Shown here: in pieces, positions 1 to 64,000 of the stretch
How positions within the stretch are numbered: the first letter of the stretch is position 1
How the letters are laid out: every line of letters starts with the position of its first letter
Notes under the pieces: generated by a model
Database searches by the model: none
Seen by the model: the letters and a program-made list of their open reading frames with translations, nothing else
What the model was told of the DNA's origin: nothing
Made by a program: the position numbers and the translations under genes
Assembly: GCA_033439255.1 (NCBI GenBank)
Contig: CM065889.1
Location: forward strand, 1,736,001-1,800,000
DNA: 64,000 nucleotides
From: Hericium rajendrae
Lineage: Eukaryota > Basidiomycota > Agaricomycetes > Russulales > Hericiaceae
Direction of reading: 5' to 3'

Positions 1-146
1 TGTCTAGGTAATGTACTGTAAGCTACTGAGAAACGAAATGAAGTTAGCAGCATCTGGGACTTAGCCTCTGATGCCGTGCGCGGCAGCTCTCGGGCCGGGC
101 CCCGACAGCCACATTTGTGGCTCCGCCGGGCAAACCCGCGCTCACC

Positions 147-154
147 TATATAAG
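147..154 (+). promoter_or_regulatory. TATA box of element i
   Basis: TATATAAG lies about 25 bases before a CT-rich leader that contains AACCCCCATCATCTCTCGTC. The same TATA plus leader order is found on the minus strand at 44780, 36040 and 63886. Conservation across copies suggests a transcribed unit; transcription itself is inferred. Confidence 0.55.
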
Positions 155-349
155 CCTCGCACGATGCGCGTCCTCTCTCTCTCTCCAACCCCCATCATCT
201 CTCGTCTGTCGTCTCTCGCTCATCGTCTAACGTCTCTCGCTCATCGTCTCTCGTGTCTTGCTCATTGTAAGTTATTTCTTGCTCGTTGTCTCGTTTCTTG
301 CTCATTGTCTGTTGTTTCTCGCTCGTCATTTTTATTTCATATTCTCTAG

Positions 350-480
350 CATTTGGTAAGTCATCTCTTTTCTGTCTTTGTTGACTAATGCTTAATGTTC
401 TTATCTTATAGATTACATTTTCGCTTTCTTTGTTTGTTATGGCTTCTTATTTTATGATGTAAGCCTTCTAAGGTTGTTTT
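350..480 (+). other. intron-like segment in element i
   Basis: After the leader comes GGTAAGTCATC, then a branch-like TGACTAATGC, then a pyrimidine-rich tract ending TTATAG at about 411. This is the layout of a short fungal intron and parallels the intron-like array at 2380-3290. Splicing is inferred only. Confidence 0.35.
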
Positions 481-714
481 ATTAGTTTATATTTTGATTT
501 TTTTCGGTAAGGTCTAGTTTATGTTAATGTTATGTTTGTTAATATTATATTGTATCTTGTAGCATTATATATAGTAGTTATTGTGATGTAGTATTAGTTG
601 GTCAATGCAATATAAATTTGTTCAAATAACAAATAAAATTATATTTATTTTGTGATAAATTGAATTAATCTTGACTAGTCACTTTTATAAGCTGATAAGG
701 CTTTATAGTCAACT

Positions 715-1000
715 AAGAATATATATAGTTTTGATAGCTTTTATATCTTGCATAGATGAATTAAGTCTATCTATTCAGTATAGCATATGTCAATAGCATA
801 GATCTGATAGCCTTGATAGATAGACATACTATGATAGCTGCATAGTCAGCTCTCATAGCTATGATAGCACTCCATAGCATCTCCCTTGAGCTTCATAGCA
901 CTATATAGCATTCCCCTTTAGCTATGCTGGCTATAGAGAAAAGGGCAGTGCTATGGAACTATGAAATCTATGTAGACTTCATAGAGCTATGTACCACTTA
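715..1000. repeat. subterminal TAGCTATGATAGC repeats, element i
   Basis: Short degenerate palindromic units such as CATAGCTATGATAGC are repeated in both orientations. Similar blocks lie just inside the ends of the other large CATC-type elements (5800-6045, 35270-35470, 37850-38045, 43890-44130, 55740-55940, 62440-62650). Such subterminal repeats usually bind a transposase. Confidence 0.75.
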
Positions 1001-1549
1001 CACATTTTTCAGATGGGTGACTAATGGGAGGTAAGTCCTATAGAGTTGCAAAGTGGTTAAGCTGAGGTCTAAGGGACTCAGCTCAACCGGTTAAATACAA
1101 GAGGATGCACAGCTATGAGTCGTATCTAAGGTGATGGTAGTGACTGTGCATTGTGCAGCATCATACTGTGCATGATGGGAATGAAACATGATGGAGGAGT
1201 AGATAGGGTAGCACTGCAACGATCATGATGAAAATGGATAGTGGATCAAGGCAGTGCAATAGTGTTCATGCATACATGTAGATATGATTAAATAAAGGGA
1301 ATAGAGCAACGGGACATTGGCCATGGTGGAGATGTTGAAGGGAGTGATGTCAAGTTAAGAAATGAAATGTATAGTTCTTAACATGCATTGGCATGTTGTC
1401 AATGGAGGTGGACACTGGTGACATGACAGCGAGGTGATGTGATGGTGAAGTGGTGAGGTGGTGAGGTCAGAGAGGAGATGGGGTGATGGTGGAGGGACGA
1501 GGATGGGATGAGGATGGGATGAGGATGGGCACGAAAGGATGAAGTTGTC

Positions 1550-1625
1550 GAGAGTATTGCTCAAATTTGAGCAATACTCTCTGCATTAGCAAACATACAA
1601 AATAAAAGGGTTTTGATTTACTTAC
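1550..1625 (-). ncRNA. intron plus covarying hairpin module, copy 1
   Basis: Read on the minus strand, the segment starts GTAAGTAAATC (5' splice-like) and passes a GCTAATGCAG branch/acceptor-like motif. It then enters a perfect palindrome whose arms are GAGAGTATTGC and its complement, with centre TCAAATTTGA. Five other copies share this order but have different stem sequences that still pair. Whether this is an RNA gene is inferred from that covariation; no coding potential is visible. Confidence 0.5.
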
Positions 1626-2379
1626 CTATGTTCCTCAACTTCCTACACATCTCTCTCCAGTGTTTGGTTCGACGATAAGAGAGAGAGGAGGAAGAGAGAA
1701 GAGGGAGGAGGAAGGGAGAGGAGTGAGAAGTGGTAAAGTCGAGATGAAGTTTGATGCATGTTTCAGTGCAGCAGCCACTAAACACACGTGCTCGAACATT
1801 TTCAAGCTTCATAAATCAAATAAAATAGAATAAATTCTGAAAAAAAGAAAAACACTCTTATATACTCATAAGATACAATTGAATACTAATTATGGTACTA
1901 CGAGCTACTCGACAGCAAGATGAAGTTAGTAAAATCTGCAACTAAGCTTCTGATGCAGTGTCTGGCAGTGTCCGAGCCAAGTCACAGCAGTCACATTTTG
2001 AGCTTCACTTGCCACATCTACACATCAGTACTCTTACAAACTTTCTGGCCATGTCTGATTGCGCCTGGGAGCAACATTCAGACACATCAGGCAATCATGC
2101 AGGGTATAGTACCACAGATACAATCAGATTTATATCTGGCCTCAGATTTTATGCCTGGCTCCAGATTTTATGCCTGGCTCCAGATTTAATGTCTGGCCTC
2201 AGATTTCATGTCTGGCCTCAGATTTAAACCTGACAGCAGCTTTAAACCTGACAGCAATTTTAAATCTGATATTATACATTGAATTTATGCTTTTCAATCA
2301 ATTAATATATCTATAGGCTAGACAAACATCATATCAACTACATAAGTAATTATCCTTATCTCAATTACAAAAAAAGCAA

Positions 2380-3290
2380 AAAAGGCTACAAATATAACAA
2401 CATCAGGCTGAAAAATATAACAAAGATTATAAGACTTATCTTAGAACTACCAAAAAAGTGAAACAGACTACAAAAATCACAACCTTACCTTATAATGACT
2501 ACAAAAAAGCAAAAATGAATCTGAAAAACTATAACTTTATTAGTCTTAACAAGAATACAAAGATAACAAAACTTATCTTAGAAGTGTAGTCAAGACTACA
2601 AAAAGCAAAAATCTACTAAAAAGATAACAATATAAAAGTAAGGAATATAAGAAAGATAACAAAGCTTACCTTAAAAGTACACCAAAGTCTACAAAAAGTG
2701 AAAATGTAAGGAAAGATAGCAAAACAGAACTTACAATGATAAGAAAGACTACAAAAAAGCGAAATATAGTGAAAAGATTACAACATTAGTGTAAGCAAGA
2801 TAAGAAAGATAACAAATTATACCTTAGAAGTATAACAAAGACTACAAAAAAGCGAAAATGAACTAGAAAGATAACAAACCTTATCTTACAGTTGTAGCAA
2901 TGACTACAAAAAAGCGAAAGTGTACAAAAAGATAACAACATTAGTTGTAATCAGATAACAAAGATAACAAACCTTACCTTAACAATGTAACAAACACTAC
3001 AAAAAGCGAAAAGATAACAATTTAAAAGGTAACAAACCTTACCTTGCAGTTGTAGCAATAACTACAAAAAAGCGAAAGTGTACAAAAAAGATAACAACAT
3101 TAGTGTAAGGAACATAACAAAGATAACAAATACTTATCTTAGAAGTGTAGTAACACTACAAAAAAGCGAAAAAGATCAGAAAGATAACAAAGTCAACAAT
3201 ACTTATCTTAGGAGTAGTAGTCACATAACTACAAAAAAGCAAAAATGAAGTCAAAGGTAACAAAGATAACAAACTTACCTTCAAGAGCAG
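2380..3290 (-). repeat. tandem array of intron-like units
   Basis: On the minus strand about eleven units of 60-95 nt follow one another. Each has a donor-like GTAAG or GATAAG followed by TTTGTTATC, then an acceptor-like CGCTTTTTTGTAG. Between acceptor and next donor lie only about 17-25 nt, for example TTATTGCTACAACTGCAAG. The array begins after a leader containing CACCATCTCTGCTC at about 3290-3310, related to the leaders next to TATA boxes in the larger elements. This could be a run of micro-exons, or simply a transposase-binding satellite that mimics splice sites. Confidence 0.6.
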
Positions 3291-3419
3291 AGATGGTGGT
3301 GGTTGCAGAGAGAGAGGTATTTCGGAGCAAACCCATCAGATATGTCTTTTAATCGGAGTTTAAATCAGCCACATAGTCACAATTGAACAAAGACATATGA
3401 TCTGGTGCTTGTAGCTCGC

Positions 3420-4110
3420 TCAATTTGTATCTGATTTCAACACTCTTAGATGCGTTCGAAAGGTCTTGTCAATCGCTTTCCAACAAGCCTTTATACGTTG
3501 TGTTATGTGAAAAACTCGTGGAATGCGATGCATTTTTGTTTTTGAAGAAGATTGAATGATATCTTAGTCAATTCTGAGCGCTTTTTCTCGATCTTTGATG
3601 CATTGGAAAGGTGTGAAAAATAGCTTTCCAACAAGCCCTCATAGACTGAATTATGTGTCAAATTCATAGAATGCAATCCATTTTCTAGTTTCAATCTTCT
3701 GAGAAGAAGATAGAGGGGTACCTTGCTCACTTTGTATCTGACTTTGACACTCTTAGATGTATCAGAAAGGTCTTTTCAGCCACTTTCCAACGAGTGCTTA
3801 TATGCTATGTTATGTATTAAACTTGTAGAACACGATGCATTTGTGTTTTTGAGGAAAATTGAATGATATCTTAGTCAATTTTGAGTGCTTTTTCTCAATC
3901 TTGGATGCATTGAAAAGGTCTGATTTATTGCTTTTAAATAAGGCCTTATACAGTCTGATATTTGCAAAACTCATTTGTGCAGGACCATTTCTGCTTCTGA
4001 TCCTCTTAAACAAGAGATCTTGATCTATCTCAATCAGTTTTTGTCTGATCATTATATTCTTAGATGTATTTGAAAGCCCTATATAATTGCTTCTCAACAA
4101 GCCCTTATGC
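3420..4110 (-). repeat. degenerate ~150-bp tandem repeat
   Basis: Five diverged units each contain a TTCGAAAGGTC...CTTTCCAACAAGCC core, at about 3455, 3605, 3755, 3905 and 4065. On the minus strand two stretches (3503-3730 and 3810-4115) stay open and share peptide words such as NASKIEKK and LTKISFN. That follows from the DNA repeat and does not prove a gene. A looser relative with repeated CGAAAGCTAC words lies at 34150-34830. Confidence 0.55.
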
Positions 4111-4288
4111 ATCATGCTATAGTACTATTTTGTATGGATGTGATCTGTAATCTTAGTCTACTGATCCAGAGGCAGTTTACAGCTAAAGATGACCCACAAC
4201 CTTGAGTTTACAATAACTTTGTCAACTACTTGCCACATCAGCAAATGTCTAGTACATGGATTGGAGCAACTTTTAGTTTATTTTGATT

Positions 4289-4427
4289 TATCAGGAACCT
4301 TCAAAACTTCTGTTTGACCTATGAGGCATCTGACAGTATCTGATTGTATCTCTGCATGATCTGCAGCAGTTGCATCAAACACTAACATGCCTTGCAGGTC
4401 AAACAGAAAGTTTGAAGGTTTTTGATG
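4289..4427. mobile_element. small MITE, 139 bp, TT duplication
   Basis: The ends TATCAGGAACCTTCAAAAC and GAAGGTTTTTGATG form imperfect inverted repeats that continue into GTTTGACC/GGTCAAAC. TT flanks both sides (4287-4288, 4428-4429). It is the shortest member of the CATCAGGAACC family also present at 7147 and 47478, with the first base changed to T. It is nested in the 3.3 kb Plavaka-type element. Confidence 0.65.
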
Positions 4428-5799
4428 TTGTTCATATCATCTACTGTAGGCCTCTTCAGGCAGTTTTACAATGTGTTGCAAACTACTATCTGTTTTGGTT
4501 ATAGGCTCGACAATGTTGGGCATGATCAAATTTTTAATTAGGCTTATAAGCATCTGCCAGTGTAATCTATGATGCATCTACAACTAAAGTGGTACAATAT
4601 AACAACACTAATATTCTGCTTGGTCTGCATAGCCTTTATCTAGTAACAACAATATATTGGATTTCTATTCTCTGTCCAAACTCACATTCATTTTCACTTG
4701 CAAGTTTATCTAATGCACATTAGTGCACTGTCTTATATTCATGTTTATTCATCTACACTTGTTAATTGTTAATTATTCTGTTTGATTTGATATTGAGCTA
4801 AAATCTAAATGTAAGTTGATATCTGACTATGTCTAAGAGATTACACCTGCCTGGCTAAACTGACAAAAAAACAAATCTGATAAACATTCAAAATCTAGAG
4901 AACATCAAAAATCTGACTGTGTCTGAGAGACTACACCCTGTCTGATCTGTCTGACAGCAAAAAATCTGAAAGACATCTAAACTCTGATTGTGTCTGGGAG
5001 ACTACACCCTACCTGACTGACCTGACAAGAAAAAAAAATCTGATCAACATCTAAAATCTGAAGAATATCTGAAATCTGAACAACATTCAAAATCTGACTA
5101 TGTCTGAGAGACTATACCCTGCCTGATCTGTCTGGCAGCAGAAGATATTTCAAATCTGACTAGGTCTGGGTGTAAATGCATATCTGATAAAATCTGACTC
5201 TGCCTGACTTGCCTGATTTTGTTTGTAGCCAGGAATAACCAATCTGTCAGGTATATAAGGTGATCAGACAAGATCAGACAGAATAAGATCCAGCAGAAAG
5301 TTTGTAAGAGTACTGATGCATAAGGTGCGCAAGATGCACAACCTCTCTTTCCTCTCAACCACTACCATCTCTTGTCTTTGAGACTTCTTCCTTTGCTTTT
5401 TTGATGTTTTGTTATCTTTAGCAAGTTCTCTATGTTCTTATGTTCTTAATACCACTAATATAATTATGTTCTCAAGATATTTTCACTTTTTTATATGTTT
5501 GTTTGTAAATCTATTATGTTTCTTCACTGTGACTCATGCTAATCTTTTTATTGTAAAGTTATATTTTTGCTTTTTATAGACTTTGTATTATCTTTATTAT
5601 TATCTCTTCTAATAAAAAGTCTTATAAGGCCCATTAGAGTAGATTTTGTATAGTAGTACTTTCCAAATAATAATTTTCGATATTTTTGTTTATTTCAAGA
5701 CTAAGAATTCTTCTAGTTTATTATGTCTATAAAATGCTTCATAATATTAGAGTGCTTGTATAAGCTATCTAATACATATATCAAGAAAAGAAGATGTAG

Positions 5800-6045
5800 T
5801 ATATATAGTTGACATAGCTTTGATAGCTCAATATAATAGGATAGCATATATATAGCTCATAGCTAACATAGCTATTCTTTTATGCTATGATAGCTATGAT
5901 TGCTACACCTTTGAGCTATGGTAGCTATGGCAGCTATGATAGCTCTATATAAATGATCTTTAATCTATGGCTAGGCTATATATAAAAGAACACTGCTATG
6001 GACCTATCAGAGCTATATAGCTGATATAGCTCTATATAACAGTGA
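5800..6045. repeat. subterminal repeats, element ii
   Basis: TAGCTATGATAGCT-like units precede the right terminus at 6060, in the same style as the block at 715-1000. Confidence 0.65.
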
Positions 6046-6060
6046 TAATTTTTTCAGATG

Positions 6061-7146
6061 TATAAAAAGATAGTATAAAGTAAATGATTCTAAGAAATCA
6101 TAACTTAAGGTAAAACTCCACATGCATATAGGGAATCCATTGCCTCCCAACCACCTCTATGACATTACAGCATGAGCAATGGATAACCACATATCTGCAG
6201 GTCAATATACTTGTCATAGACATAGTGAATAGTTGACAGTGCAGTGCCTTTGTGTATCCTACAATGCAGCCTACAAATGATTATACAAGAATGTACCAAA
6301 GCATCATCAACTATGATGCAGTAAATTCACCACTATCAGAAAGTGCTATAAATAAAAGTGAACTTACAGAGAACATTATATTAAGGCTTAGACATAGAGC
6401 TCTCTATACTTGTCAAACTCATCTCAGATCTCTTGCTTAGAATTTGCTCTGTAACTGCAAATATATGTGTCTATATGTGAACATCAAAGTCTGCATACAG
6501 TCAAGATATACCTTGTAATATTCAATATTATGCTCTCTCAAATAGATAAGTACTAAGCTTACCTAAGGGTAGTAAAAATTTTTGAGAGAGTCCTGTCACT
6601 AAAAGTGAAGCCTACAGTCTCATGGTCCACACTGTCAAGACTCGGTCGTAGACAGCAGAGAACCACCCAAGTCACCAGCGATGATGGGAGCGAGAGAGCA
6701 GAGAGCGACTAGCAGCGCAGTGACCTGTATTGGAGGTACAGTACGGTACAGACGAAATGGACAATCTAGGGAAATAGGCGAGCGACAGGGAGCCTATAAG
6801 TACTGGGACGACAATGGGAAAAGAACAATGGACACCATAACGGGTCGAACAATAGAGTGAGAACAATGGTGGCCAAAAGGAGAACAATGGGAGGGAGAAC
6901 AATAGGATGTCCCAAAGGGGAACAAGGGCATGGGTGAAGGATAGCCCCAGGTCATGTGAGGAAGTGAACATGTGATGGGGCTGCTGGAGCACATGACCGA
7001 CGCGATGCCTTGATGGCAGAGAAGAAGGCGGAGAGAAATGGAGCGATCCGTGACACACACATCACCAGTCTCTGCTCAGATACATTGCAAAAGATTAATA
7101 CACTCATTGTGATTGACAAAATGGACGTGATGTGCCAAGATAGGTG
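6061..7146. other. intergenic, no gene recognised
   Basis: The stretch 6061-6600 is AT-rich with no gene or element boundary that I can support. At 6530-6580 a CTCTCTCAAA/TTTGAGAGAG inverted repeat encloses GTAAGCTTAG in reverse, possibly a worn hairpin module. At 6800-6920 the word GAGAACAATGG recurs as a loose minisatellite. Frames at 6672-7060 arise from that repeat and show no protein motifs. Confidence 0.4.
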
Positions 7147-7547
7147 CATCAGGAACCTTCAAAACTTTCTGATGGATCCTGCAGAGTCTGATCAACTGCA
7201 AGACCTGATCCAGCTGCAGGCTCTAATTAGAGGTCAATTTTTGATCAGAAATTTTATATTTTGAAGTCAATAACTATTGGCAGATATAGTAGTCATCCAA
7301 CTCTAATCATTAGATGCAACAAAGTTTTCAATATCTAAAATTTACATAAATCTGAGCAATTCTGATCAGTCTGTGAGCATTCTGCATTGATACTTTTTTA
7401 AATCTTGAGGTCAAAGATTCTGCAGCTAGCTGAGAGTAGCTGATGTTGTCTGAGAGTATCTGATGTGTCTGATGCAACTGCTGCAGATCATGTAGACACT
7501 GTCAGATGCCTTGCAGGTCAAACAGAAAGTTTTGAAGGTTCCTGATG
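7147..7547. mobile_element. MITE, 401 bp, TG duplication
   Basis: Termini CATCAGGAACCTTCAAAAC and its inverse (GAAGGTTCCTGATG) flank a non-coding interior. TG is duplicated at 7145-7146 and 7548-7549. The element is almost the same length as the one at 41478-41879 (402 bp) and has related termini, so the two are probably one subfamily. Confidence 0.8.
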
Positions 7548-8103
7548 TGGCAATAGTGTAAGCCAGCAATGAATGATGGTAGGCTGCATGCAACAGGTGA
7601 CTGCAGATAATGGTGCAGGTATATGGTAGTCGAGAGAAAAGCTAGAGTCAAGAATTCCAAGCTCAAGAAGTGAGCAGAACCCTAATCTTCAGCTTGACTT
7701 AGAGAAAATTGATGTGCATTGATGTCTTATTAAAGTATTCACTAATCACTGAGTATGAGTGAACATTCACTCATCATTTCAGGATATTCTAATAACTTGT
7801 GACTTTCTTGCTTCAGCATTGAGAATAAATACACAGTGTAATGTATCTGAATGTTGCTATTAGTTTTTGCAGATTTTAGTCAGACACGTTTGAATAGTTT
7901 GTAGAGTTTCTGATAATTTCTGAAATTACTTACTAGGCTATCCCTTGTATCAATTGTCATTCTATCAATGAAACTATTAGCTTGCTAGCATAAAGCAACA
8001 GTGTTTTAAAATCACCGGCAGTACTTACAAGATGTCCTAGCTATTTATTGAAAGTACATAATAGAGTGATAGGGTGCACATATATATCTCAACACTGTAT
8101 TAT
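7548..8103. other. 3' flank of the myosin gene
   Basis: This non-coding stretch lies between the MITE and the myosin stop codon. It is AT-rich and holds the presumed myosin 3' UTR on the minus strand. No element or gene was recognised. Confidence 0.4.
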
Positions 8104-11100
8104 TTAGGCAACCAATGCAGCTAAGCGACGGAGATGCGAAACATTGAGATATGCTGGAACATATGTTTCCAACCCCGATACCTCGCGTGGAAGAGGCAAT
8201 TCGTATGGTCCGACCTCTTCTGCTTCAGGAAGAAGTAAGTGATCGTTGCGATCATTTGCGACCACTCGAGATGCTACAATTCGCAAGATTTCGGGAGATA
8301 TGGGGTTCTTCGAACAAGTTAGCTTTGATATGTGGATATTTCAAGATGTCGCACCTCATAATCAGCAACATAGTAGTTTGTACACATGCGTTGAATTTGC
8401 ATTGGGCTCAGCATCCAGCACACATCGTAAATGATCTCGATGTCAGCAGCTGTTGCCTATTGCCGTAGAGTTAGCTGCGATACCTATTCAGCCTATGAAA
8501 GTTGAAATACCTTTTTGAGTTGCAGCAACTTCGTGGCCTGCATTAAATGTTCCAGCTGCAAGGTTCCCTCTGGCATATCATGGGATTTACACCATTCCTC
8601 AATTCGGGTGATGTTGTACTGAATCTGCATAGCTATGATGAGAAGTAGCAATGTCGAAAGTTACACCTGAGTATGATGACGACATAAAGGATGAGAAATC
8701 ACGAACCACGCTTCCACGAGGAAAAGTTTCGCCTCATTAGGAGATCATTGAAGCTGGTTACTCCAATCAACTTCAACAGTTCCGTTACGACCTGCTGTAC
8801 AACACTCTCCTCCACATAATAACTCTTGAGGCTTTTCCAAACCTTGTTTAGCAGATTGAGTATGTCGTCCATACTGAAAGCGGGCTGAGTGTTCGAATTG
8901 AAGACGCGATTGAATAAACGACCTCCACCATCGCTAGCTATGAATCCAGGAAGCGATTGACTTTCTATAAGAGCAGGAATCACCATCTTCGAAAGTTTCT
9001 TCTTGGTCTCGGTCATCCACGTATGGTAAATGTTGTACTCCAAGCTGTCGAGATCGTGCTTCACGACAGAGACCAGACGCTCGTAATCTGCCCAGTCAAA
9101 GGGCCGGACTGCATTTTCTTCTCCAGGTCCGATCCCCTGCAGCATGTCCGACTCCGCGACACAGATGAACGAGAGCATTTCATGCACATTGGATAGCCAA
9201 AAAATACCGGGGATTATTGCATCTTCGCCAGCAAAGGTCTATGCCATAGGTCAACGATCTTTCGATTGTGATGGACAAGTTACTACATTACCATAACATG
9301 TGCTTGGATAGTTTGCATCACATTGGCCAGGAAGCGTTCGCTTTCCGGAATAAGTCCATATTTCCACATTTCGTTGGTAACGAGGCTGATGAGATTTGCC
9401 GGGAATAGAATCTCCTTGACAGCCGATGGATTGGTGAGACTCGGGAGAGGAATTTTGAGACCTTTCACTAGTCCTTCCAAGACATCCACGTCCAGATACT
9501 TGATGTCTTGCAATAGGCGAATTTTCTCCTCAGCCGGGTCATCGCAGATATCGGCCAATCCATTGAGGCCACGAATCCGCGGCATTCCATCTTCGCCGTT
9601 GTATGCAACAGACACCGCCCGAGGATTTGAGCCTTGCCTATGTTTCGCCATGGTCATGAGCTCATCGGCTGACGTACGATGATCTGCAGGAGCCAAGGAA
9701 TAGATGCCTGCAGAGCTGTGCCTCCTCTGATGCCGCTGAGATGCTGGCGTCTCATTTGTGGCCGTGGGACGTGGATGGACGGATCGCAGAGTGGGCGCAA
9801 AAGTAGGAGAAACTGGGGGTTCTCGAGAACTTTTTGTAAGGGTATTCAAAGCATACGCACGGTTGAGTTGCTCCCGTAGACTGCTGACCTCGTTCTTGAG
9901 TGTCCCGATGACGGAACTGTCTTGGGCGGTACGCAATGGGAGATCCTCTAGCTGTTTGTGCTGGGTGTCAAGATCTGCAGCTTGTCGTGCAATTTCGTTC
10001 TCAAGCTCCTCAATAGACTTGTCCCTTTCCGCGACAATAGCAATCACGTCCTCAAGACGCCTTTCCACGCTCTTCTTCTCCCGCAGTAGCCCATCACGAC
10101 GAGAAACTTCTGCTTGGCTGGCAACCAGTTCCGCATGAGCTTGCTTAGCACGCGAATCCACTTCATCGTGTCGCGACATCCACATTTGAAGTTGTTGTTC
10201 GACCTCGTTGAGTCTTGTCTGTAGTTCCTTCTTCTCTTCCGTTCGCTTTTGTAGAGTCTGCGTAAGTTCAACAACTTTGTTTTCCAGTCGATACGAAATT
10301 TCCTTGAACTTTGATACAGAGCGAGCCTCTGCTTTCAGCACCTTAAGCTGCTTTCGAGCTAATCTTCGCCGAATGCAGGATTGAATGTATACGACTCGCT
10401 TAACATCGGATCGCAGTGTTCTGCGCGTGAGACTGCGATAGAGATTTGGTCAGCACAGATCACCGCGATGTCAATCTCTACACCCACATGCCACGGAACA
10501 AACTCTGCAAATGGACAGTGGCCTGGGTCAGTTTATTCTTTTTGAATCGTAAACGCGACTGGACGCCCCGTGTACCTTGCATGACAACAATAACAATCAA
10601 TAATGTTTTTTAGATAAGATCATATCATAAAGTGTACGAACGACTTTGGACATTTACGACACTTGATTTGACCTCGAAGAACCGCTTCCTTTGAATAAAT
10701 CCCCGGACAGACTTTTGTAGTAATGTCGCAGCAGTTTCACGTCGAACCATCACGACGAAACGTTGTGCTATGATACCGCGCCACCAGGTCTGAATACGAA
10801 TCGTTGCATGGCGAAGTTCTTGGTATCGCTTCATGGCCATGTGTCGCCGCATGTTCTTCTGTACAACAGTGACCATGCCGTTCAAACGATCAGACCGAAG
10901 CGTTTCTAACGCAGCAAGCATCCCAGCCCTGAAAAATATCTTCGTTTTCCCACTTTGGTATTTGTCCGGGTCGTTGATTGTTTCCTCCAAAATGAGGGAA
11001 CATAGCGCTTTGAGTTGCAGCTGCTGAATCATATGGCCCCATTGCGCTGATGAAACCAGCATGTAGTATCTGTCCTTATTCTGTCAGGTGATGTACATCA

Positions 11101-13759
11101 AGAATAGGAAGCAGACAAACCGCTCTGCGAATTCTTCATATGTCCACCGAGTAGGATAACCTGCACAGCTGATGCGAATAGTCTCAAGCACACCACAAGC
11201 TCGCAACTGGCTTAGAACTTGTTGAGGGGTGAATCGCCATGCTTCCTTCTGTTCGTTGGGCTTGATGCAACGAATGTAATGTACATTGGTGATGCTGAGT
11301 GTATCCATCAAATTACTAAGTGAAGCCTTGAAAATGGACGCTTGCGTGGGCTTTTTGGCCATAGCGCCTGGACGTTTGGGACCAGATGAAGCTGAATTAA
11401 CGAGAGAAGTACGGCCAGGATCCGGAATCAAAGATGACCGACGAGAACCACCACTCCCAGAGTCGGAATAGGCCGGAGATACAGCATTTGGGCTATCCGG
11501 AGGCTTAGAAGAGGCCAGAGCTGCATCCAAAACTTCGCGCAGAAACGCATTCTTAGTTACAGCTAGTAAGTTCATATGTTCGTCAGGTACGGTATCGCGA
11601 TTTTTCTCCAGGAAGCCATCCACTTCATAAGTCACGTCCAAGGCGTAGTGGGCTATAGTGAAGGCTGAATTTCCGAAGCGAGGCTTCTTGAATACCGCTC
11701 GAGTCTCTGCTTTTAGTAATTGAGTTTGAAGTTTTTGCAGAAAGGAGCTATCAGTCCCCGAAGGCAAACGGGCTTCCTCATCCAGAAGAGCGAGTACTCC
11801 AAGCCTGCCCTCAATGATATCAATGCATGGCTGATTATCTGAAAAATCGATGAAAGTCCAGTTGATTTCTTCTTTCACATACTCTTCTTGTTCCAATTTA
11901 AAAACGTGGGCATTGAACTTGCTCGAAATTAGTTGGTAAATATTTGTTCTTAACACGGCTAAGCACGTACCTCCTGTTGCAATTTCTCATTGGCGTAGTT
12001 GATGCTGAATTGTTCGAAGGAATTCTGTATAAAAAAAAGATCAAAATTTCAAAATTCTGCCTGTAGGACGAAATCCGACCTTCTGAAAGTGCTCGAAGCC
12101 ATAGATGTCTAACACGCCAATAAACATCTCTGCACGCTTTTCAGCTTCTCCGTTTTCCCCAGCAAGACTCTCGTTGACAACGGCGACAAGCCATTCAAAT
12201 AAGCAAACGTAAACAAACTTCGCCACACTGTCTCGAACGACGGTTGCCTGAGAAGCGTTGAGAGCTGTTACTATCTTCTCCGATCGTGTTGTGATTTGTT
12301 TTTTGATGGTCCATCGTTTGAAATCGGCCTTGTCTATACCCAGAAAGCGCGATGAAAGCGATAATGCAAAGTCTTCGTCGTTAATTGTCGACTCATTCCG
12401 CACCGCAGTAATCTTGACATTTCCTAGATGAAGCAACGCAGAGAGTAGCCTAAAAACCGCCCACTGTTTTTCAACACTTATGCCAATCGTGGATAAGGCA
12501 TGTTGCGTGGTCCGAAAGTCTTCAGCATCATCGACGCCAGGAATTGGTGTCGACTGAGGGCCGCCTTGCTTCAGATAATGGAATCTTGTAGTATCCGTAT
12601 CAAGGCCAAGATCCTTTCGTTCCTTGAGAGGGGCGCCAGCACAGAGTTGATAGAATATATGATAATTTCTTTCTGTCAGGGGCTGGAAAACTATGCGCGA
12701 ACGCTCCAGAAGGTACGTTCGAATGCGAGCGCCAACGATTTCCTGCTTTCCATCAAAAAGAATCTACGGGTATATTTTAAGAAAGCAGCTTGGGAAAAAA
12801 ATCGAACAAGGAACCAACGTACTTGTATATATTTGCCGAATCGCGATGAATTATCATTTCGTGTTGTTTTTGCGTTCCCAAAAGCTTCAAGGACTGGATT
12901 CGTGGCGAGTATTTGACGCTCCACTTCGCTAGATTCATCCAGAGATCCTTTGGTTTTCGTCTTGGCAGTGGATTCAGGTGGGTTCACAGAAGCAAGATAC
13001 CGCATAATGAACTTTGCCTGGCACAAAATTCGATGGTATAACAGTTACTAGGTACAGACAACTTACAGACTCGGTCTTCCCAGCGCCACTGCACACCGAA
13101 GCTGATAAGCACGTGAAATAGGTGAGATTCGTTGCGTGCGTACCTTTCTCCGGACACGATGATTGTTTGGCCCATGCTTTCTTTTCGCATTGCCGTATAG
13201 GCGTCTTCGGCAATTGCGAATAGATGAGGCTCCAGTTCTCCTCTTCTCCTTCCACTGTATGCTTGTATGATCTCAGGGCCATAAAGGGTAACACGTTGAA
13301 ATGGGTTGACGGCGATTAATACAATACCACTGTAGGTATAGATGCTGTGCTGAGCGTAACGATTCCGAATAGTGTGCAATACTGTGGGACTAATGAGTCA
13401 AGCGACAGTTAAGCAGAGAGCAGACTTACCAGATGGTTCGTTCAGATGCGACAAGGTTGCCAAGTCGTCAGCCGTTTCTAGCAAGGGAGGGTTTCGCAAA
13501 GGTGGAAGTTCTTCATCGCCATCCTTGATGTCCCTACCAGTGGTATCGATGTGGATTTCCTGGTACGCATGATAGTTTATATGAAAGGAGAAATCAACTG
13601 AAACTGATAGAGACCAACCTTGCCGCGCTCGTCAACAAAATGCAACTCGATCCTATCTTCCGCGCTCTTCACGACATTGATTACCTCGGCCGAGATCCAT
13701 CCCTGTTCCTTGTCAGAGAACCAGACTCTTGTCCCTTTACTGTAGATATTCTCAGCCAT
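8104..13759 (-). CDS. MYO2: class V myosin heavy chain
   Basis: Actin-based motor carrying secretory vesicles, organelles and, in fungi, chitin synthase vesicles. Fifteen exons fit by eye: 13759-13619, 13559-13430, 13381-13144, 13088-13067, 13017-12823, 12763-12080, 12024-11971, 11917-11121, 11069-10642, 10575-10488, 10432-9292, 9238-8707, 8632-8511, 8456-8355, 8307-8104. They total 4878 nt in one frame (1625 aa), the usual length for the family. In order: SH3-like N-terminus ([14 protein letters not shown]), motor with P-loop GAGKTES (about 170-177), SSRFGKY switch, LDIYGFEHF relay region, actin-side [11 protein letters not shown] motifs (about 795-960), a coiled coil (about 960-1110), and a DIL cargo-binding tail (about 1160-1610). 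A 22-nt exon encodes the P-loop. Loop 2 is serine/proline-rich. The donors at 10641 and 8706 (GTTCGT) and 12079 (GTCGGA) are non-consensus, so exact joins there are less sure. The start was chosen at the family-typical MAEN. Confidence 0.95.
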
Positions 13760-14112
13760 CTGCTGAGGTAGAGCGCCGCCGGATTCTGGTCGTCGGTGAC
13801 GGAGAAAAGAGCGAAGCCTGAACTTGTGTACTGGTGATGAATATGCTTCGAGGACTCGGCCAGCTAAAAGCCAACGCCTGAGCAATATTTACGTAGTCAC
13901 TAGTGTATGTAAGCTCGCTGGTTGAACACGGCAACTGCCGGCATTACACAAGCCGCTCCGCACAGGCAACCTACAGACACTCTAGGAGACAGTGGACAGC
14001 TCGTCAATCCGTGGCTTTGCCTGCCTGAGTTTCCTGCGACCTTCGAATTTACTCGACTCCCGTCGTCTTTACAAACTTGTCGACTCCTCTATTTTTTGGC
14101 CGTTGTGACTAG
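13760..14112. promoter_or_regulatory. shared divergent promoter region
   Basis: The 353 bp between the two start codons must hold both 5' UTRs and both promoters. I see no clear TATA box; pyrimidine-rich tracts occur on both strands. A shared region raises the possibility of co-regulation of the myosin and the chitin synthase activator. Confidence 0.55.
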
Positions 14113-16158
14113 ATGCATTCGCCTACGCGGCAACAAAATCGGGGGGCGGCCGTGGATTCAGTATCAGATTCCCTCTCCAATAATTCCACTTCAGCGCTCG
14201 ATGCTCTCCATGCGCTTCAGATCAACGACACAAAGTATCTCCAAAGCCAATCCCAGGATTTCACGCCTCCCACCAATGTATCAGTAGCTATACACCCGCT
14301 ACACACAGGCTGTCTAGATACCAGCAAGCGCTCTCCCCCCAAATCTCACCATTCCTCCGAATCAGTCCCGATAAGCTACGCGATTCCTCAGCAGTCGACT
14401 CTACCCGTCGCTGCTTCTTCAGGTGCGACACCTCCTGATCACTTCCCACATAGAATGATGATATAGATTTATAGGTGGCGACTGTTCCGCTGCTATTGAC
14501 GACTGCCTGCAGTATTATTCGGAGGGATCTGTGCATCTCCCGACCGATCATGACTCCATCCATATCCCATACGACTCTGTTGCACCGGAGCAAGGCAACC
14601 GTTATGAAAATGCGTCAGCTGGCACTGCCTTATCGGGGACCGTACAGTACAACCCCCTGCATGCAGCTGCCTCAGATGTTCTGGGAATGGGCTCGCTTCG
14701 TACTGGAGTTGCAGATGGGACTCCCTCATCCGAGCATGTGTACCTAGGTGATTCCACTGATCGCACCGCAATATTCCTGTCCAGTCAATCCGTACCCGAT
14801 CTTCCACGTCTCTCACATGATTCCACGTATGGGTCTACCCTTTACTCCCAACAACACCTTCCCCTTTCTGAGGCCTTCAAGCCACGTTCGGCTGAGGAAC
14901 CCGAATTTGAGCGAAGGCCCCAACTCGCGCGATCTGGGACGAATGTTTCTGTTACTCTAAGGACTCAGAAGACAAAAGCAGTCGACCTACGAGCACCTCC
15001 GTATACGAAAGAGTACATTGACGATTATCGCCAACGCATCAAAGCGGATCCTGATCCCGAAGCTCACTTCGCATATGCGAAATATCTCATCGACGCGGCC
15101 AAGAAATTTGGTGCGGATACTAAGGACCAGCGAGCTGTGCGCAAATATCGAGATGCCCTTGTTCAGGAGTCGTTAAAGGTTATACGGCGATTGGCAACAC
15201 AAGGACAACCTCATGATGAAGCACAATTTTTCCTTGCCAATTGCTACGGGACAGGAACACTTGGTCTTCAAGTGGATCACGAGAAGGCGTACCATCTTTA
15301 TTTGCAGGCTGCCAAGCAGAATCATGCAGCTGCTACATATCGCGTTGCAGTTTGCAACGAGATAGGTGCTGGTACAAGGAAAGAGCCACCCAGAGCAGCT
15401 GCATTCTATCGAAAAGCGGCCTCGCTGGGTGATACAGCCGCAATGTATAAGCTTGGGATGATTTTATTACAGGGAGCTCTTGGAGAGGCAAAGAATCCTC
15501 GTGAGGCGATTGGTTGGCTGCGGAGAGCCGCTGAACAAGCAGATGAAGAAAATCCACACGCATTACATGAGTTAGCCCTTCTCCACGAAACTCTGGGTGG
15601 GGAGTTTTTGCTTTATGATCCCTTCAAGGCTAAAGAACTCTATACTCGGGCGGCCTACCTTGGCTACACGCAATCCCAGTACAAGCTTGGTCAATGTTAT
15701 GAATATGGCGCCCTTGGAAGTCCAGTGGACCCTCGACGATCTATTGCCTGGTATACCAAGGCCGCGGAGAAAGGAAATTCGGAAGCGGAGCTGGCATTGA
15801 GTGGGTGGTATCTAACAGGGAGCGAGGGTGTCCTGAAGCAAAGTGACTCTGAGGCATATCTCTGGGCAAGGCGCGCTGCAAATAAGGGACTCAGCAAGGC
15901 TGAATACGCGGTCGGGTATTATGCGGAAGTCGGAATCGGTATTAAGCAAGACATCGAATTTGCAAAAAGATGGTACATGCGTGCTGCAGGTACACCCTGA
16001 ATATTCTGAGTTCCGACTGTTTACTGACTCCTAATCAAGCTCAAGGCAACAAACGTGCGATGAACCGATTGACCGAATTGAAGCGTCAGGGAGGTAAAAG
16101 GGCAAATATAGGGCGACCAACACGGCAGCAGGCGAAGGATGAGTGTGTTGTGACATGA
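14113..16158 (+). CDS. SKT5: chitin synthase activator, Sel1-repeat protein
   Basis: Skt5/Chs4-type activator that targets and stimulates chitin synthase at growth sites. Exons 14113-14422, 14475-15989 and 16040-16158 give 1944 nt in frame (647 aa), with GT-AG introns of 52 and 50 nt. Residues 1-280 are low-complexity and serine/proline-rich. From YTKEYIDDYRQRIKADPDPE (about 280) the conserved family region begins, followed by about seven Sel1/TPR-like repeats (about 350-608) with words such as ALHELALLHE and QYKLGQCYEYGALG. The C-terminus ends CVVT, which fits a CaaX prenylation box as in yeast Skt5, implying membrane attachment. The start is the first ATG in frame with the conserved region; an upstream exon cannot be excluded. 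The divergent myosin partner suggests linked roles in chitin delivery. Confidence 0.93.
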
Positions 16159-16284
16159 GGTGTGGACTCTAAAGCACTGGCAGTGCTGATTTGAGTGCAT
16201 TGTTTATTAGGCTTATGTCTTCGTCATGCATAACACGGACTCGGATAATATTATTGCCATTTGCGCTATACAGGATATACCTCA

Positions 16285-17340
16285 CACTGGGTGCAGATTT
16301 TAATAACTGGTGACGAGATACTGAGAAATTATCAAATACAAAGTATTACATTTCTTTTGATAACTGGCACCACAATATCAAAAAAACAACAGAAACTTCT
16401 TTTCAATAGTTAGAGCTTAACTATGAAATGAAAAGTTTGACTTTGATTCTCATAGTATCACAATATCAACACAATATTGAGCTCAATATATTGCACTGGC
16501 CTATGAAAGAGCTTTTTTAAATATTTTTTACAATTGCTTTACAACTTCAACATCATTTTTTTCTTAATAACAAATACAATGCTATACTAATACTAGGGCT
16601 AGATTATGATTAACAATATTACATATATCATTTTGATACATATCATATAACTGGACATGAAAATTTAAAATAATCTTCAGCTATCATATTCATACCTTTT
16701 CAATGTTTTCTCAATATCTGAATATCAAGTATAACAAAAATCTTGAAAATTTCTTTTAAACAAGCTATAAGAAGAATGTTGAAGATATTATAGTATAAAT
16801 AAGACAATATTAAAATCAAAGTTGAAACATCATTTTAATACTGGTGACCAGTTACGAAGATAAAATTTTGAATTTTATACAAATTTCTAAGACAAAGTAT
16901 CAGCATGAAATTGAAAACATATTATGATGTTATTAAAAACAAATAAAAACTATATAAAGAAGAAATAAAAAGACATTCTAAGTATTATTAAAAATAAATT
17001 GAAAGATTAACAGAAGAATATTGAGATTTAAAAGTAAAACATTATTATAAACTAAAATTGAAAGTACATTAAATCTCATTTACTGTTTAGACTCTATTAT
17101 TTGCAACTTTACAGTATTACGTTCTGCAATTCTGTAGTGCTAAACTATATAATTTGATTACATTATATTTTACAATGCTATATTATATTGCAGTGCTACA
17201 AGATACACTATGGCAGTGCTATATTATGTAGTGCAAAAATGCTGTATCATACAGTGCTACAGTTGTACAGTAATTCAATGTGCAATAATACATAATTATT
17301 ATCTTACAATACTGCATCATACAGTCCTGCAATGTTAAAT
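16285..17340. repeat. left terminal inverted arm of the CACTA element
   Basis: The AT-rich arm runs from CACTGGGTGCA into the 23-bp array. It matches the reverse complement of about 25870-26916 with very few differences over its whole length, for example both contain GATAACTGGCACCACAATAT and its inverse. Near-identity implies recent insertion or gene conversion between arms. Confidence 0.9.
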
Positions 17341-18597
17341 TGTATAGTCTGGCAGTGCTGCTTTGCGCAGTCCTGCAGTGCTGCTTTGTGCAGTCCTGCA
17401 GTGCTGCTTTGCACAGTCCTGCACTGCTACTTTGCGCAGTCCTGCACTGCCACTTTGCATAGTCTCGCAGTCCTGCAGTGCAGTCTTGCAGTCCTGCAGT
17501 GCAGCTTTGCATAGTCCTGCACTGCAGCTTTGTGCAATGCTGCATTGCAGTTTTGCACAGTCCTGCAGTGCTGCTTTGTACAGTCCCGCAGTGCTACTTT
17601 GTACAGTCTCACAGTGCTGCTTTTGGCTTTGCGTAGTCCTGCAGTGCAGCTTTGCACAGTCTTGTAATGCAGCTTTGTGCAGTTCTGCATTGCTGCTTTC
17701 TGCAGTCCTGCAGTGCAGCTTTGCACAGCCCCACAGTGCAGCTTTGCACAGTCCTGCACTACTGCTTTGTGCAGTCCTGCAGTGCTACTTTGTGCAGTTC
17801 TGCAGTGCGGCTTTGCACAGTCCCACAGTACTGCTTTGCACAGTCCTGCAGTGCTGCTTTGTGCAGTCTTGCAGTGCAGCTTTTGGCTTTGTACAGTCTT
17901 GCAGTGCAGCTTTGCACAGTCTTGCACTGCAGCTTTGCACAGTCATGCATTATGGCTTTGCACAGTCTTGCAGTGCCACTTTGTGCAGTCTTGCAGTGCT
18001 GCTTTTGGCTTTGCGCAGTCCTGCAGTGCTGCTTTGCACAGTCCCATACTGCCACTTTGTGCAGTCCTACACTGCCACTTTGCACAGTCCTACAGTGCAG
18101 CTTTGTGCAGTCCTGCACCACCACTTTGTACAGTCCTATACTACTGCTTTGCAAGTCCTGCACTGCCACTTTTTACAGTCTGGCAGTCCTGCAGTGCAGC
18201 TTTGTGTAGTCTTGTAGTGTAGCTTTGCGCAGTCCTGCAGTCCTGCACTGCAGCTTTGCACAGTCTTGCAGTTCTGCACTGCAGCTTTGTGCAGTCCTGC
18301 ACTGCAGCTGCTGCTTTGCACAGTTCTGCAGTGCAGCTTTGCACAGTTCTGCAGTGCAGCTTTGCACAGTCCTGCAGTGCAGCTTTGTGTAGTCCTGCAG
18401 TGCAGCTTTGCACAGTTCTGCACTACAGCTGCCGCTTTGCACAGTCTCATAGTGTCACTTTGTGTAGTCTTGCAGTGCAGCTTTGTGCAGTCCTGCATTG
18501 CTGCTTTGTGCAGTCCTGTAGTGCAGCTTTGCACAGTCTCACAGTGCTGCTTTGTGCAGTCCTGCAGTGCAGCTTTGTACATTCCTGCAGTGCAACT
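17341..18597. repeat. 23-bp subterminal array, left
   Basis: About 54 units of a degenerate 23-bp repeat of the form GCAGTCCTGCAGTGCTGCTT plus TGN. The core CTGCAGTGCAG is palindromic, as expected for dimeric DNA-binding sites. Because 23 is not a multiple of 3 and the unit lacks stops in most frames, many long overlapping frames appear here; none is a gene. Confidence 0.9.
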
Positions 18598-19225
18598 TAG
18601 GGATGGACACGAGTGCACTCGTGGGTGACCCGGATCCGAACCCGTGGGTATTCAACACAGCACGATGCCTGACCTGGATCTGCATGGGTTTCAGCCACCA
18701 GGTGATCCGGAGCTGTAGGTCAGGTACCCGTAACATCATGGGTCACTCGCAGGTCAATTATGTAGTGATCCTGCTGTTCTTCAGCACGATAGGACTCGAT
18801 GCGCCGGTGCAGTGGAAACGGCTGTAGAACAGTGCCGGCGACGAGGAGCGCACTGCAGGAGAATCGTGGCTGCTGGGCGTTGCCGAGCGCCGCACCAGAG
18901 ACTAAGTATTAGATTTTGTTATCTTAACCCTGCTACCTGAGTGATATACTGTACATTTATTACAGAACTGGCTCATGTATTCTATGTATATACATCATAT
19001 ATAGCTCCTGTCTTTCTCATGTATTTTTTGCTATTTTATTCGTTTTGTTTTGTCTCTTCGCGCATTCGGTGGCTGAAGCCCCGAGTTGACGTGTCGAGAC
19101 TTACTCCTTCTCACTCACCCTCCCTCCTTCTCCTCTCTGTTTCCTCTCTCCCTCCCATTTTTTTCGTTCTCCGTCAACTTTCAACACGGCTGTGGTGAAT
19201 TAGCAGCAGGAGAATGGGCTTAAGG

Positions 19226-19297
19226 TGAGTAAAAAAAATGAGTTTCTTATCACGTTTTCGTACTAATCAGGGGTGTTGCTCGTGTTTCGAGCGACAC
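19226..19297 (+). ncRNA. intron plus covarying hairpin module, copy 2
   Basis: GTGAGTAAAAAAAATG at 19225 is followed by TACTAATCAG at 19261-19270. The stem GTGTTGCTCG / CGAGCGACAC (19273-19297) with loop TGTTT comes next. One T-G pair replaces a canonical pair. Upstream lies a CT-rich tract as in the other copies. Confidence 0.5.
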
Positions 19298-19379
19298 TCA
19301 TTCTTTCAGCACCCCCATCCACGCATTGGAAACGCGTGTGCAATCTGTGCACGCGCACGGCCTCAACAGACCCGGCTGT

Positions 19380-20110
19380 GGCTTCAGCTGCCCACGGACA
19401 GCCCTAACAGGCCTCCGCCCCCTCCATGCCGCCTTTGCCCCCTCCGTGCCGCCTTTCCACCCTTTCTCAACACCCTCCGCGACACCTCAGCGCGATCTGT
19501 GCCACCTCAGTGCCCTCTGCACCGCCTCAGCGCCCTCCGCACCGCGTCTGTGCGCTCGGCGCCATGTCTCCGCCCTCTGCGCCACGTCTCCCCGCCCTCT
19601 GCACCATGCTAGAGTGCCCTCCGTGCTGCCTCAGCACCCTCCGTGCTGCGTCTGTGTGCTCGGCGCTGTGTCTGCGCACTCGGTGCCATGTCTCCGCCCT
19701 CTGCGCCACGTCTCCCCGCCCTCCGCACCATGCCTCAGCGCCCTCCGCACTGCCTCAGCACCCTCCACACTGCGTCTGCGTGCTTGGCGCTGTGTCTGCG
19801 CACTCGGCGCCATGTCTCCGCCCTCCGCGCCACGTCTCCTCGCCCTTCGCACCACGTCTCCTCGCCCTTCGTGCCACGTCTCCTCACCCTCCGCGCCATG
19901 TCTCCCCGCCCTCCGTGCCACGCCTCAGCACCGAACGTGCACGCCCGGCGCTGTGTCTGCGTGCTCCGCGCTCTGTCTCAGCACCCTCTGTGCCACGCCT
20001 CTGCGCCCTCTGTGCCATGTCTGTGTGCTCGGCGCCACCTTCTTCCCACCCCCCGGTGCCGTGCCACCACTCTCGGCACCACCTGCGCACTCCTCATGCT
20101 GTCCCCGCCC
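19380..20110. repeat. GC-rich CGCCCTCCGCGCCACGTCTC minisatellite
   Basis: Variants of CGCCCTCCGC-NCC-ACGTCTC and GTCTGTGTGCTCGGCGC recur throughout. The many long overlapping frames on both strands (237-287 codons) only translate this repeat into Ala/Pro/Ser/Arg-rich strings, so I do not call a gene. Confidence 0.75.
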
Positions 20111-20421
20111 TCCATCTGATTTGTTTTGGGCATATGTAGTTACCATAGGATTTGTTGTAATAGTAATGCTTGGATATAATAAATTATAATGCTACATAAT
20201 GTACATATTATAGTGATAATATAAAACTGGTAAATAAATACAATACAACAGGTAACTCGCAGGTAACTTGCGGGTCAATGCATTTCAGTAACACTTTGAC
20301 CTGGATCCGGACAGGTTTGTGCCACCGGGTGATCCGGATCTGTGGGTCAGGAACCTGTGGGTAAATTTCACAGGTATACCTGTATTGACCCGCAGGTGAC
20401 TCTGACTCGTGTCCATCCCTA

Positions 20422-20805
20422 CATGGGGGTACCTCCATTTCCTTAAGGGGCAATATCAAAGCTCATGAAGTGAGTGAGAAGTCGAAGCTCATTAAGAGAA
20501 TAGAGAGACTGAGATTTGAGAGAACGAGAAATGAATAACGTGTAGATAGGGTCATTGGGTGGGGAGAGGTGAAGGGTCATTAGGCAGATGGCAAGAGAGA
20601 CATTGTGGGAAGCAGGGTTTTTGAAGGAGGGAAAAGAGACAAAGGGAGCATGTGATGCAGGACCCCAGAGGACCCCGAACGAGTCAAGGCATGCCTTGCA
20701 ATGATACGCCTTATTGGCCCAGAGTGCCAGGATCTGGAATACAAGTAGTCAAGCAGGACTGGGCTTGGTACTGTACAGTAATGGACCTTTAAATATCTTT
20801 TTGTA
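20422..20805. repeat. inner inverted repeat of the CACTA element, left
   Basis: Part of this interval (about 20440-20550, including GAGACTGAGATTTGAG) is the inverse of about 23690-23815. So the CACTA element's inner body is itself partly palindromic. The rest is non-coding as far as I can see. Confidence 0.65.
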
Positions 20806-22201
20806 CTTAACTCTAGGGTTCGACACGAGTGCACTTGCGGGTGACCCGGATCCGAACCCACGGGTATTCAACATGGCACGAGGACTGACCTGGATCTGCG
20901 CGGGTTTTAGCCACCAGGTGATCCGGAGCCGCGGGTCAGGTACCTGTGACATCACGGGTCACTCGCGAGTCGATTGGTCTCCTTTCCTCTTACATCAGCA
21001 AAAGTGTGAAAAAATGGCAAGGGCTTACAAGGCTATGTAAGCATTTACAAAGGTCCCAATCTTCAGCTTCTGGTGAGGATTCCACCTTTCGTCGCAAGGC
21101 AATGTACATGTACCATATGGATTTGCCATGCTCCCAATCGGAGCCAATCCTTCCCCAGGCTTGTCAGCCTTGCCAAGGCTTACCCGCAGATGAGACTTGT
21201 CCATCGACATGGTACCCGTGTAATGCCACATGGTGTTCCACTGGCATTGTAAAGTCACGCAGGGTAGCTCTGTGATATCTAGCTAGTTTTACTGATTTTT
21301 TGTCATCGTCAGCAGAAATGTTGAAATAAAATCAAGTGAATTATATTCATAGTGAACGTAAATACATAACAATGACAACTAACTACGACCGATATCATTC
21401 AATACGTCGGTAACTAAGTACTTTAATACTCGTATCCATGCGCGGTGATGCGCCATGACGGTTGCTCACTCAGCTCGAGAATGAATGTCCCCGAGATTGC
21501 CATAAGCCAGCGGCGAGCCCTCGCCAGATCGCGCGCGCGCCAGAGAACGTCTTCGAGCGACGAGGACACCCCCAGAAACTGCCACTTGCGCGAGAGGGCA
21601 CAGACACTGAGATAGAGAAGAGCCTCGCCGGCGCAGATCAACGCGAGACAGCACTAGCTTCGTGCGAAAGGCGAGACACACGTCGCGAAGATCCCGATGT
21701 GCTCGAGACAAGGTCAAGAGAAAGGAGGAGTTGGATGAAGGCGGATGCGGCGGAAGGTATTTAAACAAGCACGATTTAGGGCCGGCAACGACATACCTCA
21801 AGAAAATGTAGCGCCCCGTTGCTAGGGGATGGTAGAAATATCGAGAACAGGACGGCGAGCAGGCGACCGCTGCAAAGGCGGCAGAAGGCCGTTACCTCGA
21901 TTACAAGCTATTAGATGCCAGACCAGAGATTTTGAAGACTCACCGTCAATGTGTCAGATTTCCAAGACCATGCAAGCCTTGTATGATCTTGACATGGGTA
22001 TGTATTGCGCATTGCATACCCTTGTAAGAGATTACATTGCGGCGCAATCCCGGTGACGCGTGACAGTTCTGACCGGGGAATAACCGACTAAAACGTTTTT
22101 GCTGATGTACTACTCACCACACCGTGCTATCCTCGTCTTTTCACCATTTCTTCTCAGTTCCATGGCAGGGAGGGGTTTTGTAGGGGCTGGAAGGGCCGAA
22201 G

Positions 22202-22277
22202 GTGCGTCTCAATATGTTCAATTTCACTGTCTCGTACTAATCTTGAGTGTCTCGCTTGGATAACGAGCGAGACACTC
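22202..22277 (+). ncRNA. intron plus covarying hairpin module, copy 3
   Basis: GTGCGTCTC is followed by CGTACTAATCTTGAG and the stem GAGTGTCTCGCT / AGCGAGACACTC (22245-22277), loop about TGGATAACG. Upstream GGAGGGGTTTTGTAGGGGCT resembles the same position in copy 4. Confidence 0.5.
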
Positions 22278-22712
22278 ATTCAATGTGATTATTCTTCGAT
22301 AGGTCATGTCTCGCGCGCCATCTGCGCTCATCCTCATCCCTCACGCGTTCGAAAATCCCCCCCAGCGCCCATCGCAAGACCCTCATCGACCGCCTGCATC
22401 CCAGCCACTACCCGTCTTGCGCTCCCGCGCAAGGATTCTTCTTTTCACCCATATCCCAAGAGTACGCATGGCGCCGACATCGCGCGTGGAAAGCCAATGA
22501 ATAAATCATCGAGCCTCGTTGCTGTAGCAACGAACCTTGACTACCGTTCATTGAAGACCCGCGGGCGACATGGTTGACTTTAACACTGTGCGCATGGGCC
22601 CTAGCCGAGCGGGCATGAATTCGAATGTTTTCAAGCATTCACAACATCCCATCTTCGTCATGTCCTCAACTCAATGGCAGGAAGGGATTTGTAGGGATTT
22701 GAGGGGCTCAAG

Positions 22713-22787
22713 GTGAGTCCAAAAGAGCTTTATATCCATTGCACTATACTAATCTTGGAATCTCGTTCGTTATCGAGCGAGATTTCC
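22713..22787 (+). ncRNA. intron plus covarying hairpin module, copy 4
   Basis: GTGAGTCCAAAAG, then TATACTAATCTTGG, then GGAATCTCGTTCG / CGAGCGAGATTTCC (22757-22787), loop TTAT. The stem has one bulged base and one T-G pair. It may be a partial tandem duplication of copy 3 within the same hAT-type element. Confidence 0.45.
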
Positions 22788-23663
22788 TTTCCCATGGGCC
22801 ATACGCGCAGGCGTCAACATTGCGCTCGCACTAGCATCCCTCCCACCTCCCACACGCCCCTGACATGCCCTCGCATACCCGGGATAGAGCACGTCTATCG
22901 CTCACGCCCCGACATCGTAAGCACGGACAGCGCATGACGTACGACGCCGCACGCCGTCCAGCCTTGCATTCGTCTGATGATGCGGGCCGTCGCGCATGTC
23001 CACGAGGACAGGCACACATGTTGGGCTGCTGTGGCGCAGCGCGTCGGACACGCGGTTCGAGATTCGCCGGGAACGAGACTTACGCGGCGGAGGACTTGAG
23101 AGGGTCATCAGCACGGGGAGCACGTTGTGCGCGATGCTCAACATGCCGAAGGTGATCCTCGCTTGGTCCGGGGTTTGGTACAAGATTCAGGAAGGATGCA
23201 TCGGCGTCCGGGTCCTACACTTCCAGCTTGAGCTCGTGCAGTGTGGGCAACGCAGGCAGAACATGCCTGAGGATAGAGCCGAGCGCATCGGGGCGCACGA
23301 AGAACACGAGGTGGCTGATGCATGGCATTCTACAACAGGCTCATGATGTTGCTCGCAATGTAGTCGTGCTCACTGCTAGCTAGTGAATATGCTATGTAGA
23401 TCAAGAAATTTATGTATATACACTGTAGACCAATGAGATACCTTCAATAAACGAAACACTAGACATCAGGTTAGTATTATTGCAGGTTACTCGTGGGTCA
23501 CTCGCGGGTCAATGCATTTTAGTAAGATCTTGACCTGGATCTGGACGGGTTTCAGCCACCAGGTGATCCGGATCTGCGGGTCAGAGACCTGCGGGTAAAT
23601 TTTGCAGGTTTACCTGGATTGACCTGTGGGTGACTCTGACTCGTGTCGAACCCTACTTAACTC

Positions 23664-23925
23664 ATTGCTCTGGCAAAGAGCGATGGGACATCTATCTACA
23701 TGCTATTCATTTCTCGTTTCCTCAAATCTCAGTCTCTCTATTCTCTTAACAAGCTTCAACTTCTCACTCGCTTTGCAAGCTTTGATATCATCCCTTAAGA
23801 AAATGGACGTATGCTCATGGTCACAAACAGATACAAGCTGTGTGATGTGTCCTACTCCATCTATGCCTCTGACCTTCAGCTTTGGTGATGGAACTCAAAG
23901 GAGGCTCTCAAGTTTCCATGCCGCT
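23664..23925. repeat. inner inverted repeat of the CACTA element, right
   Basis: Inverse of part of 20422-20805, plus about 120 bp (23816-23925) with no counterpart on the left side, where hAT-type element 1 now sits. Confidence 0.6.
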
Positions 23926-24712
23926 CACTGCAATGCAGGACTGTACAAAGCTGCACTGCAGAACTGCAAAAAGCAGCACTGCAGGACTGCACAAAGCCAC
24001 AGTGCAGAACTGTGCAAAGCTGCACTGCAGAACTGCACAAAGCAGCACTGCAGGACTGTGCAAAGCTGCAATGTGGAACTGCACAAAGCTGCAATGCAGA
24101 ACTGCACAAAGCCACAGTGCAGAACTGTGCAAAGCTACAGTGCAGGACTGCACAAAGCTATAGTGTAGGACTGTGCAAAGCAGCACTGCAGGACTGCACA
24201 AAGCCAAAGACAGCACTGTGAGACTGCACAAAGTAGCATTGTGGGACTGTGCAAAGCTATAATGTAGGACTGCGCAAAGCTGCAGTGCAGGACTGCACAA
24301 AGCTGCACTGCAGGACTGCAAGATTGTGCAAAGTGACAGTGTACGACTGTGCAAAGCTGCATTGCAAGGCTGTGCAACGCTGCAGTGCAGGACTGTGAGA
24401 CTGTGCAAAGTTCCAGTGCAGGACTGTGCAAAGCTGCAGTGCAGGACTGCACAAAGCTGCACTGCAGGACTGCAAAAAGCAGCAATGCAGAACTATGCAA
24501 AGCAACATTACGGGACTGTGCAAAGCTGCACTGCAGGACTGCACAAAGCCAAAAGCAGCACTGCAAGACTGCACAAAGTGGCACTGTGGGACTGTGCAAA
24601 GTGGCAGCTATAATGCAGGACTATGCAAAGCTGCACTGCAGAACTGCAAAAAGTAGCAATGCAGGACTGCACAAAGCTGCACTGCAGGACTGTGCAAAGC
24701 TGCAAGATACAC
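23926..24712. repeat. 23-bp subterminal array, right inner block
   Basis: About 34 units of the 23-bp repeat in inverse orientation to the left array (GCACTGCAGGACTGCACAAA). Long frames here are repeat artefacts. Confidence 0.9.
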
Positions 24713-24929
24713 CCAACCCTTAGAGCCAATCCTTATCCTGAAGTTATGGATCTATTTTGCCGACTTCCCTTATCTACATTGTTCTATCAACTAGAGGCTG
24801 TTCACCTTGGAGACCTGCTGCAGTTATGAGTATGACCAGGTGTGAAAATTATTCATTCCCTTGGATTTTCAAGGACTGTCAAGAATGCACCAGACCTGAC
24901 AGAGGTGTCGAGCTCTACCCACCATTGAA
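24713..24929. other. unique spacer splitting the right array
   Basis: About 217 bp of non-repetitive sequence interrupts the 23-bp array and has no partner in the left array. I recognise nothing in it; it may be a captured fragment. Confidence 0.5.
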
Positions 24930-25869
24930 TCTATGCAAAGCTGCACTGCAGGACTGTGAGACTGTGCAAAGTGACAGTACAGAACTGCACAAAGCAGCAG
25001 TGCAGGACTGCACAAAGCTGCAGTGCAGAACTGCAAGATTGTGCAAAGCTGCAGTGCAGGACTGTAGGACCACACAAAGTGACAGTGCAGGACTGCGCAA
25101 AGCTACACTGCAAGACTGCACAAAGCTGCACTGCAGGACTGCTAGACTGTGCAAAGCTGCACTGCAGGACTATGCAAAGCAGCACTGCAGGACTACGCAA
25201 AGCAGCACTGCAGGACTACACAAAGCAGCACTGCAGGACTACGCAAAGCTGCACTGTAGGATTGCACAAAGCCACAGTGTAGAACTGTGCAAAGCAATAC
25301 TACAGGACTGCGCAAAGCCACAGTGTAGAACTGCACAAAGCTGCAGTGTAGGACTGTACAAAGCTGTACTGCAGGACTGTGAGACTGTGCAAAGTGACAG
25401 TGTAGGACTGCACAAAGCAGCAGTGCAGGACTGCACAAAGCTGCAGTGCAGGACTACACAAAGCTACACTGCAAGACTGTACAAAGCTGTACTGCAGGAC
25501 TGCAGGACTATGCAAAGTGGCAGTGCAGAACTGCACAAAGTGGCAGTATGGGACTGTACAAAGTGGCAGTGTAGGACTGCACAAAGCTGCAGTGCAGGAT
25601 TACACAAAGTGGTAGTGCAGGACTGCAAGACTGTGCAAAGCAGCAGTGCAGGACTGCAAGACTGCGCAAAGCTGCAGTGCAGGACTGCGAGACTGTGCAA
25701 AGTGGCAGTGCAGGACTGTGCAAAGCTGCAGTGCAGGACTGCGCAAAGTGGCAGTGCAGGACTACACAAAGTAGTAGTGCAGGACTGCACAAAGCTGCAC
25801 TACAGGACTGTACAAAGTGGCACAGCAGCACTGCACAAAGCAGCACTATAAGACTGTACAATTTAACAT
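24930..25869. repeat. 23-bp subterminal array, right outer block
   Basis: About 41 further units of the 23-bp repeat that run into the right inverted arm. Confidence 0.9.
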
Positions 25870-26916
25870 TGCAGGACTGTATGATGCAGTATTGTAAGAT
25901 AATAATTATGTATTATTGCACATTGAATTACTGTACAACTGTAGCACTGTATGATACAGCATTTTTGCACTACATAATATAGCACTGCCATAGTGTATCT
26001 TGTAGCACTGCAATATAATATAGCATTGTAAAATATAATGTAATCAAATTATATAGTTTAGCACTACAGAATTGCAGAACGTAATACTGTAAAGTTGCAA
26101 ATAATAGAGTCTAAACAGTAAATGAGATTTAATGTACTTTCAATTTTAGTTTATAATAATGTTTTACTTTTAAATCTCAATATTCTTCTGTTAATCTTTC
26201 AATTTATTTTTAATAATACTTAGAATGTCTTTTTATTTCTTCTTTATATAGTTTTTATTTGTTTTTAATAACATCATAATATGTTTTCAATTTCATGCTG
26301 ATACTTTGTCTTAGAAATTTGTATAAAATTCAAAATTTTATCTTCGTAACTGGTCACCAGTATTAAAATGATGTTTCAACTTTGATTTTAATATTGTCTT
26401 ATTTATACTATAATATCTTCAACATTCTTCTTATAGCTTGTTTAAAAGAATTTTTCAAGATTTTTGTTATACTTGATATTCAGATATTGAGAAAACATTG
26501 AAAAGGTATGAATATGATAGCTGAAGATTATTTTAAATTTTCATGTCTAGTTATATGATATGTATCAAAATGATATATGTAATATTGTTAATCATAATCT
26601 AGCCCTAGTATTAGTATAGCATTGTATTTGTTATTAAGAAAAAAATGATGTTGAAGTTGTAAAGCAATTGTAAAAAATATTTAAAAAAGCTCTTTCATAG
26701 GCCAGTGCAATATATTGAGCTCAATATTGTGTTGATATTGTGATACTATGAGAATCAAAGTCAAACTTTTCATTTCATAGTTAAGCTCTAACTATTGAAA
26801 AGAAGTTTCTGTTGTTTTTTTGATATTGTGGTGCCAGTTATCAAAAGAAATGTAATACTTTGTATTTGATAATTTCTCAGTATCTCGTCATCAGTTATTA
26901 GCATTTGCACCCAGTG
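25870..26916. repeat. right terminal inverted arm of the CACTA element
   Basis: Inverse of 16285-17340, ending TGCACCCAGTG followed by the TCA duplication. Confidence 0.9.
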
Positions 26917-26921
26917 TCAGG

Positions 26922-27083
26922 GTGCCCGCAGTACCGGGGCACCTCGCTGGTGACCCCCGCGTAGGCAGAGAAGCGTAACCGGTCGAGGATGCGGTCCGTT
27001 GCCAGGACTGGCGACGGATCGGGACGCATCCACACCTGTGTTGGTCCTCCCGCCTGCCTCCGCGCCTCGGCACGGCGGCGCAT
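26922..27083 (-). CDS. conserved divergent peptide fragment beside Crypton A
   Basis: On the minus strand the frame contains PDPSPVLATDRILDRLRFSA followed by YAGVTSEVPRYCGHP. The plus strand of Crypton copy B, at about 60985-61090, encodes a close match (PPPVLATEHILNQLHFSAYA). Conservation between copies suggests a real coding segment divergent to the recombinase gene, but in A it is cut short by the CACTA insertion. I do not recognise the family. Start and exon limits are unknown. Confidence 0.4.
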
Positions 27084-28100
27084 CGCAAACCGGATCGGCC
27101 AAGCGATCGGCCAAGCAATCGGCCAAGCAATCGGCTAAGCGTCGCCTGGCGCCACCTGTCGTGTCGCGTCGCTGGGCGCTCTCTCCTCTTCCACGACGAC
27201 ACGACCGACGACGCCCTTGACGACGCACGCCCTTTCGACGGACTCGGTCGCTGCTGGCTGCCGCCGCCGCCGTTTGTTTCTGACTGCCGTTCTGCCATTT
27301 TCCCCTCGACCGCATTCCCCCGTTCTCCAAATATTGTGCGCGCTCGCGCGCGCGCCTTCGCGCCCTCGGTCCACTCTCGCAACTCGGTCCACACTCTGCA
27401 CTGTGCGTTGTTCTCGCGTAGAGCATTCCTCGCATAGCGCCCGATCGACAGACTGCCCCGATCCACGCCTGCCGCTGCCAATCCGCTGCCAATCCCCTCC
27501 CGTCACATTCCACCATTCCACCATTCACGACCGTCGGCCGCAAATTTCGCCGTACTTCACGCCCCTCGCTCTGATCGCTCGCTCCCATGTCGATTCGCGC
27601 CCGTTGCGCCGGTCTGTCTAGCCTAGCCTCGATTTCTCCCTCGATTTCTCGATTTCATTTCATTCATTTCATTCTCACGCCCATTGCGCCCGAACAGGAC
27701 TCGATTGAGCCACGAAGAGCTGCATCGGGGGGCTCGTGATCGCGATCGCCCGTCGCCCGTCAACGAATACCGCTTCAGTGCTCATCGTACCCTCTCTCTG
27801 ACAGGTTGTTCGGCTTCGCGGTTGGCTCCGTTGCCAACCGCGCCTTTTTACTTTTTCTGTCTCTCCACTAGTGTACGATCCAAGTAATCAGCGAGCTTAA
27901 TACTACCTTACTCCCCGCCTATAATTTGCTAATTCGCCTCTCTTATTTGCCTCTCTCGCTGTCACGTAGGCACGCGCCCTCTCTCTGGCAGCCAGCCATA
28001 TTTATTTATCTATCTAACTTATCAATTGGCAGGGCCCATTCCCCTCTCCTTGCCGCGAGCCCCCCACGCAGCCCCTGCCCGCCCGTTGCATTGCACCCCA
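27084..28100. other. 5' region of Crypton copy A
   Basis: GC-rich and CpG-rich. It includes a short tandem of GGCCAAGCAATC (about 27095-27140), a purine/pyrimidine-biased tract, and a stem-loop at 27817-27842. Long frames on both strands are arginine/serine-rich composition effects. It probably carries the recombinase promoter and 5' UTR. Confidence 0.45.
27817..27842 (+). promoter_or_regulatory. conserved stem-loop upstream of the Crypton gene
   Basis: CGCGGTTGGC and GCCAACCGCG form a 10-bp stem with loop TCCGTT, followed by a T-rich run. Copy B has a matching stem-loop in the equivalent place (60345-60370, TGCAGTTGGC/GCCAACTGCA). The paired differences are at CpG sites, so CpG decay alone could explain them. 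Confidence 0.5.
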
Positions 28101-31100
28101 ATGGCGGCCAACCCGTTCCAGCCCATCCAGTTCGTTTTCTGCGACCCGTCTCCGGACGCGCTGCTGCGCATGCATGCGGTCTCAGCTGCTGTCACCCCCC
28201 GCGGGCCTGCCTTTTGCCCATCGCCTGCCAGTGGTTCCGACATACCGCCGGATTCGGACACATGCATGGGGAGCAATGCGCGCGCGTTCCCCATGCCGCG
28301 CTGCGCCTCCGTCGAGCTTCCTGAGCTCCTTGCGCTGTGTCCCACTGTTCCCGCGCCTCATCCGTCTATGTCCATTCCCATGCCGCATCCGTCTGTTCTC
28401 CCGGACGTGCTCGACGGATCGCAGCTCGCGCCGGTCGCGATCGCGCGCTCGTGCTCGGTTCCACAGCAGCCGCAGCTGCCGTCCTCGCTGCTGCAGTGCA
28501 AGAGCGGCAGTGGCACTCCTGCCGTGCCGCCCCTTCCTCCTGCCGTGCCCTGTGTGGTACAGACCGGTACCGGCACGGTGGCCGACAGTGCGGCGTTCGA
28601 GCGCCTCGAGATGGAGTCGCACGACCTCCGTCTCGAGCTCAGCGCACGCCTCCACGCTGACACGACGACGGGCACGAAGTACCAAGCGATCTACAACAAC
28701 TACGTCAAGTGGTGGGCTGCCAACGCGCCTGACCTCCTCGCGAAGCACGAAATCGAGGCCGTGATCCCGGCACTGCCGATCACGGCCATGAAGGTCTCCT
28801 TCTTCCTTCAACATGAGACCACGCGCGAGAAGGTAAGCATGCTGCCATTGTGGATGCTGCCCGTCTTTGTATGCTGATGCCACCACCTTTTTTTTTTCCT
28901 TGTCGCAGCGCAAGCATGGCAGCAACGAGACGATCGCCGGCTCGTCGCTTGGCGCGTCCCACATCTCCGGCGTGGTCAACGCCTTGGAGAAATACCGCAA
29001 GAACTTCGCTCACCTGTACAAGGACGATCCCGAGGCTCAGAAGAAGTTGCGCGACGATGCCCGCATCTCGGAGCTCGAGCGCTCCGTCCGCCACAACGAG
29101 CCCCGTCGCAACGAGACCGCAAATGCCCTCAAGGCGAGCGGCACCTCCTCCGGTGAGTCCTCTCCCCCTCCCCTCCGCGTCGCTCGTTTCAGGGGCGGCA
29201 GCAGCGCCAGAGCGGACACTGAGGCCCGTGCATTTTTGCAGATGCCTACACACCGCAGGAGCTCCAGAAATGCTCCCTCTGGTGCCTGTCCACGTCGAGA
29301 ACAGCCGACCAAGTCTTCCTCCACCTCCGCGACCGCGTGATGCTGCTCGTGTCGGCGGGCACGGCGTTCCGTGGCGACAGTACCCGCAACCTCGAGTGGT
29401 CGGACCTGTTCGTCACGCATGCTCCGGTGCCCGACATCTCGCCAGGCTATCGACTGCAGGCAAGTCTGCCCACTGCTGTGCTGTGTGTCTGCTTGTTGCT
29501 GACTGTCGGGCTCCCATCTAGGTGCTCGGCATCCTCTCCGACAACGCCAAGCACAACCAACAAGGCCGTGTTGACGAGCACGGCCTCATCCGCCACCGCC
29601 TCGTCGAGCTTTGCCCTGTCGGGGCAATGGCCTGGCTCTTCTGGGCCCACTTCCATGTCCTGTCGAAGCCCGTGCCCGATTTCGCACCGGACTTCAATGA
29701 CAAGGAGTTCGGTGAGTTCGGGCGCCGCGACTGGTACTCGTACCACCTGTTCTATGCGAAGGACATCAGCAAGGCCATGACCTACGACAGTGAGCACCTC
29801 AGTCACCTCCTGCTGTGTGCGAAAGGAATGGAGCTGACCGGTGCCTTGTGCCTTTGGCCGCTAGACCACTACAATCGCATGAAACACATGCACCTCGAGA
29901 ACGAGGTCTCGATCTCGAAGGTCACGCATGCCTCTCGTCACTACGGCGCACAGAACACCCGCAGTTATGGGGCCTCGATTGCAAGCACGAAGGCAATGGG
30001 CGGCTGAAGTGAGTCTGGCTCATTTCGCAGCTGCTACGACCATGCCATGCCGCTGGACGCGCTCCTTGCGTCGGCGATGTTCAACGGCCAGCAGCCATCA
30101 TCATACTTTCTTGCGCGCGACGTGCTCGGTGAGTGCCGCTTCCCTCCCATCTCATGCGGAGGCCGCTTGCTGAAGCCGAGGCATCACGACAGAGCCCCGG
30201 ATGACCTCCTCTGCCTGGTCTTCCCGTGGGTGGAGCACGAGCAGCGGGCACTTGCTGTTCATGCGCAGCAGACCCGCGTTGCGATCGACATCGCCCTCGA
30301 GAGCTTCCTGAAGGTCATGCTCTGGTTCCGCCGTGTGCTCCTGCAAGACGCCGCCATCCTTTACTGTCGCAACTCGAGCTACCCGATCTTCAATCTGCTG
30401 CCATTCAACTTGCAATCCTTCCGCACGTTCGCAGAGGGAGCGAGTGAGCGGATCGCCGCTGCCGAACGCGAAGCTCAGGCGGCCTTCCAGAACCTGCCGC
30501 AGGCCATAGTACAGACAATGCAGGGCATCACGACTGACTGGGCACTGCAGCTGCAGCAGGAGCGCATAGAGAGCCGCGCGCATCACAATGACCTGACCGA
30601 GTGCATGCACCAGTTCATGGCCGAGGTGCAGATGCAGAACGGGGCGCGTTCGTCTCGCAAACGACGCCAGGGTAGGTTTACTTAATTATATCTTGATCCT
30701 TGTGGGCCCCTGCTGATCCCAGCTGTGTTTTCGTGCAGTCCCCGATGCCACCATCTCGACGACCATGGCTGCCGCTTCCACCTCGACGGCAGCTATCGTG
30801 CCTGGCGCCTCCACCTCCGCTTCTGCCCCGATGCACGCCGAGCAGCCCGCTCTCCCAGCTGCTGCATTCCCTGCACACCCACCTGCGACGGCATTCGGCA
30901 TTATGCCACCGCCGCCGTCTGTCGCACCTGCGCAGTCAGCACCATGGCTGCCGTCGAACCTGTTCCCGTCCACAACACCTGATGCACGCTGGAAGAAGCG
31001 GGAGGAGCTGCGACAGCGCTACGGCGACAGGCCCGTCGCGCAGCACCCGTGGCAGCTCGTGTCTGGCATCTACGTGCTCTCGTACGTCATGCAGACGGCC

Positions 31101-31418
31101 GCCACCATCGACGACATCTGGACGGAGTACACGGTGGGCCTCAACGGCTACCTGCCGGTGCGCGAACTCGAGGAGCAATTCGGACCGAAGTGGAGGGGAA
31201 ATGTCTCGGGCGTCAAGACCGAGTGGGGGCGGCACAAGAAAGCGATCGCGCTGATCCAGAAGCTGTCCAGCAAGCCGCGATGGGATGTGGATCTCACGCT
31301 CCGCTTTCTGCGCACGGAGTACGCTATGTACGGCTCGCGCAAGTTCTGCGAGTACTTGCAGAGCACGAAGCTGAACGCGGAGGCAGAGATCCTCGAGCGG
31401 GCACGGTCATTTACATAG
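28101..31418 (+). CDS. CryptonF-type tyrosine recombinase, copy A
   Basis: Recombinase that would cut and join the element as a circle. Seven exons fit: 28101-28832, 28909-29152, 29242-29459, 29522-29789, 29865-30128, 30162-30671, 30739-31418 (972 codons in frame). After a proline-rich N-terminus comes an N-terminal SAM-like region. The catalytic domain has FRGDSTRNLEWSDLF (Arg, about 370), KVTHASR (His-x2-Arg, about 510) and CYDHAM (candidate Tyr, about 545), the Ndc10/Crypton pattern. The last 150 residues (DARWKKREELRQRYGD to LNAEAEILE) match the GCR1_C DNA-binding type. The third intron has a GC donor (29460) where copy B has GT. A TGA at 30005-30007 replaces a tryptophan (copy B has DWSESGSF), so this copy is probably inactive or very recently lost. 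The start is supported by the same MAANPFQPIQFVFC in copy B. Confidence 0.85.
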
Positions 31419-31711
31419 CGGTGTTTTTTTTTATTTCGTTTTACTTGTTGACTTTGTAGCATAAATTATCGAGTATATTTGATTACTGTACAAGTCGAAC
31501 TAGCTGTAGCACATATGATCAATCCTAAATGTTTTGTTCCCATTCGAGAACCCGAGGGCTCTGTGCAGGCCCAATAAAAGCCCCGCCGTGTGTCGCACGA
31601 CGGATGCAAATCCGAGGTATCCACCCGGGTTTTGGCAAGGATGAAAGCACACGGATTCGAAAACAAATACTTCATTGCATGTGCTCATCGTTGATATCGC
31701 ACCCAGGCCAC

Positions 31712-32488
31712 ATGCATTCCTCTACCCTCGAAGATCTCAACGAGGTTGAGGATATCCCTGATAATGATATCCCTCGCCAATTGGTTCACTTCCCTGGCGC
31801 GGCTCGCCCTCGAGTCTACTGCAACTCTTTCATCGTCCCAGGCCCGCCCCGTGCAATCTACCGTCAGCCAGTCCAATTAGAGGTGATCGGCAAGCTCGAG
31901 GATGGCGGGCTGGGCTCGTTGAATCGAGCTAACTGCTCGCAGCTTTTCAGCAACGGCCGCCCGAACATGTGCGACCACGCTGAATGCGACCGACGCGGAG
32001 TCCGCATTGCAAACCTCCGCGTCACGGCGCCGCCTACCGAGAGCGCCGACTTCGGGCTGTGGAAGCAAACCGCTCGTCAACTCACGGACGTCGGCTGGCT
32101 CGCCCGCGAAGAATGCTCTACCGCAGCGCTCTACACGGGTGACTGCTCTCTGGACCTGCACATGTTCGGGCCGGTGTTTTCCATCACAACACGGTGGCCC
32201 CTGCATGACAACTCGGTGAGTTCTGTGCTTCAGCTACTGCCAGGATGTCTGCTGCTGGCTGCTCAGTGCTCACATCTCTCTCCTCAGCACTGCAATGTCT
32301 TCCCGGTCTTCAATGCTCAAGGCTTGCAGCTGCAGCCAGCGCCGGCCTCCATTCCGGAGCTGCTGGACCAACTGTCTCCCGGACAGCGTGCGCACGTGCG
32401 CTTCAGCGTCGGGAGCCTACCGTACAGCGGTGGTGGCCCTGGCAAAGGTCTTCTTGTGGCATGTTTGAGTGACATTCACCTGCTTTAG
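31712..32488 (+). CDS. conserved companion gene of the Crypton, copy A
   Basis: Function unknown. Two exons (31712-32215 and 32288-32488; GTGAGT...CTCAG intron) encode 234 aa. The start MHSSTLEDLNEVE matches MHSATVGAQNKVE in copy B (56112). The middle has a Cys/His-bearing stretch (MCDHAECDRRGVRIANLR). The C-terminus KGLL-ACLSDIHLL followed by TAG is mirrored by KGLLAAYLTDICLL and TAG in the split copy. The intron is conserved too. It lies 290 bp after the recombinase stop on the same strand, so it is probably transported with it. No signal peptide or membrane segment is seen. I cannot place it in a family. Confidence 0.75.
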   Translation: MHSSTLEDLNEVEDIPDNDIPRQLVHFPGAARPRVYCNSFIVPGPPRAIYRQPVQLEVIGKLEDGGLGSLNRANCSQLFSNGRPNMCDHAECDRRGVRIANLRVTAPPTESADFGLWKQTARQLTDVGWLAREECSTAALYTGDCSLDLHMFGPVFSITTRWPLHDNSVSSVLQLLPGCLLLAAQCSHLSPQHCNVFPVFNAQGLQLQPAPASIPELLDQLSPGQRAHVRFSVGSLPYSGGGPGKGLLVACLSDIHLL

Positions 32489-33560
32489 GTGCCGTGCGCA
32501 CCGTCTGCTCCCTCTGCAGCACTTCTTCTGTAGCACTTCAGTCAGATTCGTCCGCTTCCAGAGTGCCTTCTCTCTGTCAATCTCAGGATTTGCTCTTCCG
32601 GTTTTCTACTTTATCTCTGTCTGTATTTTCTGGACTCTTTGTGTAACTCTATGCTACTGATAATTTGTATCTATATGTATCTATATCTGCTACATGTACT
32701 ACCTGAACATATCTGAACTCGCACTCAGATTGCACACGGCGGCGACGCTGATGCTCGGCCTCATCAAATCGTTGATCGAGTGGTTTGTCGATATGTGCAC
32801 CGCAGGGCGTTCGCTAACCGTGCTGATAGCAGCGGCAGATAGCAGCGGCTTGGCTACCATAGCAGTCGGCGTCGAGTGGCGCGTGGTGTTCGGAGGTGCA
32901 CGGTGCCACGGCGGCTGTGAGCGGGAGCCTGGAGTACGCAGGCATGGGCATCAGGGCCATGACGGCCATGCGGTACCGTGCGAGATCGCCAAGGGTCGAC
33001 GGGCTCGAGCTAGCTCTGCTTGAGGTCTACAAGTGCCTGCCACTCGAAACGGTGGCGACGGCGACATGGCGATCGCACAATCGCACGTGGTATTGTCTCA
33101 ACTGCGATGTGGTCATGCATGCGCATGTGGCGATCGTGCATGCATCATGATGCATGCGCTCCTCGGCACCAGGTGGGCAATGACGGACTGAGATGCGGCA
33201 CATAAAGGTCAGTGCTCAGTACCTGTTCATGAGAGTCCTCCGCAGCGTGAACAGTAGCATGAGGGAAGGCGGGGGTCCCGAACAGGTCCACAGTGACGCG
33301 AACGTCGCCCGTCGCCAAATTCCTGCCCTAGCACATGAAATCTGCCAATCCGCTGCATGACGATCACCACGTGCGCTCAGCAGCGGCGGGTCCGCGTCGC
33401 ATTTCGTCCCTCCGATTGTGTTGCCAGTCGTGCTGCAGCTCTGGCACACATGTCCTCGTGGTGGGGCATGTTCTTACTGGAGGCACGGGTGCGTCATCTC
33501 ATGTGGGGCACGCTTGACTGTGGAGGACGCTACGCGTCGACACCTGGCTCGGTGAGGCGA
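32489..33560 (-). pseudogene. third Crypton-block gene, decayed, copy A
   Basis: 32489-32700 is the companion gene's 3' UTR, conserved with the split copy (CTACATGT word). From about 33560 back to 32740 the minus strand resembles the plus-strand remnant at 42165-43105: the region around CACGAGGACATG and CCTCCAGTAAGAACATGCCC aligns with it. The frames do not stay open (33216-33449 is the longest piece), so I call a relic convergent with the companion gene. Product unknown; the other copy is leucine-rich. Confidence 0.4.
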
Positions 33561-35231
33561 ATGTGAGAGGGCATAGATTAGCAGAGCATCAGGAAAAACC
33601 GGAGTTTTACTAAATCAGATGATGTGCCTATAGAAGCATTGATGTGCCTATAGAAGCACTGATGTAGATATAGAAGCACTGATGGTAGCTACCGGTGTTT
33701 TCCGGCTGATCCTGTAGCTCTTCTATTACATACTGTATGACTGCATTCAGGTCCCATAGCTTGTCTTGTCCTACCGTAGTCTCCTGTAGTTTTCTGTAGT
33801 GACACTGTCTTTTTAATCCATTATATTGCTCAAAAGTCTTTCAAAAGTGATGTGAGGCTTGTATTTCATCATATGATCTGCCAGTTTTGATTACTAATGT
33901 GCTATCACCACTAGTGACATGTTACGCACACATATGTGCCTCTAAGCAAGTCCTGCTCATACTGTGTGTCTGCATTTTTTGCGGTTCCAAGGCAAGCAGG
34001 AAATAACTCAGAACAAATGTGAGTGTATTAAAATACTCTTGACTAACACTTTTCAACAAGTCTAGGATAACACCCTTGCATAGACGACTTCAAGTTTCAA
34101 AAGGTATGTGTGGCTGACGCTTTGATACCATAGATTTTGATGTTGTGCACCAAGCACTGCACCGATTTGCATGTATGTACATGCGTTCGAAAGCTACTGA
34201 TTGCTGCTTTCTGAAACACCAGAAATGTTGCCGGTGCGTTTACTCGTTGTAAAGATATCCTCAAAACATGTTCTTGCTGACAGTTTCAGAGATTCTGTTG
34301 TAGTGCCTCGAGTTTTTCACCCATCAGGGTGCACAATAACTCGATCGAAAGCTCTTGATGAGCTCCTTTTAACGAGATAAAGATTTTTGTGGTATGTCCA
34401 ATATTCATCATGATATATCCAATTTTCGCTCAAAGGGACGATTTTTAAATCTTCTTGGATCAGGTTGTGTAGGGCACCGTTCGAAAGCTACGCTCAACCG
34501 CATTCAGGAATGTCTGAAACGTCAGCGGTGCGTGTTCTCGTTGTGAAGATATGCCAAAACTGCTGTTTGACCCCCATTTTCAGAGATTTTGCCGCTGGTG
34601 CACGAGTTCTGCACCTAACGTAGCGTATGAGGGCTTGCTTGGAAGCTACGAATAAGAACATTCAGATGAGCCAAAAAGATATGTGGTGCGTGCAATATTA
34701 ATAAAGTTATATCACTTTTTGTATCTACTAAATGTCACTTATAGCATTCTGGCCATAGCGCCTTTAATATCCAACAGATCATGGCATACAAGGCATCGTT
34801 CGAAAGCAACGATTCGTCCGGCTCGGTCAATACTAGGTACGTGTTAATCAGATGAAAACTGATGTTTGTAGCAGAGAAATGCAGAACTCTCCAGGGGACC
34901 CGGATACTCTCCCACGCTCCTTGCAGCTAAGGCGCACAACAGGGCAGAACACAGATGGCCATATCTGGCAATCTGATTTCTGCCAGCATTGGACAAGTGT
35001 AAGTCAGTGTAGAGTTCATATCTATAAACACTGAAGGAAATTTTGTAAGTAATATAACTTGCAATGTTTTCATTTTTCGTGCAGGAGCCAGAAACCAGAT
35101 TGCCAAATATGGCAATCTGGTTTCTGCCTTTGGTGTTATTTGGCCTCAGGATTTGCCAGCAGCGCGTCGTCTTTGCCACTCTTTCTAAGTCTCTTCTCTC
35201 TCACTCTCTCACTCTCTCACTTCTCTCTCTC
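33561..35231. other. intergenic/repeat region without recognised genes
   Basis: At 33619-33683 a 20-21 bp unit (GATGTGCCTATAGAAGCAC) is repeated three times. From 34150 to 34830 the words GTTCGAAAGCTAC and close variants recur every 100-150 bp, recalling the repeat at 3420-4110. At 34950-35126 are inverted GGCAATCTG words, and 35190-35231 is a CTCTCT microsatellite. No coding segment is convincing. Confidence 0.5.
35089..35126. repeat. perfect 17-bp palindrome
   Basis: CAGAAACCAGATTGCCA and its exact complement are separated by AATA. A related half (GGCAATCTGATTTCTGCC) lies at about 34966-34984. This could be a foldback end of a small element whose full limits I cannot see. Confidence 0.7.
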
Positions 35232-36039
35232 CATCAGGGAAATGATCAGATCCTATATAGCTCTATAAGTCCTACATAGATTTCCTAGGGCCATAGCAAC
35301 GTCAAGTTCTACATAGCTCATATAGCTGTAGTGAGATGCTATGTAGTGCTATGTAGCTTGGCTGGGTTGCTATGTAGCTCTATGATAGCTATGATAGCTT
35401 CCTAGTCAGCTATGATATCTATTATAGCAGACTTAGCTATACAATGTATGGAAGGTATCTTACTAATATAAGTTATGCTCAGTAGATACATTTATAAATT
35501 CTATCATAGCTACATTTTTAAAATTCATTATATAGCTTTAGTAGACTTTATAAAAGTCTACAATATTATATCCACTTTTATCACATGAAAATCAGACATC
35601 AACCAATATAAGATCACATCAAAAAGATTATATTCAAATCTAATACAGCTATTTGTAATCTACTACACAACTAAACTAAGTGTATATATATCTAGCAAGA
35701 TAACAATTAATCATAATATCACAAGGTTATATATATATATAAGCAAGAAAACTTACTAGCATGAGAAAAAAGCGAAAATCTAGAAGTATAAATTGTCAAC
35801 AAAGATAATATGAGAAGTCTACAAGTCTACAGTAAGTACTCACCAATATGATCAAAAAGCGAAAATCTAGCAACCTAGCAAGAGAAGACAAATCAGTATA
35901 AGAATATAGACCAATAATAAAAGAAAGCTTACCATAGGTAGTGGAGTCAAGAGCGAAAGGTAAAGTTAAGAGAGAAGAGCTCGAAGACGGAGGAGATGGT
36001 GGTGGTAAGAGAGAGAGAGACGACGCGCGTCGCGCGAGC

Positions 36040-36047
36040 CTTATATA
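36040..36047 (-). promoter_or_regulatory. TATA box of element iii
   Basis: TATATAAG on the minus strand follows a GCGCGAGCC-type motif on the plus strand and precedes the leader containing CCACCACCATCTCC. It equals the motif at 147 and those at 44780 and 63886. Confidence 0.55.
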
Positions 36048-36438
36048 AGATTGCCAGCGGAGCCACAATTATCTCCGGGCCGGACACTGCCGGACGCGGC
36101 AACAGAGGCTAGGCGGACAGACTTCATTATATTGTCTGTGTTGCCCGGTAGTTCACAGTACAGTAGCTAGAAGTATTGCTCATACAATATATTCTTCTGA
36201 TTATTCCACAGCTGTCGCTTTTTTCCCGTATATTATGCGATTTTATTTGATTTGTTGTGCCTTGTAGATGTGAACTTCGCGCGTTGAGCAGCGAAGTCGC
36301 GTCGTTTGTCTTCGTACTCTCGACTCTCTCCTTGCCCACTCCCTCTCCTCTGGTCTCTCCTCCCTCTTCTCGTCTTCTGCCGTCTCTCGTCAACTTGAAG
36401 GGTTCCAGTGTCGGGGGCTCGAGGGTCCAGGGGTACAG

Positions 36439-36515
36439 GTGAGTAATAAAAAACTATATTTCGTGTGTAATGTACTAATATCGAGAGTGCCACTCGTCGA
36501 CGAGTGGCACTCTCG
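36439..36515 (+). ncRNA. intron plus covarying hairpin module, copy 5
   Basis: GTGAGTAATAAAAAAC, then TGTACTAATATCGAG, then a perfect 15-bp stem CGAGAGTGCCACTCG and its complement with loop TCGA (36482-36515). The stem differs from copies 2, 3, 4 and 6 at several positions, each changed on both arms. Confidence 0.55.
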
Positions 36516-36539
36516 TTTTCTCGTTTGTTTTCCACCCCC

Positions 36540-37720
36540 AACGTGCACCCTCTCCCTTCCAACACTCCGCCGCCCCGCTCTCGCGCACCCTCCGCGCCCA
36601 TTCGCTTGCATTACCCGCGCCGCCGACCAACTACCGCCTCTGACGCATCGCGCTTGCCCCTGCGCACGGCCCCCGACTGTCCGCGCGCAGGGCCAGCATG
36701 ACTGCGCCAGCGCACGCACGCACGCCCGGGCCCGGTCAACATCACCCAGCTGCGCGTGCAGGCCTGCATGCGTGGATGGCTGCGCACGTCTACGCCAGCG
36801 CACGGACCCACCAACGCGCGCGTCTGCATACGGCCCCGCCTCCGCAGCACTGGCACACGGCCCTGCGCGCTCGCGCCAGCGCGCCCACCGGTACACGCCC
36901 CAGGCCATCTGCGCACGGGCGTGCCAGCACACGGCGCCGCGTTGACCCGTTGCCGTGGCAACTGGCACCAACGCGCGGAATGGCTGCCAGCGGCTCAGCT
37001 GCCCATGCCCGCACCTCGCCCACCCCGCGTCCACTCGTGCGTAGAACGCCCCGCACCTGTTCAACGCCCCTCCGCGTTCCCTACCACGGTGCGCCTGTGC
37101 ACGATGAGCACCGGCTCGTCGACGACCACGCGCGCACGACACCCGCAGCCCGGATACGACCTCCGCAGCCCGGACACGACGCGTGCCAGCCATGAACGAT
37201 GCCGGCAGCCCGCGAACGACGCCAGCAGCCCGCGAACGACGCCAGCAGCCCGCGAACGACGCCAGCAGCCCGCGAACGACGCCTGCAGTCCGTGCACGGC
37301 AGCAACAGCCCGTGAACGACGTGCGCAGCCCCGCGAACGATGTGCGCAGCCCCGCAAACGACGTGCGCAGTCCGCAAACGACACCCGCAGCCCAAGAATG
37401 ACGCCGGCAGCCCAAGAACGACGCCTGCAGCCCGGCCACGATATCCGCAGCCCGCGTACCGCACCTGCAGCCCGCGCGCGACTCCTCCAGCCCGAAACGA
37501 CGTTCGCGCACGACGCTTGCAGCCCGGACACCTGCGCATGGCCCCAGTGCCTCGCGCGCAGTCCTCGTACCTCGCGCACGACCTGCGCGCTTCGCGTACG
37601 ATCCCAGTGCCCCGCGCAACAGCCGTAACGACCCCGCACCTCACACACGACGTCCCGCGTGCCTACGACAGCATGCTTGGTGCCATGTCAGTGGTGTACC
37701 CCATGCCTGTTCCCTGTAGC
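36540..37720. repeat. GC-rich low-complexity body of element iii
   Basis: Alanine/arginine/proline-rich frames stay open on both strands (up to about 400 codons on minus), but they consist of short recurring words. At 37195-37285 a 20-bp unit CAGCCCGCGAACGACGCCAG repeats about four times. I see no conserved domain and do not call a gene. Equivalent GC-rich bodies follow the hairpin at 19380-20110 and 45260-46450. Confidence 0.6.
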
Positions 37721-38066
37721 TAGTATTTCATGTAGCTACATCAATGATTTGAACAAATTTACCTTGATGATCAAGCTTATAATCCTCCAATCTGAAGCAT
37801 AGAAAACCTGACATTGATGCTTCTTGTGTTTACCTGAATGGTCATAGGGCATATACCTTTCATAGCATGCCTATGGGATTATATAGCAATCATAGCTACT
37901 CCTCACAACTACATAGTGCTATATACCTTGTAACTACTGCTATGGAGACTATGATAGCCATCATAGCTCTATATAGATAAGAAGGGAGCTATGTAGGCCA
38001 TATAGCCCTATCATAGACCACATAACCTGACACTAGGCTATGTAGAATTTCCATTTCCCTGATGTC

Positions 38067-39159
38067 TTGTTTTATTGTAAGTCTGTTATTCTTTTGTTCT
38101 CATCTCTTTTCAGGTTAGAAGGGTGTAAGAGAAGGCTACAAGAGTGATACTGGTACATTGTATGTATGTTTGTTTTTATTTTATTGGTTGTTTCAGCGCT
38201 GACATGCTTGCTCATCTGCCCTCTACCTGCCCGCTTGCCCATGCAACCATCCACATGCATGCCTGCCTGCTTGCCTGCTCACTTGCCTGATGGCTTGCCC
38301 GCTTGCCCAATAGCTTGCCTGCTTGCCCAATGGCTTGCCCGCTTGCCCAATGGCTTGCTCGCTTGCCCAATGGCTTGCTCGCAATCTGCTTGCCTGCCTG
38401 CTCATCTGCACACCTGCCTGCTCACCTATGTACCTTTCCACTTGTTCACATGCTCGTCTGCTCACCTGCTTGTTTGCATGCTCGTCCACTCACCTGCTTG
38501 CCTACATGCCCACCTGCTCACTCGCATGCCCACCTGCTCACTCACATGCCCACCTGCTCACTTGCATGTCTGTCTGACCTATGTATGTACTACAGTAGAG
38601 GGGGCTGGTGTTTATATATCTGTGAGATGACAGCACAAGTGGCCTAATGTAGTATGGAGTAGTGATTAGCTAGCTCATGTTATGTAGTTATTCTTAAATA
38701 AAGTTTCTGAATGTTCTGATATATTGCAATTGAGTGAAATATAAGGATATCAACAGTTGTTTATACATTGAATTGTATAACTACTGTAAAGAGATTCATT
38801 GCTACAGTAGAGACATATTCACTACAGGTCACTACGGCTCACTATCAGAGCCACGGTAGTAGGGGGGGGGTCCTACGAGTACTACAGGAGCTATGGGAGC
38901 TACAGGTCACTACGGTAGGATTCTGATCACTACTGTAGCTCATGGTAGCCCACTGTAGCTCTTCCTGTTTTTCCAGATGAGACACAGTGGACAATTGAAG
39001 GAACAATATGGATACGCACTTTCGCTTGCTTATTTGCTTCGTACTGGACACCAGGTAGGTCAGCTTTGGTCCAGAGAAGGGTGCGGAGTAGATTTGGGGG
39101 GGGGGGGGGGAAGCACGCGAGCAGGGCAAGGAAAAGCTCGTTCGACGAGCGAACGGGGA
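38067..39159. repeat. minisatellite and non-coding flank
   Basis: From 38220 to 38400 a unit built from GCTTGCCCAATGGCTTGCC repeats about five times. From 38400 to 38570 CACCTGCTCAC-type words recur. The remaining sequence to 39159 has short CTACAGGTCACTACGG-type repeats and a poly-G run at about 39098-39111. No gene recognised. Confidence 0.6.
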
Positions 39160-39350
39160 TCGCGCACGAGTCGAGCGAGAGAGCGACAGCGCGAGACGAA
39201 ACGGGCAAGGGTTTCCTCGTTTGGGCGCTACAGTACATGGTATCCTACCGTGAGAGCCATAGTGCCCGTGGGAGCATCGCCCGGCACCCGGCCCGCAGTA
39301 GTGTGCGTAACCTCCGGGTGCCCGCGGTTGCCTCCGCACTCGTCCTACAC
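39160..39350 (+). repeat. dispersed repeat, CpG-rich copy
   Basis: This segment (ACGAGTCGAGCG ... CTACAGTACATGGTATCC ... GGGTGCCCG) matches the inverse of 41925-42110. The other copy has TG or CA at many of its CpG positions. The two copies lie on the outer side of the two Crypton blocks, so they probably belong to the same duplicated block. Confidence 0.7.
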
Positions 39351-39962
39351 AAAAATATTTCTGAACGGGCCCACGGCGCACACTTTCGACGTGGTGCGGC
39401 TGTGGCAAACACTTCTGCAAATGGCAATAAAGGGATATGAGATGACGCATACCACGGCCCTCCGGGCACCCCCTGGTTCCGCTCCGCCTTTTGCTTGTGT
39501 GAGGACACTCGGATATGTATTAATATGTGTTGTTCATTTTACATATTGGTACAGAACTTCGGATGCCAGTTGTGATGAGTAGAATACCAGGGCAGGGAAG
39601 GCATAATATTTTTAAGTAGGTGCTGCAGAATACAACCACCGAAACGTGCAAAGGTATTAAGTACTTATTGCCAGTAGCTACACCTCCATGAACATTCTCT
39701 GGATCGTAAAATCATGATCGTCTAAGATAGGTTGAGCAATAAGTGAAGCCGGATTATTGTCCTCAAGATCAGGCTTTATCTGTGGACATGCATTGCCTTC
39801 CATTTCTTCCATCATTGCTGGCATGGTTTTCTCATCTTTCAACATATAACATTGAATAAAATTGATGCTGCGTACAGGAGAGAAACTTTGAATACCTAGG
39901 ATAGTTGAATGTAAATGCGGTGAACGTTGAATATTTGAATATTGAATGCGGGCTTGCAACTA
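39351..39962. other. no feature recognised
   Basis: Mixed-composition sequence between the dispersed repeat and the next MITE. No gene or repeat that I can support. Confidence 0.35.
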
Positions 39963-40112
39963 CTGTACCATTTCGGCCGTAGGCTCGCGAATGTTGGGTG
40001 TGACCAAATTTTTAAAATCCAACAAATCAAAAGAAAATTATACGCACCATAAAGACCTAGGCTCGCAGGCCTCTGTGACCTGTGACGTGAGCCTACGACC
40101 GAAATGGTACAG
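39963..40112. mobile_element. TA-inserting MITE, 150 bp
   Basis: Ends CTGTACCATTTCGG and its inverse CCGAAATGGTACAG, flanked by TA on both sides (39961-39962, 40113-40114). A 410-bp relative with the same ends is at 58860-59269. TA target use fits the Tc1/mariner group, but no transposase is present to confirm it. Confidence 0.75.
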
Positions 40113-40206
40113 TATTGCACGCCTAGCACTGCCCCGTGTCCAAATGCGATAGAAAAGTTTGCATTATCGAAAAAGGAAAACTGATACTTTGAAGACCTGG
40201 TCCTAT

Positions 40207-40878
40207 AGGACCCCCGAAAATCCCGCCAGACCTCCGATCCTGGATCCCCGAAAACCTGGGTCGAGAGGCCTGGAGGTCCGATCCCTTTCCCCGAATTTCC
40301 AGGCGCTGGCCGGCCGAGGTTACATCTCTCTGAGCCCCGAAAAGCGCCGGAGGGGCGTGAGGTCTCATCCAAAATCCCCGAATTTCGATGACAGGCCCCC
40401 GCCCATTCGACCCATACAACATTGACCAACTTGTCTCTAAACTCAGACTCATATATTTGAAGGGTGGTGGCAAACAATCAATGCATGATTTAGGTATGAT
40501 TTCTAAAAAAATTTGCACCAAACTTTTGAGGTTCTTGCACTTCGTGGCTCTGGCTTGCACACAATACTGCTCCAATCTGGATGCCACTTAGTCAGTAGAT
40601 CGCGGTGGCGGTGGTGACAGGGCTGTCTGGCTTACGTGCAATGCTGGCCAGATTATTCTTGTGCCTACAGTGTTGAAAATCTATGTCTCAATTCACTGAC
40701 ACGAGGACATGGCTTGGGCAGAGCCAGAGCGCGAAATATGAGGTCCGATGCCAGATATCCCCGAAAATTGACCTCTCACCGGAAGGTCTCATGCAAATCC
40801 CCAAATTTCACCTCCGGCGGACCCTCGAAAAATGCCTGATCTGAGATCGGACCTCTGGGGGGGATTTTCGGGGGTCCT
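40207..40878. mobile_element. 672-bp TIR element with 8-bp duplication
   Basis: Perfect 17-bp ends AGGACCCCCGAAAATCC and inverse, flanked by GGTCCTAT on both sides (40199-40206, 40879-40886). CCCCGAAAA words recur inside (about 40207, 40240, 40297, 40335, 40374, 40760), as subterminal sites. An 8-bp duplication suggests hAT or P-like origin. No coding sequence. Confidence 0.85.
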
Positions 40879-41176
40879 GGTCCTATAGCATACCACCTGG
40901 TCCCATACTATCAGGCAAATCTGAGGTGCACTATGTTTGCAAGAATATATGGCAAGAAGCAATATAGTGTAGATGAACAGCACGAACACCCACCAGTGAT
41001 GCACAACCAAGACGACAAACAGCACCACAAATTGCCTGTTATGGGTTTAAGATGAAAGATTTCCCAATAAGGAAAAAAGTTGAGAGGGAAGACCTGCTCC
41101 CTGTCAGGACCAGGAATCGGAACCAGGAATTTGCGTGCTTGTGCTTGTGCCTGCCCAATGCCTGCCTGTCATACTA

Positions 41177-41345
41177 GAGAGTTTTTGCAGCCCTTTGACT
41201 CGAACCTAGCTAGTCGAGCCAGCTGCCACAGGCTCCATTAGTTGCTCTACCCTGCCACCCACGGCAGCTTACAACTGCATCTGAGTTGGACTCGGCGCTC
41301 CACTAGTTGAGTCCGAGTCTAAGTCGGTCAGTTGCAAAAACTCTC
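41177..41345. mobile_element. MITE, first half of an inverted pair
   Basis: Starts GAGAGTTTTTGCAGCCC after TA and ends TTGCAAAAACTCTC. About 169 bp, non-coding, rich in GACTCG words. It faces a second copy across only six bases, so the two form a large palindrome. Confidence 0.65.
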
Positions 41346-41351
41346 TTAATA

Positions 41352-41911
41352 GAGAGTTTTCGCAACTGACCGACTCCGACTCGATTAGTGGAGCACCAAG
41401 TCCAACTGGGATGAAACTGTAAGTGGCTGTGGATGGCAGGGTGGAGTGACCAATGGAGCATAGGGTTCGACTAGCTACATCAGAAACCTTGACAACTTTC
41501 TGATTGACCTGCAGTGTCTGACAGAATCTGGTATGAGTCAAATCAAATGCATCAGACAGTCTCAAAGAGCTATTAGTTGGTAACAGACAGATCAGATCAC
41601 TCTCAGACACTATCAGATTATTGGACCTCAAGTTGATGTCAGAGATAAATCAGAATACTCTCAGATTTGTAAAAATTTCAGATATCAGAAATTATATTAT
41701 GATATACAATTAAAGATGAATGACTGCTATATCTAACAATAGGTGTTGACTTTCAAATATATAAGCTTAATTAGATATGATTATTTGAAAAGTAGCTTCA
41801 GATAGATCAGACTCTGCAGCAGCTGCAGATAGGGTTAAAAACTGTCAGACTCATCAGAAAATTGTCAAGGTTCCTGATGTAGGTCCGAGTCGGAGGGCTG
41901 TGAAAACTCTC
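41352..41911. mobile_element. MITE, second half of the inverted pair
   Basis: Starts GAGAGTTTTCGCAACTG and ends TGAAAACTCTC followed by TA. It is the inverse of the first copy, split by the 402-bp MITE at 41478-41879. Confidence 0.65.
41478..41879. mobile_element. MITE, 402 bp, TA duplication
   Basis: Ends CATCAGAAACCTTGACAAC and inverse (CAAGGTTCCTGATG), flanked by TA on both sides (41476-41477, 41880-41881). The size and internal TCAGATAT-type words match the MITE at 7147-7547. Nested in the GAGAGTTTT element. Confidence 0.8.
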
Positions 41912-41924
41912 TAATACTTATGTA

Positions 41925-42110
41925 GAATGAGTGCAGAGGCCACCACGGGCACCCAGTGGTTACGCACGCTACTGCAGGCCACTGGCCGGGTGACACTCCC
42001 ATGGTCACTATGGCTCTGGCGGTAGGATACCATGTACTGTAGCACTCTAACAAGGAAACCCTTGCCCATTTCGTCTTGCACTCTCACTGCATCGCTCGAC
42101 TCGTATGCAG
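41925..42110 (-). repeat. dispersed repeat, CpG-poor copy
   Basis: Inverse of 39160-39350; see that entry. Confidence 0.7.
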
Positions 42111-42114
42111 TCTG

Positions 42115-43110
42115 CTTGTTGACAGTCCTCCCAGCCTAATCTTTCACTTTATCTGCTCTTTCTCTTGCTGTGTCCTCTTTCCTCTTTCTGCATTAATCTG
42201 ACCCAATGCCAATCTACTGCAGCAAGGGTCATCTTGCACTCATCTGCTCTCTCTGCACTCCCAAGCATCTATGCTCCCCTTCATCTCACCACTCCGCACT
42301 TCCTCAATGCATGGCATGGCCTGTCACACCTCGGCCTTGATATTTGGACAATGAGAAAAGTAAGTATTGACTGTTGACTGCATCCACTAATCTACACCCT
42401 CTCCCATTTGTCTCACTGATGCAGACATCAAAACGTGTGATGAAGGGCACCACGCATGAGCTGCTGTGCTTCATTTTTCATGCGCTGCCCATGATCAAGC
42501 TCGCCCTCGTGTGGCTGGAATGGCATGACACATGCACATGCCGGTCCTCCAATTGGAACATACCCCACCACAAGGACATGCAGGCCAGAGCACAGCCCAA
42601 CTAGCAATGCTATTGGAGATGCAATGTGACACGACGTGGATGCCACCACCACTGCCAAATGCGGACGGCACACAGCTGCACACTCTCCACATTGACCTGT
42701 GCAACATGCACCTCCCCATCCTCGCTGCACCCTTTGAGCACGTGCTGCTCACGGGGTGGTGCCCGCAGCTCACGATGCTGCACCTTGCTGTGTGCCAGGT
42801 CGCAGATCTGCACACCATGCCTGAGCTCCCTCCCACGCTCCCTCCCACGCTCCCTCTGTGCTCCCGCATCTCTCATTGCACATCTCCATGCTCGAAGGGG
42901 ATGGCATGGCTGTGTACATGCTCGCAACAGCCACGGCACTTGCCCCGCCCACGCTCGAGGTGCTGCACTTCGTGAACGCGGACCTCACACATGCTGTGGG
43001 CGCATGTGCAGAGCTGCTCTGTGCAGGAGTTCTTGCCATTTGTGGGGGTGGCACGTGCAGTTGGAGGACCATCGGGAGCACGATTTATTCCTTTCGGGGT
43101 AGTGGTGGTG
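42115..43110 (+). pseudogene. leucine-rich protein relic (third Crypton-block gene)
   Basis: An exon-like stretch with PLHLTTPHFLNAWHGLSHLG runs to a GTAAGTATTG donor (42359) and a GATGCAG acceptor (about 42423). Beyond that, reading frame shifts are needed: one frame gives LHTLHIDLCNMHLPILAAPF and LTMLHLAVC, another PPTLEVLHFVNADL. Spaced LxxLxL words suggest a leucine-rich-repeat, F-box-like protein, but this is a guess. It lies convergent to the companion gene of Crypton B, as the related remnant does in copy A. Confidence 0.4.
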
Positions 43111-43277
43111 CTGCACATGTAGTAGATAGATAAGCAATTGCATCGAGTTATACAAAAAGGAGACTGGACAATACAGACTGAAAGAAAGCAGACAACAAAA
43201 ACAAGACTCAAAGAATACAATTGTACATTATGAGGAAGTAAATAAAGCTATGACGAAAGTGAGAGAGGGTGCCGGAC

Positions 43278-43867
43278 CTAGAGCAGACAAATATCGGTCA
43301 AATATGCAGCAAGGAGACCTTTTCCGGAGACACCACTACTGTGCAGCAGGCTCCCGACGCTGAAGCGCACGTGTGCGTGCTGTCCAGGATGACACTGGTC
43401 AAGCAGGTCTAGGACAGAAGCTGGCTGCAGCTGCACACCCCAAGCATCAAACACAGGCAGGGCATTGCAGTGCTAAGGGAGTGATGTGAGCCGGCAGGAC
43501 AGTGGGACATGCGGAAACTATTCGGACTCACTAAGCAGTCATGCAGAGGCCATCGTACCATGACAGAGAGTATGGGCCCAAACATGTGCAAGTCCAGAGA
43601 ACGATCTCTGGTGTACAGTGCTGCAGTGGAGCATTCTTCATGGGAAAGCCAACCGATGTCCATGAGTTCACCGGTGGTCTGCTTCCACAGGCCGAAGTCT
43701 GCGCTCTCTGTGGGTGGTGCTGCAACGCAGATGTTTGTGATGCAAACTCCGAGTTGTTCGCACTCGGCATGGTCACACTTTGTCATGTGAGAAGAGTTGG
43801 AAGCAGTTGGTCTGCTTCAATGAGCATAGGCCACCGTCTTCGAGCTTGCCGACCACCTCCAGCTGGA
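43278..43867 (-). pseudogene. companion gene, copy B, 3' part
   Basis: From QLEVVGKLEDGG-like sequence at 43867 to KGLLAAYLTDICLL and TAG at 43278-43280. It includes the peptides CDHAECEQLGV and ESADFGLWKQT and the intron at the same place as in copy A. Its 5' part is at 55964-56112 beyond a 12.1 kb insertion. The two parts meet within one gene when the insertion is removed, leaving a 2-bp CT duplication. Confidence 0.8.
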
Positions 43868-44779
43868 CTCATCTGAGAAATTTACTACTGGTATATAACA
43901 CTATGTAGGCTATATAGCTTTCCTAGGTCCATAGCTGTCCTCTTTTCTACATAGCAGTCTCATAGCAGTTAAGTAATCTATGCATAGCTATCATAGCTTA
44001 CCATAGCTACCATAGCATAGAGTATAAGCTATCATAGCTACCATAGTTGTCATAGCATAGGGTATAAGATATCATAGCTGTTATAGCCATTGTAGTATAT
44101 GGTAGCTATAAAAGCTATATCAACTATATATTATATCTAGCTGATAAGATTTATATCTGTTCTATATCAATTCTCTCAGATATATTGTTTTAACATATAA
44201 CAGCAAAATATTATAGGTCCAATGATCTTATGTTTTTTGACTGATAAACATTGAAAATTTAAAAACATGATATATTTCATACATTTTTATTACAAGACAT
44301 TACTCTACTACAAAGATTGTTAGATAACTACAATAGATAACAAACTTACACTAACTACAAAAAGCGAAAATATAAACAATGAAAAACATTAATATTAGAA
44401 GATAATAAAGGTATAACATATAAAAGCTTACCACAAAGTAACAAGAGGCAAAAAGCTACAAGACAACTTGAAGATATCAGTGTTAAACTGTAATACTACT
44501 TATCTAGTAAGCATACAAAAGTACTGTAATAAGTATGAGAGCATTAGCATCAAAACGAGAGACTAAGAATAAAAATATACCTAAATAGAAATAGCAATGA
44601 TGAAAAAGAGATAGCAATGACGAAAGAGATAGCGACGACAGAGAAGAGGCAGCGACGACGGAGAAGAGGCAGTGACAAGAGAAAGAGAGACAACGACGAC
44701 GACGAGAGAGAAACAAGGATGATGTGGCACGAGAGATGGTGGGGGTTAAAGAGCAAGAGGTAACGTGCATTGCGCGAGT

Positions 44780-44787
44780 CTTATATA
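44780..44787 (-). promoter_or_regulatory. TATA box of element iv
   Basis: Minus-strand TATATAAG followed by a leader with AACCCCCACCATCTCTCG and a long CT-rich tract to about 44590, then a GTATAT donor-like motif. Nearly the same arrangement as in elements i, iii and v. Confidence 0.55.
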
Positions 44788-45185
44788 CAATTCACGGGCG
44801 AAGCTGAGAATTGTGGCTCCAAGCGAAGCTGAGCGCCGCGTCAGAGGCTAAGTGGCAGATGTGATAACTTTGACTCTGCCGTCCGGTCTTGTGTGCTGCA
44901 TTATGTAGATAATCGGCCCATTCAATCCATGTAGATTACTATTCTATAATACAGTATTTTGTTTTGTAATTATTGGCATTTTATTCGATTTGTGACGTCG
45001 TGAGAAACTTTGACTCGCTCGTTCGGTGGCTGAAGCACCGAAGTCGCATCGAGACTTCTCACTTGCTCAGTCTTCACCTCCTCCCTCACTCTGTCCGTCC
45101 CTCTCCGGCTCGCCTCGCTTCACTCCTCCTTTCATCAACAGTCAAGATGGATCAGGTGGGGATTTTGTAAGCTGGAGGGCTGCAG

Positions 45186-45258
45186 GTAAGTAAAAAAAGT
45201 CATTCTTTTGTGTTCATTCATACTAACGCAGAGTGTCGCTCGTCTTTGAGCGACACTC
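45186..45258 (+). ncRNA. intron plus covarying hairpin module, copy 6
   Basis: GTAAGTAAAAAAAGTC, then CATACTAACGCAG, then GAGTGTCGCTC / GAGCGACACTC (45231-45258) with loop GTCTTT. TACTAAC-N-CAG is an ideal branch and acceptor string, though unusually close together. Confidence 0.55.
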
Positions 45259-45259
45259 G

Positions 45260-46450
45260 TCCTTTCGACACCCCCACGTCTCCCGTCTCCTCTCTCACGT
45301 CCCCGTTCCCCCCTCGCCTTCAACTGCCTCCCCCCGTGCTCTCAATGATGCCACTGCCGCCCTCTGCTGCTCGCGTGCGCAATACCAACACCCTGCGTGC
45401 AACCACCACGTCACCCGCACCGCGGACGGCCACGGACGATGCAGGCACAGCCACAGACGATGCGTGGACGTCGTTCCGCACTGTCTGTGTTCTGTCAACG
45501 ATGTGCGCAGACTCGCCACGTCACTGCCCACTGCGTGACATAGAGTCCCGTTGCCATGGCAACAAGACTCGGGTGTCCACCCTTCGCTGTCACCACACCC
45601 TCAAGCCACGCCTCAAGCCCCCCGCCGTGTCACCAGTGTGTCGAACGATCGCAGCGTCCAAGAGCCACATCCCGCGTGCTCACCGCACTTGTGGAAACCC
45701 CCACTTGTCCCGGGACACGCGCACGCAACAACCCAGACATGCGCACGATGCCTGCGTGCTCGCAATGTCCCATGTTCAACATTCAGGTGCACCGTACCCC
45801 GATGCATCGCATGTGGGCTCTGCACATCACGCCCCCGCCCGCCCCTCTGTCCCACATGTGGCCACTGTGCCTCGCGTGCAGGCTTGCCGTGTTGTGCACA
45901 GACCCGCAGCAATGCAAGACCCCCCCCCCTGCACGCCTCGTGCTTTTGGCACGCAGACCTATTGCGTCGTGCATGGCCTCTGCACCCCGTTCGGCCTGCT
46001 GCACCTCGAGCATGTGGACCGATGCCTTGCACATCTGCCACACCTCACGCATCCCTCCCAACGCATCGTGCACGAGCCCAGCGCCCGGCGCCACCTTCCT
46101 CACGCCGCCCGCGCCTCAAGCACATCCGCTGCGCCCCGCGCCTGCCTCCCGTGTGCCCTGTGCCTTGCCCACAACCCCGTACCTCGCATGCGCACCCACG
46201 GCAGTCTAGCGCCCCATGCATGGGCTCTCGCACCTTGCATGTGCCCCATCGACTCGCGTACGGCCTTATGGCCCCGTGTGAACCCATGGTAGCCCAGCGT
46301 CTCGTGCATGGGCTCCCTGCCTTGCACTTCCTGTGCACAGAGAATTGCTGCATTGTGCATACCAACCACGTCCTCGTGCGCGTGCGTGCCTTGTCACTTC
46401 CCACGAGCATGCGTGCTGGCCCCGCCTGTACATGCTGTGTCCTAATGTAG
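45260..46450. repeat. GC-rich low-complexity body of element iv
   Basis: Follows the hairpin as in the other copies. Long open frames on both strands (up to 360 codons) are rich in Pro/Ala/Cys/His/Arg with no recognisable domain; words such as CCCCGTGTGAACCCATGG and GCATGTGG recur. No gene called. Confidence 0.55.
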
Positions 46451-47137
46451 TACACTCAATTGTAGTAGTAAAAACATTGAATATAATTGATTTTGACCTG
46501 GCATCATACCTGCCTGACTTGACATACATCAGTACTTTTACAAACTTTCTGGCCGTGTCTGATTGCACCTGGGAGCAAGATTCAGACATATCAGGTAATC
46601 ATGCAGGGTATAGTACCACAGATACAATCAGAAAAATATCTGAGATCAGACATCATTTTTGACTCCAGATTTTAATCTGATGTCAGATTTCTTATCTGAC
46701 ATCAGATTTTCTATCTGAATTTAGAATTATATCTGAACACAGGTTTAGGTCTGATTTCAGATTTAATTCTAAGCACAGATTCAAGTCTGACTGCAGATTT
46801 AGTTCTAAGTGCAGCTTCAAGTCTGACTACAGATATAATTCTAGTGCAGCTTCAAGTCTGACATCAGTTTCAAATCTGACATCAGTTTCAAGTCTGACAT
46901 CAGTTTCAAGTCTGATATCAGTCTGAAATCTGATACAAGAAATTTATTCTGATAATTAGCTTATCACACTTAAATCACACCAGAATGAAAATAACTGCAT
47001 CTCTAAATTCAGCAGATTAGAAGAAGTAGTAAACTAAACAGTGTGATAAAAGATCAAAAGATGGGCATGAGGAGATAGAAAAAGCATAGTAGAGGTCACA
47101 AACTGAACTGAAGATAAGAAAAAAAGCCAGGCCAACC

Positions 47138-50100
47138 TCAATCACTAAGGTTGCCACTCTGCAATAAATGACGCTGACGAGATCCTGGTGAGTCTCCTAC
47201 ACTATGAGCAGGCTCCTCTGCATCAGGCAAGAAATCTGCAGCCTTGGTATAAATCAAATGCCACTTAGTCATATCAATACCTTTGCAGATATCAGCCCAT
47301 TGCTTTGTTGGCGTGTGCCAGCGCTTTGTTGAAAACCACCCCTCGGATCGCCACTTAAGCTTTGGGTGATCATCAGGCTCAAATAGCAAGTGATGGGATA
47401 AGGCGCGCTGAAGCTAAGACAAAGTCAACAATTAATCAATTAGATAAGAAGAAACTTACTGCAGACATGGTCAGAGCCATCAGGAACCCTTACAACTTTC
47501 TGATGGTCTGATTTTAATCTGATTGAATCTGATAAAATCTGATTGAAATCTGATTTATCTGTAAAAAGATTACAGATCAATCAGATTCAGTCAGATTCAG
47601 TCAGATTCAATCAGATTCAATCAGATTAGACTCAGATTAGAATCAGATAGAATCAGACAGTCAGAAAGTTGTAAGGGTTCCTGATGGCCATAGCACCAAT
47701 AGGAAACTCCTTTTGATGAAGATGCTTGGGAAGAATAGTCATACCGACATGGGCTTTTGCAAAAGCCTGGACAACAACATTGGAGAGGAATGCACTATGA
47801 AATTCCTGAAGAAAAATTAGCTTATGAATTCAGAGCAAAGTTAAACTTACGAGGCCACTACCATCAGATCTACTATCAATCTGGTCATACAAGAAGGGGA
47901 CATGCTGATCTGCCTCCAAGTTTCTCAAACCGAGAGCAGTGCGAGCAATGCCATCCTTCGCAATACCATCTGGATCATCGTGTGTTGAGGAAAACTGTTG
48001 CATGAAGTCAGACACAGCGTTAGTAGCCTCCGTCGCAAAGCCACTCCGCCACTCGTAAGTCCTTTGTAAAGTCTATAAAGGTGTCAGTAAGACATTGAGA
48101 AAAATGGAAGCAACTTACCACAGCAAAAACGGCCTCATGTTTGACCTCAAGCTTGTGAGGAATATGAGGGAATATCTTGTCCCAAAGCTGTTGCGCAGGA
48201 TCGAGGAGATCTTGTGTCACCCAAGGATCACTGCGCGTACCGAAATACTCTCTCCACATAGGTAAATAATACTCATTCCACTTGACAAGGCATCCCAGTG
48301 GCAAGTCGGTATTGCTGTAAGTCATTCGTCGAGTCCTGCGTTCACTAAGCTCGTCGTCATCGTCATCGTCAATGTCCGAGCCCCCTTGCACATATTCAAT
48401 TAGAGCAGAAGGGCCTGATGGCTTCAGCGTAGGTGGGGCAGCAGACTGTGCAGCAGTACTCGAAGCACGTGCATGCTGTAAAAAAAAGTGACAGTCAGTA
48501 ATGAGCACAACATTAAGAGATAAAATGTACATAACAAATCGTACATGTACATACCGTAGTGTGTATTGCGTCGCTGCGCGACGGGCCCGGAGTCATCGGC
48601 GGGGCGACATGGATGGGCTTGTCATAGACTATCAGGTCAATGCGCACAGTCTAAATGTGAAAAAGCTATAAGTCAGAATCATTATACACAGAAAACCAAA
48701 GCTGGACGTACTTTTTTACTGTAAGACTGCTTGCCCGGAGTCTTGAGCGAGCGAGCACCAGCGCCGGGTGTCTGTGTCGCTCGCAAACCTTGCCCGACGA
48801 CGGTGCGAGGACCGGGTGTCGCAATGCCCTGCTCACCAGCAAAAGACGGCGTACGGCTTGCAATGTACGCGGTGAGATCCGAGATGGGTGGGGAGGGCCG
48901 AGATTTCGAGGTGGAACCTTGACTCGGAGGGCCTTGCAAATCGAAGCCTTGTGCTGGTCCGGTGCTGCGAGATGGCACGGAGGTGGAGGCGAAGGCAGCA
49001 GGGCGAGATGCGGAGGCAGCAGAGTGAGGTGCAGAGATGGCAGGACGAGATGCAGAGGTGGCAGGATGAGGTGCGGAGGTGGCAGGACGAGGTGCGGAGG
49101 TGGCAGGACGAGGTGCGGAGGTGGGATGGTGAGAGCGAGAGGCAGAGGCAGATGGGCGAGAGCCGGGAGCACGAGGTGGAGGGCTCCAGGAGTCGTGATC
49201 CTGCGGCTCGGAGGCAGCATGATCCACGAATGAATTATCTTGCTGTGTCGAGGTTTCCTGACGTGTTGGTGGTGCCAAAGATCCGGACAGGCGAGGCGGG
49301 GGGGTCCAAGAGTCGAAATCGTGCTGTCCGGAGACAGCACGACCAGTAGATGGGGCAGATGGAAGGGAGGTACAGTGCGAGTCTTCACGCACGGGTACAG
49401 GGGATGACTCGTCGTCATCGAATTCGATCCTAGCATAACTCTATGATGTAGTCTGTATTAGTAGCGAACCCGAAAGTATGAAAGCGAGGACGTACCATGC
49501 CAGCCGCAACAGGCTGCTCGTACTCCTCCCGAGCCTCATCTCCCTCATCTGCTTCCTCAGGCACCTCAAAATCATCCAAGAACTTGAACGTGGCTCCCGT
49601 GTAGCCTCGTTCGACGGGAGGTTCATCGTAAGTGTTCGTGGAGGCGGAAGCGCCGGTCTTGCCAGTTTGCCAGGTTCCAAGGAATCCAGCCTTGGCAGAT
49701 TTCATCGCAGAAGTCGCTGTTTCGATCCTACGAATGGTGCGCCAAGAGATATGAACGGTAGAGGGATCGTAATCTGGTCGAAACAGTGGACAAAAGGTGA
49801 TCATAGAGTTAATGAGCAGGAAGGAAAGCAGCGGTAAGTAGATGCTCGCTCGTATCAACGACAAGGAAAACTTACTGATGAGATAAGATAAGGGCAGCCT
49901 CATGCTGAGCGCGCTGCTCTCACACTAAGTCCCTCATCTTTACCTTTTGCTTTCGTCCTCTACCCCCTTTCTTCGACGACTTGTCCTTGCTGCTGTTAGC
50001 CTTGCCCTTCCCCTTCGATATCGCGGCCTTTTGCTGTTGTCTCTCGCTCTTCTTCGGCTTCAACTCCTCGCTCTCGCTCAGCTCGTCCATCTCGATATCG

Positions 50101-50976
50101 GATCCCTCGACGGCGCTGGGTGTTTCGGGTTCATAGCTGGGGTCTACGCAGGAATCGTCGCCAGAATCTGGTTGTTTCGGGCTTTAGGTGAGTAATTAAT
50201 GTCCTCAAGTGTTGAATGAATTGACTCACCTTGTTCTATAACAGCCCTCTTACGTTTTTTCAGACTCATCTGTGTTTCTAACACCTTCAATCCTCGAGCT
50301 TTCTCGCGCCTCCACATTCCGTACGTTGTGGGACCCTCGTCAACATCTCTCGCAACTGCCGGCTCCCTCCCTCCCTCGTTATCCTGCACGGTGCTCGATC
50401 AACACCGCCGTCTTGCACGATCTTCACAAATCAATTCGACTCACCTCCACGTCCATACGATCCTTGCTATTTGCTCTATCTCGTACCCCGTTCGCCGGCA
50501 CTTTCTTCGTGAGTGCCCCTTCTGTTTCGTTTTCTCGGTGAGTCCCTTTCATTATTTGAAATGACTGCGTTAAGACTTACCGTTGTCCACTGCCATAGCG
50601 TCACTGTCTGAGTCCGCACCACCGGTGCACGTGGGCCACACCGTCTTCGCCAGTTGCTTTGCCTTTGAGGGCAAAGCTGCTGGAGTTTCTAAGTTTTTCT
50701 TGGTAAGTCAATATGTTTATACTATCATTCGAGACTGTACTGACCTTTCTCCTTCACCGAATCCTTTCCGGACTTGCTCCCTCGACCCCGTTCGACCTCG
50801 ATCACCACCTCCGGCATGACGTTGCTCGGGCGCTTCCTGCCCGGGCACTGACTTGCTCTCTCAGTGGCAGCGGCATCAGCGGCACCCCTTGTTGCCTCGA
50901 ACTGCAAGATTCGGGCAGCAGCTTGACGAGTCGCTTGTTCTTCGGCCTTGTTCTGCGCCCGTCTTTGCTCAGCCAT
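47138..50976 (-). CDS. Plavaka accessory protein, unknown function
   Basis: A multi-exon gene divergent to the transposase; I can follow at least nine exon-like pieces but not every join. From the N-terminus: a charged helix (MAEQRRAQNKAEEQATRQAA), a lysine-rich stretch (KPKKSERQQQKAA), an exon at 49500-49790 (TVHISWRTIRRIETATSAMK), and a serine/proline region with SAPRPAT repeats (about 48960-49120). Then come an acidic run (SDIDDDDDDELSERR) and a globular C-terminal region (MWREYFGTRSDPWVTQDLLD, LEVKHEAVFAVV, WHTPTKQWADICKGIDMTKW). The 209-bp MITE at 47478 lies between the last two pieces. The C-terminal part resembles proteins I have seen beside basidiomycete transposases, but I cannot name a domain. 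It may bind DNA or help excision. Confidence 0.6.
47478..47686. mobile_element. MITE, 209 bp, GC duplication
   Basis: Ends CATCAGGAACCCTTACAAC and exact inverse, flanked by GC (47476-47477, 47687-47688). The interior is built of AATCAGATT words. Nested in the Plavaka accessory gene. Confidence 0.85.
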
Positions 50977-51644
50977 CGCAGCCTTCAGTTGGTGGTCCTG
51001 GGTTTCTTCGAAGGGGGTTGTGAGAGTCCTGTGCCAGTGTCTGAAGCATAAGGTTTGTTTCATGTTTTTGAACGGGTCTCCATGAGTCCTGACAAATGAC
51101 TTGCAGGATAGTAAAAGGCCAGGTGGAGGTGGGCAGACTAGTAGCAACTCGGAAGACAAAGTCGTACAGTGCGACGAGACTGACAGCCGAGTCACGCTGT
51201 CGCACGCGGCACCAAGTCTGCGCCCAGCCGAGTCGACTGCTTACTACTCCCGAGTCTGCACTTGACCAACGGCAGCCTGTTTGCTTACTGCGTAATCTCG
51301 GAACTTTGATATAAATCTATCTAGTGTTGTTTGAAGCCGAGCCATTCCCAGTGGACTGTGAGACTGCAGACACTTGCTCTTTGCTTGACGGCCAGATTCT
51401 CTTGTGCTCAACTCAAAAGTTGAAGCCTCTTGTGCTAGAAATTGTATGGTCTTGTGCTCAACTCAAAAGTTGGAGCCTCTTGTGCTCGAAATCATATTGT
51501 GTTGTACTTGACTCGAAAGTCAAGAGTCTCTTGTGCTTGAAGTTGGAATCTCTTGTGCTTTTGGAGTATCTTGTGCACTTCTCTGTGCTCAACAAATAGT
51601 AAAGCTCTTGTGGACATTATTGAATTCTGGATATATCTAGTATC
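50977..51644. promoter_or_regulatory. divergent promoter region of the Plavaka genes
   Basis: Between the two start codons. From 51370 to 51600 the words TCTTGTGCTCAACTCAAAAG and TTGGAGCCTCTTGTGCTCGA alternate about four times as a loose tandem repeat just before the transposase start. These could be regulatory or transposase-binding sites. Confidence 0.5.
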
Positions 51645-54600
51645 ATGCCATCAGGCTCAAGGTCTCATAGTCGGGCATCTCATAGACCTCGCATTTTTGC
51701 TTGCCCGACACCAATATCTTGGCGTTGTCGTCGAGGCTTTATTACTCATAGAGGATTAATACAGCATATTGAATCTGTTCATCCATTGCTGAATATTGCA
51801 CAGACATCTGTGGAGACATTGCCTTATGAATCTCATGAGCCTTCTGCTACTGCTTTTCAAGATACTGGAGATTTCTTTCTTGGTGATCATAGTACTAGTG
51901 GTTCTGATGCTTCTAGCTCTAGAAACTCTGATGGTCCTGGACATTACATGCATCCTGATCTTGATGGTCGACCTTATGATGCACATAGTGCTGATTTGCC
52001 TTCAGGCACATTGCCTTCTAATTTTGCAGAGAGTACTACTAAGTCTGCTGAAGACTGGTCACCATTTCGAGACCGTGTTGAATATACAGTTGCAGATTTA
52101 CTGTTTCGACGAGGACAAAATTCAGAGACTTTTACAAATGATTTAATGGATGCATGGGCTGCAGATCATGATAGCAAACCTCCACCATTTGCAAATCATA
52201 AGGATATGCTGAAGACTCTTGATGCTATCTCACTTGGGGATGTTCCCTGGTTACATTTCACTGTAAAATATACAGGTCTTATACCTGAACAAGATCCACC
52301 TACATGGATGTTTGCTGATTATGATGTGTGGTATCGGAATCCAAAACATATCATTCAGAATCAATTGTCCAATCCTGATTTCAAAGATAAAATTGATTAT
52401 GCTCCAAGAAAGGACTATAATGTCAAAGGCAAAAGAGAATGGTCAGATTTTATGACTGGTAACTGGTCATGGCGCCAAGCAGATAAAATTGCTGAAGATC
52501 CTAAAACTCATGGATCTATGTTTGTACCTGTTGTTTTGGGTAGTGATAAAACTATTGTCACTGTTGCTACAGGTCATACAGAATACTATCCTCTATATGC
52601 ATCTATTGAAAATGTGCATAATAATGTTCGTTGTGCTCATCATGAAGCTGTTAGCATTCTTGGATTTCTAGCAATTGGAAAAACAGATAAGCAATATCAA
52701 GGTAGCATTCCTTTTCAAAAATTCAGAAGGCATCTCATGCATGAGTCATTGAAAGTTATTTTGGAACATTTACGACCAGGAATGACTACACCAGAAATAG
52801 TCCGTTGTCCTGATGGACATTTTCGAAGAGTGATCTATGGAATTGGTCCTTATATTGCAGATTATCCTGAACAGTGTCTAATGTGTGGCATTGTTCATCA
52901 GCAAATCTTTCCATTTACTTGTTGATCTGGTTTACCTTTTTTTGATCTGGTTGATCTGGTTTTCATCTGGTTGATCTGGTTTTCATCTGGTTGATCTGGT
53001 TTTCATCTGGAAATTTTTTAAATATGCAATTTGAGCTTTCTAATATCTGTTATTATAATATTGCATCTTTTTTATCTATGATGTACATATTAAAAATCAC
53101 TCAAACTGCTTTTAAAAAATTTCAGAAAAAAACCAGATCAAAACCAGATCAACCAGATCAAAAAAAGACAAACCAGATCAACAAGTAAATGGAAAGGTTT
53201 GCTGATGTTCAAGGCTGGTGTCCACACTGTACATGTCTACCTAAGGATTTAGATGGTGGTGATGGTTTTCTAAGATCACATGAATATACTGGTATATTAA
53301 TGGAAGAGCTTGATGAAAAACAATTGTGGTATGAATATGGTATTGTGACAGATATTATGGTATGTAACATTCTTTGAAATGTCTAATATTAGTATTTGAG
53401 TCTAATTTAACTCTTTTTATAGCCATTTACACATTCTTTTCCTCGTGCAGATATTCATGAACTTATCTCTTTGGACTTGCTTCATCAACTTATCAAGGGA
53501 ACATTCAAAGATCACTTGGTATCTTGGGTTTTTGAATATCTTGAACTTGTACATGGACCAACTAGAGCATCTGTGATTATGGCAGATATTGATCGAAGAA
53601 TTGCTGTTGCACCTGCATTTCCAGGACTTCGTCGATTTCCTGAGGGTCGTAACTTTAAACAATGGACAGGAGATGATTCCAAAGCTTTGATGAAAGTATT
53701 TTTGCCTGCTATTGATGGTCATGTACCTTCACAAATGGTTAGAGCAATTTGTGCATTTTTAGATTTTTGCTACTTTGCTCGAAGAGATATTATTGATGAA
53801 GACACTTTGGATGCTATGGATGTTGCTCTTGAAACATTTCACAGAGAACGTGCAGTTTTTGAAACTGCTGGTGTTCATCTTAAAGGAATATCTCTTCCTA
53901 GACAGCATTCATTGAAACATCATCGTCCCTTGATTGAGGAGTTTGCAGTGCCAAATGGACTTTGCACTTCTATTACAGAATCAAAGCATATAAAAGCAGT
54001 TAAGGAGCCTTGGAGGAGATCAAGTGGCTATAATGCTTTGGGACAAATGTTGCTCACAAACCAAAGACTTGATAAGCTTAAGGCATGCACAGTGGACTTT
54101 ATACAGTGTGGGATGTTGAGTCAACCTTTAGGTCTAACTCAAGATAAAAGTTCAGACTCTGAGTCCACTATTAAACCTCTGCATTTTCCAATAGAAATCA
54201 ATGAAGTTGTACTTAGTGATAACTTTGGTCAACATATTAGAATGGGTGTTAAACTGGCAAAAACACGTGCACGAGGATATCCTCGAACACTTCATCAAAT
54301 TGCTCAATCAATTGGCAGACCAAATTTGTCTAATTATATTCGACAATTTTTATTTGATCAAACAAATGTTACTGCTGGTTATACATCATTAAATGTTGAT
54401 ATTTCAAAATGTCCAATGGCTCCAGATAAACTCAATATCTATAACTCTGCAATAGCCACATACTATGCACCTAGTGATCCATCTGATATAAAGGGTGTTC
54501 ATCAACATCGTATTCGATCATCACGTGAATGGTATGGAAACTATCCTCGTCAAGACTGTGTCTTTATTAAAAATGATCCAACCTTACCTGGAATGAGAGG

Positions 54601-54931
54601 GCTTTATATTGGACGAGTGCTACTTTTTTTCTCATTTGAAGATGAGGAAATTACTTATTCATGTGCCTTGATCCAACGGTTCATTCCTGTTAGTGATGCA
54701 CCTGATGAAGATACAGGAATGTGGATAGTAGAAAGAGAAGTGGATGAAAATGGAGAATTTGTGTGTTCAGTGATACATACAGACTGTATTCTGAGAGGTG
54801 CTCATTTGATTGGTGTTTCTGGACAAGAACTTATTCCTATCAGCTTTAAACATGTCTATTCTCTTGATGTCTTTGCTTCTTTTTATGTTAACAAATATTC
54901 TGATCATCATGCATTTGAAATAGCCTTTTAG
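51645..54931 (+). pseudogene. Plavaka transposase, interrupted by a MITE
   Basis: Cut-and-paste transposase of the CACTA-like Plavaka group. Pieces: 51645-52895, 53210-53359, intron 53360-53422 (GTATGT...TATAG), 53423-54931. Removing the MITE and one TT copy restores GIVQGWCPHC in frame and gives about 969 codons, a normal length. Features: N-terminal Cys/His finger (about 21-48, HRGLIQHIESVH), then FRDRVEYTVADLLF, DVPWLHFTVKYTG, FMTGNWSWRQADKIAEDPKT, VLGSDKTIVTVATG, NVHNNVRCAHHEA and IADYPEQC. These are followed by the WCPHC metal site, ISLDLLHQLIKGTFKDHLV and TESKHIKAVKEPWRRS. The only break I see is the MITE; otherwise the frame is open. The promoter region is shared with the accessory gene. 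Confidence 0.88.
52896..53207. mobile_element. MITE, 312 bp, inside the transposase gene
   Basis: Ends CATCAGCAAA and inverse TTTGCTGATG, flanked by TT (52894-52895, 53208-53209). The imperfect inverted repeat runs on for about 40 bp, with GATCTGG words repeated at both sides. It uses the same CATCAG ends and 2-bp duplication as its host element and puts a stop into the transposase frame. Confidence 0.85.
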
Positions 54932-55714
54932 CCTCTAATGTACTAGTACTATTATAGAATTTTAGACTATTGATTAGTGCTTCTGTCTGACAGTAAAGTT
55001 AGTGTTTTTAGACTGCAAAAAATTGATGTAAGTCAGTTTATTTGTAACTTGTTAACTTATTTTGTTTTATTTGATAGTATTAAATAAGATATGATAGTAA
55101 GTATGAATATGAGAAAAGGAATTTATATACAGTACAAATTGTAGTTAGTAGTTCTTTTGTCAAAGAATTATATCTGCCTGATCTGTCTGACAGTATAAAA
55201 TCTGGAAGATATCTAAAATCTGACTGTGTCTGAGAGACTATACCCTACCTGATCTGTCTGACAGCATAAAATCTGGAAGATATCTAAAATCTGATTATAT
55301 CTGGAAGATTACACCCTGCCTGATCTGTCTGACAGCAAAAAATCTGAAAGACATCCAAAATCTGACTATGTCTGAGAGGCTACACCCTGCCTGGCTGACC
55401 TGACAAGAAAAAAAAATCTGATTGACATTCAAAATCTGGAGAACATTCAAAATCTGGAGAAAATTCAAAATCTAGAGAAAATTCAAAATCTGACTGTGTC
55501 TGGAAGACTACACCCTGCCTGATCTGTTTGACAGCAGAAGATATTTCAAATCTGACTAGGTCTGGGTGTAAATGCATATCTGATAAAATCTGACTCTACC
55601 TGACTTGCCTGATTTTGTTTGTGGCCAGGAATGACCAATCTGTCAGGTATATAAGGTGATCAGACAAGATCAGACAGAATAAGATCCAGCAGAAAGTTTG
55701 TAAGAGTACTGATG
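54932..55714. repeat. right non-coding end of the Plavaka element
   Basis: 3' UTR, then repeated AAATCTGACTGTGTCTG and CCTGATCTGTCTGACAG words (55170-55520), nearly the same as 4840-5200 in the 3.3 kb relative. The last 200 bp are almost identical between the two elements. Confidence 0.75.
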
Positions 55715-55963
55715 TAGTACTGGTAGTAGTCATAGCTCACCTTACTGAGTATGATAGTGTATGACAGTGCTATATAATTCGAAATGCTGACTATGGAAGC
55801 TATGATAACTCTATATGGCTGACATTGCTAGCTATGAAAGCTATGAAAGCTCTTATAGCTCTACATAGCTGGATAAGCCAACTATATAGCTCTGATAGCT
55901 CTGCCAGTCATAGCATTCATAATGTAACCTGCAGCTATATAGAATTCAGTTTTCTCAGATGCT

Positions 55964-56112
55964 GGCTGGTGATAAACAGCATGGGGTAGGCCCGAAGTGA
56001 TTAGGCAGCTGCAATAGACACGAGGGTGAGCTGATCCAGGAAATCGAACCAAGGCAGGGTGGAGAGGCAAGCCCTCAACCTTGTTCTGAGCTCCAACGGT
56101 GGCGGAATGCAT
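55964..56112 (-). pseudogene. companion gene, copy B, 5' part
   Basis: MHSATVGAQNKVEG, then FPGSAHPRVYCSCL and AVYHQP, matching copy A's first exon. It stops at the CATC-type insertion; the rest of the gene is at 43278-43867. Confidence 0.75.
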
Positions 56113-56384
56113 GCCGTTCTCATTCGACAATGGCTGCACGCAGGAAGGAGCTTGTTTCAAATCTGCAGGGGCTCTTTCCGTCTTGTGAAGCGGACCAATA
56201 TTTCAGTTTTGCATCTGTCGTGCGACACACAGTGCACATGAAGCTCCTTCAGTTTTTGAACAGGAAAGAAAAAACAATTAGCATTGATTATACATGCTAC
56301 AATTAGTTCGACTCGTACAGTAATGAAATACCTGACAGCTTATGCTATATTATAGGTCAAAAGTAAAATAAAATAAAGTCACCA

Positions 56385-59300
56385 CTACATAAACAACTGC
56401 ATTGGCTCAAGGATCTCTGCCTCTGCATTGAGCTTTATGTTCTGCAAGTACTTGCTGAACTTGTGCCCATTGTACATCACATACTCTGTCTGCAGGAAGC
56501 AGAGCACAAGGTCCACATCCCATCGTGCCTTGCTGGACAGCTTCTGGATGAGCGTGATGATCTTCTTGTGCCGCCCCCACTCTGTCTTGACACTTGAGAT
56601 GTTTCCCCTCCACTTTGGTCCAAACTGCTCCTCAAGTTTATGCATGGGCAGGAAGCCATTGAGGCCCAATGTGTACTCTGTCCAAATGTCCTCAATGGCA
56701 GTGGCCAGCTGCATGATGTAGGTGAGCACATAGATGCTGGACATGAGCTGCCATGGGTGCTGTGTGACACATCTGTTGCCAAACTGCTGTCGCAGCTCTT
56801 CCTGCTTCTTCCAGCATGCGTCGGGTGTCACTGATGGGAGCAAGTTAGATGGCAGCCATGGCTCTGGCTGCACAGATGCAACATGGCGGCAGCAGCGGCA
56901 GCACAATGCCAAATGCTGGTGCAGCCAGGTGTGTGGTAGGGAATGCAGCACCCAAGAGAGCAGACTGCTCAGCATGCATCGGGGAAAAAGCAGGGGCGGA
57001 GGCACCAGGAATGACAGCCGCCATCGAGGTGGAAGCTGCAGCTGCAGTTGTTGAGATGGTGGCACCAGAGACTGCACAGAGAAGCAACTGAGATCAGCAT
57101 GGGCCCGTGAGGACCAAGAAATAACCAAATAAGCTACCATGGCTCTGTTTGCAAGACAAACACATCCTGTTCTGCATCTGCACCTCAGCCATGAACTGTG
57201 ACATGCACTCGGTCAGGTCATTGTGGCATGCACGGCTCTCCATGCACTCCTGCTGCAGCTGCAGTGCCCATTCAGTTGTAATGCCCTGCATCATCTGCAC
57301 TATGGCTTGAGGCAGGTTCTGATAGGCTGCCTGGGCTTCCATCTCAGCTGCGGCAATCCACTCACTCAATCCTTCTGCAAAGTTACAAAAGGCTTGTGAG
57401 TTGAAGGGCAGCAGGTTGAAGATCAGGTAAGTCGAGTTGCAGCAGTAAAGGATTGCAGCATCTTGCAGGAGCACACGGCAGAACCAGAGCAGGACCTTGA
57501 GGAAGCTCTCCAGGGCGATGTCGATTGCAAGGCAGCTCTGCTGTGTGCAAACAGTGAGCACCCACTGCTCTTGCTCCACCCACAGGAAGAGCAGGCAGAG
57601 GAGGTTGCCTGGTGGCTCTAGCACAATGATCGCTGGTTCAGCAAGTGGCCTCCTGGCAATGCGGAAGGGAACTAGCACTCACTGAGGACATTGTGTGTGA
57701 GAAAATACGAGGATGGCTGCTGGCTGTTGAACATGGCCGATGCGAGGATGGCTGCTGGCTGTTGAGCATGGCTGATGTGAGGAGGGCATCCAGCAGCATG
57801 GCATGGTCGTAGCAGCCATGGAACGAGCCAGACTCACTCCAGTCACCCATTGCCTTTGTGCTTGCAATTGAGGCCCTGTAGCTCTGGGTGTTCTGTGTGC
57901 CATAGTGGTGGGAAGCATGGGTGACTTTCAAAATTGAGATCTCATTCTCGAGGTGCATGTGTTTCATGTGCTGATGATGATCTAGTGAGCAGAAGCACAA
58001 GGTGCAGGTCAGCTTCCCTCTTCCACGCAGAGGGGGGATGGAGCTGCACATACTGTCATAGGTCATTGCCTTGCTGATGTCCTTGCCATAGAAGAGGTGG
58101 TATGAGTACCAATCCTGGTGCCTGAACTCGCTGAACTCCTTGTCATTGAAGTCCAGCATGAAATCAGGCATCGGCTTCGACAGGACATGGAAATATGCCC
58201 AGAAGTACCAGGCCAAGTCCCCGACAGGGCAGAGCTCGACAAGCCGGTGGCAGATGAAGCCGTGCTCATCAATGCAGCCTTGCTGGTTGTGTCTGGCATT
58301 GTCTGAGAGGATGCCAAGGACCTGGATGTGGGTCTTGTGGGTCAGCAACTGGCCAGAGCAGCACAGCAGCAGACAGACTCACCTGCAGCCAAGAGTCTGG
58401 CGAGATGTTGGGCATCGAGGCTTGGGTGATGAACAAGTCTGACCACTTGAGATTGTGCATGCTGTCCCCATGGAACGCAGTGCCTACTGACACAAGAAGC
58501 ATGGCATGGTCACAAAGGTGGAGGAAAACCTGGTCAGCTGTTCTCGACATGGACAAACACCAGAGCGAGCATTTCTGCAGGTCCTGTGGTGTATAGGCAT
58601 CTGCAAAAAAAAAAAGAGGAAACAGGCAGGCATCAGTGTCCATTTTGTTGGTGCAGCTGCCACCAGTTCAGAATGTGTGAGGCATTGTAGAGAGCTCACC
58701 AGAGGAGGTGCCGCCCACCTTGAGAGCATTTGCAGTCTCGTTGCAGTGAGGCTCATTGTGGGGCACAGCACACTCAATTTCCGAGATGTGGGCATCATCG
58801 CACAATTTTTTCTGGGCCTCAGGGTCCTGCTTGTACATGTGTTTGAAGTTCTTGCAGTACTGTACCATTTTGATCATAGGCTCATGTCACAGGTCACAGG
58901 GACCCTTGAGCTATGCCTAATCACCACTTTGTCACTGGTCACAAGGCCTGATGAGCCTCGTCGATATCTGTGACCAAATTTTGATTATAATTAAATTAAA
59001 ATCAATTTTTTCTCGGTGCAATATAAGACCTTTGTGGAGGGATAAAATCATCTAATTTTATGTTCGAGCTATCTGAGCACTTACAACAAGGAAATATGGG
59101 ATGTCTTCAAGCATATGAGCCTGCAAACCCCCGAAAATGTAAGGGATGAGTGAGCCTATTTCATTTTGGTCACGGGTCACAGCCCGTCATGAGCCTAAGA
59201 GATCAAATGAGCCTACTAAGTTCTCAGTCACAGCTCAACCCCCATGAGCCTACGATCGAAATGGTACAGTATTTCTCCAATGCATTGATCATGCTAGAGA

Positions 59301-60113
59301 TGTGGGACATGCCAAGTGAGGAGCCAGCAATCGTCTCATTGCTGCCATGCTTGCACTGCAAAAAAACAAAAATAAAAATGGTGGCAGCAGCAGTGGCAGC
59401 ATCAGCATATGGTACAAACATTGGCAGCATTGACAGTCTGCTTACCTTCTCACGTGTGGTCTCATACTGCAGGAAGAATGAGACCTTCATGGCCATGATT
59501 GGCAGCGCTGGGATCATGGCCTCGATCTCGTGCTTTGCAAGGAGGTTGGGCATATTGGCAACCCACCACTTGATGTAGTTGTTGTAAATCACCTGGTACT
59601 TCGTGCCTGTCATCATGTCAGCATGGAGGCACACGCTGAGCTCGAGACGGAGGCTGTGCAACTTCATCTTGAGGTGCTTGAAAGCCGCACTGTCAGCTGA
59701 CATGCCAGTCCCAGTCCCAGTCTCGATGACACAGGGCATGGCAGGAGGCAGAGGGGGCATGGTGGGGGTGCCGCTGCTGCACTTACACTGCAGCAGTGAG
59801 GACACCAGCTCCAGCTGCTGTTGCCAAGGCTGTGGAACTGAGTGCAACTGTGTGATTATGACCAGTACAAGCTTAGATCCTTCGAGCATGTCGGAAGGGA
59901 CAGGCGCACGCAGTGCGGTGAGCACCAAAAGCTCGAGGGAGGTGCGATGTGGCGTCGGAAACATGAACAATGCACTGGTGTCAATAGCAGGTGATGGCAA
60001 AAAGGCAGGCCCACGGGGGGTAAAGCAGCTGAAACAGACTGCACCTGCAGGAGTGCGTCTGAAGACGGGTTGCAGAAAACAAACTGGATGGGCTGGAATG
60101 GGTTGGCCGCCAT
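56385..60113 (-). pseudogene. CryptonF-type tyrosine recombinase, copy B
   Basis: Same exon order as copy A, from MAANPFQPIQFVFC (60113) to the GCR1_C end LNAEAEILE (stop at 56385-56387). Recognisable pieces include KVTHASHHYG (catalytic His kept, but the final Arg of the H-x2-R motif is His), DWSESGSF where copy A has a stop, and WRGNISSVKTEWGRHKK. A 410-bp TA-inserting MITE at 58860-59269 splits the second exon, and a partial duplication of AACACGATG-type sequence lies near 57700-57760. CpG sites of copy A are mostly TG or CA here. It is certainly inactive and older than copy A. Confidence 0.8.
58860..59269. mobile_element. TA-inserting MITE, 410 bp
   Basis: Ends CTGTACCATTTTGATC and inverse (GATCGAAATGGTACAG), TA on both sides (58858-58859, 59270-59271). 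It splits the recombinase codons for EKY-CKNF; both flanks rejoin exactly as in copy A. GAGCCTA words recur inside. Confidence 0.8.
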
Positions 60114-60344
60114 TGAGGTCCAATGGGCTGTGTGCACAGCCACTTGCAGCAAAGATGAGGGGGAGGGCAATGGGGCCCTGTCAAGTGATAAGTTAGATGG
60201 ACAAATAAATAGGGCTGGCCACGAACGAGCACTGCGCTGCACACAACATGTGACGGATGGTGACGGAGGTGAATAGACGTGAAGTACGATACAATTAGCT
60301 TGCTGATTACTTGAGTTCTATACTAGCAGAGAGAGAGAGAAAGA

Positions 60345-60370
60345 TGCAGTTGGCAAAAGAGCCAACTGCA
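60345..60370 (-). promoter_or_regulatory. stem-loop upstream of Crypton B
   Basis: TGCAGTTGGC and GCCAACTGCA enclose AAAAGA; partner of the stem-loop at 27817-27842. Confidence 0.5.
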
Positions 60371-61802
60371 GAGGCACACAACCTGTCAGAAAGAGGGCAC
60401 GATGAGCACCAACAAGCACCAAAGCAGTATGGCCAAGTAGCGGGTGATCATGAGCACCCCAAGATGCGATATGTGACGTGATGCTGGTGCTGTTTGCACA
60501 GAATCAAGACCTAAATTGGAGGTCACAGGCATGAGTGGGAGGAGGGAGGGGAATGAATCGATGTGAGCAAGCAGACACGAGTGACAGGGAGGAAAAAACA
60601 ATGAAATTTGTGCCCGACATCATGAATGGTGATTGTGATGGGGCAGTAAGCAGTCTGTCAACTGCACGCTACACAAGGCAAGGATTGAGGGCCAGAATGC
60701 AGCACATTTGCATAGGGTGGAACCAAGCACACAAAAGGGTGCACGAACAGGTGTGCACATGAGCGTACACATGAGCATGCACAATGGAGAAATACAATGA
60801 TTGTCGAGACATCATCACAGTCAGTTGTGAAAGAGGAGACATCAGTCATTGTGGAAGAGGAGAGGAGGGGGGCTAAGCACTAAGTGATCACAACAGCTGG
60901 TGTTGAGGTGCACTCAGCCGATTGCTTGGCTGATCCAGTTCGTGATGCGCTGCCATGCCGAGCATGGATGCAGGTGGGAGGACTGACATAGGCCCCGATC
61001 CACCACCAGTCCTGGCAACAGAGCACATACTGAACCAGTTACACTTCTCTGCCTATGCGGGGGTCACCTGCAAGGTGCCCTGGTAGAGTGGGCACCTGGA
61101 GGTATCTTCAATATTTCTGGTCTCGAAGAGCCAGGTTTGGATCACCCCTGTGACACTGTTAGTCAGCCTACTTAGCCTAGTGATCCAGTACAGTTCACCC
61201 AGGCTAAGTAGGCTTTGGACACCATTATTGAGTGACCGACAAAGAGCCTCAGAGCCTCATCAACTTGAGGCTCCTGCTCGTTGCTGTGCATACGTTATCA
61301 GCTGATGGGCTGCTCCTGGGTGCTGCCAGGACCAGTTACTGACATTGCTGAGTACCTGTCCACTGTCCTGTCCCCCTCCACATATGTAATCCCCATCAAA
61401 CACTGTCGGCATCATTGTTCCCAGTGCCAAATGCCTCTTGCTTGTCATTAGCGACAATGAGCACATGTTCCCACCCCTCCTGTGCATAGAATACCATGAT
61501 CTTTACATCATTCAAAAGCATTTCTGAAGTGCATTCAGATTACCCATGTTCAGCAGCAATCTGGTAAGTATATTGAGTCCTTCTCCCTGAGGCCCCTTCA
61601 CACAGGCCCACTGAAACGTGCACGTGATCTGTCATCTTGGCCCAGGGCCTGTGCCTGGCATACATCATCACCATCAAATGGCCTCAACATCTCAGTGCTG
61701 AGCTGCTTCCTCGGTGCCTAATGTCCTGCAACAGCTCCTTGCCATCGTCCTTGGCATCTAAGGCCTCACCATTGATGATGATGATGATGATGACGAGTCC
61801 TT
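60371..61802. other. 5' region of Crypton copy B
   Basis: Holds the conserved divergent peptide segment at about 60985-61090 on the plus strand (PPPVLATEHILNQLHFSAYA), followed by frames broken by stops up to about 61500. Otherwise CpG-poor sequence with no recognised gene. A GATGATGAT run is at 61778-61793. Confidence 0.45.
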
Positions 61803-62407
61803 CACCTCCTGGGATTGTAGTTAAGCATACAAATACATGTTCTTGAAGTGTTTTTCATGCTGATGTTGAATATCGGGATCCCGGAGCTGTTCAGCAAACA
61901 GACCGTGCACTGCAGGTAGTGTTCTGCATGCAGATCAACAAAACTGTACACGTGGCCCAGCGTGTCACATCGTGGCACATCGTGTCTTGTGCTGACTTCG
62001 CGCTGTAGGCATACAGGCTGTACATGTCCCTTCAATCTTAGCACAGTATGACAATTAAAACATTTAATGACAAAATAATAGGGTATGTACATGTCTTACT
62101 CCAGAGCCAAGTCCTCCATAATATCTATCATCCTAGTACACTGGTCCTGCAGGTTCTTGTCCTCCAAATCCCCTGCTGCATCCTCTGCCTCATCAATATC
62201 TTTCCAAGGGCCAATATCTGACCCATCAGCAGGAAGTCCACCATCTCTTCTCCCAGTAAATCCAGGCAACTGCTCGATGACATTGAGGATGACATGGTGC
62301 TTCCTGTTGGCATGATGCCATGTCCTGTACTGTGCCTCAATTTCTGCAGCAAAGAGGATGTGACCAGCTTGTTCTTGAACTGTGATGACATCAAGGTAAG
62401 CTGTGTC
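61803..62407 (-). pseudogene. unidentified gene fragment cut by element v
   Basis: On the minus strand an exon from 62407 to about 62098 encodes DTAYLDVITVQEQAGHILFA, then EAQYRTWHHANRKHHVIL and an acidic tail, ending at a GTAAGA donor. A second stretch (62090-61803) is Cys/His-containing (YLQCTVCLLN). Element v begins at 62408, inside what looks like the coding exon, so the 5' part is outside the window or lost. I do not recognise the family; it could be a host gene or another cargo gene of the Crypton block. Confidence 0.45.
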
Positions 62408-62904
62408 CATCTGAAAAATTTGCCAGTGGTACATAGCTTTATAAAGTCTACATAGATTTCCTAGCTTCATAGTATCACCCTTTATTGTATAGCCCACATA
62501 GCCAAAGGGTGATGCTATGTAGTGCTATGAGGCTCAAAAGTGATACTATGAAGTGCTATGGAGTGCTATCATAGCTATGAGGGCTGACTATGTAGCTATG
62601 ATAGTATGACTAGCTATAAAAGCTATCAGTATCTATCAAAGCTATAAGGCTTATGTGTCTTACATATCCTATATTCAATATGTGTCTCACATATCTTACA
62701 TTCAATGTGTCTCATATATCTTATATTTAATATGTAGACCTGATATACATATTGAAGCAATAAAATTTATTAGAACTTTAAATTTTTTTAACAATTATAT
62801 CAAAATTAATAACACATGATCACATAGATATAAAGTATTTCAATGCATCAAGATTATATTGATACTTCACAAACACTACTACTAACTAAAAAGTGAAAAT
62901 ATAA

Positions 62905-62975
62905 GTAAGAAAATAATAAGATAAGATAAGATAATACAAGAAGATAAGATAAGATAAGAAGATAAGATAAGTAAA
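62905..62975. repeat. (AGATA)n microsatellite
   Basis: AAGATAAGATAAG repeats about ten times with small interruptions, in the intron-like arm of element v. Confidence 0.8.
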
Positions 62976-63309
62976 AGGATAAAAGATAAAAGAATATAAG
63001 AAACTAGATAAGAAAACATAAGAAAACATGAGTCTTAGAAGATAAAGATAACACATAAGAACTTACCAAAGTAACAAAAAGTGAAATCTAAAAAACTAAC
63101 TTAAAGACATTAGCATTAGTATAAGCAATAAGAGACCAACAATTAAAACATTACCTTAAAGACAGCAACAACGAGCAAGAAACAACGAGTGAGCAGAAAA
63201 CAATGACGAGCAAGCAAGAAATAATGACGAGCAAGCAAATGACATTGACGACGGCATTGACGTGGCAAGAGATAGTAGGAGTTAAAGAGCAAGAGGCAAC
63301 GTGCATCGC

Positions 63310-63871
63310 TAGTGAATGGCATGGGTATGGGTAACCCACAGTGGGTCATGGGTATGGGTATGAGTCAGCCTTATGCAACCCATGAAAAACCCATACCCAT
63401 ACCATGGGTCATGGGTTTTTCTATATTGAGAATGATTAGTTCAAAGTATATTATCAAGATACAAACCATACTATATACTAAATCAAGCAACAATCAGACT
63501 AATGTATTAAGGGTGGCTAACATGGCAGATGCTCTAAAAGGTAATAAAATAGATAATAAAGAGTCTGAGATGAAAAAGAGATACAATATAATGGAACTTT
63601 CTTGACTTTTTTGACTGATCAGTGTTAATTGCTACAATGTTATTGATGTGTGTCTGCTCATATTGAGATATTTATGGCATAACAAGATTATAGTCTCTCA
63701 ATACATGCTACAACCCTTGGCTAACCCATAAACCCACAGCTACCCATGAACCCATATCCTACCCATACCCAACTCACAGAAAACCCATACCCACAGCATG
63801 GGTGTGGGTTTTGATGGGTATGGGTATGAGTTAGCTCAAAAGTACCCAAGGGTTACCCATGCCATTCATTA
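63310..63871. mobile_element. hAT-type MITE with CCCATACCCATG ends
   Basis: Ends TAGTGAATGGCATGGGTA and inverse TACCCATGCCATTCATTA. The flanking 8-mers TGCATCGC (63302-63309) and TGCGTCGC (63872-63879) form a duplication with one difference. Removing it restores the GTGCATCGCGCGAG-type junction seen at 44766-44778. Many CCCATACCCA words lie near both ends. No coding sequence. Confidence 0.8.
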
Positions 63872-63885
63872 TGCGTCGCGCGAGC

Positions 63886-63893
63886 CTTATATA
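63886..63893 (-). promoter_or_regulatory. TATA box of element v
   Basis: Minus-strand TATATAAG next to CGCGCGAGCC, same setting as at 36040 and 44780. The nested hAT-type MITE separates it from its leader. Confidence 0.5.
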
Positions 63894-64000
63894 CGAATCC
63901 CGAGCAGAGCCGGGATTCGTGGCTGCTGGGTGCTTGTCGAGCGTCACGTCAGAGACTGGGGCCAGACCTCACTAAATGGCCTTGGCTTCCTGTGAGCTTC

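Follow-up and report, generated by a model that had tools for sequence, protein, structure and literature searches.

An Intron-Like Module with a Covarying, Branch-Adjacent Hairpin, Repeated Six Times in a Most Likely Basidiomycete DNA Window

Within a single 64,000-nt stretch of DNA (hereafter the window), the same module occurs six times: a splice donor, a spacer, a consensus branch site and, adjoining it, a hairpin whose two arms have changed together. We read it as a spliceosomal intron module. It would lie close to the 5′-end of a basidiomycete unit, multicopy and apparently non-coding, and its stem would gate acceptor choice or the second step of splicing; we hold this reading with about even confidence. 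It is drawn from several strands of evidence: six modules against 0.09 expected, covariation, a bias toward G.U wobbles on the donor strand, a spacing of 39-42 nt between donor and branch point, and pairing of the hairpin in its sequence context. Taken together, these suggest that the hairpin controls the splicing of its own intron.

All six copies come from this one window, which is eukaryotic and most likely basidiomycete since it contains a Plavaka transposase (51624-54931), Crypton-like copies, and two further genes, one encoding a myosin head and one with Sel1 repeats. Plavaka elements and such Cryptons are typical of mushrooms. The Crypton-like DNA is present as two inverted, diverged copies (26921-31535 and 56271-61096); frames of the first contain NDC10_II, and the single frame of the second that was scanned contains GCR1_C. 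The two copies carry matching hairpins (27817-27842 and 60345-60370) that differ by paired changes, in a sample of two copies only.

Anatomy of the module and its departure from chance

Copy C (36439..36515, + strand) starts with a GTGAGT donor at 36439, followed by TACTAAT at 36473-36479, a 15-bp hairpin at 36482-36515 and a first AG beyond it at 36689-36690. Copy D (45186..45258, +) has a GTAAGT donor, TACTAAC at 45221-45227, a 12-bp hairpin at 45231-45258 and its first AG beyond at 45443-45444. Copy F (19225..19299, +) combines a GTGAGT donor, a branch site at 19261-19267 and a 12-bp hairpin at 19271-19299 with an acceptor-like TTTCAG ending at 19309. Copies G and H are near-tandem relatives 511 nt apart: G (22202..22278, +) has a GTGCGT donor, a branch site at 22235-22241, a 15-bp hairpin at 22244-22278 and a first AG at 22301-22302, while H (22713..22786, +) has a GTGAGT donor, a branch site at 22747-22753, a 13-bp hairpin at 22757-22786 and a first AG at 22809-22810. 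Finally, copy A (1550..1625) lies on the minus strand, with a GTAAGT donor at 1625, TGCTAAT at 1591-1585, a 14-bp hairpin at 1581-1550 and a first AG at 1416-1415. Copies F, G and H sit within a 10.6-kb segment (16280-26921) that has inverted repeats at its two ends. These repeats are 97% identical over 1.2 kb and 87% over the roughly 2 kb that align in total, and they contain 23-bp tandem arrays.

The first-pass annotation had claimed this shared order for six sites, and the order of donor, spacer, branch site and hairpin does hold at all six, although the copy at 1550 proved to be on the minus strand and the donor G placed at 19226 is really at 19225. The spacer, first described as 35-45 bases, translates into donor-to-branch-A distances of 42 nt in F, 39 in G, 40 in H, 40 in C, 41 in D and 40 in A; a myosin intron in this window, its reading frame checked, has 42 nt. 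The branch site matches TRCTAAY throughout, with TACTAAT in four copies, TACTAAC in D (45186) and TGCTAAT in A (1550), as the annotation's TACTAAY or GCTAAT had it. The hairpin, said to follow at once with 10-15 bp, has a stem of 12-15 bp that begins 2-3 nt past the branch-site heptamer in every copy. The GT-R-AGT donor fits five copies but not the one at 22202 (GTGCGT), and the CT-rich tract, clear in four copies (0.73-0.79 pyrimidine), is weak in those at 22202 (0.59) and 22713 (0.54). The final 45 nt upstream of the donor are purine-rich (0.60-0.73).

A composite scan for donor, branch site and hairpin at a score of at least 20 returned six modules from the real window, whereas 500 local dinucleotide shuffles together yielded 43, or 0.09 per shuffled window with a maximum of two in any one. 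This rules out a chance origin of the modules; an earlier scan with 20 shuffles had given none at that score. When a covariance model of the hairpin, built from the six copies, was run over both strands, it recovered all six in sense orientation at E < 1e-9 and no further site at E < 0.13 except those six in reverse reading. A module-wide nucleotide profile with the same training set gives the six and nothing else at E < 0.28 except three of these palindromic hairpins in reverse reading, and therefore no decayed seventh copy is visible in the window.

Covariation of the stem and the level of selection

The claim that both arms of the stem change together is borne out by an alignment of the six copies over 14 pairs (alignment A5). 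Two-sided changes affect nine of the 14 pairs and 80 of 84 cells are paired, values each reached in 0 of 500 shuffles, as is the covariation score; of the five measures used, only the count of additional pair types does less well (reached in 23/500). These shuffle counts are not probabilities, because the module sequences are related. The four unpaired cells all fall within the two outermost pairs, and structures slid along the alignment pair just 32-51% of cells. RNAalifold gives the six hairpins a consensus energy of -25.81 kcal/mol with a favourable covariation term, and in a 300-nt context each hairpin is predicted to pair (mean probability of ten pairs 0.83-1.00, 6/6). The loops have no evident common sequence among the copies. 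The annotation had seen here a selected structure and not a copied sequence. The first half stands, in that the paired changes pass the main controls; the second does not, as the stems look like descendants of one GAGTGTCGCTCG-like sequence, so that here a selected structure is at the same time a copied sequence.

Does selection act on an RNA or on the DNA itself? Since CpG decay in palindromes can mimic compensation, the two-sided changes were sorted by CpG type. Among the 11 double-changed cells, seven cannot be explained by a CpG transition, three can and one can in part; two of these seven, the G-C to C-G changes of copies G and H, are probably one event. A DNA-level palindrome devoid of any RNA role (a cruciform, a binding site or the outcome of template-switch correction) could acquire paired changes by template switching or CpG decay, and the three changes that fit such decay, with the one that fits in part, lean that way, while the other seven do not. 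A mechanism acting on DNA should moreover be symmetric between strands, and the non-Watson-Crick paired cells are not: read on the donor strand they comprise six G.U and no A.C, which by symmetry has a chance of 1 in 64 one-sided or 1 in 32 two-sided (a binomial calculated by hand, on small numbers). This wobble bias favours RNA over DNA, making the palindrome reading very improbable. The hairpin is also more stable in sense than in antisense in four of six copies, and equally stable in two. What can be read from the letters thus favours selection on an RNA that bears the splice signals.

The RNA-level signal concerns the stem alone, which leaves room for a stem unrelated to splicing, that is, a protein-binding or stability element placed by chance after a branch-like motif. 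This seems distinctly unlikely: in six of six copies the stem starts 2-3 nt past a branch site whose A lies 39-42 nt downstream of a donor, and loops lacking an evident common sequence argue against a protein that reads them.

The repeated unit around the module

The module forms the end of a block of about 500 nt common to four of the six copies (F, C, D, A), which are alike over about 320 nt through the module and share a further block upstream. This promoter-like upstream block occurs six times in the window. In copy C (36021..36262, +) it includes GCGCGAGCCTTATATA and the leader (nhmmer E 1e-65, in the training set), and it is found before D at 44760..44998 (+), before F at 18841..19060 (+) and before A at 1804..2009 (-), all three in the training set. 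The two others are block E (63872..63999, +, in the training set) and block B (3..172, -), which was recovered from outside the training set at E 1.4e-23; their modules, if any, would lie beyond the right and left window edges, respectively. Four of these blocks (B, C, D, E) carry TATATA; A and F do not, and no TATA part of the block was found there. A left-hand AT-rich block is strong in five places and weaker in two more (38047-37843 and 55962-55730). Copies G and H are without the upstream block. Upstream of copy C, a 22-bp hairpin (35084-35131) lies directly 3′ of an acceptor-like TTTTTCGTGCAG.

Downstream of three copies come GC-rich tracts: 36520..37690 (+) after C, with a GC content of 0.71 and 20-bp tandem arrays; 45260..46450 (+) after D, at 0.64; and 19300..20110 (+) after F, at 0.69 with 20-22-bp arrays. 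Their longest ATG frames measure 286, 315 and 237 aa in C, D and F, lengths reached in fractions of 0.010, 0.007 and 0.067 of shuffles. GC content is nearly flat across codon positions (0.71, 0.72, 0.72 in C; 0.67, 0.61, 0.67 in D), against 0.62, 0.46, 0.44 in the Sel1 gene and 0.51, 0.44, 0.44 in the myosin gene of the window, and the best frames of the C, D and F tracts have no significant mutual similarity. From their composition and frames, the tracts are apparently non-coding. For the module itself, the lack of coding capacity asserted in the annotation is likely. Elsewhere, on the minus strand at 2370-3272, there are repeated units which, judged by eye, resemble very short exons (about 20 nt) flanked by TTTTTGTAG and GTAAG/ATAAG.

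Neither a common right-hand end nor an insertion site of the whole unit was found in the window by eye and BLAST, and its transposition is therefore unproven. Such a family is undescribed in the titles and abstract openings of the literature searched, which is no proof of absence, and exact-pattern scans of viral contigs returned 2 and 4 stretches that seem on visual inspection to be unrelated coding DNA.

Several known kinds of element were considered and rejected. A Helitron 3′-end has a hairpin closely followed by CTRR, a motif that occurs within 25 nt of the hairpin in none of the six copies. Spliced-leader RNA genes have a near-identical short exon before the donor; here the mean pairwise identity of that exon among the six copies is just 0.41. 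SINEs transcribed by Pol III have A and B boxes, and none is seen in the four leaders examined (C, D, F, A). The telomere repeat being taken as of the TTAGGG type, none of three short telomerase-template patterns occurs in C, D, G or H, F having two 6-mers and A one, and CTAACCC is absent from all six units; with the patterns missing from four of the six, there is no telomere template common to the family. A tRNA was ruled out by an ARAGORN run with the bacterial code. On reasoning only, the stem is too short for a Dicer-type precursor and the loops differ too much for an RNase III tetraloop substrate. At Rfam 15 gathering scores, the sole match in the window is to LSU rRNA, away from the modules, and around copies C and D there is no match at E up to 1. 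The LSU rRNA match (24566-24785, -) overlaps a 23-bp tandem array ending at 24704 and is probably spurious.

Acceptor position, splicing outcome and known systems

In five of six copies the AG closest to the branch A lies at the foot of the stem and ends 4-7 nt past that A; H has none there. In the myosin intron, its branch A taken from a CTAAT motif, an AG ending 7 nt past the branch A is skipped and one at 11 is used. Beyond the hairpin, the first AG is a YAG in 6/6 copies (P = 0.055), at 8 nt in F, 22 in G, 22 in H, 173 in C, 184 in D and 133 in A, and no acceptor motif is seen to be conserved between the six. The lateness of AG is significant in C and D only, and in the pooled copies (Fisher P 0.0003 to 0.0015 across runs). 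It partly reflects a general poverty in purines, because other dinucleotides come late as well (GC 0.0005, GG 0.01, GA and TG 0.03).

Were the stem to gate the second step, events might run as follows. The unit would be transcribed and its pre-mRNA would branch normally; the stem would then bury the AGs lying 4-7 nt past the branch A, leaving only an AG beyond the hairpin able to serve. In F, G and H, where such an AG is near, the hairpin would be looped out and splicing completed, and in A, C and D, with the next AG 133-184 nt past the hairpin, the second step would be slow or rare. Yeast offers a precedent, as 88 introns were measured there and 21 are reported to have downstream stems, some of which conceal cryptic acceptors, in the portion of the work considered (PMC12350175). 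The same portion has yeast models asking for at least 42 nt between donor and branch point (PMC12350175), so by analogy the 39-41 nt of five of our six copies may be a point against the gating reading or a difference between fungi. A stem only 2-3 nt from the branch site might also hinder the spliceosome itself, which would count against gating, as does the unusually distant next AG of three of the six copies. If the stem does act through the branch site, the module copies would amount to a natural experiment, repeated with several variants within one genome, on how near the branch point a structure can sit and on its effect on the second step.

The distant AGs open another path, in which splicing stops after branching. 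The product would then be a leader RNA, namely the 5′ exon set free at that point, and its 3′-end would arise in the manner of fission-yeast telomerase RNA. This remains a candidate because A, C and D have the next AG so far past the hairpin, coupled with a good branch site, and so would fit the S. pombe TER1 recipe, where first-step release is put down, in the part of the paper considered, to two features, a perfect branch site and an acceptor far from it (PMC4299874). The stretch 36060-36515 of copy C also folds better than its shuffles (z -4.27, 0/100), though it includes the module hairpin, which alone contributes -29 kcal/mol. Three copies speak against it by having a YAG 8-22 nt past the hairpin (F, G, H), as does the poorly conserved exon on the donor side (identity 0.41). 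The leader hairpins seen in single-leader folds dissolve into a weak consensus across the six leaders (RNAalifold, -4.55 kcal/mol, covariation term slightly unfavourable); no conserved leader structure is therefore claimed, and its lack weighs against the leader as product. Other fission yeasts, too, are described in the same portion as achieving first-step release by other means (PMC4299874). On balance we consider release after the first step unlikely. We are equally doubtful of a multicopy non-coding RNA family in which a dedicated spliceosome stop signal, made up of a good donor, a perfect branch site and a covarying branch-adjacent stem blocking the second step, would make 3′-ends or an entry into RNA interference. 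If true, that would extend first-step-only splicing from telomerase RNA to a gene or transposon family, and any halt after the first step would tie spliceosome stalling to repeats and to non-coding RNA.

In Basidiomycota, RNA interference is reported to be set off by stalled spliceosomes, e.g., on transposon transcripts through SCANR in Cryptococcus, as far as the part of the source considered goes (PMC5851062). With this precedent, the module could be one that stalls the spliceosome, the stalled intron of the repeat feeding small RNAs, and the units are indeed repeated, apparently non-coding and placed beside transposons. The CpG observed/expected ratio divides the copies on this point. The body of copy A is poor in CpG (0.36; leader 0.52). 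In this it resembles Plavaka (0.31) and the second Crypton-like copy (0.29), and methylated repeats would be expected to look this way; C, D, F and G/H, by contrast, keep their CpG (0.90-1.28), unlike silenced repeats, with the Sel1 and myosin genes at 0.87 and 1.03. This route offers no reason for a repeat to conserve such a trigger, and we regard it as quite improbable. As to the Crypton-like pair, one member is CpG-intact (1.06) and the other depleted (0.29), which makes it a natural pair for the study of methylation-type decay.

How, then, does the module compare with systems already described? With S. pombe TER1 (PMC4299874) it has in common a strong donor and branch site, an apparently non-coding 5′ part and, in three of six copies, a far acceptor; here the unit is multicopy, and the word "hairpin" occurs 0 times in the main text of the TER1 paper. 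The SCANR substrates of Cryptococcus (Dumesic 2013, as reviewed in PMC5851062) likewise belong to a basidiomycete and are repeated, with introns that may be slow, whereas the covarying stem found here is not mentioned for them in the part of that review considered. Introners (PMC9860276), as presented in the text considered, also place similar introns in several locations, but here the similarity continues well beyond the intron on its upstream side, and none of the copies was seen to interrupt a recognised gene. The favoured reading, a stem that gates the second step, brings the module closest to the downstream stems of yeast RPS23B, RPL40B and RPS14A (PMC12350175), with which, on the portion of that work considered, it shares a stem of more than 6 bp past the branch point and nearby AGs hidden by it. 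Here the stem begins 2-3 nt past the branch site in every copy, which may set the module apart, and it differs in belonging to a multicopy, apparently non-coding unit, half of whose copies are without a near acceptor.
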